A stretch of DNA of 64,000 bases from Micromonospora pallida (lineage in GTDB: Bacteria > Actinomycetota > Actinomycetes > Mycobacteriales > Micromonosporaceae), in NCBI RefSeq assembly GCF_900090325.1, contig NZ_FMHW01000002.1:1612001-1676000 (forward strand), in the 5' to 3' direction. Both the position numbers and the translations under genes were made by a program. Below are positions 1 through 64,000 of this stretch, in pieces (position 1 is the first letter of the stretch; every line of letters begins with the position of its first letter). The notes below the pieces were generated by a model. It saw only the letters and a list, made by a program, of their open reading frames with translations, did not search any database and was not told the DNA's origin.

Positions 1-131
1 CCGCACCGGCCGGCGGCGTCGAGTTGGTGGGCGCGTGTCACGTCGAAAGCGAGCCGCCACAGCAGCGGGTCGGTCACGTCGTCGGGCAGGTCGACCTGCT
101 GACTCGGATAGTTGTGGGAGGCGTTGGGCAC
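1..131 (-). CDS. hypothetical protein, N-terminal part only
   Basis: The first 43 codons of a reverse-strand gene run off the left edge. The GTG start reads VPNASHNYPSQQVDL and is preceded by AAAGGGG at a suitable distance, so the start is well supported. The visible residues are hydrophilic, with no signal peptide, and end in a helix-like stretch around LWRLAFDVTRAHQ. I recognise no domain and assign no function. The rest of the gene lies outside the window. Confidence 0.55.
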   Translation of the reverse strand, partial: MPNASHNYPSQQVDLPDDVTDPLLWRLAFDVTRAHQLDAAGRC

Positions 132-368
132 GGGGACCCCTTTCGTCGACGTCGGCTTGATGGTTCACCACCTCCACCAAACGCTAAACCTGCTGCGCAC
201 GTGTCCTTCGTGACAGCCCCCGCGAGTGCGACCGGCGTCATGTCCCGAAGGAACGGCCCGCCGCCGACCGGGCACCCCGACCTCGGTCGCGGGGGTGGCA
301 GGAGTGGCCGGCAGCGCAACGGGTAACCGCCGGCCCGGGGAACGGGGACCGCCGGAACCGGAGGGGAC

Positions 369-1199
369 ATGGGAGCCGTCGTCGTCGGCCTGGTCATGCT
401 CGCCGTCCTGGTGACGGTCCTGCTGGTCGCGAGCGTCCGGGTGGTCGAGCAGCACCAGCGCGGCGTCGTCTTCCGCTGCGGTCGGGTGCGGGACCGGGTC
501 CGCCAGCCCGGCCTGCACCTGATCGCGCCGGTCGCCGACCGGATGGTCCGGGTCAACGTGCAGACCGTGCTGACGTACGTCCCCGCCCAGAGCGCGATGA
601 CCCGGGACAACGTGCCCCTCACGGTCGACGCGGTCGTCCGGCACCGGGTGGTCGACCCGGTGCGGGCGCTGGTCGACGTACGCGACTACCCGTCCGCCCT
701 GCTCCAGGTGACCCGGACCGCCCTGCGGTCGGCGATCGGCGGCGCGGACCTCGACGCCGTCCTCGGCGACCGGAAGCGGATCGACGCCGAGCTGACGGCC
801 GCCGTCGACGCGTCGACCGGGCGGTCGTGGGGACTGTTGATCGAGCGGGCCGAGGTCGGGGAGGTGACCCTGCCCGCGTCGACGCGCCGGTCCCTGTGCC
901 GCCTGGCCGAGGCGGAACGGGAACGCCGTGCCCGGGTGACCGCCGCCGACGGTGAGGTCCAGGCGTCGCGCCGGCTCGCCGAGGCGTCCCGGGCGATGGC
1001 CGGCACGCCGGGGGCGTACCAGCTACGGCTGCTCCAGACGATGGCCGACATGACCGGGAAGGGGAGCGGGGTCCCGGCCACGGACCGGGGGGACGGGTGT
1101 CCGCGGCCCGTCGAATGGGTAGAGGCGGATTCACCACGCTGCCCCTACGACGTGAGGAACACCGAGAATGACCCAGAATCCCGGCGACGCGATCGGTGA
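369..1199 (+). CDS. SPFH/band 7 (stomatin-like) membrane protein
   Basis: A 276-residue protein with one N-terminal membrane helix (about residues 2-22) followed by a band 7 domain (about 25-190). The stomatin/slipin signature is visible: HQRGVVFRCGRV, then GLHLIAPVADRMVRV, then TRDNVPLTVDAVVRHRV. A charged helical stretch follows (RLAEAERERRARVTAADGEVQASRRLAEA), as expected for SPFH oligomerisation. The family scaffolds membrane microdomains; no enzymatic role is implied. GGAGGGG precedes the ATG. The last 32 bases overlap the next gene, a TM-helix channel-like protein, so the two are probably translated together and may act in the same membrane assembly (inference). The extreme C-terminus is low complexity and may be poorly conserved. 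Confidence 0.85.
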   Translation: MGAVVVGLVMLAVLVTVLLVASVRVVEQHQRGVVFRCGRVRDRVRQPGLHLIAPVADRMVRVNVQTVLTYVPAQSAMTRDNVPLTVDAVVRHRVVDPVRALVDVRDYPSALLQVTRTALRSAIGGADLDAVLGDRKRIDAELTAAVDASTGRSWGLLIERAEVGEVTLPASTRRSLCRLAEAERERRARVTAADGEVQASRRLAEASRAMAGTPGAYQLRLLQTMADMTGKGSGVPATDRGDGCPRPVEWVEADSPRCPYDVRNTENDPESRRRDR

Positions 1200-2205
1200 C
1201 GCGATCCGCGCGGCACTGCTCTTCCTGCCGAAGGCGCTGGCCTTCCTGGCAATCCTGGTGGCCGGCTGGCTGATCGCCAAGGCGATCCGGAAGATCGTCG
1301 CCCGGATGCTGGAGCGGGTGGGCTTCGACCGGATGGTCGAGCGCGGCGGGCTCCGGACCGCACTGGCCCGCTCGCCCTACGACGCCAGCGGCATCGTCGC
1401 CAAGCTCGCCTCCTTCGGAGTGCTGCTGCTCACCCTCTACCTCGCCTTCGGCATCTGGGGACCGAACCCGATCTCGGACCTGATCGGCGGGATCATCGCC
1501 TGGCTGCCACGGGCGTTCGTGGCCATCGTCATCGTCGTGGTGGCCGCCGCGATCGCCCGCGCGGTCAAGGACATCATCGGCAGCGCCCTGGGCGGGCTCT
1601 CGTACGGCGGGATCCTCGCCAACGTCGCCTCGGTCTTCATCCTGGGGCTCGGCGTCATCGCCGCACTGAACCAGGTCGGCATCGCCACGACGGTGACCAC
1701 TCCGGTGCTGATCGCCGTCCTGGCGACCGTCGGCGGCATCCTCGTCGTCGGGGTCGGCGGCGGGCTGATCCGCCCGATGCAGGCCCGCTGGGAGTCCTGG
1801 TTGAGCCGGGCGGAGCAGGAGTCGCGTACCGTCGCGGCGCACACCCGCGCCTACCGGGCCGCCCGCGCCGACGCCGCCCGGCGGGCGGCTCCGCCGGCCA
1901 CCCCGGCCGACGTGCCCGCCGCCACCGCCTCCGAAGCGGACCAGGACGCGGAGGCCACCACCGCCTTCCCGCGCCAAGACGCGGAGGCCACCGTCATGTT
2001 CCCGCGCCAGGGCGGGGAGGCCACGGCCGCCGCTCCCCGGCAGGACGCGGAGGCCACCGTCATGTTCCCGCGCCAGGACAGCGACGCGACGGTACGGATC
2101 CCACCACCGTCGCCGGACGGCGGCACCCCGACGCCGCAGCCCCGCCAGGACCCCGACGCCACCGTACGGATCAGCCCGCCCGCCGAGGGTGGCACGAGCC
2201 GCTGA
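1168..2205 (+). CDS. mechanosensitive-channel-like TM-helix protein with a repeated Thr-rich tail
   Basis: A 345-residue protein. The N-terminal two thirds contain four to five hydrophobic segments (about residues 15-37, 75-95, 108-130, 145-168 and 175-200), including [22 protein letters not shown], the conserved TM-helix (CmpX-like) feature of small mechanosensitive channels. From about residue 230 the protein becomes a cytoplasmic Ala/Thr/Pro tail that ends in six degenerate copies of an 11-residue unit such as [11 protein letters not shown]. The reading frame opens inside the 3' end of the SPFH gene, so the two are coupled. The channel core is a family call. A regulatory role for the tail is inference. 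Confidence 0.75.
1945..2181 (+). repeat. in-gene tandem repeat encoding an ATV-motif tail
   Basis: Six degenerate units of about 33-36 bases encode the end of the TM-helix protein. The protein consensus is [D/G]-x-[E/D]-A-T-[V/T/A]-x-x-P. Units 2 and 4 are identical at protein level ([11 protein letters not shown]). Units 5 and 6 have changed to DATVRI. Confidence 0.75.
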
Positions 2206-2223
2206 CGGGGGCTGGCGGGGGGA

Positions 2224-2643
2224 TCACTCCCCGTCAGGCTCCCCGTCGAGGTAGACCCACTGCCCGTCCTCGCGACGGAACCGGCTGCGTTCGTGCAGCG
2301 TGCCGGGACGGCCCCGGTCCCGGTAGTGGGCCCGGAACTCCACCGTGCCAGTGGCGTCGAAGAGGCCGCCGCGTTCCGTCGCGAGCACCTCGAGGCGGGT
2401 CCACCGCAGCCGGTGGTCGAGGGTCAGCCCAGCCGGGCGGGTACTGGAGTGCCAACTGCGCAGCAGGTGGTCGACGTCGCCGACGGCGAAGGCGGAGAAC
2501 CGGGACCGCATCAGTGCCTCGGCCGTGGCCGCGCTGGTCTCCGCGCGGTGCACCGGACCGCAGCACTCCCCGTAGCCGCGTCCCGTGCCGCACGGACACG
2601 CGGAGGTGTCCGTCGTCTTCCGTGCACCGTCACGTCCGCCCAC
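2224..2643 (-). CDS. YchJ-like (UPF0225) SEC-C motif protein
   Basis: A 139-residue protein that starts with a SEC-C-type zinc motif, [17 protein letters not shown] (Cys16, Cys18, Cys27, Cys28). The YchJ core follows: [23 protein letters not shown], then FRAHYRDRG and [17 protein letters not shown]. YchJ proteins are widespread, cytosolic and of unknown biochemical function; a SEC-C zinc module usually mediates protein contacts. The start is GTG. The gene is convergent with the TM-helix gene, 18 bases away, and lies back to back with rnhA. Confidence 0.85.
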
Positions 2644-2720
2644 CGCGCCATTCTGGCCGACCGTCCCGCCCCGCCGGACACCGGGCGTCGGTGCGCCCGG
2701 CGGGCGGTAGGTTGCCGGAC

Positions 2721-3221
2721 ATGGTGGAGACGACGGTCGACCCGGGTGGGGCGACGACCGGCCGGGTCGTGGAGATCTGGACCGACGGGGCGTGCAGCGG
2801 GAATCCCGGGCCGGGCGGTTGGGGCGCGGTGCTGCGCTACGGCGCCCACGAGCGGGAGATCAGCGGAGGCGAGCCGACCGCGACCACCAACAACCGGATG
2901 GAGTTGATGGCCGCCATCCAGGCCCTGGAGAGCCTCACCCGCCGGGTCACCGTACGGATCCACACCGACAGCACGTACGTGCGCAACGGCATCACCGGCT
3001 GGCTCGCCTCCTGGAAGCGCAACGGGTGGCTCACCGCCGCCCGGCAGCCGGTCAAGAACGCCGACCTGTGGCAGCGGCTGGAGGCCGCCTGCGGCCGGCA
3101 CGAGGTGACCTGGCACTGGGTGAAGGGGCACAGCGGCCACCCGGAGAACGAGCGGGCCGACGCGCTGGCCAACCGGGGCATGACCGAGGCCCGGGCCGCC
3201 GGGCGCAGCGGGGCACGCTGA
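2721..3221 (+). CDS. rnhA: ribonuclease HI
   Basis: A 166-residue type 1 ribonuclease H, which cleaves the RNA strand of RNA:DNA hybrids in the cytosol during replication and repair. The DEDD catalytic set is intact: Asp22 in [14 protein letters not shown], Glu61 in NNRMELMAA, Asp83 in HTDSTYV and Asp147 in [10 protein letters not shown], plus the flexible-loop His137 in KGHSG. The handle region SWKRNGW is present, and the length is normal. The ATG lies 7 bases after the hexamer TAGGTT (2708-2713), with no Shine-Dalgarno sequence, which suggests leaderless translation. Longer upstream in-frame starts add sequence unrelated to the family. Confidence 0.95.
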
Positions 3222-3252
3222 GCCGCTCCCCGAGCGCGGACCGGGGGGCGGC
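3222..3252 (+). terminator. hairpin terminator after rnhA
   Basis: An 11-base stem, GCCGCTCCCCG with CGGGGGGCGGC (one G-U or mismatch), and a 9-base loop immediately after the rnhA stop codon. There is no T-tract, as is usual in very GC-rich actinobacteria. Confidence 0.5.
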
Positions 3253-3336
3253 CCGTTCAACGCGAGCAGGGTGGCCATGCCGAGTCGGTGAGCCCGGGCC
3301 GGGCCGGTCCCGCGCCTTCCGACGGTTGGCGTGCGG

Positions 3337-3570
3337 CTACTCGTACCGGGCCGGGTCGGCGCTGCCGGAGACGTCGTCCACGTCGTACCCGGCCCGACTG
3401 GTCGTGGTCGCGGGCCGTCCCTCGCCGGGGACCGGGGGACCGGCGAGGTCGTCCCCGGTGTCCTCGGTGCTCCGCAACGAATCCCCCGGCGGCCGTAGCG
3501 ATGCCTCGAACGCGGTGGTGCCGTCCGGTTCGTCGGTGGCCGCGCGATCCCTGCGCTCATTCGTGCTCAT
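3337..3570 (-). CDS. small acidic, probably disordered protein
   Basis: A 77-residue protein beginning MSTNERRDRAATDEPDGTTA, with GGAGAG a few bases upstream of the ATG. It is rich in Asp, Glu, Gly, Pro, Ser and Thr, has no hydrophobic core, signal peptide or cysteine, and ends in DVSGSADPARYE. This looks like an intrinsically disordered protein. I do not recognise a family. The next upstream gene on the same strand encodes a protein of similar size and composition 64 bases away, so the two may be co-transcribed. Confidence 0.55.
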   Translation of the reverse strand: MSTNERRDRAATDEPDGTTAFEASLRPPGDSLRSTEDTGDDLAGPPVPGEGRPATTTSRAGYDVDDVSGSADPARYE

Positions 3571-3634
3571 GCCGCTCTCCTGCCCACGCCGTGTCGGCGC
3601 AAACGTCGACCAGCCGGCCCTCGGCGGGCCGCCG

Positions 3635-3922
3635 TCAGGGCTGCCGCCGGTCGTCGATCTCGGTGTCCTGTTCGCCGGGACGGGCACCGATCGCCTCCTC
3701 GGCGGCCTGGCCGTCGGTCGCCGTGTCGCCCAGGTCGAGGTCGCTGCGGGGCATGTTGTCGACCCCGGTCACCGTACCGGTGCCCCGCCGGGGACCGGCC
3801 TCGCGGGAGTTGCCGGTACGGCCGGGGCGTACGCCGGTCGCGTCGATCCGCCCACCGGCGGTCTCGCCCGGCAGGTGGTCGGCGCGGGAACGGGCCACCC
3901 GGCCAACGTTGTCGTCGCTCAT
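3635..3922 (-). CDS. small hydrophilic protein, unknown function
   Basis: A 95-residue protein starting MSDDNVGRVARSRADHLPGE after a strong GGAGGGTGAG Shine-Dalgarno sequence that touches the ATG region. An upstream in-frame ATG would add a Pro/Arg/Gly-rich extension without a ribosome site, so I take the shorter start. The protein is hydrophilic, with mixed charge in the N-terminal half and an acidic C-terminal half (DLDLGDTATDGQAAEEAIG). There are no membrane or secretion signals. It pairs with the smaller acidic protein downstream. The composition is typical of disordered or stress-related small proteins, but that is only an impression. Confidence 0.6.
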   Translation of the reverse strand: MSDDNVGRVARSRADHLPGETAGGRIDATGVRPGRTGNSREAGPRRGTGTVTGVDNMPRSDLDLGDTATDGQAAEEAIGARPGEQDTEIDDRRQP

Positions 3923-4235
3923 CTCACCCTCCGTCCGACTTCGGGGTACGCCGACCTTCCGGCGACGCCACCCGACGAGGTGATGCGCATTCCCGAGGCC
4001 CCGGCGCGGAAACCCCGGGCTGCCCGGGAATCGGCTCATCGCCGTCGCCGCGCTGGTCATCGGGGAACGAAGAACCAAAAGGATGACAACCGAATCGCGT
4101 CGTCATTGCATGGTGTCGATCGCGATACCAAATCGTTGCCGATGTATGACAACCAATCCCGCTGTTACCGGACCGATTCATTCGGTGCCCGGAAATGGCA
4201 TTAACGTCGGTGGTGGGAACCGGCTCTCCCGAGTT

Positions 4236-4277
4236 CCCGGGGCAGGCCGATCGGAGGAGGCATCGGCCTGCCCCGGG
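4236..4277. terminator. perfect 16-base hairpin, terminator-like
   Basis: Left arm CCCGGGGCAGGCCGAT (4236-4251) and right arm ATCGGCCTGCCCCGGG (4262-4277) pair perfectly around a 10-base purine-rich loop. It lies upstream of the divergently oriented neighbours, so it does not obviously end a gene. It may insulate the two transcription units or be part of a mobile repeat. Confidence 0.5.
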
Positions 4278-4289
4278 GCGCAACGAAAG

Positions 4290-4317
4290 CCCCCCGCCCC
4301 CCGCCCCCCGCCCCCCG
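4290..4317 (-). repeat. (CCCCCCG)4 tract, G-quadruplex motif on the reverse strand
   Basis: Four tandem copies of CCCCCCG. The reverse strand therefore has four runs of six G separated by single C bases, an ideal sequence for a short-loop parallel quadruplex. Confidence 0.75.
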
Positions 4318-4322
4318 GCCCG

Positions 4323-4406
4323 CCCTCGTCGATCATGGACTTTGGGCACCTCTCAAACCTCGCCATCGCCACAAATTGGGCGCCACAACTCCATGATCGA
4401 CGAGGG
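4323..4406. repeat. long inverted repeat, palindromic intergenic element
   Basis: Arms CCCTCGTCGATCATGGA (4323-4339) and TCCATGATCGACGAGGG (4390-4406) are perfect inverted copies separated by 50 bases with a mixed-base interior unlike the flanking DNA. The shape resembles the REP/MITE-like intergenic repeats I associate with Micromonospora genomes. That association is from memory and unverified. Confidence 0.65.
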
Positions 4407-4632
4407 GTGGGGGGTGTGCGATCTGGGGATAGTTTTCATAACGGTTTGGCATGCGGCAGCCCTGCCGCACCTGCTCCCACCTGCGTCGGGGCGGTCCCGG
4501 TGGCTGGGTGACCGGAACGTCACCGCTGGTCGGGGGATTGTCTGACGAGATCAGCTCTGGGATCCTCCACCTCGGACGCTGCCAGTGACGGCCGCCAATC
4601 CGGCGTCGATCCGGCGGCAGGAGGGACCCCTC

Positions 4633-7440
4633 GTGAAGCGCAGACGTCGCCACCTATTCGTAGGACTCGCGGTCGCGGCCCTGGTGGCCACGACCGGTGC
4701 CGCCGGCATCCACCTGTCCGGTGCCGAGGTCGCCCCCGTCGCTGCCGGTGGCGGGGAGGTGCCCGGCCGGTTGGGCGCCCATCTCCAGCAGCTGCACCAG
4801 TCGGTGCCGGGCAACACCGGCATGGCGCCCGAAGGCCCCGGGTACGCCGCCCAGCAGGAGTTCCTGGAGCGGGCCTACCCGGCCGACAGCATCAGCATCG
4901 CCCAGATGGACCGGTCGAAGGACGCGTACGCCAAGGCCGAGCGGCGGACCGACGCGGCAGCGCGCGGCCGTACGCCGGGCACGTGGACGAACGTCGGCCC
5001 GAGCGAGGCCCTCTACCCGTTCACCGAGTTCCGCAACTCGTCGAACTACGTGCCCAACGAGTACATCGCCGGTGGCCGGGTCACCTCGATCGACATCGCC
5101 CCGGACTGCAAGCCGCTGCTGTGCCGCGCCTACGTCACCCCGGCCGGTGGCGGCGTCTGGGGCACGCTGAACATCCTCGCCCCGCAGCCGAACTGGATCT
5201 ACCTCGGCGGCCCGCTCGGCATCAACGCCGCCGGCGCGGTCGTCATCGACCGTAACGACCGGACCGGCCTGACCGTCTACGTCGGCACCGGTGAGGCGAA
5301 CACCTGCGCCTCCGGCTGCGTCGCGGGCGTCGGCCTGTACAAGTCCACCAACGGTGGCCTCACCTGGCAGGGCCCGTTCGGCAAGGACTCCCTCGCCGGC
5401 AAGGGCATCGGCGAGATCACCATCAAGCCGGGCGACCCGAAGACCCTCTACGTCGCCACCACCACCGCGCTGCGCGGCATGTCCAGCTCCTGCTGCACCG
5501 GGGTGACCCGGCCGGTGCCGGACGCCGCCAAGTGGGGCCTCTACAAGTCCACCGACGGTGGCAAGCGGTGGACCTTCCTGCACAACGGCTCGGCCAACGC
5601 CACCGAGTGCACCGGCAGCGCCGCCGAGTACAACAACACCACCGCCTGCTCGCCGCGCGGGGTCCGGCACGTCAAGCTCGACCCGCACGACCCGCAGGTC
5701 GTCTACGCCTCCTCGTACGCCCGGGGGGTCTGGCGTTCGCCGGACGGCGGCGCGACCTGGACGCAGATCAAGGACTCGCTGAACCGGGCCATGTTCCAGA
5801 CCCGCCCCGCGATCGACGTCACCGCCCTGCCGAACGGCAAGACCCGGATGTACGTCTACGAGGGCAACATCGGCAACCCGTACTCGCGGCTGTTCCGTAG
5901 CGACGACGCGGCCGGCGCGGCGGCGAACTTCACCACCCTGACCAGCTCGAACCCGGCCGACCCGGGCTTCGCCACCTACAACCAGTGCACCGGCCAGTGC
6001 TGGTACGACGTCTTCGTGCACACCCCGAAGGGCCACCCGGACATCGTCTACACCGGTGGGTCCTACTCGTACGGCGAGACCGTGGCGAACAAGCGGGCGG
6101 TGGTCCTCTCCACCGACGCCGGGGTCAGCGGCACCGACATGACCTTCGACGGCACCGACGAGGTGCACCCGAACGGCATGCACCCCGACCAGCACGCCCT
6201 GGTCACCCACCCGGGCAACCCGTACCAGTTCTTCGAGGCCGGCGACGGCGGCCTGGTGCGCTCCAGCGGCCAGTTCGTGGACCGGTCGGCGTGGTGCGAC
6301 AACCCGGACCGTGGCCTGGTCACCGACGCGCAGAAGGCCCGTTGCAAGCAGATGCTCTCCCGGATCCCGACCAAGCTGGACGGGATCAACAAGGGCATGA
6401 CGACGTTGCAGTACATCAGCCTCTCGGTGAGCCCGCACGACCACACCCTGTTGCAGGGCGGCACCCAGGACAACGGCACCTGGGAGAACAAGGGCCAGCG
6501 CAAGCAGTGGGTCAACACGATGATCGGCGACGGCGGCGCGTCCGGCTTCGACGTCGGTCGGTCCGAGTTCCGGTTCCACACCTTCTACGACGCCACCCCC
6601 GAGGTGAACTTCGCGAACGGGGACATCGGTAACTGGATCTCGGTCTCCGACCCGATCTTCGGCCACGCGGGCACACTCTTCTACGCCCCGCACATCAGCG
6701 ACCCGAAGGTCAGCGGCACCATGTTCGCCGGCACCGGGCGCACGGTCTACCGGACCAAGACCTTCGGTCTGGGCGACCGGAGCATCGAGGAGGCCAACCG
6801 GATCTGCAACACCTGGACCGGCACCTACGAGGATGTCTGCGGTGACTGGGCGGAGCTGGGCACCACCCGGCTCACCGACGCCGCCTGGGGCGACCGGGCC
6901 GGCGGCGCGGTCTCGGTGATCGAGCGGGTCGCCAGCAACACGTCGACGGCGTACGCGGCCACCAGCACCGGCCGGGTGTTCGTCAGCCACAACGTGGACG
7001 CCGAGCCGGCGTCGGCGGTGACCTGGACCCGGATCGACACGGCGACCACCCCGAACCGCTTCGTCACCAGCATCCACGTCGACCCGGCGAATCCGAACCG
7101 GATGTGGGTCTCGTACAGCGGCTTCAACTCGAACACCCCGGCCACCCTCGGGCACGCGTTCGAGGTGACCGTCGCCGGTTCCGGGGCCACCTGGGCCGAC
7201 CGGTCGTACGACTTCGGCGACCAGCCGGTCACCGACCTGGTCCGCGACGACGTGACCGGGGACCTGTACGCGTCCACCGACTTCGGCGTGCTGCGGCTGG
7301 CCAAGGGCAGCACCAGCTGGGTCAAGGCGGCGGCCGGCATGCCGAACGTGGAGGTCGCCGGCCTGACCGTCGTTCCCGGCAAGCGGATCCTCTACGCCGC
7401 GTCGCACGGGCTCGGCGCCTGGCAGCTCACCCTCGGCTAG
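4633..7440 (+). CDS. secreted BNR/Asp-box beta-propeller protein (sialidase-like fold)
   Basis: A protein of about 935 residues. I chose the GTG start (MKRRRRHLFVG...) because GGAGGGA precedes it by 8 bases and it begins directly with a classic signal peptide: KRRRR, a hydrophobic core to about residue 25, then AGIHLSGA. The mature part carries repeated Asp-box motifs: STNGGLTW (about residue 238), STDGGKRW (about 306) and SPDGGATW (about 368), plus FVSHNVDAEPASAVTWTRID later. These mark a multi-bladed exo-sialidase/VPS10-type propeller. Several Cys pairs suggest extracellular disulfides. The substrate cannot be deduced: BNR propellers include glycosidases and non-enzymatic binders. A sugar-type ABC importer operon follows after 28 bases. 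Confidence 0.8.
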   Translation: MKRRRRHLFVGLAVAALVATTGAAGIHLSGAEVAPVAAGGGEVPGRLGAHLQQLHQSVPGNTGMAPEGPGYAAQQEFLERAYPADSISIAQMDRSKDAYAKAERRTDAAARGRTPGTWTNVGPSEALYPFTEFRNSSNYVPNEYIAGGRVTSIDIAPDCKPLLCRAYVTPAGGGVWGTLNILAPQPNWIYLGGPLGINAAGAVVIDRNDRTGLTVYVGTGEANTCASGCVAGVGLYKSTNGGLTWQGPFGKDSLAGKGIGEITIKPGDPKTLYVATTTALRGMSSSCCTGVTRPVPDAAKWGLYKSTDGGKRWTFLHNGSANATECTGSAAEYNNTTACSPRGVRHVKLDPHDPQVVYASSYARGVWRSPDGGATWTQIKDSLNRAMFQTRPAIDVTALPNGKTRMYVYEGNIGNPYSRLFRSDDAAGAAANFTTLTSSNPADPGFATYNQCTGQCWYDVFVHTPKGHPDIVYTGGSYSYGETVANKRAVVLSTDAGVSGTDMTFDGTDEVHPNGMHPDQHALVTHPGNPYQFFEAGDGGLVRSSGQFVDRSAWCDNPDRGLVTDAQKARCKQMLSRIPTKLDGINKGMTTLQYISLSVSPHDHTLLQGGTQDNGTWENKGQRKQWVNTMIGDGGASGFDVGRSEFRFHTFYDATPEVNFANGDIGNWISVSDPIFGHAGTLFYAPHISDPKVSGTMFAGTGRTVYRTKTFGLGDRSIEEANRICNTWTGTYEDVCGDWAELGTTRLTDAAWGDRAGGAVSVIERVASNTSTAYAATSTGRVFVSHNVDAEPASAVTWTRIDTATTPNRFVTSIHVDPANPNRMWVSYSGFNSNTPATLGHAFEVTVAGSGATWADRSYDFGDQPVTDLVRDDVTGDLYASTDFGVLRLAKGSTSWVKAAAGMPNVEVAGLTVVPGKRILYAASHGLGAWQLTLG

Positions 7441-7468
7441 GCGGTAGACGATCATCGGTGACAACCGG

Positions 7469-8320
7469 GTGAGGGGCCGCGGACGCGGCCCCTCACCGCT
7501 GCCCGAGGGTGCGCTGCGGATCTGGCGTACCCTCGGCGCCGCCTTCGTCCTCCTGGTCTTCGTACCCCCGCTGGTGCTGCTGGTCTCCGGCTCGCTGACC
7601 GAGCCCGGCCTGCCGCCGTCGCCGACGCCGCAGCTCGTGCCGGAGCCGGTCGCCACCGTCGGCTACCAGCAGGCCGTCGAGCTGGGCGGGTTGCTGCGGG
7701 CCTCGCTCAACTCGGTCCTGGTCGCGGTGGTCGCCGTGCCGTTGAGCGTGCTGGTGGCCTCGCTGGCCGGGTTCGCGATGGCCCGGCTCGCCCCGCGTAC
7801 CACCGCCACCGTGCTGGCGGCCTCGCTGGTGGCGCTGATGGTGCCGGCGACGGCTCTGCTGGTGCCCCGCTTCGCGATCTTCCGGATGCTCGGCCTGACC
7901 GACACGTTGGTCCCGCTGGTCGCCCCGGCCCTGGTCGGCACCTCACCCCTGTACGTGCTGGTCTACTACCTGGCGTTCCGGGCGCTGCCTGCGGAGCTGT
8001 ACGACGCCTGCCTGGTGGAGGACCTGAGCCCGGTGCGGACGTGGTGGCGGATGGCCCTGCCGATGGTCCGCCCGGTGACCGCCGGCCTGACCGCGTTGAC
8101 CTTCGTGCTCACCTGGTCCAACTTCCTCGACCCGCTGGTCTACGTATACGACCGCGACCTGTTCACTCTGCCGCTGGCGCTGCGCTCGCTGTCGGTGCTG
8201 GACCCGACGAACTTCCCGGTGTTCCTGGCCGGCGCGGTCGTCGCCACGGCGCCGGCGCTGGTGGTGTTCGTGCTCGCCCAGCGGCGTTTCCTGCACACCC
8301 CCGACCGGAACGGACGATGA
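7469..8320 (+). CDS. ABC transporter permease, MalG type
   Basis: A 283-residue inner-membrane subunit of a carbohydrate-type ABC importer. It has about six hydrophobic segments (first TLGAAFVLLVFVPPLVLLVSG), the FAMARLAPRTT segment and an EAA-type coupling loop, YDACLVEDLSPVRTWWRMALPMVRP, near residue 190. The GTG at 7469 is the only usual in-frame start, with GGTGA 8 bases upstream. Oddly, codons 2-9 lie in a perfect hairpin (7471-7494). The gene ends in an ATGA overlap with the solute-binding protein gene. It is the first of four coupled genes. Confidence 0.85.
   Translation: MRGRGRGPSPLPEGALRIWRTLGAAFVLLVFVPPLVLLVSGSLTEPGLPPSPTPQLVPEPVATVGYQQAVELGGLLRASLNSVLVAVVAVPLSVLVASLAGFAMARLAPRTTATVLAASLVALMVPATALLVPRFAIFRMLGLTDTLVPLVAPALVGTSPLYVLVYYLAFRALPAELYDACLVEDLSPVRTWWRMALPMVRPVTAGLTALTFVLTWSNFLDPLVYVYDRDLFTLPLALRSLSVLDPTNFPVFLAGAVVATAPALVVFVLAQRRFLHTPDRNGR
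7471..7494 (+). terminator. hairpin at the gene junction, terminator or translational attenuator
   Basis: GAGGGGCCGC and GCGGCCCCTC pair perfectly around a GGAC loop. The hairpin sits 30 bases after the stop of the BNR gene but also directly downstream of the permease start codon, so it could both end the first transcript and limit initiation of the second. Confidence 0.6.
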
Positions 8321-9642
8321 TGCGACCGAAGGCGCTGCTCGCGCTGCTGCTCTCCACCGTGCTGCTCGCCACCGGGTGCGGTGCCGGCTCCGGCGCGTCC
8401 GACGGCGGCCCGGTGCGGCTGCTGGTCTTCGGTGCGCCGGAGGAACTGGCCGCGTACCGGACGCTGATCGACGCGTACGAGAAGAAGCATCCGGACGCCC
8501 GGGTGCAGCTCGTCGAGGCCAGCGACCGCAAGGACCTGCTGGCCCGCCTGGCTACCTCCGTCGCCGGGGGCGCCCCGCCGGACCTGTTTTTGATGAACTA
8601 CCGCTTCTACGGCCAGTTCGCCGCCAAGAACGTGATCGAGCCGCTCGACGACCGGATCGCCGCCTCGGAGCAGCTCGACCCGGCCGACTACTACCCGGTG
8701 GCGATGGACGCCTTCACATGGGACGGCCGGCAGCTCTGCCTGCCGCAGAACGTCTCCAGCCTGGCCGTCTACTACAACCGCACCCTGTTCCAGAAGTACG
8801 GCGTGGCGGAACCGAAGGCCGGCTGGACCTGGAACGACATGGTGCAGACCGCCACGATGATGACGCGCGCCGCCAACGGGGCGGTGATCAAGGGCACCGA
8901 GAGCGAGGGCGCGGCGCTGCTCCCGGCGGTGCACGGGCTCGGCGTCGAACCGTCGATCATCCGCCTCGCCCCGTTCGTCTGGTCCGCCGGCGGGGAGATC
9001 GTCGACGACCCGGCGAAGCCGACCCGGTTCACCCTGGACAGCCCGGCGGCCCGGGAGGCCCTCAAGAACCTGGTCGACCTGCGCCTGGCGTACGGGGTGA
9101 CGCCCACCGACCAGGAGGTGGAGGCCGAGGACGACGAGTCCCGCTTCGCCAACGGCCGGCTGGCCATGCTGATGACCTCCCGACGGGCCACCACGAACTT
9201 CCGCACCGCCACCGGCTTCGAGTGGGACGTCGCCCCGCTGCCGGTGTACGGCAAGCCGGTGGGGGTGCTGCACTCCGACGCGTACTGCATGCCGAAGGGC
9301 GCGAAGAACCCCGACGCCGCGTGGCGGTTTCTGGAGTTCGCCATCGCCGAGGAGGGGCAGCGGATCATCGCGGCCACCGGGCGTACCGTCCCCTCCCATG
9401 TCGGGGTGGCGAACTCCCCGGCGTTCCTCGACCCGGCGCAGCCGCCACGCAACGCGAAGGTCTTCCTGGACGCCATCCCCACGGTCCGTGCCCTGCCGAC
9501 GGTGTCCACCTGGCCGGAGATCGAGGACGTCAGCTACGGCATCCTGGAGAACGCCATGTTCCGGGGGGACCGGCTCGACGACGTGGTCCGCCAGCTCGAC
9601 ACCGAGACCCGGCCGATCTTCGCGAGGGGCGAGCACGGGTGA
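8317..9642 (+). CDS. ABC transporter sugar-type solute-binding lipoprotein
   Basis: A 441-residue lipoprotein. The signal peptide MMRPKALLALLLSTVLLATGCG ends in the lipobox LATGC, which would anchor the protein on the outer face of the membrane. The mature sequence has the family 1 (MalE/UgpB-like) layout: LIDAYEKKHPDARVQLVEAS, PPDLFLMNYRFYGQFAAKNVIEPLDD, SLAVYYNRTLFQKYG and YCMPKGAKNPDAAWRFLEF. The start overlaps the permease stop (ATGA) and the stop overlaps the ATPase start (GTGA). The ligand is unknown. Proximity to the secreted BNR protein suggests a sugar released outside the cell (inference). Confidence 0.9.
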   Translation: MMRPKALLALLLSTVLLATGCGAGSGASDGGPVRLLVFGAPEELAAYRTLIDAYEKKHPDARVQLVEASDRKDLLARLATSVAGGAPPDLFLMNYRFYGQFAAKNVIEPLDDRIAASEQLDPADYYPVAMDAFTWDGRQLCLPQNVSSLAVYYNRTLFQKYGVAEPKAGWTWNDMVQTATMMTRAANGAVIKGTESEGAALLPAVHGLGVEPSIIRLAPFVWSAGGEIVDDPAKPTRFTLDSPAAREALKNLVDLRLAYGVTPTDQEVEAEDDESRFANGRLAMLMTSRRATTNFRTATGFEWDVAPLPVYGKPVGVLHSDAYCMPKGAKNPDAAWRFLEFAIAEEGQRIIAATGRTVPSHVGVANSPAFLDPAQPPRNAKVFLDAIPTVRALPTVSTWPEIEDVSYGILENAMFRGDRLDDVVRQLDTETRPIFARGEHG

Positions 9643-10691
9643 GCACGGCGGGTCTCGCCCTGGCCGGTGTGTCGGCCGCCTACCGGGGCGCGGAGGTGCT
9701 GCACGCCGTCGACCTCGAGGTGGCGCGGGGGGAACTGCTGGTGGTGCTCGGTCCCTCCGGGGCGGGCAAGTCCACCGTGCTGCGGGTGGTGGCCGGGCTG
9801 GAACCGGTCACCGCCGGACGGGTGTCGATCGCCGGCCGCGACGTCACCGCCCTGCGTCCGGGACTGCGCAACGTCTCCATGGTGTTCCAGTCGTACGCGC
9901 TCTTCCCGCACCTGACGGTCGCGGAGAACATCGCCTTCGGCCTGGAGGTACGCGACGTGCCCCGGTCGGCGGCCCGGGAGCGGGCGCGGGCGGCGGCCGA
10001 GACGGTGGGCTGCGCCGGGCTGCTCGGCCGCCGGCCGGGTCAGCTCTCCGGCGGGGAACGGCAGCGGGTGGCGCTGGCCCGCGCCCTGGTCCGCGAACCG
10101 GACGTGTTCCTGCTCGACGAACCGCTGTCCAACCTCGACCAGGCGCTGCGGGTGGAGATGCGCGCCGAGCTGCGCGCCCTGCACGACCGGCTCGGCGCGA
10201 CCATGGTGCACGTCACCCACGACCAGACCGAGGCGCTGGTGCTCGCCGACCGGATCGCGGTGCTCCGCGACGGCGGGGTCGAGCAGATAGGCACCCCGGA
10301 CGAGATCTGGCGGACCCCGGCGAGCGTGTTCGTGGCCCGGTTCGTCGGGTCCCCGGCGATGAACCTGCTGCCGGCCGGCGGGCCGTTCACTCCGCCCGGT
10401 GACGCCCCGACGGCGGCGGCCGGCGGGGACCGGCTGCTCGGGTTCCGGCCGGAGGCGGTCACCCTGGCCGATCCGACCGACGACGTCGGCGTCGCCGCGA
10501 CGGTCGAGCGGGTCGAGGTGGTCGGCGAGGACGCCTACGCCTACCTGACGCTGCCGGGCGGACACCGGGTGGTCGCCCGGGTCGCCGCCGCCCGGCGACC
10601 CGGGGCCGGCTCGACCGTCCGGGTCACCGTGCGCTGGGCGGACACGCACGTCTTCGACGCCGCCTCCGGTCGACGGCTCGGCACGGCGTGA
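9639..10691 (+). CDS. ABC transporter ATP-binding protein, MalK/PotA type
   Basis: A 350-residue importer ATPase with Walker A GPSGAGKST, Q-loop VFQSYALFPHLTV, signature LSGGERQRVALARALV, Walker B DVFLLDEPLSNLD and H-loop VTHDQTEAL. A C-terminal TOBE-like domain (LLGFRPEAVTLAD onward) is typical of sugar and polyamine importers. The GTG start overlaps the binding-protein stop, and the end overlaps the second permease by four bases, so all four subunits are coupled. Confidence 0.93.
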   Translation: MSTAGLALAGVSAAYRGAEVLHAVDLEVARGELLVVLGPSGAGKSTVLRVVAGLEPVTAGRVSIAGRDVTALRPGLRNVSMVFQSYALFPHLTVAENIAFGLEVRDVPRSAARERARAAAETVGCAGLLGRRPGQLSGGERQRVALARALVREPDVFLLDEPLSNLDQALRVEMRAELRALHDRLGATMVHVTHDQTEALVLADRIAVLRDGGVEQIGTPDEIWRTPASVFVARFVGSPAMNLLPAGGPFTPPGDAPTAAAGGDRLLGFRPEAVTLADPTDDVGVAATVERVEVVGEDAYAYLTLPGGHRVVARVAAARRPGAGSTVRVTVRWADTHVFDAASGRRLGTA

Positions 10692-11596
10692 GCCCCGACA
10701 CCCGCTCCCGGCGGCAGTTGCGGCTGATGCTGGCGCCGTACCTGGTCGGGCTGGTCGGCCTGGTGCTGCTGCCCGCCGCGATCACGCTGGTGCTCGCGTT
10801 CACCGAGTACGACCTGCTGCGTGCGCCGGCCTTCGTCGGGTGGGACAACTTCACCGCGCTGGTCGACGACCCGGTGTTCCGGGTGTCGCTGACCAACTCG
10901 CTGGTGTTCGCCCTGGTCGCGGTGCCGCTACGGCTGCTGTTGGCGCTCGGTCTGGCGCTGCTGCTGCACCGGCGTGGCCCGGCCGTCGGCTCGGCCCGTA
11001 CGGCGGCTGTGCTGCCCACGGCGGTCCCGGAGATCGCGTACGGGCTGCTCTGGCTCTGGCTGCTCAATCCGCTCTACGGCCCGATCAATCAGGTGCTCCG
11101 GCTGGGCGGGGAGAACGGGCTGACCGTGTTCGGGCGGACCCCGCCGCAGTGGCTCACCGATCCGACCGACGCCCGCGCCGCGATCGTCCTGATGAGCCTG
11201 TTCACCATCGGGGAGACCTTCGTGGTGCTGCTCGCCGCCCGCCGGGCGCTCCCCGCCGACGTGTACGAGATGGCCGCGATCGAGGACGCCACCGGCTGGG
11301 ACGTGTTCCGCCGGATTACCCTGCCGCTGATGGCGCCGGTGCTGGGGTTGCTGCTGATCCGGGACGCGATCGGCAGTCTCCAGTTCTCCTTCGTTCCCGC
11401 GTTCGTGGTGACCGACGGGGGACCGCCCCCGTACGCCACCACGTACCTGTCGCTCTTCGTCTACCGCAACGCCTTCGAGTACCTGCGGTACGGCTACGCG
11501 GCGGCGGCGACGCTGGTGATGATCCTGCTGACCGTGGCGGCCGTGGTGGTGCAGTGGCGGCTGATCCGCCGCTACCGGGGCTTCTACCAGCTCTGA
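10688..11596 (+). CDS. ABC transporter permease, MalF type
   Basis: A 302-residue permease with about six membrane segments (first MLAPYLVGLVGLVLLPAAITL) and the EAA loop DVYEMAAIEDATGWDVFRRITLPLMAP near residue 195. It is the partner of the MalG-type permease three genes upstream. The order permease-binding protein-ATPase-permease is less common than having the two permeases adjacent. A strong hairpin follows 60 bases after the stop. Confidence 0.9.
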   Translation: MSPDTRSRRQLRLMLAPYLVGLVGLVLLPAAITLVLAFTEYDLLRAPAFVGWDNFTALVDDPVFRVSLTNSLVFALVAVPLRLLLALGLALLLHRRGPAVGSARTAAVLPTAVPEIAYGLLWLWLLNPLYGPINQVLRLGGENGLTVFGRTPPQWLTDPTDARAAIVLMSLFTIGETFVVLLAARRALPADVYEMAAIEDATGWDVFRRITLPLMAPVLGLLLIRDAIGSLQFSFVPAFVVTDGGPPPYATTYLSLFVYRNAFEYLRYGYAAAATLVMILLTVAAVVVQWRLIRRYRGFYQL

Positions 11597-11655
11597 CCCG
11601 CCGGGCCGCCCGCACGGCGGTGCCGGTCGACGTGGCGGGCGTTGCCCGGGACGGA

Positions 11656-11689
11656 CGAATCCGGGCGGGAGTGGTCCCACCCGGATTCG
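11656..11689 (+). terminator. hairpin terminator of the sugar ABC operon
   Basis: Outer arms CGAATCCGGG (11656-11665) and CCCGGATTCG (11680-11689) plus an inner GGGA/TCCC pair form an extended stem after the last gene of the operon. Confidence 0.65.
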
Positions 11690-11701
11690 CATGACTGTCC
11701 G

Positions 11702-11738
11702 CCGTTACGGCGGCGTAACGGTGCCGTGGACCGTTACG
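11702..11738. terminator. triple CCGTTACG inverted/direct repeat between convergent genes
   Basis: CCGTTACG (11702-11709), CGTAACGG (11714-11721) and CCGTTACG again (11731-11738) can form either of two mutually exclusive 8-base hairpins. The third copy includes the stop codon of the reverse-strand secreted protein. This probably ends that transcript. Confidence 0.5.
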
Positions 11739-12084
11739 GCGTGGCCCGCTGGCACGTGACCCGCTGGCCCGCCTCGGTCCGGCCGGTGGGGTCGGCGACG
11801 ACGACCCGTACGGCGTAGGTCTGACCCACCGTGCACCGCTGGGCCACGGAGGTCAGGTCGTCCCAGGCCGGCCGCTGCATGTTGTCGACCGACCACCGGA
11901 TGGTCACCGGCCGCTCGGCGTCCGCGTAACGCACGTCGCAGGAGAGAACGGCGGTTTCGGACTCGCAGTGGAGCCCGACGGTCGGGGCGGCGGCGGCCGG
12001 GACGGTCGAGGCGAGCGAGGCGCCGATTCCGAGGACGACCGCTGCGGCGAGTGCCCCGGACCGGAAAGAGAACGACAACGGCAT
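11734..12084 (-). CDS. small secreted protein, unknown function
   Basis: A 116-residue precursor starting MPLSFSFRSGALAAAVVLG, with a signal peptide ending near VPAAAAP (about residue 33). The ATG is preceded by AAAGGGG. A longer in-frame start adds an Arg-rich leader that would spoil the signal peptide. The mature part of about 80 residues has four cysteines (LHCESETAVLSCDV, RCTV, VTCQ), suggesting two disulfides, and an Ig-like beta pattern (PVTIRWSVDN, YAVRVVVADPTGR). I do not recognise a named family. Confidence 0.7.
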   Translation of the reverse strand: MPLSFSFRSGALAAAVVLGIGASLASTVPAAAAPTVGLHCESETAVLSCDVRYADAERPVTIRWSVDNMQRPAWDDLTSVAQRCTVGQTYAVRVVVADPTGRTEAGQRVTCQRATP

Positions 12085-12194
12085 GACGAGACCCCTTTGA
12101 ATGATGGTGATTCGTCTTCCGTCGCCCGACGGCGACAACACGAAGCGTAGGCGATACATCGATGTCTGTATATAGGTTGCGCGCTCGGGTGAGG

Positions 12195-12698
12195 TCAGGT
12201 GGGGTCGGCGTCCGGGCAGGGCGTTCCGGGGCAGGGGACGTCGGTGGCGAAGCGCTCGAGGGCGGCGGTGAACGCCGCTAGGTCGCCCGCGCGCAGGTGG
12301 TCGAAGACGTGTCGCCGTACGCTCGCCAGGTGTGTCGGCCAGGCGTGCCGCAGTCGGTCGAAGCCGGCGTCGGTGAGCACGGCGTGGTAGCCGCGCCGGT
12401 CGTTCGGGCAGCGTTGCCGGCGGACCAGGTCCTGCGCCTCGAGGCGGTCGACGATCCGGCTCATCCCACTCATCGACAGCGCGCCGCCGGTGGCCAGGTC
12501 GTTCATCCGTAGCCGCCGGTCGGGGGCTTCGGAGAGGAGCCGGAGCACGGTGTACTCGCTCATCGACATGCCCTGCTCCCGTAGCAGGTCCGCGTCGAAG
12601 GCCCGGGGGACGGTGATGATCGTCCGCGCGAAGGCGCGGAGGAATGCCTCCTCGTTGGCGGTCAGGGGACCCTGCTGCGGCGTCTGCTCGGTCGTCAC
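12195..12698 (-). CDS. MarR family transcriptional regulator
   Basis: A 167-residue winged-helix repressor-type protein. The MarR core is clear: LLREQGMSMSEYTVLRLLSEAP, the recognition helix region LRMNDLATGGALSMSGMSRIVDRLEAQDLVRR, and the wing CPNDRRGYHAVLTDAG. I use the GTG at 12698 (GGTGGGGAG just upstream) rather than an upstream ATG, because the longer form would translate through the operator palindrome. It is divergent from a flavin reductase gene and probably represses both genes. The C-terminal tail has two cysteines (CPGTPC), which may be redox-relevant (inference). Confidence 0.9.
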   Translation of the reverse strand: MTTEQTPQQGPLTANEEAFLRAFARTIITVPRAFDADLLREQGMSMSEYTVLRLLSEAPDRRLRMNDLATGGALSMSGMSRIVDRLEAQDLVRRQRCPNDRRGYHAVLTDAGFDRLRHAWPTHLASVRRHVFDHLRAGDLAAFTAALERFATDVPCPGTPCPDADPT

Positions 12699-12710
12699 GC
12701 TCCCCACCCT

Positions 12711-12730
12711 ACTTGTTTGACAAAACAAGT
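12711..12730. promoter_or_regulatory. MarR operator palindrome
   Basis: ACTTGTTT and AAACAAGT flank a four-base spacer midway between the divergent MarR and flavin reductase genes. The sequence is AT-rich against the background and has the usual size of a MarR dimer site. Confidence 0.75.
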
Positions 12731-12806
12731 ATTGGCCGGTTTGCTTGACGCGGCAAATACGAGGTCGGTTCCATCCGGCCGCTCCAAGTGCTCAGGAGTC
12801 TCCTTC

Positions 12807-13370
12807 ATGACACGCATCGGGATCATCATCGGCAGCACCCGGCCCGGCCGCAACGGCGAGCAGGTGGCGAAGTGGGTCTTCGACATCGCCTCGCGCCGGG
12901 ACGACGCCGAGTTCGAGCTGGTGGACCTGGCCGACTATCCGCTGCCGCACCTCGACGAGGCGATCCCGGCGTCGCTCGGCCAGTACCAGCAGGAGCACAC
13001 CAAGCGGTGGGCTGCCAAGATCGCCTCGTTCGACGGCTTCGTCATCGTCACGCCGGAGTACAACCACAGCACCTCCGGCGTGCTGAAGAACGCCATCGAC
13101 TACCTCTTCGCCGAGTGGAACAACAAGGCCGTCGGTTTCGTCTCCTACGGCTCGGCCGGCGGCGCGCGGGCCGTCGAGCACCTGCGGCTGATCGCCGGTG
13201 AGCTCAAGATGGCCGACGTGCGCCAGCAGGTCGTGCTGTCGCTGATGACCGAGTTCGAGAACTACAGCGTCTTCAAGCCCGGCGACTACAACCTGCCCGC
13301 GGTGGACACGCTCCTCGACGAGGTCGTCGCCTGGAGCAAGGCGCTCGCCCCGCTGCGCGCCACCGCCTGA
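12807..13370 (+). CDS. NADPH-dependent FMN reductase family protein
   Basis: A 187-residue flavodoxin-fold reductase. The FMN phosphate loop GSTRPGRNGEQVAKW follows the first strand TRIGIII, and the family motifs VTPEYNHSTSGVLKNAIDYL and GFVSYGSAGGARAVEHL are present. Such enzymes reduce quinones, azo dyes or chromate, or supply reduced flavin. The ATG has AGGAG 8 bases upstream; longer in-frame starts cross the operator. Divergence from a MarR gene suggests induction by a small aromatic or electrophilic compound. Confidence 0.92.
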   Translation: MTRIGIIIGSTRPGRNGEQVAKWVFDIASRRDDAEFELVDLADYPLPHLDEAIPASLGQYQQEHTKRWAAKIASFDGFVIVTPEYNHSTSGVLKNAIDYLFAEWNNKAVGFVSYGSAGGARAVEHLRLIAGELKMADVRQQVVLSLMTEFENYSVFKPGDYNLPAVDTLLDEVVAWSKALAPLRATA

Positions 13371-13381
13371 CCCGCTTGCCA

Positions 13382-13419
13382 GCCCGGGAGCGGGGCCGCC
13401 GCCGGCCTCGCTTTCGGGC
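13382..13419 (+). terminator. hairpin terminator after the flavin reductase
   Basis: A 16-pair RNA stem with three G-U pairs (13382-13397 with 13404-13419) and a six-base loop, 11 bases after the stop codon. Confidence 0.6.
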
Positions 13420-13581
13420 GGTACGGCGTACGTCGACTACTGCGGCGTTGACGACATCCGCGCTGGCTACGTGCGTCAACGACATTCCGAGGTGACGGGT
13501 TGCCGACAGTAGCGCCTCCGATGGCGCTGGGTTGTCGTACCCCATGGGGAAACTGAGGGCTCCTCGACCCCGGGAGCCGCC

Positions 13582-14265
13582 ATGCCTCGTGTCCGGTCCC
13601 ACACCCGCCGCAACGGTGTCCGGGTTCGTGCCCACGACCGGCGCCGCTCCTCGCGGCGCCCGGCGTCCGGCGGACCTCCGGCCGCTCTGGTCCTCGCGGG
13701 GCTGGGTGGGCTGGCCGCGCTCGCGGTGCTGGTGGACCTCGTCCGGCGACACCCGTACTGGGCCGCGTTCGTGGCGTTCCTGCTGGTGGCCGGGGCAGTG
13801 GCGGCGGCCGTCCTGGTGGCGCGGGTACGGTCGCGGCAGCGCGCCGAGCAGGCCGAACGGGACCGGCTCATCGCCGCGACCGACATGATGACCGGAGCGC
13901 AGTTCGAGCAGTGGTTCGCCCGGCTGCTGCGCGGGTCCGGCTTCTCCGACGTCCGGGTCTGCGGCGGTGCCGGCGACCGGGGTGCCGACATCGTGGCAAC
14001 TGCTCCCGACGGCCGCCGAGTGGTGGTGCAGTGCAAACGGCACAGCACCACCAACCGGGTTGGCAGCGCGGCGATCCAGCGGTTCGCCGGCACCTGCCGG
14101 GCGGTGCATGGCGGCGAGCTGTGCATGATCGTGACAAACAGCTTCTTCACCAGCGGCGACGGCCGACAGCTCGCCCGACAACTCGGTATCGCCCTGGTCG
14201 ACCGGGACGCGTTGGAGGTGTGGGCCCGCGTCGGCGCGCCCCCGGCCGACCTGCTGCGTCGATAG
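13582..14265 (+). CDS. membrane-anchored Mrr-like restriction endonuclease domain protein
   Basis: A 227-residue protein with a basic N-terminus, two membrane helices (about residues 33-54 and 59-80), a short charged helix, and a PD-(D/E)xK Mrr-cat domain from about 100. The nuclease motif is intact: Glu109 in AQFEQWFARLL, Asp136 in AGDRGADIVA, and Gln150/Lys152 in VVVQCKRH. Mrr-type nucleases cut modified or foreign DNA; the membrane-tethered form is common in actinobacteria and its target is not known. GGGAG precedes the ATG. It stands alone, with no methylase nearby. Confidence 0.85.
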   Translation: MPRVRSHTRRNGVRVRAHDRRRSSRRPASGGPPAALVLAGLGGLAALAVLVDLVRRHPYWAAFVAFLLVAGAVAAAVLVARVRSRQRAEQAERDRLIAATDMMTGAQFEQWFARLLRGSGFSDVRVCGGAGDRGADIVATAPDGRRVVVQCKRHSTTNRVGSAAIQRFAGTCRAVHGGELCMIVTNSFFTSGDGRQLARQLGIALVDRDALEVWARVGAPPADLLRR

Positions 14266-14328
14266 TGGTAACGGGCCGGCCGCGTCGGGCCCGGGGAATC
14301 CACGTGGGACGGTTCGTAGAATGGCCGG

Positions 14329-15918
14329 ATGCGGAGTCGTGCGGCGGGATCGCTCTGGCTGCTGTTCGCGGTGATCGCGGTCGGATCGTCCGTGCTGGTG
14401 CTGCGCCGACCCGCCAACGATCGTCTGTCGGACCTGCGCATCTACCACGGGGCCGTGCGTCACCTCGCCGACGGTGGGGCGCTCTACGGGTACGTCGCCG
14501 AGAACGGCGGCCCGTTCACGTATCCGCCCTTCGCCGCGCTCGTGCTGTGGCCGATCGGGCTGGTGCCGGAGACGGCCGTCAGGCTGGTCTGGCTGGCGAT
14601 GACCTGCGCGGCGGTCGCCGTCATCGCCGGCGCGCTCGGGCGGGCCGGGGTGTTCCCCGCCGGGTGGCGACACCTCGCCGTGCCGGCCACCGCCTGCGCG
14701 CTGCTGCTCACCGCCCCGGCCCAGAGCAACCTGCGGTTCGGCCAGGTGAGTATCTTCATCGTCCTGCTGGCGCTGGTCGACGGGTTGGGGCTGACCCCCG
14801 CCCGGTTCCGGGGCACGCTGGTCGGGCTGGCCGCCGCGGTCAAGCTGACGCCGCTGCTCTTCGTGGTCTTCCTGCTCTTCTCCGGCCGGTACCGGGACGC
14901 CGGCCGGGCCGTCGCCACCTTCGCCGGGTGCGCGCTCGTCGCCGCCGTGGTCCTGCCGGCAGAGAGCTGGACCTTCTGGACCGGCACGATGCTCGACACG
15001 TCCCGGATCGGCAACCTCGCCTCGCTGGGCAACCAGTCGGTGCACGGGATGCTGCTGCGCGTCGGGGTGCCCGCGTCGGCGTTGCCGCTGTGCTGGGCCG
15101 TACTGGTGGCGGTGATCTGTGCGGTGGCCCTGCTCCGGGCCCGGCGTCTGCACCACGAGGGCCGGTCGGCGCACGCGGTGGTCCTGGTCGGCTGCGCGAC
15201 GGTGGCGGCCTCCCCGGTGTCCTGGACGCACCACCAGATCTGGCCGGTGCTGGCCGCGATGCTCCTGGTCGGGGCGCGAGGGCTGGTGCAGCGGGTGGCC
15301 GGCGGTGTGCTGCTCGCGGTCATGACGCTCTCGCTGGGCGTCCTGCTCAGCCGGGTCTCGCCGACGCCGGGGGTGCAGTTCCTGTTCGAGAACGCGCGGG
15401 CGCTCGCCGTCGTGGCCCTCTGCCTGGCCGGCTTCGGCGGGGTCGCGGTGGTGGCGGCCGGTGCCGACCGGTCGGCGGTCCGGAGCCCGGGTTGGCGGCG
15501 GGTGGCCGTCGCCGGGCTGGCGATGGTGGCGTTCTTCGCGGTGCAGCCGTTGCCCGCCGGTGCCGATCCGACGTTCAAGGCGTACACCCGCACGGACGTC
15601 GACAACCCCCGGTACTTCTTCGTCTGCCGCAGCGAGCGGCAGTGCGGCGAGTTCGGGGCGACCGGCCGGCCGATCACCTTCGGGCTGGCCACCGAACGGA
15701 CGAAGGTACGGGTCAACGGGGTGGTCGACGACACCGTGTCCCGGCTGGAGTACCGGTCGGCCCCCGGCGGCCCGCCCCGGGTCATACCGCTGGTCGAGGC
15801 GTATCCGGGGCAGCGGCTGTTCTCGTTCCGCAGCGCCAGCCTCGCGCACGGCCGCCTGGTCGCGTACGGCGTCGACGGTGCGCCGATCGCCACCTACACC
15901 CAGTTCCAGTCCGGGTAG
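14329..15918 (+). CDS. GT87-type membrane glycosyltransferase with an extra C-terminal domain
   Basis: A 529-residue polytopic protein. The N-terminal part has the DUF2029/GT87 pattern LSDLRIYHGAVRHLADGGALYGY and FTYPPFAALVLWPIGLVP, followed by about ten hydrophobic segments. The family transfers mannose or arabinose from polyprenyl-phosphate donors outside the membrane. After the last helix (about residue 405) come roughly 120 hydrophilic residues with two Cys (FVCRSERQCGEFG) that look like an exported domain. The ATG sits 6 bases after TAGAAT (14317-14322), so the gene is probably leaderless. Confidence 0.8.
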   Translation: MRSRAAGSLWLLFAVIAVGSSVLVLRRPANDRLSDLRIYHGAVRHLADGGALYGYVAENGGPFTYPPFAALVLWPIGLVPETAVRLVWLAMTCAAVAVIAGALGRAGVFPAGWRHLAVPATACALLLTAPAQSNLRFGQVSIFIVLLALVDGLGLTPARFRGTLVGLAAAVKLTPLLFVVFLLFSGRYRDAGRAVATFAGCALVAAVVLPAESWTFWTGTMLDTSRIGNLASLGNQSVHGMLLRVGVPASALPLCWAVLVAVICAVALLRARRLHHEGRSAHAVVLVGCATVAASPVSWTHHQIWPVLAAMLLVGARGLVQRVAGGVLLAVMTLSLGVLLSRVSPTPGVQFLFENARALAVVALCLAGFGGVAVVAAGADRSAVRSPGWRRVAVAGLAMVAFFAVQPLPAGADPTFKAYTRTDVDNPRYFFVCRSERQCGEFGATGRPITFGLATERTKVRVNGVVDDTVSRLEYRSAPGGPPRVIPLVEAYPGQRLFSFRSASLAHGRLVAYGVDGAPIATYTQFQSG

Positions 15919-16009
15919 CCGAAGCCGCGGAAGGCCCCGTGCCGTCCGCGCGGTCGCCGGCTCGGGCAGCGGCCGACTCGACCAGTCCGCCGTAGGTCCG
16001 GTCGATGGT

Positions 16010-16054
16010 CGGCTGTCTCACAACCGTCTCAGAACTGTCGCAGAAACCGTCTCA
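16010..16054 (-). repeat. four phased TGAGAC direct repeats after the TetR gene
   Basis: Read on the reverse strand from the stop codon, four units of 11-12 bases follow: TGAGACGGTTTC, TGCGACAGTTC, TGAGACGGTTG and TGAGACAGCCG. The unit starts are 12, 11 and 11 bases apart, about one helical turn, so all copies face the same side of the DNA. Confidence 0.7.
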
Positions 16055-16774
16055 TTAATCGGGGTCCAGGTGTCGGTAGACGGTGGCCCGGGAGACGCCC
16101 AGCGCCGTGGCGATCTCCTCCACCGAGTGCCCGCCGGTCGCGTGCATCCGGCGGGCGGTGGCGATCTGACCGCCGCTCATCGCCCGGGGCCGGCCGGGTC
16201 GGCGGGGGCTGGCCGGTACGGCGGGGGCGTCCGGGCCGTCCAGCAGCCGGTGTACCCCGTCGAGCATGTCCGCGCGTAGCACGTCCGGCGGGACGTCGGC
16301 GAAGAAGACCACCGGGTCCGAGCAGGCCGCGATCGCCTGGGTGGCCCGGACCCGGCCGCGTCGGTCGGCGTCCGGCCCGGCGACGATGTCGTTGGCGCGC
16401 AGCGCGATCCGCACCAGCCGCTGGTACGTCGGCCCGCGCGCGACGAGCGTCATGTCGTGGAAGAGCATGCCGAGCGGCCGGCGGTGCGCGAGCATGGTGT
16501 CCACGAACCCCTCCAGCAGCATCCACCGGCCGCGCCCCGGCGGTAGCTGGCCGGCGGCCTCCAGCAGCGCCTCCAGGTCGGCCAGGAGCGGCTCGACCAG
16601 GGCTGCGAGCAGGTGTTCCTTGGTGGGGAAGTGGTACAGGATGGCCGCCTTGGTCAGTTGCAGCCGCTCGGCGATCTCGCGCAGCGCGGTGCGCTGGTAG
16701 CCGCGTACCGCGAACAGGTCCAGCGCGGTGCGCAGGATCCTGCTCCGGGTGTCGCCCGACTCCTCCGTATCCAC
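16055..16774 (-). CDS. TetR family regulator with an additional C-terminal resolvase-type HTH
   Basis: A 239-residue protein. The N-terminal TetR HTH occupies about residues 10-56 (TRSRILRTALDLFAVRGYQRTALREIAERLQLTKAAILYHFPTKEHLL), followed by a helical ligand domain to about 185. Uniquely, it then has a proline-rich linker and a second HTH at 193-236 (GRPRAMSGGQIATARRM, then HSVEEIATALGVSRATVYRHL), the layout of the C-terminal domain of Hin/gamma-delta recombinases. It is divergent from an efflux ABC pair that it presumably represses. Phased TGAGAC repeats lie directly downstream of its stop. No recombinase catalytic domain is present. Confidence 0.88.
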   Translation of the reverse strand: MDTEESGDTRSRILRTALDLFAVRGYQRTALREIAERLQLTKAAILYHFPTKEHLLAALVEPLLADLEALLEAAGQLPPGRGRWMLLEGFVDTMLAHRRPLGMLFHDMTLVARGPTYQRLVRIALRANDIVAGPDADRRGRVRATQAIAACSDPVVFFADVPPDVLRADMLDGVHRLLDGPDAPAVPASPRRPGRPRAMSGGQIATARRMHATGGHSVEEIATALGVSRATVYRHLDPD

Positions 16775-16827
16775 GACGGCCAGCGTAGCGCCGGCTGACC
16801 GGTGTCCGGTGGCGGCGGGTGGTTACG

Positions 16828-16842
16828 CTGACCATCGGTCAG
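16828..16842. promoter_or_regulatory. candidate TetR operator
   Basis: CTGACC and GGTCAG flank ATC in the 109-base gap between the divergent TetR regulator and the ABC ATPase gene. Confidence 0.6.
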
Positions 16843-16843
16843 T

Positions 16844-16857
16844 ACAGTGTGCACTGT
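16844..16857. promoter_or_regulatory. second palindrome next to the TetR operator
   Basis: ACAGTG and CACTGT flank TG, one base after the first palindrome. The centres of the two are about 15 bases apart, so two dimers could bind side by side. Confidence 0.45.
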
Positions 16858-16883
16858 TCGGTTTGTGAACGACAGGAGGCGTC

Positions 16884-17804
16884 ATGGCCGTCATCTCGGT
16901 CAACGACCTGGTCAAGACCTTCGGCCGCACCCGGGCCCTGGACGGGCTCGACCTGCGCGTCGAGGCGGGGGAGGTGCATGGCTTCCTCGGTCCGAACGGC
17001 GCCGGCAAGTCCACCACCATCCGGGTCCTGCTCGGGCTGCTGCGGTGGGACTCCGGGGACGTACGACTGCTCGGCGGCGACCCGTGGCGGGACGCCGTCG
17101 CCCTGCACCGCCGGCTCGCGTACGTGCCCGGTGACGTCAACCTCTGGCCGAACCTCTCCGGCGGCGAGGCCATCGACCTGCTCGGCGCGCTGCGCGGCGG
17201 ACTCGACCGGCGGCGGCGCGACGAGCTGCTCCAGCGGTTCGACCTCGACCCCACGAAGAAGTGCCGCACCTATTCCAAGGGCAACCGGCAGAAGGTGGCG
17301 ATCGTCGCGGCGTTCGCCGCCGCCGCCGAGCTGTACGTGCTGGACGAGCCGACCTCCGGCCTGGACCCGCTGATGGAGGCGGTCTTCCAGGACGAGGTCC
17401 GGCGGATCAAGCGCGACGGCGGCACCGTGCTCCTCTCCAGTCACGTGCTCGCCGAGGTCGAGGCGCTCTGCGACCGGGTCAGCATCATCCGGGAGGGCCG
17501 CACCGTCGAGTCCGGCACCCTCGCCGAGCTGCGTCACCTCACCCGGCTGTCGGTCACCGTCGAGACCGCACGCCCGGTGACCGGGCTCGACCAGCTCGCC
17601 GGGACGCACGCGGTCGGTGAGGCCGACGGCCGGCTCCACCTGGAGGTCGACCCCGCGCACCTGGACGACCTGCTGGCCCACCTGGTCCGGTTCGGCGTAC
17701 GGTCGCTGATCAGCGCGCCGCCCACTCTCGAGGAGCTGTTCCTGGCCCACTACGGCAGCCGGGTCACTCCCCGCACCGCGACCACCTCGGCGGGGCAGCG
17801 GTGA
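16884..17804 (+). CDS. ABC exporter ATP-binding protein (tetronasin-resistance type)
   Basis: A 306-residue ATPase with Walker [11 protein letters not shown] (about 36-45), an unusual signature [16 protein letters not shown] in place of LSGGQ, Walker [15 protein letters not shown] and switch [13 protein letters not shown]. This signature variant is typical of exporters that carry polyketide or ionophore antibiotics. AGGAGG precedes the ATG. The stop overlaps the permease start by GTGA. It is divergent from the TetR/HTH fusion regulator, consistent with drug-inducible efflux. Confidence 0.92.
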
Positions 17805-19426
17805 GCGCCCTCACCGGCACCGGCCACCTGGTCCGGCTGGTGCTGCGCAGAGACCGGATCAGGCTGGCGTTCTGGCTGGTCGGTACGCCACTGCTGACCG
17901 CCGCGCTGGCCGCCAGCGTCGCCGGCATCTACGCCGGGGAACGGGACCGGATCGGCTACGCCACGACCGCGGCGGCCAGCCTGGTCGCCCGCGCGTTCAA
18001 CGGGCCGGTCGGCGGGCCGAGCCTGGGCTCGGTGGTGTTCGCCGAGTCGTACCTGACCCTCGCCGTCCTCACCGCGCTGCTGAGCACCTTCGCCGTGGTC
18101 CGGCACACCCGGCAGAACGAGGAGACCGGCCGCGCCGAGCTGCTCGGCGCCGCTGTGCTCGGCCGGTACGCCTCGCTCACCGCCGCCCTGCTGGTCACCG
18201 TCGCGGCCAACCTGCTCACCGCCGCGCTGGTCGCCCTCGCCCTGGTCGGCGCGGGCCTGCCGGCCGGCGGGTCGGTCGCCACCGCCGCCGCGGTCGCCAC
18301 CGTCGGGATCTCCTTCGCGGCGGTCGCCGCGGTGACCGCCCAGCTCTCCGGCACCTCCCGGGGCGCGAACGCGCTCGCCGCGGCGGTCGTCGGGGTGGCG
18401 TTCGCGCTCCGCGCCGCCGGTGACGTGTTCGGCGACATCACGCCCGACGGACTGCGTGTGGTCAGCGCCTGGCCGGCGTGGCTCTCCCCGCTCGGCTGGG
18501 CGACCCAGATCCGCCCGTACGACCACGAGCGCTGGTGGGTGCTCCTCCTGCCCGCCGCGCTGCTGGCTGTGGCGGCGCTGGCCGCGTACCTGCTGACGAA
18601 CCGGCGGGACCTCGGGGCCGGCCTGCTCGCCATCCGGCGCGGCCCGGCCGTGGCGCCCCGGGGCCTGCTCAGCCCGTTCGGCCTGGCCTGGCGGTTGCAA
18701 CGCGCCGCCCTGCTCGGCTGGGCGGTCGGGGTCGCCGTGCTCGGCTTCGCCATGGGGCTCGCCGCCGACGAGGTTCAGAACATGATCGGGGAGAACGCCG
18801 CAGCGGCCGAGGCGATCGGTCAGCTCGGCGGCGGGGCGAACCTGGTCGACGCGTACCTGACCGCGATGCTCGGGATCTTCGCGCTGACCATCGGCGCGTA
18901 CGTCGTCCAGTCGGTGCTGCGCACCCGCACCGAGGAGACCGACGGCACCCTGGAGGCGCTGCTGGCCACCCCCGTCGGCCGGCCCCGCTGGCTGGCCGGC
19001 CACCTGGCCACCACGGTGCTCGGCGCGACCGGCCTGATGGTCCTGGCCGGGGTCAGCACCGGAGCCGGGTACGCCACGGTCGCCGGCGACCCGGTCGGCC
19101 GGATCGGTGAGCTGACCGGCGCGGCCCTGGTCCGGGTGCCGGCGCTGCTGGTGCTGGCCGGGGTGGTGGTGCTGTTCTTCGGGCTGCTGCCCCGCGCGGC
19201 GGTGCCGCTGTCCTGGGCGACGTTGATCGTGTTCCTGCTGCTCGGGCAGCTCGGGGCGGTGCTGGAGCTGCCGCAGGTGATGCTCGACCTCTCGCCGTAC
19301 ACGCACGTGCCGGCGCTGCCGGCGACGGACCTGACGGTGTTGCCACTGGCCGTGCTGACCGGGATCGCGGTGCTGCTGCTCGCCGCCGGCCTGGCCGGGT
19401 TCCGCCGCCGCGACCTCACCGGCTGA
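17801..19426 (+). CDS. ABC exporter permease (tetronasin-type, polyketide antibiotic exporter family)
   Basis: A 541-residue membrane protein with two homologous halves and about twelve hydrophobic segments. Family features are [17 protein letters not shown] at the N-terminus, [22 protein letters not shown] in the first half and [25 protein letters not shown] in the second, matching the internal duplication of TnrB3-like exporters. The GTG start overlaps the ATPase stop. The substrate is unknown, probably a hydrophobic antibiotic or lipid. Confidence 0.9.
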
Positions 19427-19487
19427 CCCGGAGGGTCGCCGAGCTGGCCCGGACCGAGCCGGGGATCGAGGGCTCACCGGCCGACCA

Positions 19488-19517
19488 GGCCCTGCCGGAG
19501 ACCTCTCCGGCAGGGCC
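19488..19517. terminator. bidirectional hairpin terminator
   Basis: GGCCCTGCCGGAG and CTCCGGCAGGGCC pair perfectly over 13 bases with loop ACCT, between the convergent exporter permease and HD hydrolase genes. Confidence 0.75.
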
Positions 19518-19522
19518 GTCGG

Positions 19523-20254
19523 TCAGTGGGTGTGGGCCGGGTCGTCGAGGATCGCCCGGAACCGTTCCTCGGCCAGGTCGAGCTGGGCGAAGATGTGCTC
19601 CTTGACCTCGGGCGTGAGCGGGGTGTCCGGCCGGGCGACCAACTCCCGCAGTACCGGCACCAGCGGCCGGTACTTGCGGGCCGACGAGGTCACCTTCGGC
19701 CCGACGGTGTGGATCACCCCGACGCCGTTGTCGGTGAAGTCGGAGATCTTGATGACCCGCGCCCACGGGTCCCGGTCGAGGCTGGCCGCGACGTGTTCCC
19801 GGTACTGGACGTGCCGGTCGCGGTCCGGGTCCCAGGCCGGGTTGGTGACCGCCGCGACGAGCTGGGCGACCCGGGGGCCGAACCGATCGGCGAGCGCGGC
19901 GAGCGCGGCCGGCACCGGGTCCGCGGCCTCGGGGAGGTCCCCGGCCAGCTCGACCGGGTGGTCCTCCACCGCGTCGTGCAGCAGACCCGCGACGATCACG
20001 TCGACGTCACGGACCTGGTAGTGGTGCATCAGCCGGATCGCCACCCGCAACAGGTGGTTCAGGTACGGCTCGCGTACCCGCCGGTCGTCGCGGTGCAGGT
20101 CGGCGGCGAGGTCGAGGGCCTCGGTCAGGCGTCGCCGCGCGTCGGCGTCGAACGCGCCGATCTCCAGCCGGAAGCGGGCCAGCAGGCCGGGCTCCCCGTG
20201 GATCTCCGTGATCGCGTGCATCGGCATCGTGCCCAGGTACGAGGGGAAATCCAT
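19523..20254 (-). CDS. HD domain phosphohydrolase, RelA/SpoT-like
   Basis: A 243-residue protein with the HD set of the RelA/SpoT hydrolase branch: His67 in EPYLNHLLRVA, His93-Asp94 in LLHDAVED, and the distal Asp in KISDFTDN (compare KLADRLHN in SpoT). Such domains hydrolyse (p)ppGpp or related nucleotides using Mn2+. There is no synthetase, TGS or ACT domain, so it resembles a small alarmone hydrolase; the actual substrate is inferred. The ATG follows the hexamer TATAAG after 6 bases with no Shine-Dalgarno sequence, so translation is probably leaderless, and the gene has its own promoter although the STAND gene is 45 bases upstream. Confidence 0.8.
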   Translation of the reverse strand: MDFPSYLGTMPMHAITEIHGEPGLLARFRLEIGAFDADARRRLTEALDLAADLHRDDRRVREPYLNHLLRVAIRLMHHYQVRDVDVIVAGLLHDAVEDHPVELAGDLPEAADPVPAALAALADRFGPRVAQLVAAVTNPAWDPDRDRHVQYREHVAASLDRDPWARVIKISDFTDNGVGVIHTVGPKVTSSARKYRPLVPVLRELVARPDTPLTPEVKEHIFAQLDLAEERFRAILDDPAHTH

Positions 20255-20276
20255 GGATCACTTATAGCGGATCACT
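20255..20276 (-). promoter_or_regulatory. leaderless promoter of the HD gene flanked by direct repeats
   Basis: On the reverse strand AGTGATCC (20276-20269) and AGTGATCC (20262-20255) flank GCTATA, giving the -10 hexamer TATAAG 6 bases before the ATG. A protein bound to the repeats would cover the -10 and the start codon. Confidence 0.5.
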
Positions 20277-20299
20277 GGCGGTACACACCGTCCAGACCG

Positions 20300-23200
20300 T
20301 CAGCGGCGCCACTCCGGTAGCTGCCGTTGGGACATGTGCCGCCAGAACTGACGTAGCTGCGAGCGGGACACGTTCTGCCAGGGCGCCCGCGCGCTGAGCA
20401 GGTACCACGGTGAGGTGAGGTCCGCCTGCCGCGCACAGAAGTTCTGGTCCAGCTCGTGCGGCTGCGGTTCACCTTCGGCCGGCAGGGGGCAGAGCCGGAA
20501 CGGGCAGTCGTCCAGACAGGTGGCCCCCGGAGAGCAGGACTCCGAGGTCGCCAACGTGCGGTCGGGGCGCAGTGGGCGGCGGTCGTTGGTCAGGCAGGGC
20601 GGCAGATCGGCGCGGTCCGCGCGGGTCAGCCGGTCCTCCCGGTCGATGAGCAGGTCCCCCCGGTCGGCGAGGTTCAGCAGCAGCATGACGTCGGCCAGCA
20701 GGCGCTGGGCGTGCGGGGTGAGGACACTCCAGCCGCTCGAGTCGGGAATCCACAGGGACTGTTCCCGGCGGACCTCCGCCACCTTGCTGCTCGATCCGAC
20801 CCGGCTGGAGGTCTCCCGTTCGTCGACCCAGCAGTACCGTTCCGGACGGCGGCTGAGCAGGGCGCGCACGCAGAGTCGACCGGCCTCCGTCAGGAAGGGG
20901 TGCGTCCGACCCGGCGTCCGTCCCCGCACCGCCTGGCCGGCGATCCGCAACCAGTGCCGCACCAGGCCGTACGGGTTCGCGCCGGGTTCCCGGCGGGGCA
21001 GCGGCTCGGCCGGGTCGAATGGCAGGGAGAAGAGCGTGAGCGCCTGGAGCAGCACCAGTTGGCTGTACCAGAATCGGGAGTGGGCCAATGCCCGCTCCGC
21101 CTTCTCGACGAGGAAGCTGCGGTGGGACGGGGTGCGACCGACCAGGGGACGGCGGATGTTCGCGGCCAGCCGGAAACCCTGGGCCAACGCGATTTCCGAG
21201 GTGATCGGGACATGGCTCTCCGGGCGAGCGGGGTGGTACGCCTCCAGTGCGCGTAGCCACTCCCGCAGATCGCCTCCCACCTGCGTGATCTCCGTGGTCG
21301 GCCCGAGCGGAGTCTCGTCGGTGTCCTGGTGGGCGGACTGGTAGAGCAACGGCAGAATCCAGCCCCGCAACTGCTGCTCCCAGTACGCGAGATGTTCCGC
21401 CCGGCGGTCGGCGGTGGCACTGCGCCCCATCTCACGGGGCCCGACGCCGCCCACCTCGCGCAGGCAACGCACCGCCGTCCGGCCACCCAGGCCGATCTCC
21501 CGGGCCGCGGCGAGCCGGACCCGGTACGAGCCCTCCCGGCTGGCCAGTCGGAAGAAGGCAGCGTAGTCGGGTTCGAGATCGACGTCGTCGGCCCGGCCAC
21601 CCCGTTCCGGCCGGGGCGTCCGTGACCGGTCGACGATCAGTCGCGCGGCGTCCCCGATCCGGCGGACGAGCTGGAGCCTGGCCTGGTTGGCCGGCCGGTT
21701 GGGAACGTACCCCGCGCCAGTACCCTCCCACCGTTCTTCGATCTCCCGGACCAGGTCGGCGTGCACCGGCCGGCGGGCACTGGTGTCGATCTCCACTGCC
21801 GTGGCGTACAACTCGAAGCGCCAGCAGAGGTCCTGCTCCGAGTTCGCCTTCTCCCGCAGGTGCCGCACCAGCCGGGCGACCGGCTCCTGGCGCTGGGTGA
21901 TCGGGAGACGCTCGGTCAGGGGCGGTCGTTCGCTCCGCCCGGCGGCCAGGTGTCGGGAGAGAAGGGTCAACGCGATCAGCGCCTCCGGGTTGCGTCGTGA
22001 CGTGATCAGGCGGCCCAGCAACCGGTCCAGCAGTTTCGGGTCGGTGAGGTACCGCATGCCCAGGTATGCCTGGACGACGCCGTGCAGGAACTGGGCCTCG
22101 GTCCGGCGGACGTCCACGATCGACCACTCCGCGCCTTCGACGAAGGCGTGCGTGATGTGGTCCAGGGCGTTGGACCGGATGCGGTCGCCGAGTCGGTCGT
22201 GCAGCGTCTCCAGGATCGCCCACTGCTCTGCGCAGTGGTACCGCGTCATGTCCTGGTATTCGAGGTGGCTGGTCCCGCGTACCAGGGCGAGGCACGCGAA
22301 GGCGGACAGCACCTCCAGGGTGGCTGCCCGGTCGTCGCGGCCCCGGCTGACGTCCCGTTTGAGGGTGCCGTCGAGCAGGGCGGCCCGCCAGGCGTCGAGC
22401 AACCGCCACCGGGCTTCGTACCGGTCCATGGGCCGTACCACCCCGCCGGTCTCGGTCCGGGACAACTGCGGCAACCGGTCGCACCGGTGCAGGGCGCGGA
22501 TGACGGTCAGGAAGAACGGGGAGTCGGTCACGTCCGCTGCCTTGACCAGCGCGGCGATCCCCGCCCAGGAGGAGCGCATCACCTCCGCCGTGCCGTCGAG
22601 CCCGTGCTCCAGAGCGGCTCCCTCGCCGAGCGGCTCCAACCCGACCAGGATCGCCCGCATGCCACGTAACGGGTCGTACGGGCGGGAGGTCACGATCAGC
22701 GGTAGCCGTGCCTCGGCGGCCTGGCTGATCGCCTCCCGCAGGACGTTCTCCTCGCTCTGTTCCTCGTCCCGTCCGAACGGCTCGTGCAGTCCGTCGGCGA
22801 GTACCGCGATCCGGTTGCTCATCCGCAGGTGCCGCCAGATCCGCATTCCGGAACCGTCGCTGAACAGCTTGGCGTCCACCAGTTCCTGGAACCGCTGTCT
22901 GGCGAGTTCCTCGAAGGCGAGTTCTGCGGCGAGCCGGGCGTCGCGCATCCGCACCGGCACCGGCACGATTCCGCGGCGCGCGAGCTGTCGGGTCAACTCG
23001 ACGACGATGGCGGTCTTCCCGGTGCCCACCCCACCGACGAGCACGACAGGGCAGCGCACCTGCGGGTCCCGGATCCGTTCGATGAGCACCTCGCAGAGCT
23101 CGTCGCGGCCGACGACCCGGTCGACGCTGGGGTCGGCGGTCGCCACCAGAGCGGTGGCCGACGCCTGGGCCCGCTGGTTGTACCAGCGGTGGACTCGTCG

Positions 23201-23608
23201 CTTGTTCAGCACGTAGAACAGGGCCAGACCGAGCGCGGCGGCGACGAGCGGCTGGAAGAACCGGGTGAGAGTGGTGCAGGGCGCCCGCCGTTCCCCGGCG
23301 CAGGGAGTCCAGAGGGTCGGCAGGCGCTCGCTGAGCCACCGGCGTCCCTCGGCCGGAAAGAGCAGTTGGTAGAGGGGGTCGAGGACCTGGACGACGAGGC
23401 AGACGGCGACGACGAGCATGACGATCGCGGCCAGCGCGCTCCACCAGCGGTGCCGGGGCCACCTGCGGGAGCGGGTCGGCAGACCGTCGGCGCGGACGCG
23501 CTGCCAGTGCTGCTCCTCGCTACTGACCCGGGTTTCTACCGTGCGGGCCAGCTTCGCCAACGAGATCCGTGGACTCCACAGGCGCCGGCGCCAGAGCGGA
23601 CCGCGCAT
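20300..23608 (-). CDS. large membrane-anchored STAND/NACHT-type P-loop NTPase
   Basis: A 1102-residue protein. A basic N-terminus is followed by two membrane helices (about 57-76 and 117-134) that bracket a short external loop with two Cys. A P-loop VGGVGTGKTA (191-200), Walker B region NRIAVLADGLHEP (265-277) and VTSRP (306-310) mark a NACHT-like ATPase. The remaining 700 residues are helical without a recognised catalytic domain. A Cys cluster near the C-terminus (CSPGATCLDDCPFRLCP, then NFCARQ) could bind metal. STAND proteins switch from monomer to oligomer on sensing a trigger and often act in defence or signalling; no effector domain is obvious here. The start is ATG after a GGGGG-rich stretch. 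Confidence 0.7.
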   Translation of the reverse strand: MRGPLWRRRLWSPRISLAKLARTVETRVSSEEQHWQRVRADGLPTRSRRWPRHRWWSALAAIVMLVVAVCLVVQVLDPLYQLLFPAEGRRWLSERLPTLWTPCAGERRAPCTTLTRFFQPLVAAALGLALFYVLNKRRVHRWYNQRAQASATALVATADPSVDRVVGRDELCEVLIERIRDPQVRCPVVLVGGVGTGKTAIVVELTRQLARRGIVPVPVRMRDARLAAELAFEELARQRFQELVDAKLFSDGSGMRIWRHLRMSNRIAVLADGLHEPFGRDEEQSEENVLREAISQAAEARLPLIVTSRPYDPLRGMRAILVGLEPLGEGAALEHGLDGTAEVMRSSWAGIAALVKAADVTDSPFFLTVIRALHRCDRLPQLSRTETGGVVRPMDRYEARWRLLDAWRAALLDGTLKRDVSRGRDDRAATLEVLSAFACLALVRGTSHLEYQDMTRYHCAEQWAILETLHDRLGDRIRSNALDHITHAFVEGAEWSIVDVRRTEAQFLHGVVQAYLGMRYLTDPKLLDRLLGRLITSRRNPEALIALTLLSRHLAAGRSERPPLTERLPITQRQEPVARLVRHLREKANSEQDLCWRFELYATAVEIDTSARRPVHADLVREIEERWEGTGAGYVPNRPANQARLQLVRRIGDAARLIVDRSRTPRPERGGRADDVDLEPDYAAFFRLASREGSYRVRLAAAREIGLGGRTAVRCLREVGGVGPREMGRSATADRRAEHLAYWEQQLRGWILPLLYQSAHQDTDETPLGPTTEITQVGGDLREWLRALEAYHPARPESHVPITSEIALAQGFRLAANIRRPLVGRTPSHRSFLVEKAERALAHSRFWYSQLVLLQALTLFSLPFDPAEPLPRREPGANPYGLVRHWLRIAGQAVRGRTPGRTHPFLTEAGRLCVRALLSRRPERYCWVDERETSSRVGSSSKVAEVRREQSLWIPDSSGWSVLTPHAQRLLADVMLLLNLADRGDLLIDREDRLTRADRADLPPCLTNDRRPLRPDRTLATSESCSPGATCLDDCPFRLCPLPAEGEPQPHELDQNFCARQADLTSPWYLLSARAPWQNVSRSQLRQFWRHMSQRQLPEWRR

Positions 23609-23681
23609 GCCCCGTACCCCCGTCAGTCGCGGCGAGCGGCTGGTGAGATCTCGTCACGTACCAGTCAGGGTGAGGGTAGCG

Positions 23682-23758
23682 CCGGCCAACCCGACTCTTG
23701 GTATGGAATGGCGGAAACAGCACCAGCCCGGACATCGGCCGGGCATCGGGTTGGCCGG
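23682..23758. repeat. branched inverted repeat
   Basis: CCGGCCAACCCGA (23682-23694) and TCGGGTTGGCCGG (23746-23758) pair perfectly. Inside, GCCCGG/CCGGGC forms a second hairpin, so the unit can fold as a nested or cruciform structure. Confidence 0.6.
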
Positions 23759-23786
23759 GTTCCGTCCGGCAGGCATCGGTCTGACG

Positions 23787-23833
23787 CCGGCCACCGCCGC
23801 CCGGTCCCCTCCGCCGGGCGGTGGTGGCCGGCG
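23787..23833. repeat. 19-base hairpin, terminator-like or structured RNA
   Basis: Positions 23787-23805 and 23815-23833 pair over 19 bases with one mismatch or G-U and a 9-base loop. It lies between divergent genes, where no transcript is expected to end. Confidence 0.6.
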
Positions 23834-23916
23834 GGTCACACCGGCGCGGGGCAGGCCGAACGCTGCGGCGAGGTCCCCGATGCCACCACCGCGTGCCGCC
23901 CGCCCATACCCCCGCC

Positions 23917-23934
23917 CTTCTACAGGTGTAGAAG
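23917..23934. promoter_or_regulatory. TetR autoregulatory operator
   Basis: CTTCTAC and GTAGAAG flank AGGT, 38 bases upstream of the TetR start. The dyad is perfect and lies in the only AT-rich patch of the intergenic region. Confidence 0.65.
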
Positions 23935-23972
23935 TTCATACTACGGCGACGAACGACCGGTGGGGGAGCAGG

Positions 23973-24602
23973 GTGGCAAGTCGGGCAAAACGGGTGGAGC
24001 TGCTGGCGGACGCGGCCATCGGGTTGATCGCCGAACAGGGAATGCGGGGGCTGACGCACCGCGCGGTCGACGCCCGCGCCGAGGTGCCGACCGGCACCAC
24101 CTCGGCGTACCTGCGGACCCGCCGGGCCCTGGTGGAGGCGGTGGTGGAGCGCCTCATCGACTTGAGCCGCACCGACCTCGACGCCGGCCTGCTGCCGGTC
24201 GGCCCGCCGCCCGCCGGCCCGCTGCCCCCGCTCACCCCGGCCGACCTCGACCGGCTCGCCGCCGGCATCGCCACCGTGCTCGACACCTGGCTCACCACCG
24301 GCCGCGCCCGGGTCCTGGCCCGGTACGCCTGTCAGCTGGAGGCGACCCACCACCACGAGCTGCGCCGGATCCTCGTGCACGGCACGCCCCTGCGGGAGCA
24401 GGCCAGAGGTCTGCTCGCCCGGGCCGGGGCCACCGACCCACACCGGCAGGGCGACCAGTTCGTCGCCTTCGTCGACGGGCTGCTCTTCGACCGCCTGGTC
24501 GGCTCGGGCAGCCTGAGCGCACCGACCCCGGGCACCGAGGCGAACCGGGCCGACCTGCGCGACGCCATCCGGATCCTGCTGCGCGCGCTGACTGGCCGCT
24601 GA
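23973..24602 (+). CDS. TetR family transcriptional regulator
   Basis: A 209-residue regulator. The HTH spans about residues 6-52 (RVELLADAAIGLIAEQGMRGLTHRAVDARAEVPTGTTSAYLRTRRALVEAV), a form seen in TetR_C group regulators with EAQGVPTGT-like recognition helices. The ligand domain follows a Pro-rich linker (PVGPPPAGPLPPLTPADLD). The GTG start has GGGGGAG just upstream; longer in-frame starts run through the operator and hairpins. No obvious target other than itself or the divergent STAND gene. Confidence 0.88.
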   Translation: MASRAKRVELLADAAIGLIAEQGMRGLTHRAVDARAEVPTGTTSAYLRTRRALVEAVVERLIDLSRTDLDAGLLPVGPPPAGPLPPLTPADLDRLAAGIATVLDTWLTTGRARVLARYACQLEATHHHELRRILVHGTPLREQARGLLARAGATDPHRQGDQFVAFVDGLLFDRLVGSGSLSAPTPGTEANRADLRDAIRILLRALTGR

Positions 24603-24663
24603 CCGGCGGGGCCGCGCCCGGCGCTCGGACTAGGCTTGCCGCGTGCCCGGAGAGAGGAACTCG

Positions 24664-25557
24664 ATGTCCGCGCCCCAGCCCGCCGACCTGCGGGCCGACT
24701 GCGGCCGCTGCTTCGGGATCTGCTGCGTGGTGCCGGCCTTCGCCGCCTCGGCGGACTTCGCCATCGACAAGCCGGCCGGTACGCCGTGCCCGAACCTCGG
24801 TGACGACTTCCGCTGCGGCATCCACGACCGACTCCGCGAACGGGGCTTTCCCGGCTGCACGGTCTTCGACTGCTTCGGGGCGGGGCAGCAGGTCGCCCAG
24901 GTCACCTTCGGCGGCCGGGACTGGCGTGGCCATCCCGAGCTGGTCGAGCCGATGCGGGCGGTCTTCCCGGTCATGCGGGCCCTGCACGAGCTGCTCTGGT
25001 ACGTCACCGAGGCGGCCGCGCTGCGTCCCGGCGCGCCGCTGGACGAGGAACTGAACCGGGCCGGGGACGCGCTACGGGCCCTGACCCGGGGCAGCCCGGA
25101 CGAGCTGCGTGCGCTGGACGTGGACGCGCTGCGTGGCGAGGTCAACCCGGTGCTGTCCCGCGCCGCCGAGCGGGTCCGGTCCCGGGACGGCCGGGCCGGG
25201 CTCGACCGCCGGGGAGCGGACCTCGTCGGGGCCGACCTGCGCCGGGTGGACCTGCGGGCGGCGAACCTGCGGGGGGCGTACCTGATCGGCGCGGACCTGC
25301 GCGACGCGGACCTGCACCTGGCCGACCTGACCGGGGCCGACCTACGTGGTGCCGACCTGCGTGGCGCGGATCTGCGCGGAGCGCTCTTCCTCACCCGCGC
25401 CCAGCTCGACGCCGCCCGGGGCGACCACCGCACGAGGGTGTCGGCGTCGGTCGGTCGTCCGGCGCACTGGTCGCTGCCGGTGACGCCGGTGCCCCGGCGG
25501 ACCGGGCCCGGCCCGGCCGGCGTGGCGTCCGGCCGGCGGCGGGACCGGCGCGGCTGA
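24664..25557 (+). CDS. pentapeptide-repeat protein with an N-terminal Cys-rich domain
   Basis: A 297-residue protein in two parts. Residues 1-80 contain a cysteine set ([32 protein letters not shown]) resembling CxxCxxCC metal-binding YkgJ-like modules. Residues 175-240 form about 13 pentapeptides of A(D/N)L(R/x)x type, which build a right-handed square beta-helix. I use the ATG at 24664 with GAGAGGAA upstream. A GTG at 24643, six bases after TAGGCT, would be a leaderless alternative adding seven residues. The function is unknown; a gyrase-protecting role as in Qnr/MfpA is possible but the helix is short. Confidence 0.8.
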
Positions 25558-25623
25558 CGACACCGGCACCGGTGCGGGGCGCCAGACACGTCACACCAGG
25601 GCTGTGAGCTGCGTCTCCGCTAA

Positions 25624-25646
25624 TTTCCTATTGACCCTATAGGAAA
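25624..25646. promoter_or_regulatory. operator palindrome over the -35 box
   Basis: TTTCCTAT and ATAGGAAA are perfect inverted arms with a 7-base spacer that contains most of the -35 element of the downstream operon. Confidence 0.7.
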
Positions 25647-25659
25647 AGCAGCCTACGGT
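25631..25659 (+). promoter_or_regulatory. sigma70-type promoter of the organosulfur-like operon
   Basis: TTGACC (25631-25636), 17 bases, TACGGT (25654-25659), about 83 bases upstream of the first ATG. This is one of the best consensus matches in the window. The -35 is embedded in the palindrome. Confidence 0.65.
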
Positions 25660-25741
25660 GGCGGTCGTGGTTGAGTATCAAGGCGCTTGATGTCGCCGGT
25701 CGCCACGCTTCCGTTCTCGCCCCAGTGAGAGAGACCGCCCC

Positions 25742-26719
25742 ATGCGCTCCTACCCCCTCACGGCGCCGGCGCTCCGCCGGCTGGCCGCCGGATTCGCCGC
25801 TGCCGCCCTGATCGGACTGACCGCCTGCACCCCCGGCGCCGCCGAACCCGCGGCCGGCACGAGCGAGTCCCCGAGCGGAGTGACCGACCTCTCCGCCCAA
25901 GCCCAACTGAAGCCCACCTTCACCGCCGACGAGACGCTGCGGGCGCTGCTCCCCGAGCGTCTGCGCAGTTCCGGGGTGGTGCGTACCGCCACCAGCGTCG
26001 GACTGCCGCCGATCAACTTTCCGGGTGGGTCCTCCACCGAGGTGAAGGGCCTCAACGCCGACCTGGTGGCGGCGGTCGAGCAACTGCTCGGGGTCCGGTT
26101 CCAGTCGGAGAACTACCCGAGCACCGCGGCCCAGCTCCTGGCCCTGGACTCCAAGCGGATCGACCTGACCACGTCCACCAACGGCGACACCAAGGCCCGA
26201 CAGGAGAAGTACGACTTCGTCGACATCCTGCTCTCCCGCAACGTGCTGATGGTCAAGGTGGGCAACCCGGCCGGCCTCACCTCCGCCGCCGACGTGTGCG
26301 GTCGGCGGTTCGGCGAGGTCAAGGGCTCGTTCTCGGTGCTGCCGACCCTGCGGGACGTGTGCCAGAAGGCGGGCCGTCCGGAGCCGGAGGTGTCCAGCTT
26401 CGAGGACATCCCCTCCATGCAGTTGGCGCTGGCCTCGGGACGGATCGACACGTACGTGGGCAGCGACTTCAACGTGGTCTGGGACAAGTCCCAGGGCAAG
26501 GCGGTCGACTCGGTCGCGCTGCCGGAGGCGGGCACGCTGGTGCTCGGCTGGACCGTACGCAAGGGCGACGAGGGGCTACGCGACGCCGTCCTGGGCGCGT
26601 TGCGGAAGCTGCACGAGGACGGCTACTACGCCGAGGCGTTCGACCGCTGGGGCCTGTCGTCCAACCGGCTCGACCCCGGCGTGAACATCGGTGCGCAGGG
26701 CACGGGGTTCAACGGGTGA
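25742..26719 (+). CDS. ABC transporter amino-acid-type solute-binding lipoprotein
   Basis: A 325-residue lipoprotein. The signal peptide ends in the lipobox GLTAC (Cys about residue 29), then an acidic Ala/Ser linker. The family 3 (polar amino acid) binding fold is seen in VVRTATSVGLPPINF, STEVKGLNADLVAAVEQLLGV, TSTNGDTKARQEKYDFVDILL and LGWTVRKGDEGLRDAVLGAL. It is the extracytoplasmic receptor for the permease and ATPase encoded five and six genes downstream. GAGAGA precedes the ATG. The gene ends in a GTGA overlap with the CoA-transferase. The ligand is unknown; the operon suggests a sulfur-containing acid. Confidence 0.9.
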   Translation: MRSYPLTAPALRRLAAGFAAAALIGLTACTPGAAEPAAGTSESPSGVTDLSAQAQLKPTFTADETLRALLPERLRSSGVVRTATSVGLPPINFPGGSSTEVKGLNADLVAAVEQLLGVRFQSENYPSTAAQLLALDSKRIDLTTSTNGDTKARQEKYDFVDILLSRNVLMVKVGNPAGLTSAADVCGRRFGEVKGSFSVLPTLRDVCQKAGRPEPEVSSFEDIPSMQLALASGRIDTYVGSDFNVVWDKSQGKAVDSVALPEAGTLVLGWTVRKGDEGLRDAVLGALRKLHEDGYYAEAFDRWGLSSNRLDPGVNIGAQGTGFNG

Positions 26720-27882
26720 GCACCGACCTGTCCGGCCCGCTCGCGGGCCACCGGATCATCGACTTCACCCGACTGATCGCCGGCCCGTGCGCCGGGGACC
26801 TGCTCGCCGCGATGGGCGCCGACGTGATCAAGGTGGAGGACGTCACCGGCGACCCCATGCGCAACGCGCGGTCGCGGCGCGTCGCCCGGGGCCTGACCGC
26901 GCCGTCGTTCGCGGCCTACAACGTCCACAAGCGTTCGGTGGCGCTCGACCTGAAGGACCCCGCCGGGCATGCGGCGGCGCTGCGGCTGTGCGACGGAGCC
27001 GACGCCGTGCTGTCGTCGTTCCGCCCCGGGGTGCTGGAGCGCCTCGGACTCGGCGCGGACGTGCTGCGCGCCCGTAATCCCCGGCTGGTGGTGGCACGGC
27101 TGTCGGCGTTCGGCGAGTCGGGCCCGGACCGGGACCGGGGCGGGGTCGACATCGTGATGCAGGCCGAGTCGGGACTCATGGCGGTCACCGGGGAGGCGGA
27201 CGGGCCACCCGTCAAGACGGGGGTGCCCATCATCGACGCGGCCTCGGGGTACGTGCTCGCGCTCGGGGTGGTCAGCGCCCTGCTCGGCCGGGAACGGGGT
27301 GGCCACCTGCGGGAGGTGACGGTGTCGATGCTCGACGTCGCGGTCCACCTGCAGGCCCAGCCGTTGGCCGAGTACCTGGACTCGCGGCAGGAGCCGGAAC
27401 GGGTCGGTAATCAGGCCCCCTACGCCGCCCCGGCAGACGTGTTCCCGGCAGCCGACGGCGCGTTGGTCCTCTCGGCCCACCTACCCCAGCACTGGACCCG
27501 CCTCTGCGAACTCCTCGACCGCCGCGAGTGGATCGACGACCCGCGTTTCCACGACGTCGGCGCGCGGGTGGCGAACCGGGAGGCCCTCTCGGCGGCGCTC
27601 GCCGAGGTGCTCCGGACCCGGCCGGTCGGGTACTGGCTGGACCTGTTCGCCGCCGCTGGGCTGACCGCCGGCCGCATCCGCACCTACCGGGAGGTCGTCG
27701 GCGACGGCACCTCCGCGTTCGTGGTGGACGCGCGGGATGTCGACAGCAGCCCGATCCAGGTGGTCCGTCCGCCGCTGCGCTTCCCGGGCTGGGCGGACGA
27801 CCTGCTGCCCCGCCAGATCCCGCGTACCGGCGAGCACACCGGCGAGGTCCTCGGCCACACCACCAAGGAGGCTGTGGCATGA
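26716..27882 (+). CDS. CaiB/BaiF family III CoA-transferase
   Basis: A 388-residue enzyme that would move CoA from a donor thioester to a carboxylate, activating the imported compound. The N-terminal signature IIDFTRLIAGPCAGDLLAAMGADVIKVE, the YNVHKRSVALDLKDPAG motif and the region around VDIVMQAESGLMAVTGE, which carries the presumed catalytic Asp, are intact. The length is normal. It is coupled on both sides by four-base overlaps (GTGA before, ATGA after). The acyl substrate is unknown; succinyl-, formyl- or carnitine-type members share these motifs. Confidence 0.9.
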   Translation: MSTDLSGPLAGHRIIDFTRLIAGPCAGDLLAAMGADVIKVEDVTGDPMRNARSRRVARGLTAPSFAAYNVHKRSVALDLKDPAGHAAALRLCDGADAVLSSFRPGVLERLGLGADVLRARNPRLVVARLSAFGESGPDRDRGGVDIVMQAESGLMAVTGEADGPPVKTGVPIIDAASGYVLALGVVSALLGRERGGHLREVTVSMLDVAVHLQAQPLAEYLDSRQEPERVGNQAPYAAPADVFPAADGALVLSAHLPQHWTRLCELLDRREWIDDPRFHDVGARVANREALSAALAEVLRTRPVGYWLDLFAAAGLTAGRIRTYREVVGDGTSAFVVDARDVDSSPIQVVRPPLRFPGWADDLLPRQIPRTGEHTGEVLGHTTKEAVA

Positions 27883-28640
27883 CCGCCGACGAAGCCACGG
27901 TGCTGCACCGGCAGGATCTCGACGGCGGCGTCGTGGTGCTGGAGATGGCCCGTCCGCACCGGCTCAACGCGATCTCGCGACAACTGGCCACGGCACTCGT
28001 CGACGCCCTCGACGGACTGGCGACGGAGCAGGCGGCCCGGGTGGTGGTGCTCGCCGGCGCGGGAGACCGCGCCTTCGGCGCCGGCATCGACATCCGGGAA
28101 CTGGCGGCCCAGACCCCACCGGAGCGGGACGTCCAGCAACGGACCATGGTGCGCCTGCAACGGACGTTGAGCGACTACCCGCGGCCGACGGTGGCCGTCG
28201 TCCACGGCATCGCGGCCGGCGCGTCGTTGCAGCTCGCGTTGCACTGTGACCTGCTGCTGGTCGGACCGGAGGCGCGGCTGGGCATGCCGGAACTCGGTGC
28301 CGGGCTGCCGGGGCTGCTGGGCGGTTGGCTGCTGCACACCCGGGGCGGCCCGCAACTGGCGGCGGACCTGCTGCTCGGCGGACGCTGGCTGTCCGGACCG
28401 GAAGCGGTCGCCGCCGGCCTGGCCGCCCGTCTCGTGCCGCTCGGCGAGGAACGCGCCACCGCCGTCGACGTCGCCCGGCAGATCGCCGGATACCAGCCGG
28501 ACGCGCTCGCCGCCACGCACGCCTGGCTGCGCCGGCTGCGGATCGGCGGCGCGGCCCCGTCGTTCGCGGAGGCGATCGACGCGGCCGGCGAGGTCCTGCA
28601 CGCGGCGAACCGCCGGCACCCGGGGGAGCGACCACGATGA
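27879..28640 (+). CDS. enoyl-CoA hydratase/isomerase family protein
   Basis: A 253-residue crotonase-fold protein. The first oxyanion loop AGDRAFGAGIDIREL and the second AVVHGIAAGASLQLALHCDLLL are present, as is MPELGAGLPG. The Glu of PEL is conserved, but the second catalytic Glu usually found after the GxAxGxG loop is replaced (GASLQ), so the reaction may be isomerisation, lyase or thioester hydrolysis rather than plain hydration. It acts presumably on the CoA ester made by the neighbouring CoA-transferase. ATGA overlaps at both ends. Confidence 0.9.
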   Translation: MTADEATVLHRQDLDGGVVVLEMARPHRLNAISRQLATALVDALDGLATEQAARVVVLAGAGDRAFGAGIDIRELAAQTPPERDVQQRTMVRLQRTLSDYPRPTVAVVHGIAAGASLQLALHCDLLLVGPEARLGMPELGAGLPGLLGGWLLHTRGGPQLAADLLLGGRWLSGPEAVAAGLAARLVPLGEERATAVDVARQIAGYQPDALAATHAWLRRLRIGGAAPSFAEAIDAAGEVLHAANRRHPGERPR

Positions 28641-29773
28641 GCGGGTACGACGACCCTTCCGACGGTCACCCCGCGAGCGGAACCCTCGACCTGGTCGCGG
28701 TCCGCGCCGACCTGCCCGCCGTGGACCGCCTGGTCTACCTCAACACGGGCACCGCCGGTCCGCTGCCGACGCCGGTCCGGGACGCGATGGTCACCGCGCT
28801 GGACGCCGACCTCACCCTGGGGCGGGCCTCGGGGCGGCGGTTCGCCCGCTTCGCCGAACACCTCGCCGAGACCCGCGACCTGCTGGCCCGGCTCGTGGGC
28901 GCCGACGCCGACGAGATCGTGCCGACCACCGGCACCACCGACGGGGTCACCCGCGTCCTGGCGGCGCAGCCCTGGGCGGCCGGGGACCGGGTCCTGGTCA
29001 CCGTGCTCGAGCACCCGGACGTGCTGCGGGCGGTACGGGACGTCGCCGGCCGCCACCATGCGACCGTCGTGGTGGTGCCCGGCGCGACGCCCGAGGAGAT
29101 CGGGGCGAACCTGAGCCGGGAACTGGCCGGCGGGGCGCGGCTGGTCGTCGTCTCGCATGTCACCTACGGCGCTGGGCTCGTGCTCCCGGTACCGGAGATC
29201 GTGGCGGCGGCCCGGCGACACCGGGCAGCGGTCCTCGTCGACGGGGCGCAGGCCGTCGGGGCGATCCGGGTCGACGTCCGCGTGCTCGGCGCCGACTACT
29301 ACGCCTTCCCCGGACAGAAGTGGCTGCTCGGCCCGGAGGGTGTCGGCGCGCTGGTCGTCGCCCACGGCAGCGCCGGATTGCCGGCCGCCGCGTTCGGTCC
29401 GGGTATGCCGTCGCCGGTGCTCTGGGAGGGTCTGCGGGCCGCGCTGGGGTGGCGGGAGCGGCACGGTACGCAGCGCTTCCCGGCCGCCGTCGTCGCGGGC
29501 GCCGCCGAGCTGCGGCGGGAGCTGGCCGGGATTCCGCAGGTCGAGGTGCTGGGCCTGGGTGCCGAAGCCGGACTGGTGACCATCCGGCTGCCGGACGTCG
29601 ACGCGGCACGGGTGGTGGCCGCGTTGGGCGCCCGGCGGATCGCCACCCGCGAGATCGCCGAGACCGACGGCGTGCGGCTGTCCCACGGCCCGTTCACCAC
29701 CGCCCAGGAGCGGCGGCTCGTGGTCGACGCCGTCGCGGAACTGGCCCGAGAACGAGGAACGGAGACGTGGTGA
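28637..29773 (+). CDS. PLP-dependent class V aminotransferase / cysteine-desulfurase-like enzyme
   Basis: A 378-residue fold-type I PLP enzyme. The Schiff-base lysine lies in YYAFPGQKWLLGPEGVGAL. Upstream are the cofactor Asp/Gln set VLVDGAQAVGAIRVDV and the N-terminal YLNTGTAGPLPTPVRDAM. The Thr-rich PTTGTTDGVTRVLAA binds phosphate. Sequence style is closer to isopenicillin-N-epimerase and cysteine-lyase-like members than to NifS/IscS, and I see no mobile catalytic-Cys loop. It could be a C-S lyase, desulfurase or epimerase. The context with a desulfinase-like gene favours C-S chemistry (inference). Confidence 0.85.
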   Translation: MSGYDDPSDGHPASGTLDLVAVRADLPAVDRLVYLNTGTAGPLPTPVRDAMVTALDADLTLGRASGRRFARFAEHLAETRDLLARLVGADADEIVPTTGTTDGVTRVLAAQPWAAGDRVLVTVLEHPDVLRAVRDVAGRHHATVVVVPGATPEEIGANLSRELAGGARLVVVSHVTYGAGLVLPVPEIVAAARRHRAAVLVDGAQAVGAIRVDVRVLGADYYAFPGQKWLLGPEGVGALVVAHGSAGLPAAAFGPGMPSPVLWEGLRAALGWRERHGTQRFPAAVVAGAAELRRELAGIPQVEVLGLGAEAGLVTIRLPDVDAARVVAALGARRIATREIAETDGVRLSHGPFTTAQERRLVVDAVAELARERGTETW

Positions 29774-30180
29774 GTCCAGCACAGGTCGGAGCCGAACCGC
29801 TGCTGCGGGACCGGCTCGGCATCGAAGTGCTGTCGGCGAGTCCGGACCGGGTCACCACCCGGATGCCGGTCGAGGGCAACCGGCAGCCCGCCGGGCTCCT
29901 GGCCGGCGGCGCGTCGTGCATGCTGGCCGAGTCGACCGCGTCCCTGGGCGCGAGCCTGCACGCCGCCGACCTGGGCGGAACCGCCGTGGGGCTGGAACTC
30001 AACGCCACCCATCACCGGGCGGTCCGCGACGGGCATGTCACCGCGGTCGCCGTCGCGCTGCGCCGTGGCCGGCGGGTGGCGAGCTACGAGGTGGTCATCA
30101 CCGACGACACGGGAACGCTCGTCTGCACGGCTCGGGTCACCTGCCTGGTCACCGTGGCCCCGAACGGGGGTACGGCATGA
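29770..30180 (+). CDS. PaaI-type hotdog thioesterase
   Basis: A 136-residue single-hotdog protein. The motif EGNRQPAGLLAGGASCMLAESTASLGAS corresponds to the PaaI/4HBT-II active-site helix, followed by GTAVGLELNATHHRAVRDGHVTA and the central strand ALRRGRRVASYEVVITDD. It would hydrolyse an acyl-CoA, releasing product acid and recycling CoA from the two CoA enzymes upstream. The GTG start overlaps the PLP enzyme stop, and the stop overlaps the permease ATG. Confidence 0.88.
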   Translation: MSPAQVGAEPLLRDRLGIEVLSASPDRVTTRMPVEGNRQPAGLLAGGASCMLAESTASLGASLHAADLGGTAVGLELNATHHRAVRDGHVTAVAVALRRGRRVASYEVVITDDTGTLVCTARVTCLVTVAPNGGTA

Positions 30181-31124
30181 GCGCCGTCGACGTCTCCCTC
30201 GACCGCGGGCCCGGCCCCACTGTGGACGGTCCCCGCGCCGACACCCCGGTGTTGACCGGCCGGCCGCATCCGTGGCGCTGGGTGGCCGGGCTGGTCGCGT
30301 TGGCGCTCTTCGGCGCCGGGGTGCACTCGCTGGCCCGCAACCCCGCCATGGACTGGCACGTCGCCGGGGAGTACTTCCTGTCCGAGCAGGTGCTGCGCGG
30401 GTTGTGGCTGACGCTGTGGCTCACCGCGGCCGTGACCGGGCTGGGCTTTCTCGGTGGCATCGTGGTGGCCGCGATGCGGCTGTCCAGCAATCCGGTGCTG
30501 GCCGCGATCGGCTGGGCGTACGTGTGGTTCTTCCGGTCCGTGCCGGTGCTGGTGCAACTGCTGTTCTGGTTCAACATCGGCTACCTGTACCCGACGCTGT
30601 CGCTCGGCGTGCCCGGCGGGCCGACCCTCTTCTCCGCGAACTCCACCGAACTGGTCAGCGCCACCACCGCGGCGATGCTCGGACTCACCCTGCACGAGGC
30701 CGCGCACGCCGGCGAGATCGTCCGGGGCGGCATCCTCGCCGTGGACCACGGGCAGCTCGAGGCCGGGGTGGCGCTCGGCCTGCGCCGGTCACGGATCTTC
30801 CGCCGGGTGGTGCTCCCGCAGGCGATGCGCAGCATCGTGCCGGCCACCGGCAACCTGCTCATCGGCACGCTGAAGGGCACCTCGATGGTCAGCGTGATCG
30901 CCGTGAACGATCTCCTGTACTCCGTCCAGTACATCTACAACCGTACCTACGAGGTCGTTCCGCTGCTGGCCGTGGCCACCGCCTGGTACCTGGTGGTGAC
31001 CTCGCTGCTGTCGGTGGCGCAGTACTACGTGGAACGCCACTTCGCGCGGGGCGCGCAGCGCAGTCTGCCACCGACGCCGCTGCGCCGCCTGTCCGCCCTC
31101 CTGCCCCTCTGGAGGAAGTCGTGA
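30177..31124 (+). CDS. ABC transporter permease, polar amino acid type
   Basis: A 315-residue HisM/GlnP-type permease with one helix near residue 40 and four to five more from about 75. The family core is clear: GLWLTLWLTAAVTGLGFLGG, VWFFRSVPVLVQLLFWFN, HEAAHAGEIVRGGILAVDHGQLEAGVALGL (EAA loop), and LPQAMRSIVPATGNLLIGTLKGTSMVSVI. A single permease gene implies a homodimer. It works with the adjacent ATPase and the lipoprotein at the head of the operon. Confidence 0.92.
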   Translation: MSAVDVSLDRGPGPTVDGPRADTPVLTGRPHPWRWVAGLVALALFGAGVHSLARNPAMDWHVAGEYFLSEQVLRGLWLTLWLTAAVTGLGFLGGIVVAAMRLSSNPVLAAIGWAYVWFFRSVPVLVQLLFWFNIGYLYPTLSLGVPGGPTLFSANSTELVSATTAAMLGLTLHEAAHAGEIVRGGILAVDHGQLEAGVALGLRRSRIFRRVVLPQAMRSIVPATGNLLIGTLKGTSMVSVIAVNDLLYSVQYIYNRTYEVVPLLAVATAWYLVVTSLLSVAQYYVERHFARGAQRSLPPTPLRRLSALLPLWRKS

Positions 31125-31918
31125 CGCAACGTCCCATGGTCCGGGTGGTCGACCTGCACAAGAGCTACGGCGGGAACCGCGTCCTGCGCGGCGTGGACCT
31201 CGACGTCGCCCGCGGCGAGGTGCTCTGTCTGATCGGCGCCTCCGGCTCTGGCAAGAGCACCCTGCTGCGCTGCGTGAACCATCTGGAGGCACCCGACGCG
31301 GGATTCGTGGAGGTCGACGGCGAACTCGTCGGCTACCGCGGGCACGGACGTCAGCTCCGGGCCCTGCCCGAGCGGCGTATCCGCCACCAGCGCGCCCAGA
31401 TCGGCATGGTGTTCCAGAGCTTCAACCTGTTCCCCAACCTCACCGCCCTGGACAACGTCGTCGAGGCCCCGGTCGCGGTCCGTGGTCTGTCCCACAGACA
31501 GGCCACGGCGGAGGCGCGCGACCTGCTGGCGCAGGTCGGACTCGCCGGCCGCGAGGACAGCTACCCGCGCCAGCTCTCCGGCGGGCAGCAACAGCGAGTC
31601 GCGATCGCGCGGGCGCTGGCGATGCGCCCGAAGGTCATGCTCTTCGACGAGCCGACCAGCGCGCTCGACCCGGAACTCGTCGCCGAGGTGCTCGAGGCCA
31701 TCCAGCGGCTGGCCCAGCAGGGCATGACCATGCTCATCGTCACCCACGAGCTGGGGTTCGCCCGGGCCGTCGCCGACCGGGTCGCCTTCGTCGACGACGG
31801 GCGGATCGTCGAACTCGGGCCGGCCCGGTCGGTGCTCGACGCGCCCCGCCACGACCGTACCCGCAGCTTCCTGAGCCGACTGGCCCGTTCGGCGGCGGAT
31901 GGGGAGGAACTCCGTTGA
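31121..31918 (+). CDS. ABC transporter ATP-binding protein, polar amino acid type
   Basis: A 265-residue GlnQ/HisP-like ATPase: Walker A GASGSGKSTLLRC, Q-loop MVFQSFNLFPNLTALDNV, signature LSGGQQQRVAIARALAM, Walker B VMLFDEPTSALDPEL, H-loop VTHELGFA. The GTG start is preceded by GGAGGAAG and overlaps the permease stop. It ends in a TTGA overlap with the desulfinase-like gene, tying transport and metabolism into one translational unit. Confidence 0.94.
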   Translation: MTQRPMVRVVDLHKSYGGNRVLRGVDLDVARGEVLCLIGASGSGKSTLLRCVNHLEAPDAGFVEVDGELVGYRGHGRQLRALPERRIRHQRAQIGMVFQSFNLFPNLTALDNVVEAPVAVRGLSHRQATAEARDLLAQVGLAGREDSYPRQLSGGQQQRVAIARALAMRPKVMLFDEPTSALDPELVAEVLEAIQRLAQQGMTMLIVTHELGFARAVADRVAFVDDGRIVELGPARSVLDAPRHDRTRSFLSRLARSAADGEELR

Positions 31919-32925
31919 CCGACGAACCGACCACCGTCTGGTACACCCGGTGCCCGGTCCCCACCGCCTCCGGCGTGGCGATCGACGTCGGACACCTGAC
32001 CGCGGCGGGGCTGACCGTCGCGCCGCTGCACCGCTCCGGGGCCACCGAGGCGCACTTCGACCACCGGCTGCCGGCGCTGTTCCGGGAGGGCGGGAACGTC
32101 CCCGCGCTCTGGGCCCGGTCCCGCGGCGAGCGCACCCGCCTGATCGGGCTCACCTGGGTGCCGGAAATGCAAACCGTGGTGACCCGCCGGGACAGCGGCA
32201 TCCACGAGCCCGGGGACCTGGTGGGGCGCCGGCTCGTCCTGCCCACCCACGGCGGGGAGCGGGTGGACTTCTTCCGCGCCATGGCGCTGCGCGGATTCGA
32301 CGCCGCCCTCCGCCTGACCGGACGGAGTCTGCGTGACGTACGGCTCGTCGACGCGCCCGCGCCGCTTCCGCGTACCACCGACGTCGGCGCCGAGGGCTTC
32401 TACGGGGCCACCGTGGCCGCGCTGCGCGCCGGCCTCGGTGACGTGGCGTACGTCAAGGGCGCACCCGGCGCCGACGTGCTGGCCGACGCTGACCTGCGGG
32501 TGGTCGTCGACCTGTCCGCCGTCCCGGACCCCCGGGCGCAGGTCAACAACGGCACCCCCCGCACGCTGACCGTCAGCGAGGAACTCCTGCTCCGGCATCC
32601 GGAGACGGTGGCCCGGTACGTCGCCGCCCTGCGCGACGCGGCTCGCTGGGCGGCCGCGAACCCGGAGCGGACCGCGCGAATCGTCGCCGCCGAGACCGGG
32701 TCCACCCTCGACGCCGTCCGCCGGGCGTACGGCGCCGACCTGGCGCGCTCGTTGACGCCCGAACTTCGTCCCGAGTGGATCGATCACCTTGAGGAGCAGA
32801 AACGGTTCCTGCTCCGGCACGGGGTGGTCGCCCGCGACTTCTCGATCGCCGACTGGATCGACGCCGGGCCGCTGGCCGGCTCGGACCGACACCTCAGCCC
32901 GCACACCACGGAGGCCACCTCGTGA
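31915..32925 (+). CDS. DszB-like sulfinate desulfinase family protein
   Basis: A 336-residue protein starting with TTG after a strong GGGGAGGAA site. It has a periplasmic-binding-protein fold but no signal peptide or lipobox, so it is cytosolic. It resembles DszB (2'-hydroxybiphenyl-2-sulfinate desulfinase): TRCPVPTAS matches the active-site SNCPVPNA (Cys13), and His47, Arg57 and Gly60 reproduce the spacing of DszB His60, Arg70 and Gly73 exactly. TRLIGLTWVP and the C-terminal FLLRHGVVARDFSIADWIDAG also align. DszB releases sulfite from an aryl sulfinate. No dszA or dszC monooxygenase is nearby, so the substrate probably differs. My comparison is from memory of the family. Confidence 0.78.
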   Translation: MTDEPTTVWYTRCPVPTASGVAIDVGHLTAAGLTVAPLHRSGATEAHFDHRLPALFREGGNVPALWARSRGERTRLIGLTWVPEMQTVVTRRDSGIHEPGDLVGRRLVLPTHGGERVDFFRAMALRGFDAALRLTGRSLRDVRLVDAPAPLPRTTDVGAEGFYGATVAALRAGLGDVAYVKGAPGADVLADADLRVVVDLSAVPDPRAQVNNGTPRTLTVSEELLLRHPETVARYVAALRDAARWAAANPERTARIVAAETGSTLDAVRRAYGADLARSLTPELRPEWIDHLEEQKRFLLRHGVVARDFSIADWIDAGPLAGSDRHLSPHTTEATS

Positions 32926-33785
32926 GCATCACCATCGGCACCCATCCCAACAACCTCGCCACCTGGATCCTCGGTCACGTCGAGGAACTCCAGGAGCCGC
33001 TGCGCCGGGTCGCCGGGGAGGTGCGGTTCGTCCGCTACGACGACGGACGCCGCACCACCGGTCTGCTCGTCGAGGGTGCCATCGACGTGGGCGCGACGGG
33101 TACCACCCCGCCGATCGTCGCCCAGGCCGAGCAGCTCGACGTCGTCTACCTGGCGGTCTCTGAGCCGCACCCGGACCCCGGGGGCATCGTGGTGCCCCGG
33201 GAGTCGCCGATCCGCACCCTGGCGGACCTGCGCGGGCGGAGCATCGCCTTCACTGTGGGCTCCTGGCAGACGCACGCGCTCGCGGTCGCTGTCGACCGGG
33301 CCGGTCTGGCCTGGGACGACGTGACCGTCGTCGACGTCCCGGCCACTGCGCAGGGCCGGGACTTCCTGGGGGCCGGTACCGACAGTTGGCTCGTCGTCGA
33401 TCCCGCCTACCGTCAGCTCGCCGATCTCACCGAGGTCCGGGTCGTCGCCGCCACCGAGGAACTCGTTCGGAACCGGTCGGTGTTCTTCGGTAACGGTGCC
33501 TGGGTACGGGACCATCCCGCCGAGGCCACCGCCTTCGTGGACGCGGTGGTCGCGGCCGAGGAGTGGGGGGCGACCCACCTCGACGAGGTCGCCGAACTCC
33601 TCTCCCGCAGCAGTCGGGGCGGTACCGCGCAGGTGTGGGGTCCGGCCCTGACCGGTCGACACTGGGGCGTCCACGCGGTGGACGAGGAGTTCCTCGCCGA
33701 GCAGCAGCACGCCGCCGATCTGCTGTACCGCTTCGGGGTGACTCCACAGGCGATCGTCGTCGTGGCGGCGGTGGCGGCGCGATGA
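32922..33785 (+). CDS. SsuA/NMT1-like binding-fold protein without signal peptide
   Basis: A 287-residue protein beginning directly with the first strand of the fold (MSITIGTHPNNLATWILG). The SsuA-type features are GAIDVGATGTTPPIVAQAEQ, PRESPIRTLADLRGRSIAFTVGSWQTHALAVAVDRAGL, and GTDSWLVVDPAYRQ. Classic SsuA proteins are exported sulfonate receptors. Here there is no leader or Cys, so the protein is either cytosolic, as its DszB-like neighbour, or exported by an unrecognised route. No second permease is present for it. It may be an enzyme or an intracellular ligand carrier. GTGA overlap with the preceding gene. Confidence 0.75.
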   Translation: MSITIGTHPNNLATWILGHVEELQEPLRRVAGEVRFVRYDDGRRTTGLLVEGAIDVGATGTTPPIVAQAEQLDVVYLAVSEPHPDPGGIVVPRESPIRTLADLRGRSIAFTVGSWQTHALAVAVDRAGLAWDDVTVVDVPATAQGRDFLGAGTDSWLVVDPAYRQLADLTEVRVVAATEELVRNRSVFFGNGAWVRDHPAEATAFVDAVVAAEEWGATHLDEVAELLSRSSRGGTAQVWGPALTGRHWGVHAVDEEFLAEQQHAADLLYRFGVTPQAIVVVAAVAAR

Positions 33786-33844
33786 GCGGGCGGCGGGGCG
33801 CGGGCCGGCGTCCGCCCCGCGTCCTGCCGCTGTACCCTGCCAGC

Positions 33845-34321
33845 GTGTCGCAGGCCGATCCCGTGCAACCCGACGACAACGCCCCGCCACCGGGTCTCCG
33901 GCTGCTGTACGCCATCGGTCGCCTGGACCGGGGCATCACCCGGGAGCTGCAACAGGGCCTGAAACCGCTCGGCCTCTCCCCGCATCAGTACGCCACCCTG
34001 ACCGTGCTGCGCGCCCGCAGTGGACTGAGCAACGCCCAGCTCGCCCGTCGTGCCTACGTCACCCCGCAGGCCATGATCCAGGTGCTCTCCTCCCTGCACG
34101 CCGACGGCCTGATCAGCCGCAGCCCGTCCGGCGACAACCAGCGGGTCCTCGAGATCAGCCTGACCGCCCGGGGACGTGAGGTCGTCGAACGCTGCGACCG
34201 CATCGCCGACGAGATCGAGGACCGGATGCTCGACGGCGTTCCGCCGGGCGAACGCCGGGCACTGCTGGATGCCGTCCGTGCCTGCGTCCAGCGGATCAAC
34301 GCCGGACTGCCGGGCGGTTGA
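33845..34321 (+). CDS. MarR family transcriptional regulator
   Basis: A 158-residue regulator: LDRGITRELQQGLKPLGLSPHQYATLTVLRA, recognition region LSNAQLARRAYVTPQAMIQVLSSLHADGLISR, wing SGDNQRVLEISLTARG. The GTG at 33845 lies six bases after TACCCT (33833-33838), suggesting its own leaderless promoter. An alternative ATG at 33782 overlaps the preceding stop (ATGA) and would add 21 Arg/Pro-rich residues. Both may be used. As the last gene it is the likely regulator of the operon and may bind the palindrome at 25624-25646 (inference). Confidence 0.85.
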   Translation: MSQADPVQPDDNAPPPGLRLLYAIGRLDRGITRELQQGLKPLGLSPHQYATLTVLRARSGLSNAQLARRAYVTPQAMIQVLSSLHADGLISRSPSGDNQRVLEISLTARGREVVERCDRIADEIEDRMLDGVPPGERRALLDAVRACVQRINAGLPGG

Positions 34322-34414
34322 GGTCGCCCGACCGGCAGTGCTCTCAGCCGCCGGGCCTTCCGTGGCCGCCCCCGCGTGCCGGCGTACGGCTGCCGCGTCG
34401 ACCAGCGTCGGCGG

Positions 34415-35158
34415 TCAGGCCGGCCGGAGCTGGTCTCGGGCGACCAACTCCATCGTGACGACCACGGCGACCGCCTCCACCGCCAGCAGGCCGATCAGGA
34501 CGAACAACTGCGTGACGCCGGCGGTGAGCGGATCGGCGCCGCCCAGCAGCACCCCGACGAACGCCCCCGGCAGGGTCACCAGCCCCACCGTGCGGGTCTG
34601 GTCCAGGGCCGGGACCAGCGCCTGCCCGGCCGCCGGGCGGCACACCAGCAGCGTCGCGTCCCGGGGCAGCAGGCCCAGCGCGAGCCCGGCCTCCACCTCG
34701 CCCCGGCGGCTGGTCAGCTCGTCGAGGGCGCGGCGGCCGGCCAGCGAGGTGGCGGTCATCGCCCCGCCGATCAGGATGCCGGCCACCGGGACGACCGCGA
34801 TGCCGCGTGCAGGGAGCAGGCCGGACGCGAGCAGCGCCGCCACCACCGGCAGGCTCCCAGCCCCGATGGGCAGCGCGGCCCACCAGGCCCACCGGCCGCC
34901 GGTGATCCGCCGGCCGGAGGTGGCCGCCGCCACCGCCCACATGAGCAGGACGAAACCGGCCGTCGCGGCGGCCGACTCGACGATGACGACGATGAGTAGG
35001 GACACCGCCGTCAGTTGGAGTGCGGCGCGACCGGCGGCCACGACGATCTGCCGGCCGTGGCCGAGCCGGCCCAGCGTCACCACGACCGCCGCGACGGCGG
35101 TCAGCACCACCAGCGCGACCACCAGCTTCGGCCCGGTCACCAGCATCGTCGCCGTCAT
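34415..35158 (-). CDS. FetB-like (UPF0014) ABC permease
   Basis: A 247-residue protein with about seven hydrophobic segments. Family features include ALQLTAVSLLIVVIV, RGIAVVPVAGILIGGAMTATSLAGRRALDEL and ALGLLPRDATLLVCRPAAGQALVPALDQTRTVGLVTLPGAFVGVLLGG. In E. coli FetAB is linked to iron export and oxidative stress resistance. No FetA-like ATPase is adjacent, so it would need a partner encoded elsewhere. I use the ATG at 35158 (MTATMLVTG), with AAGGG upstream; a longer start adds non-conserved residues. Confidence 0.82.
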   Translation of the reverse strand: MTATMLVTGPKLVVALVVLTAVAAVVVTLGRLGHGRQIVVAAGRAALQLTAVSLLIVVIVESAAATAGFVLLMWAVAAATSGRRITGGRWAWWAALPIGAGSLPVVAALLASGLLPARGIAVVPVAGILIGGAMTATSLAGRRALDELTSRRGEVEAGLALGLLPRDATLLVCRPAAGQALVPALDQTRTVGLVTLPGAFVGVLLGGADPLTAGVTQLFVLIGLLAVEAVAVVVTMELVARDQLRPA

Positions 35159-35303
35159 GTGCCCTTGCCTACCCGATGCCGGCCCCGATGCCCACGCCAC
35201 CGACGCCGCGACGGTCGCAGTGCCCGACGAGGGGCGAACCGCCGTCGGCGTGGTTGCCCGTCCCGACTAGGGTTCGGCAGGGCGACACACGGCGGAGGCA
35301 GAC

Positions 35304-36512
35304 GTGACCCAGGCAGACGACGACGCGCGGGAGTTGGCGACGGCCACCCCGACGGCAGTACCCGCACCGATCCGACCACCCGGGCGTGGCTGGCTGGTCC
35401 GGGCCGCGATCCGGCGCGTGGCGATCGTCGCGGGACAACTGCTCGTCATCGCCGCCGCGCTGGTCGGCATCGGCTACCTGCTGGGCCGGCTCTGGGTCAT
35501 CCTGTTCCCGGTGGTGCTCGGCCTGCTGCTCACCACGGTGCTCTGGCCGTCCGTACGGTTCCTGCGGGCCCACCGGTGGCCGCCGGCGCTGGCCGCGGCG
35601 ACGGTTCTGCTGACCTTTCTCGCCCTGCTGGTGGCGCTCGGCCTGCTCATGGTGCCGCCGGTGGTCGGCCAGATCGGCGACCTCACCGACCAGGCGACGG
35701 CCGGGCTCGAGCAGGTCCGCCGGTGGCTCACCGGACCGCCGCTCAACCTCGGCGAGGACCAGATCGGCGAGACGATCGACAACGTCTTCAACGCATTGCA
35801 GTCCAACGCCCAGAATATCGCCGGCTACGTGCTGACCTGGGCCACCTCCGTGGGGTCCGGGGTGGTCAACGCCGTGCTGGCCCTGGTGCTGTGCTTCTTC
35901 TTCCTCAAGGACGGCCCACGCTGGGTGCCGTGGCTGGCGGCGCAGACCGGCCCCCGCGCCGGGGTGCACGTCGCGCAGTTGTCCGAGCGGAGCTGGCGGG
36001 CGCTGTCGGAGTTCATCCGGCAGCAGGCCCTGGTCGGCTTCATCGACGCCTTCTTCATCGGCATCGGCCTGTGGGTCTTCGGGGTGCCGCTGGTGCTGCC
36101 GCTGGCGGTGCTCACCTTCTTCGCCGCCTTCGTGCCCATCATCGGGGCGTTCGTGGCGGGGGCGTTCGCCGTGCTCGTCGCGCTGGTCCACGACGGTCCG
36201 ACCACCGCGTTGATCATCCTCGCCATCGTGGTGGCGGTGCAGCAGGTGGAGGGCAACGTGCTGCAACCGCTCCTGCAGGGGCGCGGCCTGAGCCTGCACC
36301 CGGCGGTGGTCATCCTCGCCGTGGCCGCCGGCAGCAGCCTCGCCGGGATCACCGGCGCCTTCCTCGCGGTGCCGGTCGCGGCGCTCGTCGCGGTGGCCTA
36401 CCGGTACGCCCGCGACCACCTCGACAGCAAACGCCCGGCGGACCCGGAGCCGGAGACCCGCGAATTGGAGACCCGTGAACCGGAAGGCGCGCCGGCCGCC
36501 CCGGCGGAGTGA
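35304..36512 (+). CDS. AI-2E family transporter
   Basis: A 402-residue polytopic protein with eight predicted helices. The typical features are the N-terminal helix pair with GRLWVILFPVVLGLLLTTVLWP, the long amphipathic region around VRRWLTGPPLNLGEDQIGETIDNV, LVLCFFFLKDGPR, and the conserved IVVAVQQVEGNVLQPLLQGRGLSLHPAVVILA. The family includes TqsA-like exporters and Na+/H+ antiporters, so AI-2 transport is not implied. The GTG has GGAGG upstream. An acidic tail (PEPETRELETREPEG) follows. Confidence 0.9.
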   Translation: MTQADDDARELATATPTAVPAPIRPPGRGWLVRAAIRRVAIVAGQLLVIAAALVGIGYLLGRLWVILFPVVLGLLLTTVLWPSVRFLRAHRWPPALAAATVLLTFLALLVALGLLMVPPVVGQIGDLTDQATAGLEQVRRWLTGPPLNLGEDQIGETIDNVFNALQSNAQNIAGYVLTWATSVGSGVVNAVLALVLCFFFLKDGPRWVPWLAAQTGPRAGVHVAQLSERSWRALSEFIRQQALVGFIDAFFIGIGLWVFGVPLVLPLAVLTFFAAFVPIIGAFVAGAFAVLVALVHDGPTTALIILAIVVAVQQVEGNVLQPLLQGRGLSLHPAVVILAVAAGSSLAGITGAFLAVPVAALVAVAYRYARDHLDSKRPADPEPETRELETREPEGAPAAPAE

Positions 36513-36550
36513 CGGTGCGGTGGCCGCCTGAGGCGTGCCGCACGGGACAG

Positions 36551-36590
36551 CGGCCATCCGGCCCGCGTACGGCGGCGGACCGGATGGCCG
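36551..36590. terminator. bidirectional hairpin terminator
   Basis: CGGCCATCCGG (36551-36561) and CCGGATGGCCG (36580-36590) pair perfectly between the convergent AI-2E transporter and amidase genes. Confidence 0.7.
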
Positions 36591-36600
36591 AGGTCGGGGT

Positions 36601-37479
36601 CTAGCAGCGCGGCACGTTCGGGATGTAACCGCTGTACCCGGTGTTCACGTACGCGTCGGAGATGTAGCGGTTGGTGCCGATCCGGTTCCAGATCGTGGAG
36701 GTGCCGTAGGGGCCGGTGACCGAGGTGCCGGTGGCCTGGCAGTAGACGCTGACGCTGGAGCCACCGCTCACGGAGCCGACGACGGCGTAACCGGTGCCGG
36801 GGCCGGAGCGCACGTTGAGCACGGCGGTGCCGCTGTGCACGGTCCCGGAACCGATGCCGGTGACGCCGTTGACCAACTGCATGTAGTAGGTCCAGTTCCA
36901 GTGCGGGCCGGGGTCGGTGTGGGTGGCTCCGGGAACCTCCTTGTGCGCGATGATGTTGCTGCGGGTCTTGGGGATGCCGTACTTGTTGGCGAGGTTCCGG
37001 GTGAGCGCGGCGGACGCCCGGTACATGGCGTCGGTGAACCACGCCGGGTTGTCGACCCAGCCCTCGTGTTCGATGCCGATCGACTGGGTGTTGTAGGTCC
37101 AGTTGCCGGCGTGCCAGGCGATGTCCTTCTCCCGGACGGACTGGGTGACCGCGCCGTCCGAGGAGCGGAACGTGTAGTGTGCGCTGACCTGGGAGGCCGG
37201 GTTCTGGAACCAGCTGATGGAGCCGGCGTACGAGCCCTGGGTCACGTGGATGACGACGTGGGTGATGCGTTGGCTGGTGGGCCGGCTGGCCACGGTGTAG
37301 TTGCTCGGGCTGGCCGGCACCCAGGCCGCCGGCCCGTAGTCGGTGCTGAGGATGACGTTGCCCGTCCCGGGGTCCGAGGACGGGTCGGGCGCCGCCTGGG
37401 CGGCCGGGGCCGCGCCGAGGACGGCGGCCTGGAGGACGACCAGGGCCAGGGATACGCTCGCCCATCGCTGGAGTCGCAT
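36601..37479 (-). CDS. secreted N-acetylmuramoyl-L-alanine amidase with SH3-like domain
   Basis: A 292-residue exported cell-wall hydrolase. A signal peptide (MRLQRWASVSLALVVLQAAVLG, cleavage near AAQAAP) precedes an amidase_2 domain, which cuts the amide between MurNAc and the stem peptide. Zinc and catalytic residues appear in THVVIHVTQGSY (His), WHAGNW, SIGIEHEGWV and ATHTDPGPHWNW. A C-terminal bacterial SH3-like domain (ALNVRSGPGTGYAVVGSV) probably binds peptidoglycan. I use the ATG with GGGAG five bases upstream; two ATGs lie just upstream in frame. Confidence 0.92.
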   Translation of the reverse strand: MRLQRWASVSLALVVLQAAVLGAAPAAQAAPDPSSDPGTGNVILSTDYGPAAWVPASPSNYTVASRPTSQRITHVVIHVTQGSYAGSISWFQNPASQVSAHYTFRSSDGAVTQSVREKDIAWHAGNWTYNTQSIGIEHEGWVDNPAWFTDAMYRASAALTRNLANKYGIPKTRSNIIAHKEVPGATHTDPGPHWNWTYYMQLVNGVTGIGSGTVHSGTAVLNVRSGPGTGYAVVGSVSGGSSVSVYCQATGTSVTGPYGTSTIWNRIGTNRYISDAYVNTGYSGYIPNVPRC

Positions 37480-37624
37480 CGGATCTCCCATCGGCAAAGT
37501 TCGATGAATATCGATGTGGTGACGATAGGGCCAGATATTGAAGTTTGTCTACGGGTTCGGCGCTGGTCGTGAAGGTTTCCCCCGGCGCCGGCGGTGGCCG
37601 GGGACCTCCCGCCCCGGCACGGCC

Positions 37625-37661
37625 TGGACGCCGGCTGCGGCGTCCACGCCCGTCGGCGTGG
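37625..37661 (-). terminator. terminator of the aldarate operon
   Basis: TGGACGCC/GGCGTCCA (37625-37632/37639-37646) and the overlapping CCACGCC/GGCGTGG (37644-37650/37655-37661) give adjacent hairpins 16 bases after the stop of the FAD oxidoreductase. Confidence 0.6.
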
Positions 37662-37676
37662 CTGACCGGGGCGAAG

Positions 37677-39092
37677 TCACCCCGGCAATATCTTGCCGGG
37701 GTTCATCAGCCCGTGTGGGTCGAACACCTGCTTCAGCCCGCGCATCAGCTGCAGATCCAGGCTGTCCTTGTAGTCGGCGAGGCTTTCCCGCTTCGACTGC
37801 CCGATCCCGTGCTCGGCGCTGATGCTGCCGCCGAACCCGTACGTCGAGTCGTAGATGACCCGGGCGAGGTCAGCGGCTCGCACGCGGAACTCCGCGTCGT
37901 CACCGCCCACCGGCTTGCTGAGGTTGTAGTGCAGGTTGCCGTCGCCGACGTGGCCGTACGTGACGATCCGGATGCCCGGAAGAGCCTCGCTGAGCGCCCG
38001 GTCGGTGCCGGCCACGAACGCCGCGATGCGACTGACCGGCACCGTGACGTCGTGCTTCAGGCTGGGGCCCTCGTGGTTCTGCGCCTCCGAGATGCCTTCG
38101 CGCAGCGCCCACAGGGCGGTGGCCTGCGCCGGGCTGGCGGCGACGACCGCGTCCACCACCAGGTCCCGCTCGAACGCCTCGCCCAGTGCCGACTCGAGCA
38201 CCGCGTCGAGACCGGCGAGCGGCAACGAATCGCACAGCTCCACCAGCGCGTACCAGGGGTGGCGCTCGTCGAACGGGTCGCGCGCGCCCGTCGCGTGGCG
38301 GAGCACGAACTCCACGCTCTGCCGGGACATGACCTCGAAGCCGGTCAGCCGGTCGCCGGCCAGGTCCCGGAGGACGCCGATCAGGTCGACCGCCGCCTGT
38401 GGGGACGGCAACGCCAGCCACGCCGTCGCGCGGCTCCGTACGGCGGGGAAGAGCTTCAGCACGGCGGCGGTGATGACCCCCAGCGTGCCCTCCGCGCCGA
38501 TGAACAGCTGCTTCAGGTCGTACCCGGTGTTGTCCTTGCGCAGCCCGCGCAGCCCGTGCCAGATCCGCCCGTCGGGGAGCACGACCTCCAGCCCCAGGGT
38601 CAGGTCGCGCATCGTGCCGTAGCGGAGCACGGCGGTCCCGCCGGCGTTGGTCGCGAGGTTGCCGCCGATAGTGCAGCTTCCCTCGGCGCCCAGGGACAGC
38701 GGGAAGAGCTGGCCGGCGGCCGCCGCGGCCTCCTGCACCGTCCGCAGGACCGTCCCGGCCTCCACCGTGATGGTCTGGTTGGCGAGGTCGAGGTCGCGGA
38801 TGCGTCGCAGGCGGGTCAGGGAGAGCACCACCTGACGGCCGGACGAGTCCGGGACCGCACCGCCGCAGAGGCCGGTGTTGCCGCCCTGAGGCACCACCGC
38901 GACGCCGGCCCCGTGGCAGAGCGCGACGACGCGGGCCACCTCGTCGGTGTCGCCCGGCCGCACGACCGCCGCGGCCGTTCCCCGGTACGCGTTGCGCCAG
39001 TCGGTGAGATAGCCGGCCATCCCGTCCCGGTCGCCGATCACGCCGTGCGGACCGACCACCTGCCGAAGCCGGCCGATGAGATCTGCGGTCAA
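37677..39092 (-). CDS. FAD-linked 2-hydroxyacid dehydrogenase (GlcD/D2HGDH-like)
   Basis: A 471-residue flavoprotein. The FAD-binding half carries VVRPGDTDEVARVVALCHGAGVAVVPQGGNTGLCGGAVP and GAEGSCTIGGNLATNAGG. The C-terminal FAD-oxidase half has GLRKDNTGYDLKQLFIGAEGTLG, TYGHVGDGNLHYN with the metal/substrate histidines, and SAEHGIGQSKR. The family oxidises D-lactate, D-2-hydroxyglutarate or glycolate. The TTG start overlaps the dehydrogenase stop (TTGA), with GGAG upstream, so it belongs to the aldarate operon. Its substrate there is unclear, perhaps a side-product hydroxyacid. Confidence 0.88.
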   Translation of the reverse strand: MTADLIGRLRQVVGPHGVIGDRDGMAGYLTDWRNAYRGTAAAVVRPGDTDEVARVVALCHGAGVAVVPQGGNTGLCGGAVPDSSGRQVVLSLTRLRRIRDLDLANQTITVEAGTVLRTVQEAAAAAGQLFPLSLGAEGSCTIGGNLATNAGGTAVLRYGTMRDLTLGLEVVLPDGRIWHGLRGLRKDNTGYDLKQLFIGAEGTLGVITAAVLKLFPAVRSRATAWLALPSPQAAVDLIGVLRDLAGDRLTGFEVMSRQSVEFVLRHATGARDPFDERHPWYALVELCDSLPLAGLDAVLESALGEAFERDLVVDAVVAASPAQATALWALREGISEAQNHEGPSLKHDVTVPVSRIAAFVAGTDRALSEALPGIRIVTYGHVGDGNLHYNLSKPVGGDDAEFRVRAADLARVIYDSTYGFGGSISAEHGIGQSKRESLADYKDSLDLQLMRGLKQVFDPHGLMNPGKILPG

Positions 39093-40603
39093 CGGGGCAG
39101 CTCCAGGACGCCGTCGACGCGCCGCGGGATGCCGCGGTAGTCGTCGGTGAGTTCCTGCGGGAGCAGGTCGACGGGTGCCCCCTGCCAGGTGACCGGGCGC
39201 AGGAACCGCCGAATCGCGGTGGTGCCGACGGACGTGTGCTGCGAGTTGGTCGACGGCCACGGCCCGCCGTGGTGCTGGGCCCAGGAGACGGCGACACCCG
39301 TGGGGTAGGCGTCGTAGATCAGTCGGCCGGCCCGTGGGCGTAGCTGCGCGGAGACGGCGAGCGGCAGCTCGGTCTCGTCCCGGCCCCGCAGCACGGTCCC
39401 GGTCAGCGACGAGGGCATCGCGTCCAGCGCCGCGAGCAGTTCGGCCGCACCGTGGTAGCGGGCCACGATCGACACCGGCCCGAAGCACTCCTCGGTGACC
39501 TGCTCCGGCAGGTCCCGGGCCGAGGTCGTCAGCAGCAGCGGCGCGACCCGGAAGCCGTTCTCCTCCGGTTCCGCACCGTGGGCCAGCACCTCGACGCCCG
39601 GGGCGTCCGCGAGGCCCCCGGAGACGCGGTCGTACGCGGTGGCGATGCCCTCGTTGAGCAGCACCGGAGCCTGGGTTCCGCGTACCGCCTCGGTCATGGC
39701 CTCGACCACCGTGTCACCGTCGGCGCCGCTCGGCACGAACACCAGGCCGGGCTTGGTGCAGAACTGGCCGCCGCCGAGGGTGAAGGAGCCGACGAGTTCG
39801 GCGCCGATCGCGGGCCCGCGCTCCACGGCGGCCTGTGGTGTGACGACGACCGGGTTGAGGCTGCTGAGCTCGCCGAAGAACGGCACCGGGTCGGGGCGCT
39901 GCTCGATGATCCGGAGCAGGGCGCGTCCGCCGGTGACCGAGCCGGTGAAGCCCACGGCCCGGACCGCCGGATGCGCGACGAGGTCGGCGCCGCCCTGGAC
40001 GCCGTGCACGAGGCCCAGCGTTCCTGCCGGAGCGCCGGCCTTGTCCGCCGCCGCGGCGAGGATGTCGAAGACCAGCTGCGACGTCGCCGGGTGCGACCCG
40101 TGCGCCTTGACGACGACCGGGCAGCCGGCCGCCAGCGCCGAGGCGGTGTCGCCGCCGGGCACGGAGAAGGCCAGCGGGAAGTTGCTGGCGCCGAACACCG
40201 CCACCGGGCCGATCGGGAGGAGCATCCGGCGCAGGTCGGGTCGGGGCCCCATCGGGGTGTCCCCGGCGTGGTCGATGGTCGCCTCGAGGTAGCTGCCCTC
40301 GTCGAGGACCTCGGCGAACAGGCGTAGCTGGTAGCAGGTGCGGGTGAGCTCGCCGTTGAGCCGTACCTGTCCGAGCGCCGTCTCGCGGTCGGCGACCCCG
40401 ACGACGTCCTCCCGCCGGTCCTCCAGCGCGTCGGCGAGGGCGCGCAGCAGCGCCGCCCGTCCGGCCCGGCCGAGCGCTTCCAGACCGGGGGTCGCGGCGA
40501 GCGCCGCCGCGCAGAGCCGGTCCACCTCCGCGGTGGTGGTCTCCTGGGCGACGACCTCGACGGCCTGGCCGGTCCGGGGGTCGATGCTGACGACGTCGGG
40601 CAT
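39089..40603 (-). CDS. alpha-ketoglutarate semialdehyde (2,5-dioxovalerate) dehydrogenase
   Basis: A 504-residue NAD(P)-dependent aldehyde dehydrogenase catalysing the last step of aldarate breakdown, 2,5-dioxopentanoate to 2-oxoglutarate. The KGSADH branch is recognisable by GASNFPLAFSVPGGDTASALAAGCPVVVKAHGSHP. The catalytic Glu is in FGELSSLNPVVVTP and the nucleophile Cys in GGGQFCTKPGLVF. Start ATG at MPDVVSIDPRTG. It follows the dehydratase genes and KdgD, completing the pathway. Confidence 0.9.
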   Translation of the reverse strand: MPDVVSIDPRTGQAVEVVAQETTTAEVDRLCAAALAATPGLEALGRAGRAALLRALADALEDRREDVVGVADRETALGQVRLNGELTRTCYQLRLFAEVLDEGSYLEATIDHAGDTPMGPRPDLRRMLLPIGPVAVFGASNFPLAFSVPGGDTASALAAGCPVVVKAHGSHPATSQLVFDILAAAADKAGAPAGTLGLVHGVQGGADLVAHPAVRAVGFTGSVTGGRALLRIIEQRPDPVPFFGELSSLNPVVVTPQAAVERGPAIGAELVGSFTLGGGQFCTKPGLVFVPSGADGDTVVEAMTEAVRGTQAPVLLNEGIATAYDRVSGGLADAPGVEVLAHGAEPEENGFRVAPLLLTTSARDLPEQVTEECFGPVSIVARYHGAAELLAALDAMPSSLTGTVLRGRDETELPLAVSAQLRPRAGRLIYDAYPTGVAVSWAQHHGGPWPSTNSQHTSVGTTAIRRFLRPVTWQGAPVDLLPQELTDDYRGIPRRVDGVLELPR

Positions 40604-40626
40604 GGGGACTACCTCCAGGGTGTGGT

Positions 40627-41790
40627 TCAGCGGGACGCGTCGACGTGGACGCGATCGACGGTCCAGGCGCGGGCCTGCTCGCTGAGCGTGATGCCCAGTC
40701 CGGGGCGGCCCGAGAGGTACATGCGACCTCCGTGGGTCTCCAGACGCTCGTTGAACAGCGGGTGCAGCCAGTCGAAGTGCTCCACCCAGGGCTCGTGCGG
40801 GTAGGCGGCCGCCAGGTGCACGTGGATCTCCATCGCGAAGTGCGGCGCCAGTTGCAGGTTGCTGTGGTCCGCCAGCGTGGCGAGCTTGAGGAACTGGGTG
40901 ATGCCGCCGATGCGGGGCGCGTCCGGCTGGAGGATGTCCACCGCACCGGTCCGGATCAGCTCGTAGTGCTCGGCGACGCTGGTCAGCATCTCGCCGGTGG
41001 CGATCGCGGTGTCCAGCGACCGGGCGAGCTGTGCGTGTCCCTCGGCGTCGTAGGCGTCCAGCGGTTCCTCGATCCAGACGAGGCCGAACTCCTCGAGCGC
41101 GCGGCCGACCCGCATGGCGGTCGGCCGGTCCCACTGCTGGTTCGCGTCGACCATCAGCGGGACGGCGTCGCCGATGTGTTCGCGGAGGGCGCGGACCCGC
41201 CGCAGGTCCTCCGCCGAGTCCGGCTGTCCGACCTTGATCTTGATGCCGCCGACCCCCGACTCCAGGGTGCGGGTCGCGTTCTCCATGACCTGCGCGATCG
41301 ACTCGTGCAGGAAGCCACCGGAGGTGTTGTAGCAGCGCACCGAGTCGCGGTGCGCGCCGAGCAGCTTCGCCAGCGGCAGCCCGGCGCGCTTCGCCTTCAG
41401 GTCCCACAACGCCACGTCGATCGCGGCGAGCGCCTGGGTGGCGGCACCGCTGCGCCCGACTGAGGCACCCGACCAGACGAGCTTGGTCCACAACCGGCCG
41501 ATGTCGCTGGGATCCTCCCCGATCAGGTCCGGTGCCACCTCCCGGGCGTGCGCGAACTGCGCCGGCCCACCGGCCCGCTTCGAGTAACCGAAGCCGACTC
41601 CCTCGAATCCCGCCTCGGTACGGACCTCGGCGAAGAGGAACGCCACTTCCGTCATCGGCCGCTGCCGGCCGGTGAGCACCTTCGCGTCGCTGATCCCGGT
41701 GGGCAGCGGCAGGGTGATCGACGAGAGGGTCACCGACTCGATCCGGTCGAGGACGGCGGGGGCCGCGACGGGCACGCTGGTGGTGGTCAT
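40627..41790 (-). CDS. L-talarate/galactarate dehydratase, enolase superfamily
   Basis: A 387-residue mandelate-racemase-subgroup enzyme. It closely resembles Salmonella TalrD/GalrD in AAIDVALWDLKAKRAGLPLAKLLGAHRDSVRCYNTSGGFLH, MVDANQQWDRPTAMRVGRALE, WIEEPLDAYDAEGHAQLA, IATGEMLTS and LAPHFAMEIHVHLAAAYPHEPWVEHF. The catalytic lysine is in GIKIKVGQ and the catalytic His in PHFAME. It removes water from galactarate or talarate to give 5-keto-4-deoxyglucarate, merging with the glucarate route. GAAAGAGAG precedes the ATG. Confidence 0.92.
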   Translation of the reverse strand: MTTTSVPVAAPAVLDRIESVTLSSITLPLPTGISDAKVLTGRQRPMTEVAFLFAEVRTEAGFEGVGFGYSKRAGGPAQFAHAREVAPDLIGEDPSDIGRLWTKLVWSGASVGRSGAATQALAAIDVALWDLKAKRAGLPLAKLLGAHRDSVRCYNTSGGFLHESIAQVMENATRTLESGVGGIKIKVGQPDSAEDLRRVRALREHIGDAVPLMVDANQQWDRPTAMRVGRALEEFGLVWIEEPLDAYDAEGHAQLARSLDTAIATGEMLTSVAEHYELIRTGAVDILQPDAPRIGGITQFLKLATLADHSNLQLAPHFAMEIHVHLAAAYPHEPWVEHFDWLHPLFNERLETHGGRMYLSGRPGLGITLSEQARAWTVDRVHVDASR

Positions 41791-41813
41791 GGCTCTCTTT
41801 CCAGTGGTGATGG

Positions 41814-43145
41814 TCAGCGGACCAGGCACGGTCGCTTGGGGTCGAACGCCCAGCCGGGCACCAGGTACTGCATCGCGGCGGCGTCGTCGCGGGTGCCCAG
41901 GCCGTGCTCCAGGTACAGCTCGTGCGCCGCTGCCAGGGCGTCGCGATCGAGCTCGACCCCCAGTCCGGGCGCGGTGGGGACGGCGATCCGGCCGTCCCGG
42001 ATCCGCAGCGGCGTACGGGTGAGCGCCTGCCCGTCCTGCCAGATCCAGTGTGTGTCGAGGGCGGTGATCTCGCCCGGGGCGGCGGCGCCCACGTGGGTGA
42101 ACATCGCCAGCGAGATGTCGAAGTGGTTGTTCGAGTGCGAACCCCAGGTGAGGCCGAAGTCGTGGCACAGCTGGGCGACCCGGACGGAGCCGCGCATCGT
42201 CCAGAAGTGCGGATCCGCGAGCGGGATGTCGACCGCGTTCGACCGGACGGCGTGGGCCATCTGGCGCCAGTCGGTGGCGATCATGTTGGTGGCCGTACGC
42301 AGCCCGGTGGCCCGCCGGAACTCCGCCATGACCTCGCGTCCGGAGAACCCGCCCTCGGCGCCGACCGGGTCCTCCGCGTACGCGAGCACCCCGTGCAGGT
42401 CGCGGCAGAGTTCGACGGCCTCGGCCAGCAGCCAACCGCCGTTCGGGTCGAGCGTGATGCGCGCGTCCGGGAACCGCTCGGCGAGGGCGCGCACCGCGGC
42501 GACCTCCTGCTCGCCGGCCAGCACGCCGCCCTTGAGTTTGAAGTCGGTGAACCCGTAACGGGCCTGTGCCGCCTCCGCGAGCGCCACGATCGCGTCGGGG
42601 GTGAGTGCCGGTTCGCGGCGCAACCGCTCCCAGTCGTCGGCCGGTTCCGGCTCGGCCAGGTAGGGCAGGTCGGTGGACCGGCGGTCGCCGACGTAGAAGA
42701 GGTACCCGAGCATCGGGACGCTGTCGCGCTGCTGGCCGTCGCCGAGCAGCTCCGCGACGGGCACGCCGAGGTGCTGACCGAGCAGGTCCAGCAGCGCCGA
42801 CTCCAGCGCCGTCACCGCATGGATCGTCGTCCGCTGGTCGAAGGTCTGCGACCCGCGTCCGCCCGCGTCGCGGTCGGCGAACGTGTCGGTGACCTGGCGC
42901 AGCAGTCGCCGGAACTGCCCGACCGGCTGCCCGACCAGCAACGCCTCGGCGTCGGAGATCGTGCGCCGGATCGCTTCGCCCCCGGGGACCTCGCCGACGC
43001 CGACGCGACCTTCGCTGTCGGTGACGATGGCGACGTTGCGGGTGAAGAAGGGGCCGTGCGCGCCGCTGAGGTTGAGCAGCATGCTGTCGTGCCCAGCGAC
43101 GGGCACCGCCTCGACACGGGCCACGGTCGGGGTGCGGCCGGTCAT
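41814..43145 (-). CDS. gudD: glucarate dehydratase
   Basis: A 443-residue enolase-superfamily enzyme converting D-glucarate to 5-keto-4-deoxyglucarate. Diagnostic motifs: [28 protein letters not shown] at the capping domain, [14 protein letters not shown] with the catalytic Lys, [57 protein letters not shown], and [17 protein letters not shown] with the catalytic His. It sits between kdgD and the talarate/galactarate dehydratase with gaps of 23-29 bases, consistent with one operon. Confidence 0.95.
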
Positions 43146-43174
43146 CGTCGTCCTCTCGGGGTTCGGTGAGGTGG

Positions 43175-44089
43175 TCAGGAGACCCTCTTGACCAGGGTGG
43201 TCAGCTCGGCGAGTTCGCTCTCGGTGAGGTCCGACAGCGGGGGCCGGACCGGGCCGCCGTCGCGTCCGACCGCGGTCAGGCCGGCCTTGACGATGGAGAC
43301 CGCGTACCCCCGGCGCCGGTCCCGGATGTCCAGGTACGGGATCACGAAGTCGTTGAGCATTCGGTAGACCGCTGGCCGGTCCTGGGCGCGGACGGCCGCG
43401 TAGAACCGGAGTGCGAACTCGGGCAGGAAGTTGTACAGCGCGGAGGAGTAGGTCGTCACGCCGAGCTGCAACAGTGGCAGGGCGAACGTCTCGGCGGTCG
43501 GCAGGCCGCCGACGTAGATCAGCCGGTCGCCGACCCGGGCGTAGGTGCGCGTCATCTGCTCGATGTCGCCGACGCCGTCCTTGAGCCCGATCAGGTTGGG
43601 GTTGCGGTCGGCGATCTCGGCGACCGTGACGTCGGTGAGCACGGCGTTGGCGCGGCTGTAGACGATGACGCCGAGGTCGGTCGCGCGGCACACGGTGCTG
43701 ATGTGCTCGGCCAGGCCCTGCTGGCCGGCCTCGGTGAGGTACGGCGGGAAGAGCAACAGTCCGGAGGCGCCGGCGGCCTGGGCGGCCTGGGCCTGGGCGA
43801 CGGCGACGGCGGTGCCGCCGGTGGCCGGCGCGACGACGGGGACCTTGCCGGCCACCTCGTCGACGGCGACCCGGACGACCCGGTCGATCTCGGCCGGGGT
43901 GAGCGAGAAGCCCTCACCCGTGCCGCCGGCCGCGAACAGGCCGGCGACGTCGAAGCTCGCCTGCCAGGCCAGGTGCTCGCGGTACCGGGCCTCGTCGAAC
44001 TGGAGATCGGCGTCGAAGTGGGTGACGGGGAACGAGAGCAGGCCCGACTTCAGCCGGTCAGCAAGAGCATCCGGCGGCAACAGCGTCAC
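43175..44089 (-). CDS. kdgD: 5-dehydro-4-deoxyglucarate dehydratase
   Basis: A 304-residue DapA-family enzyme that decarboxylates and dehydrates 5-keto-4-deoxyglucarate to 2,5-dioxopentanoate. The Schiff-base lysine is in [17 protein letters not shown], the tyrosine in [15 protein letters not shown], and [17 protein letters not shown] is the typical GTGE loop. The GTG start ([15 protein letters not shown]) gives the normal family length. An upstream in-frame extension has no ribosome site. It is the first gene of the reverse operon, about 70 bases after the shared promoter element. Confidence 0.92.
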
Positions 44090-44158
44090 GGTGATCGTGT
44101 CCTTGGGTCCGGGTCCGCGCCGGTTTCTCTCGACGGCGCGAACGTGGTCGCGATCACG

Positions 44159-44186
44159 GTAAGAACCGGCGACGATGCATGTCCAA
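44159..44186 (-). promoter_or_regulatory. shared promoter element, aldarate operon copy
   Basis: Reverse strand: TTGGACA-N-GCAT-N7-GGTTCTTAC, with -35 TTGGAC and -10 CTTACC 17 bases apart. The same 28-base pattern occurs upstream of the transporter operon. ACGATGCA occurs at 44172-44179 and 44204-44211, possibly regulator half-sites. Confidence 0.65.
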
Positions 44187-44220
44187 GAGCAGTTCCGCAT
44201 TGAACGATGCAGGACGGGTA

Positions 44221-45114
44221 TCAGGTTCCGTCGGTGCGTCGCTCCAGCGCGGCGAGCGCCCGCCACAGCGCGGGGTTCTTCGAGTCCCTGGCCCACAGCA
44301 GGTGGAGCTCGACCGGTTCGGGCGTGGGCGTCTCCAGTCGCACGAACCCCACTCCCTCGATCGCGAGCCGCGCGGCGGAGGCGGGGACGAACGCGACGCC
44401 ACGGCCGGCCGCCACGAGCCAGAGCATGGTGAGCACCTGGCTCACGGTGTGCACGATGTTCTCGGTGGCGATCGGGACCACGCCCGCGACCAGGTCGTAG
44501 AAGTACTTCGCCTTGGTCGGCGAGTGCATGACGACCGGCTCGCCGGACAGGTCCGACGCCGTGGCCGGTCGCCCCAGCGCCAGCAGCCGGTGGCCCACGG
44601 GTGCGGCGACGAGCAGCGCCTCCCGGTGCAGTACCCGGGAGCCGAAGGTCTCCTCGTCGAAGGGGGGCCGGGCCAGTCCCAGATCCACCTCCTCCTTGAG
44701 CAGTCCGGCGACCTGCTCGCGGGTCACCATCTCGGTCAGGTCGACGTCGACCTCGGGCAGTTCCCGGCTCAGGTCGTTCAGGAGTTCGCCGAGGACCCCG
44801 TACGCGGAGGCGGCGGTGAACCCGATCCGGACCAGGCCGCTCGCCCCGGAGGAGACCCGTCTGGCCAGCTCGGGGGCGGTGTCGGCAAGAGTGAGCAGTC
44901 GGCGGGCCTCGGTCAGGAACGCGGTGCCCGCCGCGGTGAGGGTGACCCGTCGATTGTCACGTTCCAGCAGTTGGGCACCGACGGCCCGTTCCAGCTTCTG
45001 GATCTGACGGCTCAGGGGAGGTTGTGTCATCTTCAGACGCGCGGCCGCCCGGCCGAAGTGCAGCTCGTCGGCTACGGCCACGAAACCGCGAAGTTGCTCC
45101 AGCGTGAACGTCAT
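44221..45114 (-). CDS. LysR family regulator of the aldarate locus
   Basis: A 297-residue LysR-type regulator. The N-terminal winged HTH ([52 protein letters not shown]) is followed by an effector-binding domain ([22 protein letters not shown] and so on). It lies between the catabolic operon, on the same strand, and the divergent transporter operon. Both carry the same promoter element, so it is the obvious activator, with an aldarate or a keto intermediate as the likely inducer (inference). Confidence 0.92.
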
Positions 45115-45125
45115 GTCAGGAAGGT

Positions 45126-45135
45126 ATCAATTGAT
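45126..45135. promoter_or_regulatory. palindrome, candidate LysR site
   Basis: ATCAATTGAT, followed by TCCATTGGA, lies just upstream of the LysR start and of the transporter promoter. The AT-richness contrasts with the surroundings. Confidence 0.4.
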
Positions 45136-45147
45136 GCTCCATTGGAT

Positions 45148-45175
45148 TTGGACAGGCATGAGCCGAGGTTCTTAC
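45148..45175 (+). promoter_or_regulatory. shared promoter element, transporter operon copy
   Basis: TTGGACA-N-GCAT-N7-GGTTCTTAC on the forward strand, with -35 TTGGAC and -10 CTTACG 17 bases apart, 79 bases before the first ATG of the transporter operon. Confidence 0.65.
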
Positions 45176-45254
45176 GCTGCGGTCATCCACGCGTCGGTGA
45201 TCCCACTCACAGCGCCCACCGCCGTAACACGGCTCTGCTAAGAGGAGAACCCAT

Positions 45255-46262
45255 ATGAGCATCAACCGCGTACGCCAGTGGGCGACGCTGGGTGCCGGCT
45301 TCACCCTGGCCCTCTCGCTCGCGGCCTGCGGCGGCAACGTTGGTGGCGGCTCCGACGACGGCGCGACGTTCCCCGGCGACACGCCGATCACGATCTTCGT
45401 CGGCCAGGACCCGGGCGGCAGCACCGACCTCATCGCCCGCGCGTTGGCCGAGCAGGTCTCCGACGACCTCGGCGTGCCGGTGACCGTGGAGAACAAGCCC
45501 GGTGCGAACGGCGCCCTGGCCGCGAAGGAGCTGTCGGGCAAGAAGGCCGACGGGCACACCCTGATGGTCTACAACGGCAGCCTCGCCTACATCACCCCGT
45601 TGGCGGTCGCCGAGGGACAGGTGCCCGACATCGCGGAATACGAGATCGTCACCGGCGTCAGCCAGGACGACTACGTGCTCGTGACCGCGCCGAAGTCCGG
45701 GTTCAAGACCGTCGACGACATCGCGAAGGCGGGGCGGCAGATCACCTTCGGGACGACCGGTGTGGGTACGGGCAGCCAGCTCTCCCAGGCGCTGCTGTTC
45801 GCCCAGAAGGGCATCGACGCCAAGGCCGTCCCCTTCGACGGCGGTTCGCCCACGCTGACCGCGGTGCTGGGTAGCCAGGTGGACGTCGGCGCCGTGCAGC
45901 TCGGCGAGGCGATCGAACAGATCGAGGCCGGCAAGTTGACCCCGATCGTCACCTTCGCCGACAAGCGGCCGACGTACCTGGCCGACACCCCGACCGCCGG
46001 CGAGGCCGGCCTCGACGTGCCGGTGCAGCAGTCCCGGGCGATCTTCGCCCCGAAGGGCACGCCGACGGCGGCCATTGACACCCTGCGCGCGGCGTTCCAG
46101 AAGGCATTCCAGGCCGAGGCGTACAAGAAGTTCAACGAGGAGAACCTGCTCACCCCGAACGAGGTCGACGGCGAGGAGTTGCGCAAGCAGTGGACCACCA
46201 GCCTCACGGAGTACAAGAGCGTGCTCCAGAAGCACAACATCAACCTCGGCGGAGCGAAGTGA
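45255..46262 (+). CDS. tctC: tripartite tricarboxylate transporter, substrate-binding lipoprotein
   Basis: A 335-residue lipoprotein with a lipobox SLAACG near residue 25. TctC/Bug features: ITIFVGQDPGGSTDLIARALAEQV, VTVENKPGANGALAAKEL, GTTGVGTGSQLSQALLF and VPFDGGSPTLTAVLGSQVDVG. It captures a carboxylate, here probably an aldarate, for the TctAB channel. AGAGGAG precedes the ATG. The stop overlaps tctB by GTGA. Confidence 0.93.
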   Translation: MSINRVRQWATLGAGFTLALSLAACGGNVGGGSDDGATFPGDTPITIFVGQDPGGSTDLIARALAEQVSDDLGVPVTVENKPGANGALAAKELSGKKADGHTLMVYNGSLAYITPLAVAEGQVPDIAEYEIVTGVSQDDYVLVTAPKSGFKTVDDIAKAGRQITFGTTGVGTGSQLSQALLFAQKGIDAKAVPFDGGSPTLTAVLGSQVDVGAVQLGEAIEQIEAGKLTPIVTFADKRPTYLADTPTAGEAGLDVPVQQSRAIFAPKGTPTAAIDTLRAAFQKAFQAEAYKKFNEENLLTPNEVDGEELRKQWTTSLTEYKSVLQKHNINLGGAK

Positions 46263-46906
46263 CCTCTGCGAACGACCGGGCGGGTAGCCCGGCGGTCCCC
46301 GGCGGCCGGGCGGCCGCTGGGGGCGCCCCCGGGGCGACCCGGCAGGCCGAACCGGCGAGCGGCCCCGCCGCCGAGGCGCCCGGTCCCGGGGAACCCGACC
46401 TCGACGGGGTCAGCCTCGCCGAGGCGGTCCACCAGGTCGAGGAGGCCGAACACGAGGGCCGCCCACCCGCGGCCGGGCCGTTGAGCAACGTCCTCGTGGC
46501 CGCCGCCGTGGTCGTGCTCGGTGTCGCCGCGCTGGTCGGCTCCGCCCGGCTCGGCCTCGGCAGCGCCCGCAGCCCCGAGGGGGGCACCTGGCCGCTGCTG
46601 GTCAGCGGTGTGCTTGTCCTGCTGGGCCTCGGTCTGCTGGCCACCGCCCGGCGGACGACCGACGCCGAACGATTCTCGCGGGCGAGTTGGCTGGTCTTCG
46701 CCGGCCTGGCCACCATGGTCGTGTTCGTCGCGGTGATCGAGGTCATCGGCTTCGAGATCCCCGCGACCCTGCTCGCCTTCGTCTGGCTACGGTTCCTCGG
46801 CCGGGAAAGCTGGCGTACCTCGGTCGTCGTCAGCCTCGCCGTGGTGGTCGCGTTCTACCTCCTCTTCGTGGCGGCCCTCGCCGTCCCCATCCCGCACCTC
46901 TTCTAG
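46259..46906 (+). CDS. tctB: tripartite tricarboxylate transporter, small membrane subunit
   Basis: A 215-residue protein. A long Ala/Gly/Pro/Glu-rich cytoplasmic leader of about 75 residues is followed by four hydrophobic segments in TctB order (LSNVLVAAAVVVLGVAALVG, GTWPLLVSGVLVLLGLGLLA, WLVFAGLATMVVFVAVIEVIG, RTSVVVSLAVVVAFYLLFVAALAVPIP). The N-terminal extension is longer than usual for TctB. The GTG start overlaps tctC. Confidence 0.88.
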   Translation: MTSANDRAGSPAVPGGRAAAGGAPGATRQAEPASGPAAEAPGPGEPDLDGVSLAEAVHQVEEAEHEGRPPAAGPLSNVLVAAAVVVLGVAALVGSARLGLGSARSPEGGTWPLLVSGVLVLLGLGLLATARRTTDAERFSRASWLVFAGLATMVVFVAVIEVIGFEIPATLLAFVWLRFLGRESWRTSVVVSLAVVVAFYLLFVAALAVPIPHLF

Positions 46907-46915
46907 GACCGTCCC

Positions 46916-48445
46916 GTGGACTTCGCTCCTGTACTCGACGGCTTCGGCGTCGTACTCGAACCGACGAACCTGCTGTACTGCCTGATCGGTGTCGTCATCG
47001 GCATGCTGATCGGCGTGCTGCCCGGCCTCGGTCCGGCGGCGACCATCGCGATCCTCCTGCCGGTGACCTTCGGCATCGAGCCGGTGACCGCGGTCATCAT
47101 GCTCGCCGGGATCTTCTACGGCGCCCAGTACGGCGGCACCATCACCTCCGTCCTGCTCCGCCTGCCCGGCGAGGCATCCTCGGTGGTGACGGTCTTCGAC
47201 GGCTACGCGCTGGCCCGGCAGGGCCGGGCCGGGACGGCGCTCGGCATCGCCGCCGTCGGCTCGTTCATCGGCGGAACGGTGTCGATCATCGCGCTGACGC
47301 TGGTCGCTCCCGTGGTGGCGGGCTTCGCGCTGGACTTCGGCCCGCCCGAGTACACGGCCCTGGCCCTGCTCGGCATCCTCCTCGTGGCAACGGTGAGCAG
47401 CGGCGGACGGCTCAAGGCCGTGATCGCCGCTGCCGTCGGCCTGCTGCTGGCCACGGTCGGCCGGGACGGGTTCACCGGCGCCGAGCGGTTCACCTTCGAC
47501 AACCTGTCGCTCGCCGACGGCCTGGACTTCGTCCCGATCGCGATGGGCCTCTTCGGCCTCGGCGAGATCCTCTACAACCTCGAGGAACGCCACCGGGCGG
47601 TGCAGGCGCCCACGACAGTGGCCAACGTCTGGCCGTCGCGGGCGGACCTGCGTCAGTCCTCGGGGGCCATCGGACGCGGCTCGCTGCTGGGCTTCGTCCT
47701 GGGGATCCTGCCCGGCGGCGGTGCCACATTGTCGTCCCTGGCCGCGTACGCCCTCGAGAAGAAGCGGTCCAAGCACCCCGAGCGGTTCGGCAAGGGCGCC
47801 GTCGAGGGCGTGGCCGCCCCGGAGACGGCGAACAACGCGGCGGCGACGTCGTCGTTCATCCCGCTGCTGACGCTCGGCATCCCGGCCAACGCGACGATGG
47901 CCGTCATCTTCGGCGCGCTGCTGATCCAGGGCGTGAGCCCGGGCCCGCAGCTGGTCAGCCAGGAGCCCGAACTCTTCTGGGGCGTCGTCAACTCCATGTA
48001 CATCGGCAACATCCTGTTGCTGATCATGAGCATTCCGCTGGTCGGCCTGTTCGTGAAGATCCTGCGGGTGCGGGCCACCATCCTCGCCCCCATCACGGTG
48101 CTGATCACGCTGGTCGGCGTCTACACGGTGAACAACGACGTCTTCGACATCGTGCTGGTGATCGTCTTCGGAGCCCTCGGCTACCTCATGAAGAAGTTCG
48201 GCTTCGACCCTGGCCCCCTGGTGCTGGCGTTCGTGCTCGGCTCGCTCCTCGAGGACTCGCTGCGCCGCTCGCTGCTGATCTTCGACGGCGACGCCACCGG
48301 CTTCTTCACCCGACCGATCTCCGGCACCCTGCTCGCCATGTTCCTGCTCGTGGCCCTGCTTCCGCCGATCCGGGCGGTCCTCGGCCGCCGCCGGGCGTCG
48401 TCCCACCCCGATACCGCCGCCCACGACACCAAGGAGCTCGTGTGA
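46916..48445 (+). CDS. tctA: tripartite tricarboxylate transporter, large membrane subunit
   Basis: A 509-residue polytopic transporter with the TctA hallmark GVLPGLGPAATIAILLPVTF, FYGAQYGGTITSVLLRLPGEASSVVTVFDGYALARQGRAG, and the mirrored motif GILPGGGATLSSLAAYALEKK, plus GVAAPETANNAAATSSFIPLLTLGIPANATMAVI. Start GTG with AGGA upstream, nine bases after tctB. The stop overlaps the UspA gene by GTGA. Confidence 0.95.
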   Translation: MDFAPVLDGFGVVLEPTNLLYCLIGVVIGMLIGVLPGLGPAATIAILLPVTFGIEPVTAVIMLAGIFYGAQYGGTITSVLLRLPGEASSVVTVFDGYALARQGRAGTALGIAAVGSFIGGTVSIIALTLVAPVVAGFALDFGPPEYTALALLGILLVATVSSGGRLKAVIAAAVGLLLATVGRDGFTGAERFTFDNLSLADGLDFVPIAMGLFGLGEILYNLEERHRAVQAPTTVANVWPSRADLRQSSGAIGRGSLLGFVLGILPGGGATLSSLAAYALEKKRSKHPERFGKGAVEGVAAPETANNAAATSSFIPLLTLGIPANATMAVIFGALLIQGVSPGPQLVSQEPELFWGVVNSMYIGNILLLIMSIPLVGLFVKILRVRATILAPITVLITLVGVYTVNNDVFDIVLVIVFGALGYLMKKFGFDPGPLVLAFVLGSLLEDSLRRSLLIFDGDATGFFTRPISGTLLAMFLLVALLPPIRAVLGRRRASSHPDTAAHDTKELV

Positions 48446-48831
48446 CCGTCCTCGTCGCCTACATCCCCAGGCCCGAAGGAGACGCCGCCTTCACGGCCGC
48501 CGTCGAGGAGGCCGGGCGTCGCCGGGAACGGCTGGTGGTCCTCAACGCCCCGCGCGCGGGTGCGCCGGTCAGCGCGGACGTCGCGAGTGAGGCCGCGGTC
48601 GCGGACATGATCCAGCGGGCGACGGCGGCCGGTGTCGACGTCGAGGTCCGCCAGGACGCCCACGCCGGGGACCTCGCCGACGAGGTCCTCCGGGTCGCCG
48701 AGGAACTTGACGTCTCGGTGATCGTGATCGGCCTGCGTCGCCGCTCGCCGGTCGGCAAACTGATCATGGGCAGCACGGCCCAGCGCATCCTGCTCGACGC
48801 CGACCGGCCCGTCCTGGCCGTCAAGCCCTGA
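48442..48831 (+). CDS. UspA-type universal stress protein
   Basis: A 129-residue single-Usp protein. The ATP-binding pattern G-2x-G-9x-G(S/T) is approximated by GLRRRSPVGKLIMGSTAQRILLDADRPVLAV. The first strand is VTVLVAYIPRPEGDAAF, shortened against classical UspA. It is coupled to tctA, as occurs in several TTT and TRAP operons, and may adjust transport to energy status (inference). Confidence 0.88.
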   Translation: MTVLVAYIPRPEGDAAFTAAVEEAGRRRERLVVLNAPRAGAPVSADVASEAAVADMIQRATAAGVDVEVRQDAHAGDLADEVLRVAEELDVSVIVIGLRRRSPVGKLIMGSTAQRILLDADRPVLAVKP

Positions 48832-48867
48832 CGTCGGCCCGACGACCAGCACCGGGAGGTAAGCACG

Positions 48868-49824
48868 ATGGCACAGGTCGTCGTCCTGGGCACCGGACTG
48901 CCCGACCGGGTTCTCGACGAGATCGGCGTCCGGCACACCGTCCGTACCCTCACCCGCGACCAGCTCGACACCGCCGAGGGAAGGGCGGCCCTGGCCCACG
49001 CGGAGGGAGTGGTCGTGATCGGCCAGGAGCCGGTCACCGAGGAGTTCCTCGCCGCGGCCCCGAAGCTGCGGGTGGTCTCGCTGCGGGCGGTCGGCTACGA
49101 CCGGGTCGACCTGGCCGCCTGTCGCCGCCGTGGCGTGGCCGTGTGCCACACCCCTGGGGTGCTCGACGGGGCGGTCGCCGACCTCACCGCCCTGCTCGTG
49201 GTCGGCATCGCCCGGCGGTTCGGGGAGTGCCTGGACAGCGGCCGGGGCTCCTGGGCCACCACCGGCGCCCGACCCGCGCTCGGCACCGACGTGGCCGGCA
49301 AGGTGCTCGGCATCCTGGGCATGGGGCGGATCGGCCGACGGGTGGCGCGGACCTGCGCCGCCGGCTTCGGGATGGAGATCATCTACCACACCCGGTCCGG
49401 TCCGACCGCCGAGGACGACGCGTTCGGCGCGAGCTGGGTGACCAGGGAGGAACTCTTCGCCCGCGCCGACTTCCTCACCATCCACCTGCCACTGACCCCC
49501 GAGACCCGGCACAGCGTCGGCGAACGGGAGCTGGCGGCGATGAAACCCGGCGCGTACCTGGTGAACACCGCCCGGGGCGACGTGGTGGACGAGCGGGCCC
49601 TGGTGGCGGCCCTGCGGTCGGGTCGGCTCGCCGGCGCGGGGCTGGACGTGCTCTCCACCGAGCCGCCCGATCCGGACAACCCGCTGCTGCACCTGCCCAA
49701 CGTCATGGTCACGCCGCACGTGGGCAGCGCGACCGAGGAGACCCGGTACGCGATGGCGGAACTGGCCGCCCGGAACCTGCTGAACGTCCTCGCCGGTGAG
49801 GAGCCGGTCGCCCGGGTCGTCTGA
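48868..49824 (+). CDS. D-isomer-specific 2-hydroxyacid dehydrogenase
   Basis: A 318-residue NAD(P)-dependent enzyme. The Rossmann motif VLGILGMGRIGRRVA follows a catalytic-domain strand. The catalytic Arg is in NTARGDVVDE, the Glu in DVLSTEPPDPDNP and the His in VTPHVGSAT. Members reduce glyoxylate, hydroxypyruvate or tartronate semialdehyde, a useful step next to aldarate catabolism. GGGAGGT precedes the ATG. It follows the UspA gene by 36 bases and is probably the last gene of the transporter operon. Confidence 0.92.
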   Translation: MAQVVVLGTGLPDRVLDEIGVRHTVRTLTRDQLDTAEGRAALAHAEGVVVIGQEPVTEEFLAAAPKLRVVSLRAVGYDRVDLAACRRRGVAVCHTPGVLDGAVADLTALLVVGIARRFGECLDSGRGSWATTGARPALGTDVAGKVLGILGMGRIGRRVARTCAAGFGMEIIYHTRSGPTAEDDAFGASWVTREELFARADFLTIHLPLTPETRHSVGERELAAMKPGAYLVNTARGDVVDERALVAALRSGRLAGAGLDVLSTEPPDPDNPLLHLPNVMVTPHVGSATEETRYAMAELAARNLLNVLAGEEPVARVV

Positions 49825-49878
49825 GGCCGGGCGACCCGACATCAAGGCGTCGTCGCCGGGCGACGGCCTGCCGTACGG

Positions 49879-50349
49879 TCAGCCGGTGGTGACCTGGACC
49901 GGACCCACCCGCAGCGTGCCGTCGGTCAGTGGGGTGCAGCGGACCCCGCCCCGACCGCGTAGCGCCTTCCAGGCACCCGGGCCGATGGTGGCGTCCATCC
50001 AGGCGCACGGGTGGGCGGCGCGGTTGACCCGCAGGCTGACCGGCCCCTCGCCCGAGTCGAGGACCAGCACGGTGCCGACCAGCTCGTCCACGGCGAGGCC
50101 GACGGTGAGGATGTTGCGCCGGACCTGCACCAGGTCGGCCCCGGGCGGCAGGGACTCCGACGCGATCAGGGTGACGCTCGCGTCGCGGTGCGCGGGCCGC
50201 CCGAAGTAGCGGTCGCCGACGATGCCGAGCCCGGCCCGGATCCGGATCTCCTCGACGAGTTCGCCCGGGGCTGCCGGCGTCGGCCCGTCGGCCGGCCGAC
50301 CCAGATAGCGGTGTACGGGCGAGGCCAACAGTTGGACGATCTCGGGCAC
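49879..50349 (-). CDS. MOSC domain protein
   Basis: A 156-residue single-domain MOSC protein (MOCO sulfurase C-terminal fold). Recognisable parts are GLGIVGDRYFGRPAHRDASVTLIASESL, RRNILTVGLAVDELVGTVLVL and NRAAHPCAWMDATIGPGAWKALRGRGGVRCTPLTDG. The cysteines in HPCAWMD and VRCTP are candidates for sulfur or molybdopterin handling. Similar proteins move sulfur to metal centres or reduce N-hydroxy compounds. Start GTG. It stands alone, convergent with the dehydrogenase. Confidence 0.88.
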   Translation of the reverse strand: MPEIVQLLASPVHRYLGRPADGPTPAAPGELVEEIRIRAGLGIVGDRYFGRPAHRDASVTLIASESLPPGADLVQVRRNILTVGLAVDELVGTVLVLDSGEGPVSLRVNRAAHPCAWMDATIGPGAWKALRGRGGVRCTPLTDGTLRVGPVQVTTG

Positions 50350-50504
50350 GGCCGAATTCTACGAGCCGCCGCCCGCCGACCCCGACGGCGTGCACCGCCC
50401 TGGACGTCGGATCCACCTCCCGCCGAGGTGGCGCGGCGTGCTGCTCCGACGCGCACTGGCGAGAAACACGAGCCTGCTTGCACAAGATCGTAGGATTGCC
50501 GTCC

Positions 50505-52226
50505 ATGACCTGGCTCACCGAGGCGGCGCTGCGACGAAGGGCTGGAGTCACGCTCTTCGAGCGTGGCGGCCGCTGCGTCGGCGACGTGGCCGACGTGGCC
50601 GAGGAGGCCGGGACCGTGACGGCGACGGTGCTGAGCAGCACCGGATCCGGGGCCACTTACCGTGTCCGGCTGGATCAGCGGGACGGGGAGCCGGCCGGAA
50701 ACTGCGACTGTCCACATGGGCTGGAAGGGCATTTCTGCAAACACTGCGTCGCGGTGGGGTTGAGACTGATCGGCGGCTCGTCCTTGCGCGCGACTCCGCC
50801 TCCGTCCGAAGTGCTGCCGGGGCAACAGCAACAATGGCAGGCCGTCGAGGTCTTCCTGGCCGGTCGCCATCCGTACGAGTTGGTCGAGCTGCTGCGTGAC
50901 GCGGCGCAGGACGACCCGGCACTGTGTCACCGCCTGTGGCTGCTGGCCACGGCGAGCGACCCGACGCAACTGCGGAAACAGGCGGAGCGCCTGGAGGAAG
51001 GGTACGGGGCCGGGGCGGGAGCCACCTATGCCGAGCGGGCCCGGGCGATCGTGTTCGCGTTCAGCCACCAGCCTGCGGCGCACCACGCCGCCGCACAGGA
51101 GGGGCTGCGGCTGGTGGTGCAACGTCTGCTTGACGCGGTTGACCAGGAAACCGAGCACTGTGAGCCTGGCGAGACCACGGCCGACGACGACGCACCCGTG
51201 CTGGCGGTCCTCTCCGTCGCCTGGCGAGAGCACCTGCGGCTGTGCCAGGTCACCCCACCCGATGCCGTGCGGCTGGCGCAGTGGTTCGTCGGCATTCGCC
51301 TTGAGCACCCGCACCACGGGTATCGCTTTCCGGCTTCGGATCTCGCTTCGTTGGATCGTGTGCTGACCGCATGCCGGGAGGCACTCGCCACGATCGAGGG
51401 TGCGTCCGCGCAGCAGCAGACGCTGCGGGAAGAGGTGCTCGAGGCCGGCGGCGACACCGATGAACACGTGGCGCTCCTGGCCGCCGACCTCTCGACCTAC
51501 CGGAGCTATGCCCGTGTCGCCGAGGTACTCGTCGCCGCGAGTCGCATCGAGGAGGCTGTCGGCTGGCTGGAACGTGCCCGCAACCCTGGCGTCAAGCTTG
51601 GCGATGACCCGAGACCGGTCGCCGAGCTGTTGGCCGTCCTCTACACCCGCCAAGGCCGCCTGGCCGACGCGCTCCAGGTACGGCGACGCCATTTCGCGTC
51701 GGCCCGCACCGAGGCGGCCTATCGGGCGTTGCGGGAGGCCGCGAGCCTGGCCGGGGCCGATTGGCCGCGGCTGCGCGACGAGGCGCTCGACCTGCTGCGC
51801 CGTACGGCCGGCCCGGGCCTCCCGCCGGACACACCGGGAGGGTGGACGGCGACCACCGGACCCCACGCCAGGTCGGTGTACACGCTGGTGCATCTCCTGA
51901 TCGAGGAGGGCGCGCCGGATGAGGCGTGGGACGTGGCGCGACGCCATGGGTGCACCGGTGCCACGCTGGTCAAGGCAGCCAACGCCCGAGCCGTCTCACA
52001 TCCGGAGGACGCGATTGCCGTCTACTGGTCGCTGGTCGATGAGGCATTCGAGTTCCACGGCCGGGACCGCAACCGTAGTTACGAGCGGATCGCCAGCCTG
52101 CTGTTTGTTCTCAAAGACCTCATCACCCGCAGCGGCGGCGACTTCCGCAGGGAGCTGGCGACGTTCAAGGTCACCCACAGTCGCAAACGCAACCTGATCG
52201 AAGAGCTCGCGCGTCGCGGCCTGTGA
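50505..52226 (+). CDS. SWIM zinc-finger protein with helical repeats
   Basis: A 573-residue protein. An N-terminal SWIM finger, CxC-x8-CxH (Cys67, Cys69, Cys78, His80 in GNCDCPHGLEGHFCKHC), is followed by about 450 helical residues resembling TPR-like pairs (VAEVLVAASRIEEAVGWLERARN, LLAVLYTRQGRLADALQVRRRHF). SWIM fingers bind DNA or proteins; bacterial roles are unknown. The ATG follows TAGGAT by 8 bases. Base composition is a little less GC-rich than its neighbours, which may hint at transfer. The 3' end overlaps the convergent TetR gene by 56 bases. Confidence 0.82.
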   Translation: MTWLTEAALRRRAGVTLFERGGRCVGDVADVAEEAGTVTATVLSSTGSGATYRVRLDQRDGEPAGNCDCPHGLEGHFCKHCVAVGLRLIGGSSLRATPPPSEVLPGQQQQWQAVEVFLAGRHPYELVELLRDAAQDDPALCHRLWLLATASDPTQLRKQAERLEEGYGAGAGATYAERARAIVFAFSHQPAAHHAAAQEGLRLVVQRLLDAVDQETEHCEPGETTADDDAPVLAVLSVAWREHLRLCQVTPPDAVRLAQWFVGIRLEHPHHGYRFPASDLASLDRVLTACREALATIEGASAQQQTLREEVLEAGGDTDEHVALLAADLSTYRSYARVAEVLVAASRIEEAVGWLERARNPGVKLGDDPRPVAELLAVLYTRQGRLADALQVRRRHFASARTEAAYRALREAASLAGADWPRLRDEALDLLRRTAGPGLPPDTPGGWTATTGPHARSVYTLVHLLIEEGAPDEAWDVARRHGCTGATLVKAANARAVSHPEDAIAVYWSLVDEAFEFHGRDRNRSYERIASLLFVLKDLITRSGGDFRRELATFKVTHSRKRNLIEELARRGL

Positions 52227-52935
52227 CCTGCTCAACCCCGGTGCTGCCGGGCTGGCCATCGCCGCCGCGCGGCCCGCTGTCCGGGTCGATACCGATGCCC
52301 CGCCAGACCACGTCGAACAGGCGGTGCGACTCCTCTCGGGTCAGCGGTGACAGCCCGAGCACCAGGCGCTGGTAGGCAGGGGCGCAGAGGGCGTCGACGA
52401 CGGTGTCGACGTCAACGTCCGGGTCGATCTGCCCGGCGCGGATGCCACGTTGGACGATCGACGTGGCGCTGCGTCGGCGGGGGGTTATCCAATGGTCGAG
52501 CAGGGCGCGGTTCACCAGGTCGTCAGTGGCGGCGGCCGCGACGACGTGGCGCAGCAGCGGACCGGCCAGGGTGTCCCGGAGCAGGTCGGTGAGGGCGTGA
52601 ACGTGGTGGGCGAGCGCGTCGCGCGCGGAGGCGTCCGCCATCGGGTCGATGGAGTCGCGTACCTCGTCGAGCAGGCCCTCGAGCAGCACCGCGGCCGGTG
52701 AGGCCCACCACCGGTAGATGGTCGTGCGGCTGACCCCGGCCCGTTTCGCGATCGCGTCGATGGTCGCGGCCTGCCCGCCCCCGCTGAGGGCGAGCTCGCC
52801 GGCGGCGCGCACGATCGCCTCGCGGGCGCTGGTGCTCCGGGGCCGCCCGCGTCGGCGTGCCGATGTGATCTTGCCCGCGCCGCGCGGATCAGGAGTTCCT
52901 CCGACAGGAGCAGGGGTAGCATCATTCCTGGACAC
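52171..52935 (-). CDS. TetR family regulator, leaderless
   Basis: A 254-residue regulator. An N-terminal Arg-rich tail precedes the HTH (STSAREAIVRAAGELALSGGGQAATIDAIAKRAGVSRTTIYRWWASPAAVLLEGLL), then a TetR_C ligand domain. The GTG start is embedded in its own operator palindrome and lies seven bases after TATACT, so the mRNA is probably leaderless and autorepressed. The C-terminal 20 residues (DARALRSGCVCDCG) are encoded inside the convergent SWIM gene and may be non-conserved. It may also control the small monooxygenase gene on the other strand. Confidence 0.85.
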   Translation of the reverse strand: MSRNDATPAPVGGTPDPRGAGKITSARRRGRPRSTSAREAIVRAAGELALSGGGQAATIDAIAKRAGVSRTTIYRWWASPAAVLLEGLLDEVRDSIDPMADASARDALAHHVHALTDLLRDTLAGPLLRHVVAAAATDDLVNRALLDHWITPRRRSATSIVQRGIRAGQIDPDVDVDTVVDALCAPAYQRLVLGLSPLTREESHRLFDVVWRGIGIDPDSGPRGGDGQPGSTGVEQVTGRDARALRSGCVCDCG

Positions 52936-52948
52936 AGTGTCCAGTATA
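52928..52948 (-). promoter_or_regulatory. TetR operator overlapping -10 and start codon
   Basis: CTGGACAC, A, GTGTCCAG (52928-52944) is a perfect dyad. On the reverse strand the -10 TATACT (52948-52943) overlaps its edge and the GTG start (52935-52933) lies within it. Confidence 0.75.
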
Positions 52949-53016
52949 TGGAAGGGGCCGTGTCGCGTACGCCGCCCGGACCGGGCGGTGCCCCACCCAA
53001 CCGGAAAGGTCACCCG

Positions 53017-53343
53017 ATGATCTTCATCACCGCCAAGTTCCTGGTACGCCCCGAGGACGCGGACCGCTGGCCGGACATCGCCCGCGCCTTCACCGAGGCG
53101 ACCCGCGCCGAGCCGGGCTGCCTCTGGTTCGACTGGTCCCGCAGCGTCGACAACCCGAACGAGTACGTCCTCGTCGAGGCGTTCCGCGACGGCGACGCCG
53201 GTGCGGCCCACGTCCAGTCGGCGCACTTCCGGGCGGCGCAGCGTGACCTGCCGCCGCACCTGGCCGCCACGCCGCGCATCGTCAACACGACGATCCCGCA
53301 GGACGACTGGTCCGAGCTGGGGGAGATGGCCGTCGAGGCGTGA
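53017..53343 (+). CDS. ABM-type (quinol/antibiotic) monooxygenase family protein
   Basis: A 108-residue dimeric ferredoxin-fold protein: IFITAKFLVRPEDADRWPDIARAFTEATRAEPGCLWFDWSRSVDNPNEYVLVEAFRD, then HVQSAHFRAAQRDLPPHL. Small ABM enzymes oxidise quinol-like or polyketide anthrones without cofactors. The conserved Trp/His set is consistent. GAAAGG precedes the ATG. It is divergent from the leaderless TetR gene and is the likely target of that regulator. Confidence 0.88.
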   Translation: MIFITAKFLVRPEDADRWPDIARAFTEATRAEPGCLWFDWSRSVDNPNEYVLVEAFRDGDAGAAHVQSAHFRAAQRDLPPHLAATPRIVNTTIPQDDWSELGEMAVEA

Positions 53344-53379
53344 CCGGCGGGACGCCGTGGCGGCCCGCCGGTCCGGTCA

Positions 53380-55947
53380 CTACGACGTCCGCTGGCCGGT
53401 CCGGGAGACCCCGTCGAGCGCCTCGGTGAGCCGTCGCGCCTCCCGGACCAGTCGGCTCGACCCGCCCCGTGCGGCGACCTCGGCCAGCCCCGGCACCTCG
53501 ATGCGCACCCCGACCCGGGTGGCCGTCTCGGCGGCCAACGTCAGCAGGTCAGGGGTGCCCCGGGGCGCGGTCGGCACGGCCAGGATCGCCGGCAGGGCGG
53601 CGGCGAGCAGCCGCCACGTGGTCAGCGGAGCGCCGGCCGTGGCCGCGTCCCGCAGCGGGGTCAGCGCCCGGGTCGGCAGCACACTGCCGCTGGCCGCCAG
53701 TTCGCCCAGGTGTCCACCGATGGCCGGGGCGTCCAGCGTGCCGGCGGCGGCGAGCAGCAGGAGCGCGTCGAGGGCGGCGACCCGGTCGGCCTCGTGCCGG
53801 GCGCCCAGCCCGTACGCCAGCGCCAGGTCGAGGGCGGGGCCACCCTCGCCGCCGCTCTCGGCCAGCAGCGGCAGGATCGCCGCGCCGCCCCGGGCGTCCT
53901 GGTCGGCGGTGCTGGCCACCTCGGGCAGCGCGTGCGCGGCCACCACGGCGGGATGCCACGGCAGCACCGGCGCCCAGAGCGTCGCCCGGTTGCCGTGGTC
54001 GATCCCGACGAGCACGGGGGGCACGGTGAGCAGCCCGAGCCGGTCGTGGTGGCCCTCCGGTGGAGCGAGCCGCACCTGCCGGCGCTGCTTAGGCAGCCGG
54101 TCGTACTCCCAGTCGTAGGACTTGCGGCGCTGCCGACGTGGCACCGTGACGACCTCGTGGACCGGGCGGGGCAGGCCGCCCTCGCGCAGCCAGACGGCGA
54201 GCCGGTCCCCGGCCGGGCTGCGCAGGGCAGCCGCCTTCGCGGCGAGCGGCTCGTCGAACCCGGTGGGCAGCCGCAGCAGCGCCTGGGTCAGGTCCCACCG
54301 CCACGGTCCGCCCGAGCCGAGGCGGGCGATCCGCTCGTACAGCGCCAGCGGGTCGACGGCCCCGGTCACCGAGGTCGGCGTGGCCAGCAGCGCCGGATAG
54401 CCGGGCGAACCGACCCGACTGCCGACCTCGGCCAGGCGGGCCCGGAGCAGCCGGTGCAGTGCCGGCACGCGCGCCTCGCCGGACTGCTGCTCCGTTTCCG
54501 GGGAGGGACCCACCCCGGCCATCAGCGCATGCCACCGGCCGCGACGCTGCTCCGCCCGGGAGGGTTCGACCGCCGTGTACAGCACATCGCCGAGCAGGCC
54601 GCACAGGCAGCACGGATCCCACGGGTGGTCGTCCAGCCGGTGTCGGTGCCGGTCCAGCACCGGGACGAGCGCCCGGTGCAGGCGCGGACGGTCGGCGCCG
54701 GCCAGCCGGACCAGCCCGTCCAGGACCCGGTCCAGGGGCAGGGCGCGAAGTTCGCCGCCGAGCAGGGCGGCGACCTCCTCGGCCAGTTCGTCGGGGTCGG
54801 TGATCGGCGGCGGGGTCGACGCCGGCGCGGGCGAGGGCGGCAGATCGTCCCCGCTCACGGTGACCACCACCGGCGGGGGTGCGTACCCGTGTCGGGCGGT
54901 CAGCGTGCCCGCCCGGTCCCGCACGTCGGCGGCGGGGTGGTCCAGCGCCACGGCCAGGACCTCGGCGATCTCCGCCGCGTGGTCCGCTCGGCGGCGGGCG
55001 AGCCGGTCGAGCCAGCCCAGTTGGGTTCGTGCCAACGCCTTGTCCGGCCGGGCCAGCACCGTCCGGGAGGCCTCGAGAAGGGCCTCCACCTCCAGGTCGT
55101 CCCACTGCCGCAGCGCCTTCTGCGCCATCGTCGCCACCGGCGCCGGGGCGTCGGCGAGCAGCCGCAGGTAGCCGGCAGCCCGGGTGGCGACCTCCGCCAC
55201 GGTCGGGGCGAGCAGGTCGTGCAGGGCGACGAACGCCCGCAGCGCGGCCGGCCGGTCGTCCCGCAGCAGGCGGCTCAGACACCCGTCCAGCAGGACCGTA
55301 CGGTCCAGCCGACCCGTACCGGCCAGTTCCGCGAGCGCCCGGGGCAGGGCCATCTTCTCCCGGGTCGAGGAGTCGTCGAAGGCCATGGCCACCCCGACGC
55401 CGTCCACCTCGAACAGGCGGGGCAGCAGCGCGTCGAGGAACGGATCCGCGGCCAGCCGCTCCGCCAGCGGGCCGTTGCGCCGCCCGTCCCGCGGCCAGCT
55501 CAGGTCGGACACCCAGCCCGACACGAAGGTCTCCCCGGTCGGCGGCGGGGCCTGCTCGGCGGTGAGCAGTTCGGCGACGAACGCCCACCCGTCGCCCGGG
55601 TCGGTACGGGGGAGCCGGTCCGCCAGCCGGTAGGCGAGGTCGGCCAGCCAGGTGACGCCCCGCTGCCGGGCCACCTCGATCACCGGGGCGGCGGCGGTCC
55701 GGCGCAGCGACACCGCCCGCCGGCCGAGCAGTTGGGCCGTCTGGGCGGCGCTGGGCAGGCAACCGACCGCCACCACCGCCAGCGCGGCCGCGTAGTCGTT
55801 CCACCACCAGGAGCGTTCCCCCTCGCGGACGTGGACCAGCAGCGCCTTGGCCAGGTCCCGCCGGCGCTCCTCGGTGAGCCCGGTGACGCTCACCATGGCC
55901 GCCCGGACGTCCCCGGTGGCCAGGTGGTCGAAGCGCCAGTCGCTCAT
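53380..55947 (-). CDS. large DUF6493-type protein coupled to a SWIM gene
   Basis: An 855-residue, mostly helical, soluble protein beginning MSDWRFDHLATGDVRAAM. I recognise it by context and overall character as the DUF6493-type partner of actinobacterial SWIM proteins. Visible features are helical repeat-like segments (ALPRALAELAGTGRLDRTVLLDGCLSRLLRD), a linker around residue 380 (PSPAPASTPPPITDPDELAEEV) and a C-terminal domain with PWHPAVVAAHALPEV. No catalytic motif is clear. The ATG overlaps the SWIM gene stop (ATGA), so the two products are probably made together. Function unknown. Confidence 0.7.
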   Translation of the reverse strand: MSDWRFDHLATGDVRAAMVSVTGLTEERRRDLAKALLVHVREGERSWWWNDYAAALAVVAVGCLPSAAQTAQLLGRRAVSLRRTAAAPVIEVARQRGVTWLADLAYRLADRLPRTDPGDGWAFVAELLTAEQAPPPTGETFVSGWVSDLSWPRDGRRNGPLAERLAADPFLDALLPRLFEVDGVGVAMAFDDSSTREKMALPRALAELAGTGRLDRTVLLDGCLSRLLRDDRPAALRAFVALHDLLAPTVAEVATRAAGYLRLLADAPAPVATMAQKALRQWDDLEVEALLEASRTVLARPDKALARTQLGWLDRLARRRADHAAEIAEVLAVALDHPAADVRDRAGTLTARHGYAPPPVVVTVSGDDLPPSPAPASTPPPITDPDELAEEVAALLGGELRALPLDRVLDGLVRLAGADRPRLHRALVPVLDRHRHRLDDHPWDPCCLCGLLGDVLYTAVEPSRAEQRRGRWHALMAGVGPSPETEQQSGEARVPALHRLLRARLAEVGSRVGSPGYPALLATPTSVTGAVDPLALYERIARLGSGGPWRWDLTQALLRLPTGFDEPLAAKAAALRSPAGDRLAVWLREGGLPRPVHEVVTVPRRQRRKSYDWEYDRLPKQRRQVRLAPPEGHHDRLGLLTVPPVLVGIDHGNRATLWAPVLPWHPAVVAAHALPEVASTADQDARGGAAILPLLAESGGEGGPALDLALAYGLGARHEADRVAALDALLLLAAAGTLDAPAIGGHLGELAASGSVLPTRALTPLRDAATAGAPLTTWRLLAAALPAILAVPTAPRGTPDLLTLAAETATRVGVRIEVPGLAEVAARGGSSRLVREARRLTEALDGVSRTGQRTS

Positions 55948-57266
55948 GCCGCCGCCTCCACCATGGACGCGGCGAGCGCATGCCGGCACGGCCCCCGTTC
56001 ACCCCGGTGCCGGCTCCACCACAGACAGGAGCAGGTGTATCCGCCTTCCGCACGGCGGCGGACCCGGTAGACCTCGGTGCCGTGCTGGACCGTGGCCACC
56101 TCCCCGTCCCAGCCGACCGCCCCGGCCTCCACCAGCGCCCGCGCACCCGCCAGGCGGGGATTGTCCCGCTCGGCACGGCCGGCGTCGTAGGGCAGCACCC
56201 GGTGGAAGTAGGCGTCCTCGGCCACGTCGTACCCGACCCGACCGGCGGTGCCCAACTGCACCAGCGCGGCCTGCACCCGCTCCCAGGGCACGCCCGCCTG
56301 CGCCGCCAGGGTCGGCACGTCGATCGTCGGATCCCAGGACAGCAGCGCGCTGACCAGCGCGGCGTCGTCGGCCACGTCGTCGGAGGCCAGGGAGGCCAGC
56401 ACGCCGCCCTCCCCGGAGAACCCCCGGTACGGCTCGGGCGAGAGGGTCAGCGACAGCCGCATCCCCCCGGTGTCCAGCTCCCAGACACTGGCCGTGGGCG
56501 ACGAGCCGGCCGTCAGCGCCGGACCGTACACCCGCAGGCTCCGGGCGAAGCGCAGCATCCCGCGCAGCGCGGCGAGCCGCCCCGGCCCGGCCAGACAGAC
56601 CCCGCCCGGGGCGGGGCGCGAGGTCAGCCGCAGCGACCGACCGGCCGGCACCGCCCAGAGCACCGACCGGTCACCGGAGGCGGGGAGCCGACGCAGGAAC
56701 GCCGCCGCGTCGGTCGCCGGGACGTCGGCGCGCAGGGCCATCTCCGCTGCCAGTACGTGGACCTCGGCGAAGCCCCGCAGCCAGCGGGCCGGCAGCGGCA
56801 CCTTCTTCTCCACCACCGGACCGTCGAGCGTGGAGACGGTGAGGTCGTCCGGCCCGACCGACAGGTGCAGCGGGTCGAGGCCGCCGACCCGGGCCAGCGC
56901 CTCGCGCAGCGGCGCGTTCACGTCGACGTTGGTGGTGCCGTGCTCGACGACGTCGCCGTCGAAACCGGCGGGGGAGACGTCGAGCCGCGCGTACACCCCG
57001 CAGCAACCGGAGAAGGACTCGAACCGCAGCCGGTCCCGGCTGCCGGTGACCACCGGGTCGAGGCTCGCCGGGTTGACCGGCTGGTGGTAGCGGGTCCGGG
57101 CGACCTCGGCGACGGCCAGCAGCCCGGCCGCGGCGGTCCGGGGCGCGGTCAGGAAACCGGTGAAGAACCGCGGGTTGGCCGAGGGCCCGCCGCTGGTCTG
57201 CAACGCCAGGTCACCTTCGTGCAGCGCGGACGGTTGGAGGTAACGATACGTCTGAAGCGCGTTCAC
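55944..57266 (-). CDS. SWIM zinc-finger protein (partner of the DUF6493-type gene)
   Basis: A 440-residue protein whose SWIM finger is at the C-terminus (YTCSCLWWSRHRGERGPCRHALA, about 410-432; CxC ... CxH). The N-terminal 300 residues form a mixed alpha/beta region of unknown fold (LRFESFSGCCGVYARLDVS), followed by a winged-helix-like stretch (TIDVPTLAAQAGVPWERVQAALVQLGTAGRVGYD). The GTG start follows TACGGT by six bases, so it is probably leaderless. A longer in-frame start has no support. It heads a two-gene operon with the DUF6493-type gene. Confidence 0.82.
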   Translation of the reverse strand: MNALQTYRYLQPSALHEGDLALQTSGGPSANPRFFTGFLTAPRTAAAGLLAVAEVARTRYHQPVNPASLDPVVTGSRDRLRFESFSGCCGVYARLDVSPAGFDGDVVEHGTTNVDVNAPLREALARVGGLDPLHLSVGPDDLTVSTLDGPVVEKKVPLPARWLRGFAEVHVLAAEMALRADVPATDAAAFLRRLPASGDRSVLWAVPAGRSLRLTSRPAPGGVCLAGPGRLAALRGMLRFARSLRVYGPALTAGSSPTASVWELDTGGMRLSLTLSPEPYRGFSGEGGVLASLASDDVADDAALVSALLSWDPTIDVPTLAAQAGVPWERVQAALVQLGTAGRVGYDVAEDAYFHRVLPYDAGRAERDNPRLAGARALVEAGAVGWDGEVATVQHGTEVYRVRRRAEGGYTCSCLWWSRHRGERGPCRHALAASMVEAAA

Positions 57267-57422
57267 GGTCGCACCGTACGGGGGGCCACCGACACGCTGC
57301 CTCACCCGAACCGGTCGGGTCGCGGGCCGCTTCGCTCGCCGTACGGGTCCGCGCGATGACTGTCGGTGCCCGTCGGTACGGTGTCCGCCATGACAGGTGA
57401 CGTCGGGACGGCCGTTCCGCTG

Positions 57423-58466
57423 TCAGCCCGCCTCGGGGCGGCCGAAGGTGCGCAGCAGCCGGTCGAGTTGGTGCGGCGCGGCCGGGCGGACCAGCGGCAG
57501 GGTCACCCCGGCCTGCCGGTACGCGGCGATCCGGGCCCGTACGTCCGCAGCGGTGCCGGTGGCGGTCAGCGAGGTGACGTACCGCTCGGGCAGGATCTCC
57601 TGGAGGGCGGCCTTGCCGCCCCGCGCGAACGCCTCGGCGAACCGGGGCAGGTCGTCCGGGTCGATGGTCGGCTCGCCCACCGACATCTTGGCCTTCGGGG
57701 TGGACGCGTAGGTGAACTTGGTCGCCACCTCCCAGCGGATCGCGGCGACGGCCGCCTCCCGGTCGTCCTCGATGGAGGTGTTGACCAACTGGGCCACGGT
57801 CAGCTCGGCCGGGTCCCGGTCGATCGTCTCGCAGCTGCGCCGGAGCAGCTCGACCGCGTTGGCCGAGTACTCCGGGGAGGTCCCGGCGTCGAGCAGCACG
57901 CCGTCGCCGAGCTTCGCCGCGTTGACCAGCCCCCGGCGGCTGGCGGCGGCGATCCAGATCGGGATGTCCGCCCGGACCGGGGTGAAGTTCAGCCCTACGT
58001 CGTCGAGCTGGACGACCTCGCCCCGGTAGGTGACCCGTTCCCCGGTGAGCAGCGCCCGGATCGACTCGACGTACTCGCGGAGGGTGGTGATCGGGTCGGT
58101 CAGCGGCCGGCCGTTGCGGGCGGCGTGCTTGGCGGTGAACGCCCCGACCACCAGGACGAGCCGACCACCGCTCAGCTCGTCGAGGGTGGCCGCCGTCTGG
58201 GCCATCACCAGCGGGCTGCGCAGCCGGACCACCTGGGTGGCGCCGAGGGTGACCCGCTCGGTGGCCAGCCCGAACGCGGCGAGGGCGCTGGCCGAGTCGC
58301 GGTTGGTGAACAGCGTCTCGGAGAAGAACGCGGTGTCGAAACCGGCCCGTTCGGCGGCGGCGGCCGAGGCGGCCATCTCCCGGACGGACACCGCCGGGTC
58401 GTAGCCGAGCGCCAGTCCGACACGCTCCACGGTGGGTCGGACTGGGGTGGGTGCGGTCGGGCTCAC
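57423..58466 (-). CDS. LLM class F420-dependent oxidoreductase
   Basis: A 347-residue TIM-barrel flavin/F420 enzyme of the luciferase-like family: GLALGYDPAVSVREMAASAAAAERAGFDTAFFSETLF, VTLGATQVVRLRSPLVMAQTAATLDELSGGRLVLVVGA, DIPIWIAAASRRGLVNAAKLGDGVLLD. The motif set fits F420-dependent reductases more than bacterial luciferases; the substrate is unknown. The GTG start overlaps the quinone oxidoreductase stop. It is the last gene of a four-gene operon. Confidence 0.9.
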   Translation of the reverse strand: MSPTAPTPVRPTVERVGLALGYDPAVSVREMAASAAAAERAGFDTAFFSETLFTNRDSASALAAFGLATERVTLGATQVVRLRSPLVMAQTAATLDELSGGRLVLVVGAFTAKHAARNGRPLTDPITTLREYVESIRALLTGERVTYRGEVVQLDDVGLNFTPVRADIPIWIAAASRRGLVNAAKLGDGVLLDAGTSPEYSANAVELLRRSCETIDRDPAELTVAQLVNTSIEDDREAAVAAIRWEVATKFTYASTPKAKMSVGEPTIDPDDLPRFAEAFARGGKAALQEILPERYVTSLTATGTAADVRARIAAYRQAGVTLPLVRPAAPHQLDRLLRTFGRPEAG

Positions 58467-59485
58467 GGCAGCTCCAGGGTGGGGGACGGATCGAGGCGGG
58501 TGAGGTCGAGCACGATCTTGCCGAGCAGGCCGCCGCGTTCCAGGTGCGCCAAGGCAGCGGTGACCTCAGCCGCCGGGTAGGTGGCGGCGAGCACCGGGCG
58601 GACCGCGTCCGGTGCCGCCCAGGGCTGGGCCCGGCGCAGGTCGGCGATGATGGCGGCCTTCTCGGCGGCGGGCAGACTGCGCAGCGAGCCGCCGGTCAGC
58701 ACGAGCCGCCGCCGGATCACGGTGCGCAGGCTGAGGGTGACGTCGTCGCCGCTGAGCACCCCGACACAGAGCCACCGGCCTCCGCTGCGCAACCCGGCCA
58801 GGGTGAGCCCGGCGACGGCCGCGCCGACCAGGTCGAGCACGATGTCGAAGCCCTCCGGGGCCTGCTCGCGCAGGGTCCGCTCCGCGTCCGCCGCCGTGGA
58901 CACCACCACCGGGTCGGCCCCGAGGGCCCGTACCCGCTCGGCCAGTTCGGCGGTGCGGACGGTGCCGGCGACGCGCGCGCCGAGTGCCCGGGCCAGGCGG
59001 ACGGCCATGGTGCCCACGCCGGAGTTGGCCGCGTGCACCAGCACCCGATCCCCGGGGCGCAGGCCGCCGAGGGTCCGCAGGTTCCACCAGGCGGTGGCCA
59101 GCGCCTCCGGCAGCGCGGCGGCCTCGGTCATGCGCCATCCGTCGGGCACCGGAAGCACCTGGGCCTGCGGTGCGACGACGTGGGTGGCGTACCCGCCGCT
59201 GCCGAGCAGGGCGCAGACCCGGTCACCGACCCGCAGGTCGGTGACCCCGCTGCCCAACGCGACGATCCGACCGGCGCATTCCAGGCCGGGCACCGCCGAC
59301 TCGCCGACCGGCGGCCGGTAGTCGGCGTCCCGTTGCAGCAGGTCGGCGCGGTTGAGCCCGGCCGCGTGCACCTCGATCAGCACCTGGCCGGGGCCGGGCG
59401 TTGGGGTGGCGGCGTCGACCCAGACCGGTACGGGCGGCCCGGCGGGCGCGGTCGGTCCGGAGTCCTGGAAGAGCACGTGTCGCAT
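58463..59485 (-). CDS. NADPH:quinone oxidoreductase-like MDR family protein
   Basis: A 340-residue zinc-free medium-chain dehydrogenase: AGLNRADLLQRDADYRPPVGESAVPGLECAGRIVALG, GDRVCALLGSGGYATHVVAPQAQVLPVPDG, and the Rossmann segment VLVHAANSGVGTMAVRLARALGARVAGTVRT. This is the PIG3/QorA-like branch. The ATG overlaps the amidohydrolase stop by one base (TGATG) and the end overlaps the LLM gene by GTGA, so it is translationally coupled on both sides. Confidence 0.92.
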   Translation of the reverse strand: MRHVLFQDSGPTAPAGPPVPVWVDAATPTPGPGQVLIEVHAAGLNRADLLQRDADYRPPVGESAVPGLECAGRIVALGSGVTDLRVGDRVCALLGSGGYATHVVAPQAQVLPVPDGWRMTEAAALPEALATAWWNLRTLGGLRPGDRVLVHAANSGVGTMAVRLARALGARVAGTVRTAELAERVRALGADPVVVSTAADAERTLREQAPEGFDIVLDLVGAAVAGLTLAGLRSGGRWLCVGVLSGDDVTLSLRTVIRRRLVLTGGSLRSLPAAEKAAIIADLRRAQPWAAPDAVRPVLAATYPAAEVTAALAHLERGGLLGKIVLDLTRLDPSPTLELP

Positions 59486-60705
59486 CAGCGGCTCCCGGTC
59501 TCCGGTGAACGGTCCGTACCGGAGACGGGCTGGCGGAACGGGGCGGGGGTGACCGCCCGACCGTCCCGGACCAGTTCGGTGCCGTCCCGGAACACCTGAC
59601 GTACCCGCAGCTCCGGGTCGAGCACGACGACGTCGGCCGGCACGCCGGGGCGGAGCGTGCCGGCACCGTCCAGGTGGAGTGCGGTGGCGGGGTTCCGGGT
59701 CACCAGGGCCAGGGCGTCGGCCAGGTCGAGCGTGCCGGTGTCGACCAGCGCGCGGACGGTCGGCAGCAGCTCCACCCGGTAGGCGAACTCCTCCCGGGTG
59801 CCGTCGGGCAGCGTCCGGGGCACCGAGGCGTTCCCGTCGCTGCTGAGGGTGAGCCGGTCGGCCGGCACCCCACGGTCGAGCAGTTCCGCGACCGCGTCGA
59901 CCGGAGCCACCGCACCGACGATGCGGTCCGGGTTGATCAGCGGGTTGACGTCGACCCAGGAACCGGCGGCACCGATCCGGGCGGCCAGGTCGAGCGTCCG
60001 GGGACCGTAGTTGGCGTGGGTGACCTGGAGCCGGCGCGGGTCCGCGCCGGCGGCGTCCAGCGCCCGGGGGAGCAGGTCCGGGTCTCCGGCGGCGGTGCCG
60101 AGGTGTACGTGCAGCAGGGCGGCCCGGCCGGTGGCCCCGGCCGCCCACTCCAGCTCCCGCAGCAGCCGGGTCAGCTCGGCGAGGTCCGGGCAGGTGGCCT
60201 TGTGCTCGTACAGGGCCACCTTGACGCCGACCAGGTGCGGCAGCAGGTAGAGGTCCCGCAGCAGGGACCCGGTCAGGGTGGGCGGCGGCCAGTGGAACCC
60301 GCCGGCCATCACCCAGGCCCGTGGACCGGCGACCGGCAGGGCGTACGCCCGGGCGAGCAGCGCCTCCGGGCCCTTGCTGACCGGGTCGACGCCGGGCATC
60401 CCGACGCAGGTGGTGGTGCCGGCCTCGACGATCACGTCGGCCGGCAGCTCGGGGATCCGGGAGTGGTAGCCGGCGCCGCCGCCCCCGCCGACGATGTGCA
60501 GGTGCCCGTCGACCAGCCCGGGCACCACCAGCAGGCCGGTGCAGTCGTGGACCACCGCGTCCGGCGGCCCGACCGTCGGGCCGCCGGAGGGGGAGTCAGC
60601 CGTCGCCGTCACGGCGAGGACGTCGCGTCCACCGACGACCACGTCGGCGGTGCCGGCCGGCCGTGGGGTGAACACGGTGCCGCCGCGCAGGACGGTGACT
60701 GTCAT
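59485..60705 (-). CDS. isoaspartyl-dipeptidase-like amidohydrolase
   Basis: A 406-residue metal-dependent hydrolase. The IadA-like pattern is VDGHLHIVGGGGGAGYHSRIPE (His68, His70), the candidate carbamylated lysine is in VGVKVALYEHK, and further ligands are in LLHVHLG, QVTHANY and LSSDGNAS. IadA removes N-terminal isoaspartyl residues from dipeptides, salvaging damaged peptides. The C-terminal part (GVPADVVVLDPELRVRQVFRDGTELVRDG) is typical of the superfamily. It follows a periplasmic amino-acid-type binding protein by one base, suggesting that the imported ligand is its substrate. Confidence 0.85.
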   Translation of the reverse strand: MTVTVLRGGTVFTPRPAGTADVVVGGRDVLAVTATADSPSGGPTVGPPDAVVHDCTGLLVVPGLVDGHLHIVGGGGGAGYHSRIPELPADVIVEAGTTTCVGMPGVDPVSKGPEALLARAYALPVAGPRAWVMAGGFHWPPPTLTGSLLRDLYLLPHLVGVKVALYEHKATCPDLAELTRLLRELEWAAGATGRAALLHVHLGTAAGDPDLLPRALDAAGADPRRLQVTHANYGPRTLDLAARIGAAGSWVDVNPLINPDRIVGAVAPVDAVAELLDRGVPADRLTLSSDGNASVPRTLPDGTREEFAYRVELLPTVRALVDTGTLDLADALALVTRNPATALHLDGAGTLRPGVPADVVVLDPELRVRQVFRDGTELVRDGRAVTPAPFRQPVSGTDRSPETGSR

Positions 60706-60706
60706 G

Positions 60707-61603
60707 TCAGGCCGCCGGCTGGCCGTTGACGGTGACCGACGGACGCAGGATGTCCGCCAGGCCCCACTTCTCGCCGATCTTGGCGTACGTGCCGTCCTCG
60801 ATCAGCGTCTTGAGCGCCGCCGCCACCGCGTCCCGCAGTTCGGTGTTGCCCTTCTTCACGCCGATACCGACCGGGATCTCCGCGATCGGCTTGCCGATCA
60901 GCGCGTACTTGCCCGGTTCCTGTTCCTTGGTGACGTACCGGATGGACTCGGCGCCCCGGATGCTCACGTCGGCCCGGCCCTGCTGCAACTGCAGCAGCGC
61001 GTCGGCGGTGCCGTTGGTGGTCAGCTCCTGCGTCGGCGGCTTGCCGGCCGGGGCACAGACCTTGGCGTTGAACTCGGCGAGGGCGTTGCGGTAGCCGGTG
61101 TCGCCGCTGTCCACCGCCACCTTCTGGCCGCAGACGTCGGCCTCGGTGGGGAACTGGGCGGCTTTGTCGGCGCGGGTGAACAACTGCGGGCCGGTGGTGT
61201 AGTAGTCGACGAAGTCGACCGTCTCCCGGCGGGACTCCAGGTCCTGCATGGCGGACTGGATCAGGTCGATCCGGCCGGTGGCCAGCGACGGGATGTACTG
61301 CTCGTACTCCTGGGTGACGAACGTGACAGTGACGCCCAGCTTCTCGCCGAGGGCCCGGGCCAGGTCGACGTCGAAGCCCTGCCGCTTCTCGCGGTCCTCG
61401 GTGCCCTCCGGCAGGTACGACATCGGCGGGTAGACCGGGCTGTTGCCGACGTTGAGCCGACCGGCGTCGCGGATCGCCTCGGGGAGCAACGCGTTGAGGG
61501 GGTTGTCCGACGCCCCGCCGGCGGCCGGCTCGTCGGCGCCGCCGCAACCGGCGAGGAGAGCCGCGGCGACCGCCACGCTCACCCATGTGGCTGACTTCTT
61601 CAC
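60707..61603 (-). CDS. ABC transporter amino-acid-type solute-binding lipoprotein
   Basis: A 298-residue lipoprotein. The GTG start (MKKSATWVSVAVAAALLAGCGG) has GGAGGAGA upstream and gives a clean signal peptide with lipobox LLAGC; longer in-frame starts add a non-leader sequence. Family 3 fold: GRLNVGNSPVYPPMSYLPEG, QGFDVDLARALGEKLGVTVTFV, SAMQDLESRRETVDFVDYY, KPIAEIPVGIGVKKGNTELRDAV. It probably serves the permease encoded divergently at 63492. The ligand may be an (iso)aspartyl peptide or a related acid. Confidence 0.92.
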   Translation of the reverse strand: MKKSATWVSVAVAAALLAGCGGADEPAAGGASDNPLNALLPEAIRDAGRLNVGNSPVYPPMSYLPEGTEDREKRQGFDVDLARALGEKLGVTVTFVTQEYEQYIPSLATGRIDLIQSAMQDLESRRETVDFVDYYTTGPQLFTRADKAAQFPTEADVCGQKVAVDSGDTGYRNALAEFNAKVCAPAGKPPTQELTTNGTADALLQLQQGRADVSIRGAESIRYVTKEQEPGKYALIGKPIAEIPVGIGVKKGNTELRDAVAAALKTLIEDGTYAKIGEKWGLADILRPSVTVNGQPAA

Positions 61604-61722
61604 ACTGTCTCCTCCGGGTTCGCGGGTGATGGCGTACCCCACACCCCGCCTGACCGCCGCCGGTGATCGGCTGACGTTGCCCCAGTCTTCAAGCGACCGC
61701 GCGGCTGTCGGAAGGCGACCTA

Positions 61723-61752
61723 TTGTCACGTCACCGCAGGTCGGACTGTACT
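61723..61752 (+). promoter_or_regulatory. candidate promoter of the pucR-like gene
   Basis: TTGTCA (61723-61728), 18 bases, TGTACT (61747-61752). CATGTC (61754-61759) and GACATG (61776-61781) form a dyad just downstream that could be a regulator site. Confidence 0.35.
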
Positions 61753-61806
61753 TCATGTCGAAGACAGGCCGTCCAGACATGATCAACAACAGGGGAGGTG
61801 GGGCCG

Positions 61807-63369
61807 ATGGCGGTGACCGTCGCGCAGGTGCTCGCGCTGCCGGAACTGCGGCTGCGGATGGTGGCCGGCGATGCCGGGCTGGGCAACGAGGTCCGCTGGG
61901 TGCACGTCAGCGAGACGGTGGACCCGACCCCGTGGCTGCGCGGTGGGGAACTCCTGCTCACCACCGGTATGCGGATCACCGACCCGGAGGAGTTCGGGCC
62001 GTACCTGCACCGGCTCGCCGACACCGGGCTGGCCGGGCTCGGCTTCGGGGTCGGCCTGGACCACCCCGACGTGCCCGAACCGCTGCGTGCCGCCGCCGAG
62101 GAACGCGGGCTGCCCCTGCTGGAGATCCCGGTCGACGCGCCCTACGTGGCGATCTCCGAAGGCGTGTCCAAGCTGCTCGCCGCCGAGCGGTACGACACCA
62201 TCGCCCGGGCCTTCGACGCCCAGCAGACGCTGACCGCCGCCGCGCTGGAGCACGGGCGGGGCGGCATCGTCACCGCGATCTCCCGGGCGGTCGACGGCTG
62301 GGCCGTGCTCACCGACACCGCGGCGACCGTCGTCCGCGCCTGGCCGCCGGAGGCCGGTGAACGGCTGCCCGCCCTGCTCCCGGACCTCATGCGCACCCGT
62401 GAGCGGGGCATCCGGGCGAGCAGCGCGGTGGTCACCCCGCGTGAGTCCATCGCGATCCACACCCTCGGCGCCCGGGGCCGGATGCGGGGCTTCCTGGTCG
62501 CCGGCGTGCCGGGGCGGGCCAGCGACTACAGCCGGATGGTGCTGGCCGGCGGGGTTGCCCTGCTGTCGCTGGAGATGGAACGTTCGCAGGCGGCCAGCCG
62601 GCAACTGCGCCGGCTGCGCTCCGACACCCTGCTCCAACTGCTCCGGGGCGCGATCGCGCCGTCCGTGGCCGAGCAGCACGTGACCGGCTGGGAACTCGAC
62701 CCCACCGCCCTGCGGGTCGCTACGTACCTCTGCGACGCCAGCCGGGGCGACCCGCTGGGGGACCGGGTGAACGAGCTGATGAGCGAGGCCAACCTGCCCG
62801 GCGCGGTGGTCGTCCAGGCCGCCGGCCGGCAGGCCCGGGTCACCGTGCTCACCGACGGCTCGGACCGCACCGCCCGGGCCCTGGCCCGGCTGGCCTCGGT
62901 CCGCCCCACCGTCGCGCTCGGCCTGGGCGACGTGGTGCCGGTCGAACGCGTCTCGCACTCGCACCGCGCGGCCAGCCACGCCGCCGAGGTCGGCCAGGCC
63001 GAACGGCGGGCGGTGACCCGCTTCGACGACCTGGAGGCCCTCCAGATGCTGTTCCACGCCCAGTCACCCCAGGCCCTCGCCGGCTTCGTCCGTCGGGTGC
63101 TCGGCCCACTCCAGCAGCACGACGGTGGCCGGGACGGCACCCTGCTGGCCACCCTGCGCGCGTTCCTCGCGCACAACGGGCACTGGAACGAGACCGCCGC
63201 CGAACTCGGCATCCACCGGCACACCCTGCGGGCCCGGATCGAGCGCATCGAACGGATCACCGGCCGCGACCTCGCCTCCGCCTACGAACGCATGGAACTG
63301 TGGCTCGCCCTGCTCGCCGACGGCGCCGCCGACCCCGACGACACCCGCCCGGCACCGGACCGGACGTAG
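61807..63369 (+). CDS. PucR family transcriptional regulator
   Basis: A 520-residue regulator. The N-terminal PucR domain (VAQVLALPELRLRMVAGDAGLGNEVRWVHVSETVDPTPWLRGGELLLTTGMRI) senses a metabolite. The C-terminal HTH_30 is in FLAHNGHWNETAAELGIHRHTLRARIERIERITGRDL. A GGDEF-like linker domain lies between them. GGGGAGG precedes the ATG; a GTG three codons upstream is less likely. Divergent from the binding-protein/amidohydrolase operon and upstream of a permease, it probably controls both. Confidence 0.9.
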   Translation: MAVTVAQVLALPELRLRMVAGDAGLGNEVRWVHVSETVDPTPWLRGGELLLTTGMRITDPEEFGPYLHRLADTGLAGLGFGVGLDHPDVPEPLRAAAEERGLPLLEIPVDAPYVAISEGVSKLLAAERYDTIARAFDAQQTLTAAALEHGRGGIVTAISRAVDGWAVLTDTAATVVRAWPPEAGERLPALLPDLMRTRERGIRASSAVVTPRESIAIHTLGARGRMRGFLVAGVPGRASDYSRMVLAGGVALLSLEMERSQAASRQLRRLRSDTLLQLLRGAIAPSVAEQHVTGWELDPTALRVATYLCDASRGDPLGDRVNELMSEANLPGAVVVQAAGRQARVTVLTDGSDRTARALARLASVRPTVALGLGDVVPVERVSHSHRAASHAAEVGQAERRAVTRFDDLEALQMLFHAQSPQALAGFVRRVLGPLQQHDGGRDGTLLATLRAFLAHNGHWNETAAELGIHRHTLRARIERIERITGRDLASAYERMELWLALLADGAADPDDTRPAPDRT

Positions 63370-63491
63370 CCCACCCCGGCGTCCGTACGACAGAAAGTCC
63401 TGGCCAGGGCCGCCCCACTCGACCTCCTGTCAGGTACCGCCACCCCGTCGCCGCCGGTGAGACTCGGCGAAAGCAGCCGACGGGAGGCACG

Positions 63492-64000
63492 ATGACCAGC
63501 ACGGACCGGGGTGGCACCGCCACCGAGCCGGCACCGGGACCGGGACAACTCGCCGGGCTGCCCCGGGTGCCGCTACGGCACTACGGCCGCTGGGTCTCGG
63601 CGGCCCTGGTGCTCGTCGTGCTCGCCCTGCTCGCCCGGGCCTTCGCCCAGGGCAGCATCGAGTGGGCGGTGGTCGGCCGGTACCTGACCGCCGGGGCGAT
63701 CCTGCACGGACTGGGCAACACCGTCGTGATCACGCTCTGCTCGATGGCGCTGGCCATCGTCCTCGGCGTCGTGGTCGCGGTGATGCGGATGTCGGCGAAC
63801 CCGGTGACCCGTACGGTCGCCCTGGGCTACATCTGGCTGTTCCGGGGTGTGCCGGTGCTGCTGCAACTGCTGATCTGGTACAACCTGGCCCTGGTCTTCC
63901 CGACCATCGGCTTCGGCAGCTTCCAGGCCCGCACCATCGACGTGATGACCCCGTTCATGGCGGCCCTGCTCGGCCTGGGCATCAACATGAGCGCGTACAC
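63492..64000 (+). CDS. amino acid ABC transporter permease, N-terminal part
   Basis: The first 169 codons, with the gene running off the right edge. The start ATG (MTSTDRGGTATEPAPG) has GGGAGG upstream. Membrane segments begin at about residue 34 (VSAALVLVVLALLARAFA). The HisM/GlnP core is clear: AILHGLGNTVVITLCSMALAIVLGVVVAVMRMSANPV, IWLFRGVPVLLQLLIWYNL, and the beginning of the conserved MSAYT segment before the EAA loop. It closely parallels the permease at 30177. It is presumably the membrane partner of the lipoprotein at 60707, with the ATPase expected just outside the window. Confidence 0.9.
   Translation, partial: MTSTDRGGTATEPAPGPGQLAGLPRVPLRHYGRWVSAALVLVVLALLARAFAQGSIEWAVVGRYLTAGAILHGLGNTVVITLCSMALAIVLGVVVAVMRMSANPVTRTVALGYIWLFRGVPVLLQLLIWYNLALVFPTIGFGSFQARTIDVMTPFMAALLGLGINMSAY

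Follow-up and report, generated by a model that had tools for sequence, protein, structure and literature searches.

Gene content and organisation of the locus

Ten genes span positions 25742–34321 of the 64 kb stretch of Micromonospora pallida DNA analysed here (the window). All lie on the plus strand, and each of the nine junctions is an overlap; eight overlaps are of 4 bp as computed, and that between the hotdog and permease genes is also 4 bp when the permease is started at ATG 30177 (Table 1). For the Pfam and NCBIfam searches the permease was read from 30174 (GGC), 3 bp 5′ of this ATG. A fitting Pfam family was found for every one of the ten products, and the set named in an earlier, sequence-only reading of this DNA (importer, CaiB, crotonase, PLP enzyme, hotdog protein, DszB-like protein, SsuA-like protein and MarR regulator) is present in full.

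Table 1. Features of the ten-gene locus (positions in the window)
Feature	Position	Strand	Basis
Candidate promoter, TTGACC-17-TACGGT	25625–25659	+	Read by eye
Candidate operator TATCAAGGCGCTTGATGT, inverted repeat ATCAAG-N3-CTTGAT	25676–25693	.	Pattern search
Amino-acid-type solute-binding lipoprotein	25742–26719	+	PF00497; lipobox-like LTAC, hydrophobic N-terminus
Family III CoA-transferase (CaiB)	26716–27882	+	PF02515
Crotonase, Gln at one catalytic Glu position, second Glu present	27879–28640	+	Pfam, sequence alignment
Class V PLP enzyme, C-DES (cystine C-S lyase)-like, without cysteine	28637–29773	+	Sequence, fold
Hotdog thioesterase (EntH/PA1618-like)	29770–30180	+	Pfam, alignment
Amino-acid-type ABC permease	30177–31124	+	Pfam, NCBIfam; start moved to ATG 30177
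Amino-acid-type ABC ATPase	31121–31918	+	Pfam, NCBIfam
DszB-like protein, presumed cofactor-free desulfinase	31915–32925	+	Sequence, residues, fold
SsuA-like protein without signal peptide, presumed cytoplasmic	32922–33785	+	Sequence
MarR-family regulator	33782–34321	+	Pfam

A perfect inverted repeat, TTCCTAT-N7-ATAGGAA, covers the −35 box of the candidate promoter; it was dropped as an operator because the relatives' loci that were scanned gave no match. The candidate operator in Table 1 is matched once in the 64 kb window (at most two mismatches, both strands), 66 bp before the first gene. Its motif recurs 67–80 bp 5′ of the first gene in three related loci (L022, L023 and L024), with no match in two more (L025 and L026), the search pattern having been built from these very sequences.

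Conservation of the operon

A gene-neighbourhood scan found the full set of ten genes, in unchanged order, at 4 of the 67 loci fetched via the PLP gene, one from Nocardioides carbamazepini and three from Acrocarpospora. Chance clustering is untenable because the order is conserved in unrelated genera, and the proposal of an operon is supported. The scan relied on two peptide patterns, so that relatives with neither were missed; loci L001–L088 were searched and L009–L088 read for gene content, with L091 added, and gene starts in relatives were chosen by closeness to the start of the window gene.

A Salipiger locus keeps seven of the genes, those for the importer, CaiB, crotonase, PLP enzyme and hotdog protein, and has a YheO/PAS regulator in place of MarR. 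Neither a DszB-like nor an SsuA-like gene is present at this locus, and a search of the Salipiger genome at E ≤ 1e-10 found no DszB-like gene. The operon therefore consists of a seven-gene core and a DszB-like/SsuA-like add-on. At the border between the two, the ATPase and DszB-like genes overlap in all five actinobacterial copies. As deduced from organism names in separate match lists and not from the loci themselves, at least two of the three genes (PLP, DszB-like, SsuA-like) appear to occur together in Dactylosporangium, Nonomuraea, Sphaerisporangium, Streptosporangium, Amycolatopsis and Rhizobium puerariae.

No plasmid record was present at at least 60% identity among the matches listed (15 of 238 for the SsuA-like protein, 15 of 373 for the PLP enzyme and 11 of 11 for CaiB). 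An empty insertion site was sought via the downstream AI-2E gene in 61 genomes of the same genus, where the best match outside the own genome is 51% identical. The literature searched yielded no description of the ten-gene operon.

The importer and the enzymes of the core

The binding lipoprotein keeps an Arg that we take to be the carboxylate site of amino-acid binding proteins in all six copies, and all six have Ser in the column of the Asp that we take to be the ammonium site. Because of this Ser, the ligand may be something other than an α-amino acid, and the assumption that the importer must carry one is weakened. The top NCBIfam model for the ATPase is the cystine transporter TcyN, at 337 bits and thus under the cut-off of 406.

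The CaiB product is a class III CoA-transferase (PF02515, 368 bits against a cut-off of 23.3), falling below the cut-off of each NCBIfam equivalog listed. In line with the replaced Glu remarked upon earlier, six of six operon copies of the crotonase have Gln at the position of Glu in 9ula ('GGGCELAMSCD') and retain the second Glu ('MPEL'); Gln is seen at the same position in 4kd6 also. The hotdog thioesterase has its Glu, and the His of its HGG motif is replaced by Ala. Neither the CaiB nor the crotonase family is narrow enough to define the chemistry.

The nearest relative of the PLP enzyme is C-DES, both by sequence, at about 30% identity, and by fold. The PLP Lys is kept, and there is not one cysteine in the entire protein; the active-site persulfide Cys of SufS, IscS and CsdA is missing, and the NCBIfam desulfurase models listed all score below cut-off. 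The absence of Cys rules out a persulfide desulfurase. The label 'cysteine-desulfurase-like' given to this protein earlier is consequently wrong; it resembles C-DES, a cystine C-S lyase, and lyase activity is predicted. Since the DszB-like gene was not found in Salipiger, the link of the core to sulfur appears to rest mainly on this enzyme.

The DszB-like protein

Sequence alignment places Cys13, His47, Arg57 and Gly60 of the DszB-like product on C27, H60, R70 and G73 of DszB, so that the residues and the H-R-G spacing given in the sequence-only reading are correct. These four and the RxGG motif (here R-E-G-G) do not vary in any of the 18 aligned rows, the window copy included. Among the matches listed (120 of 1294), 117 of 120 homologues carry the combined Cys/His/RxGG motif; of the three exceptions, two (P0158 and P0175) have Gly at the Cys position and one (P0200) begins downstream. 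DszB, 28% identical, is the sole solved structure that the sequence search retrieved. In the fold search, 2de2 and 2de3 (DszB) fill the first three places (best E 8e-22) and TauA comes fourth (8e-15), so that by fold, too, the product is nearest to DszB. Because the catalytic residues are present and the product lies nearer to DszB than to the taurine/sulfonate binding proteins, it is by sequence no ordinary NMT1/taurine-binding protein lacking the Cys/His/Arg triad. No signal peptide is seen. By its Cys, its His/Arg/RxGG and its predicted fold, the protein appears to be a member of the DszB desulfinase family, with a presumed enzymatic role.

The SsuA-like protein and its pairing with DszB-like genes

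The SsuA-like product has no signal peptide, its N-terminal hydrophobicity being low. Its homologues in 24 aligned rows (of 34 listed) have no more than a few residues ahead of the first strand, and at one locus (L020) the tblastn match begins at residue 1. Because the signal peptide is missing, this product is unlikely to serve as a binding protein in the periplasm. A profile comparison shows, at a probability of 98.3%, that the DszB-like and SsuA-like families are kin; the Cys region lies outside the alignment.

Nine DszB-like loci outside the operon were examined with wide flanks, among them one unannotated locus (L016) whose neighbours were left out of the scan; an SsuA-like gene is present at five. 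All five loci with such a pair also have an SsuD-like monooxygenase, scoring below the curated cut-offs, and at two of them an RRHIDLARV..C leader peptide lies upstream. This leader is linked to cysteine supply; it was not found 5′ of the window operon or of its four relatives, nor at L018–L020. Desulfination by the add-on is supported by the residues and fold of the DszB-like protein, by the lack of signal peptides and by the pairs that elsewhere stand beside SsuD-like monooxygenases.

A proposed function for the operon

From gene content, gene order, conservation, predicted folds and catalytic residues, we infer a substrate, an order of steps and a set of reactions, to which together we give an even chance: the operon would let the cell take up and break down an organosulfur carboxylic acid, probably an S-conjugate of cysteine or a similar acid with a second carboxyl. 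The importer would take up the acid and the CoA-transferase convert it to its CoA thioester; the one-Glu crotonase would remove the α proton and expel the β-sulfur substituent by retro-Michael elimination, and the C-DES-like lyase would act on the amino-acid side, cutting the C-S bond there. CoA would be recycled by the hotdog thioesterase, and MarR would keep the operon repressed as long as no intermediate is present. In actinobacteria, where the add-on occurs, sulfite would be freed by the DszB-like protein and its cytoplasmic SsuA-like partner from a sulfinate that the pathway produces or encounters. The sequence-only reading had likewise proposed import, CoA activation and C-S cleavage. 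The CoA-linked enzymes and the DszB-like protein uphold it in part; desulfination falls outside the core, given the seven-gene Salipiger locus and the negative search of that genome for a DszB-like gene, and the pathway order is still tentative.

Several points count against this proposal, among them the negative Salipiger search, the low identity of the PLP enzyme to C-DES, the Ser in the ammonium-site column, the leader peptide not found before the operon, and the breadth of the CaiB and crotonase families, together with the Gln in 4kd6. By Pfam, none of the ten genes encodes a sulfur oxygenase that could supply the sulfinate. In addition, the DszB mechanism favoured by calculation in the available part of PMC6100217 is an electrophilic aromatic substitution, which fits aryl sulfinates, and Tyr63 of DszB is an invariant His here.

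A more specific form of the proposal, which we rate as improbable, is that both C-S bonds of an S-(carboxyalkyl)cysteine of plant or thiol origin, or of its oxidised form, are cut by the CoA/crotonase retro-Michael route and the PLP lyase in a pathway hitherto undescribed. A sulfinate side product, which could come from a sulfone whose β-elimination yields sulfinate directly, would be desulfinated by a new DszB subfamily with its SsuA-like partner. One example of such a substrate, S-(2-carboxyethyl)-L-cysteine, is abundant in legumes according to the available text of PMC9414067.

There is a modest chance that the core performs sulfur-independent catabolism of a carboxylic or amino acid and that a different task, for instance salvage of a sulfinated side chain in some substrates, accounts for the addition of the DszB-like/SsuA-like pair. 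The Salipiger locus, with its different regulator and without the pair, is consistent with this, as are the generality of CaiB, crotonase and hotdog proteins and the functional diversity of class V enzymes. However, two methods place the PLP enzyme nearest to C-DES, the ATPase is nearest to a cystine transporter (below cut-off), and the ATPase/DszB-like overlap is kept in all five actinobacterial copies.

It is unlikely that the imported compound is a sulfinate (3-sulfinopropionate or cysteine sulfinate, as the sequence-only reading had suggested) whose CoA ester the DszB-like protein desulfinates. The operon does hold both CaiB and the DszB-like protein, and in Variovorax a class III CoA-transferase, Act, activates 3-sulfinopropionate (PMC6370202, available part). 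The known desulfinase of 3-sulfinopropionyl-CoA is, however, of the acyl-CoA-dehydrogenase type in the same source, and Pfam detects neither this domain (AcdA) nor a 3MP dioxygenase in any of the ten operon proteins. This other type of desulfinase and the calculated aromatic mechanism of DszB make 3-sulfinopropionate, named earlier as a possible substrate, a weak candidate for the DszB-like protein. Moreover, the core exists without the DszB-like gene, and the crotonase and PLP enzyme would be left without a role. Finally, it is very unlikely that the DszB-like and SsuA-like products are non-enzymatic ligand sensors or buffers, binding proteins minus their signal peptides: both belong to the NMT1/SsuA fold family and the SsuA-like product retains SsuA-like motifs, its window copy having no Cys, but the DszB-like Cys, His and RxGG are invariant as described above, and the C[PA][VI]P motif is absent from the five further family members found in this genome, not counting the SsuA-like one.

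The operon is a rare, defined ten-gene unit scattered across distant genera of soil actinobacteria. A DszB-type desulfinase is likely, from sequence and predicted fold, to act here beyond thiophene desulfurisation, and many proteins labelled as ABC substrate-binding bear desulfinase residues, as the motif count among the matches listed indicates. Two of its products would commonly be annotated as transport proteins but look instead like proteins that remove sulfur in the cytoplasm, and an SsuA-like family without signal peptide, tied to DszB-like genes, comes into view. Our preferred reading offers a testable case of soil bacteria using a CoA route to draw sulfur from conjugates of cysteine or from similar acids.

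Comparison with known systems

With DszB, the 2′-hydroxybiphenyl-2-sulfinate desulfinase of the Rhodococcus 4S pathway, the window protein shares the fold, the equivalents of Cys27, His60, Arg70 and Gly73, and RxGG; by alignment, besides the change at Tyr63, Ser25 becomes Thr and Asn26 an invariant Arg. The 4S pathway differs in that no DszA- or DszC-type domain occurs among the ten products, as had been noted before, which rules out dibenzothiophene desulfurisation by the operon. SsuEADCB-type sulfonate utilisation likewise has an SsuA-like protein, and related pairs elsewhere adjoin SsuD-like monooxygenases; the window operon, in contrast, has no SsuD-type gene, a transporter of another family and an SsuA-like protein without signal peptide.

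The 3,3′-thiodipropionate (TDP)/3-sulfinopropionate pathway of Variovorax paradoxus TBEA6 employs, in the available part of PMC6370202, a class III CoA-transferase and enoyl-CoA hydratases, one of which, Ech-20, is stabilised by TDP-CoA and not by TDP. The window operon has in common with it a class III CoA-transferase and a crotonase-family protein for the CoA ester of a thio acid; it differs from the pathway so described in that its ten genes include neither a 3MP dioxygenase nor an AcdA-type desulfinase, their place being taken by the PLP lyase and the amino-acid ABC importer. With C-DES, the L-cysteine/cystine C-S lyase of Synechocystis, the window PLP enzyme has the PLP Lys in common, itself carrying no persulfide Cys; unlike C-DES, it is coupled to CoA enzymes.

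Layout and conservation of the operon

The ten co-directional genes proposed by the sequence-only reading are borne out by the ORF list, a start check and Pfam. They encode, in order, a binding lipoprotein, CaiB, a crotonase, a PLP enzyme, a hotdog protein, a permease, an ATPase, a DszB-like protein, an SsuA-like protein and a MarR regulator. With the permease begun at the ATG listed in the table, each of the nine junctions is a 4-bp overlap. The start at 25624 given in that reading is the beginning of a candidate promoter, read by eye.

Coordinates of the operon and of features discussed in the text
Sequence	Feature	Position	Strand
Window	Operon	25742-34321	+
Window	PLP enzyme	28637-29773	+
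Window	Permease, from ATG	30177-31124	+
Window	DszB-like protein	31915-32925	+
Window	SsuA-like protein	32922-33785	+
Window	Perfect inverted repeat	25625-25645	
Window	Long ORF beside operon	20300-23608	-
Window	Luciferase-like monooxygenase	57501-58391	-
L022, Acrocarpospora	Enolase-superfamily and amine oxidase-like genes	15789-18336	
L023, Acrocarpospora	Enolase-superfamily and amine oxidase-like genes	16436-18971	
L014, Sphingobium plasmid	Three DszB-like genes, adjoining ssu genes	7480-14323	
L016, Burkholderia arboris plasmid	Three DszB-like genes	7258-14081	
L013, Streptomyces sp. SAT1	Leader ORF	11699-11830	
L091, actinobacterium	Leader ORF	about 9205	

The window and three Acrocarpospora loci share the inverted repeat TATCAAGGCNCTTKATRT, a candidate MarR site, 66-80 bp 5' of the operon's first gene. 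Allowing up to two mismatches to a search pattern derived from the same sequences in which its matches were counted, it occurs once in the 64 kb and has no match in the Nocardioides or Salipiger loci. A perfect repeat, TTCCTAT-N7-ATAGGAA, spans the -35 box and has no match in the relatives scanned. The long ORF beside the operon appears by eye to encode a P-loop (NACHT-like) protein.

The operon is real and conserved. A scan for two peptide patterns from the PLP enzyme family, run over 84,980 species genomes, gave 67 loci, whose gene content was tested by tblastn with all ten window proteins. All ten genes, in the same order and on the same strand, are found in four of these, from Acrocarpospora pleiomorpha, macrocephala and catenulata (61-83% identity per protein) and Nocardioides carbamazepini (45-76%). 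Salipiger pentaromativorans has seven genes (42-61%), with a YheO-like PAS/HTH regulator between hotdog and permease. In the remaining 62 loci the PLP gene is not accompanied by the set; ABC, crotonase or CaiB relatives are scattered across some of these loci, and in Lachnoclostridium (L043) permease and ATPase relatives lie immediately 5' of the PLP gene. Overlap of neighbouring genes also prevails in the four full relatives, the MarR gene being set apart by 9-49 bp in three of them, given the starts chosen. In L022 and L023, apparent enolase-superfamily and flavin amine oxidase-like genes, identified by eye, lie 3' of the operon, with relatives of another amino-acid ABC transporter, the second, beyond them.

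The ten-gene unit is rare among the genomes searched. Among 394 genomes of the class the PLP query matched its own alone, and among 297 of the Acrocarpospora family only the three genomes already identified; with the PLP profile, Salipiger was the sole match among 385 genomes of its class. The DszB-like query matched five of 250 genomes of its own family, own included (the other four 41-49% identical), and its profile, at E <= 1e-60, two of 396 of the phylum, own included. Protein searches placed relatives of the PLP, DszB-like and SsuA-like proteins on contigs of matching length in additional organisms, including Dactylosporangium sp. CA-233914 (71-85% identity) and Rhizobium puerariae (47-52%); judged from protein listings and not from gene order, these three genes probably travel together more widely. 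In Micromonospora olivasterospora, a CoA-transferase-domain protein (P0274) aligns at 83% with one fifth of the SsuA-like sequence; a frame error or a rearranged operon copy may lie behind it.

CoA enzymes, importer and PLP enzyme

CaiB qualifies as a full member of PF02515, with no equivalog assigned. All six operon copies of the crotonase have Gln at the first of two positions that we take to be the catalytic Glu sites, as does the crotonase 4kd6, and keep the second. The retained Glu acts on the alpha proton in crotonases, so thiolate elimination or isomerisation would be possible and water addition less likely. The hotdog protein keeps its Glu in six of six copies and has Ala in place of the His of the PA1618 HGG motif. 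The binding protein retains, also in six of six, an Arg that is presumably the carboxylate site, but has Ser, with Asp adjacent, at the column of what we take to be the usual Asp; its ligand is thus likely to be a carboxylate, an alpha-amino acid being less sure.

The best PDB matches of the PLP enzyme are to the C-S lyase C-DES (E 2e-37), which is again closest to its model (pLDDT 87.5; E 4.7e-29, 30% identity). The window protein contains no cysteine, and 18 aligned relatives have no all-Cys column, the fullest holding Cys in nine, so a SufS/IscS persulfide role is impossible. The earlier cysteine-desulfurase-like label is therefore unsupported, as is a cysteine desulfurase system as the identity of the operon.

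The DszB-like and SsuA-like proteins

A phmmer search of the PDB with the DszB-like protein returned DszB only (E 3.8e-21 and 1.1e-19), aligning Cys13, His47, Arg57 and Gly60, the residues singled out from sequence, with DszB Cys27, His60, Arg70 and Gly73. The structure prediction then suggested as a check agrees: DszB is the top match of the model (pLDDT 88), ahead of TauA and SsuA. The NCBIfam SsuA family scores far below its cut-off (61.8 versus 163.5 bits). C.VP...H-9-RxGG is carried by 117 of the best 120 of 1294 homologues; in 18 aligned rows chosen from these 120, window included, C-P-V-P, His47, His50, R-E-G-G-N and N-N-G-T-P-R are invariant. According to one account of DszB, Cys27 is critical, His60 and Arg70 appear to hydrogen-bond substrate, the H60Q mutant loses only about 17-fold, RXGG is highly conserved among homologues, and calculation favours electrophilic aromatic substitution, with the Cys27 proton as electrophile (PMC6100217). 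DszB Tyr63 and Ser25 are replaced by His50 and Thr11, so biphenyl sulfinate is probably not the substrate.

The closest solved structure to the SsuA-like protein is SsuA. The window copy lacks cysteine, and a 24-row family alignment shows no signal peptide, the proteins opening only a few residues away from the first strand. We inspected, with wide flanks, nine DszB-like loci that do not belong to this type of operon (L013-L016, L018-L021, L091). An SsuA-like gene (35-39% identity, matching from residue 1 of the window protein) is present in L013, L018, L019, L020 and L091, each with a luciferase-type monooxygenase that scores best, below cut-off, against the NCBIfam models for alkanesulfonate monooxygenase (SsuD). 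No SsuA-like match was found in L014, L015, L016 or L021. L014 has genes annotated ssuD and ssuABC nearby, and L015 (Rhizobium T136) an LLM monooxygenase 5' and an acyl-CoA-dehydrogenase-family gene 3' of the DszB-like gene; neither of two neighbours scanned in L021 is a monooxygenase. A short ORF ending RRHIDLARV.SA.C, of a type we associate with actinobacterial sulfur genes, lies directly 5' of the DszB-like gene in L013 and L091; the pattern was not found in L018-L020, 5' of this operon or in its relatives. These contexts tie the DszB-like/SsuA-like pair to organosulfur assimilation. The three DszB-like genes in L014 are annotated as monooxygenases; those in L016, inside 7 kb, are unannotated.

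The genome has 21 PF00296 matches at E <= 1e-10, so a sulfur oxygenase encoded elsewhere could act with the operon. The window's own PF00296 protein (196 bits) lies about 23 kb from it.

Comparison with known systems

A literature search that covered few subscription journals found no published description of the operon among the papers listed. Organosulfur catabolism is the best reading, to which we give an even chance. Its main rival, which we consider unlikely, combines a sulfur-independent core, the seven genes shared with Salipiger, with a desulfination add-on, the DszB-like/SsuA-like pair. A profile search (E <= 1e-10) found no DszB-like gene in the Salipiger genome and one or two in each of the four other genomes searched with it; the C-DES-like PLP enzyme, for its part, belongs to the core.

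For organosulfur catabolism, S-(2-carboxyethyl)-L-cysteine is a candidate substrate only; PMC9414067 describes it, and the sulfoxide assumed to be its metabolite, as abundant in several legumes. In Variovorax, according to PMC6370202, thiodipropionate (TDP) catabolism uses the class III CoA-transferase Act, and two enoyl-CoA hydratases are required for growth with TDP; Ech-20 is stabilised by TDP-CoA and not by TDP, beta-elimination from TDP-CoA is postulated, and the desulfinase AcdA acts on 3SP-CoA. The operon resembles this pathway in using CaiB and a crotonase. It differs in that a PLP lyase and a DszB-like protein are present and the dioxygenase and AcdA are missing, which leaves the 3-sulfinopropionate route first suggested for it unsupported.
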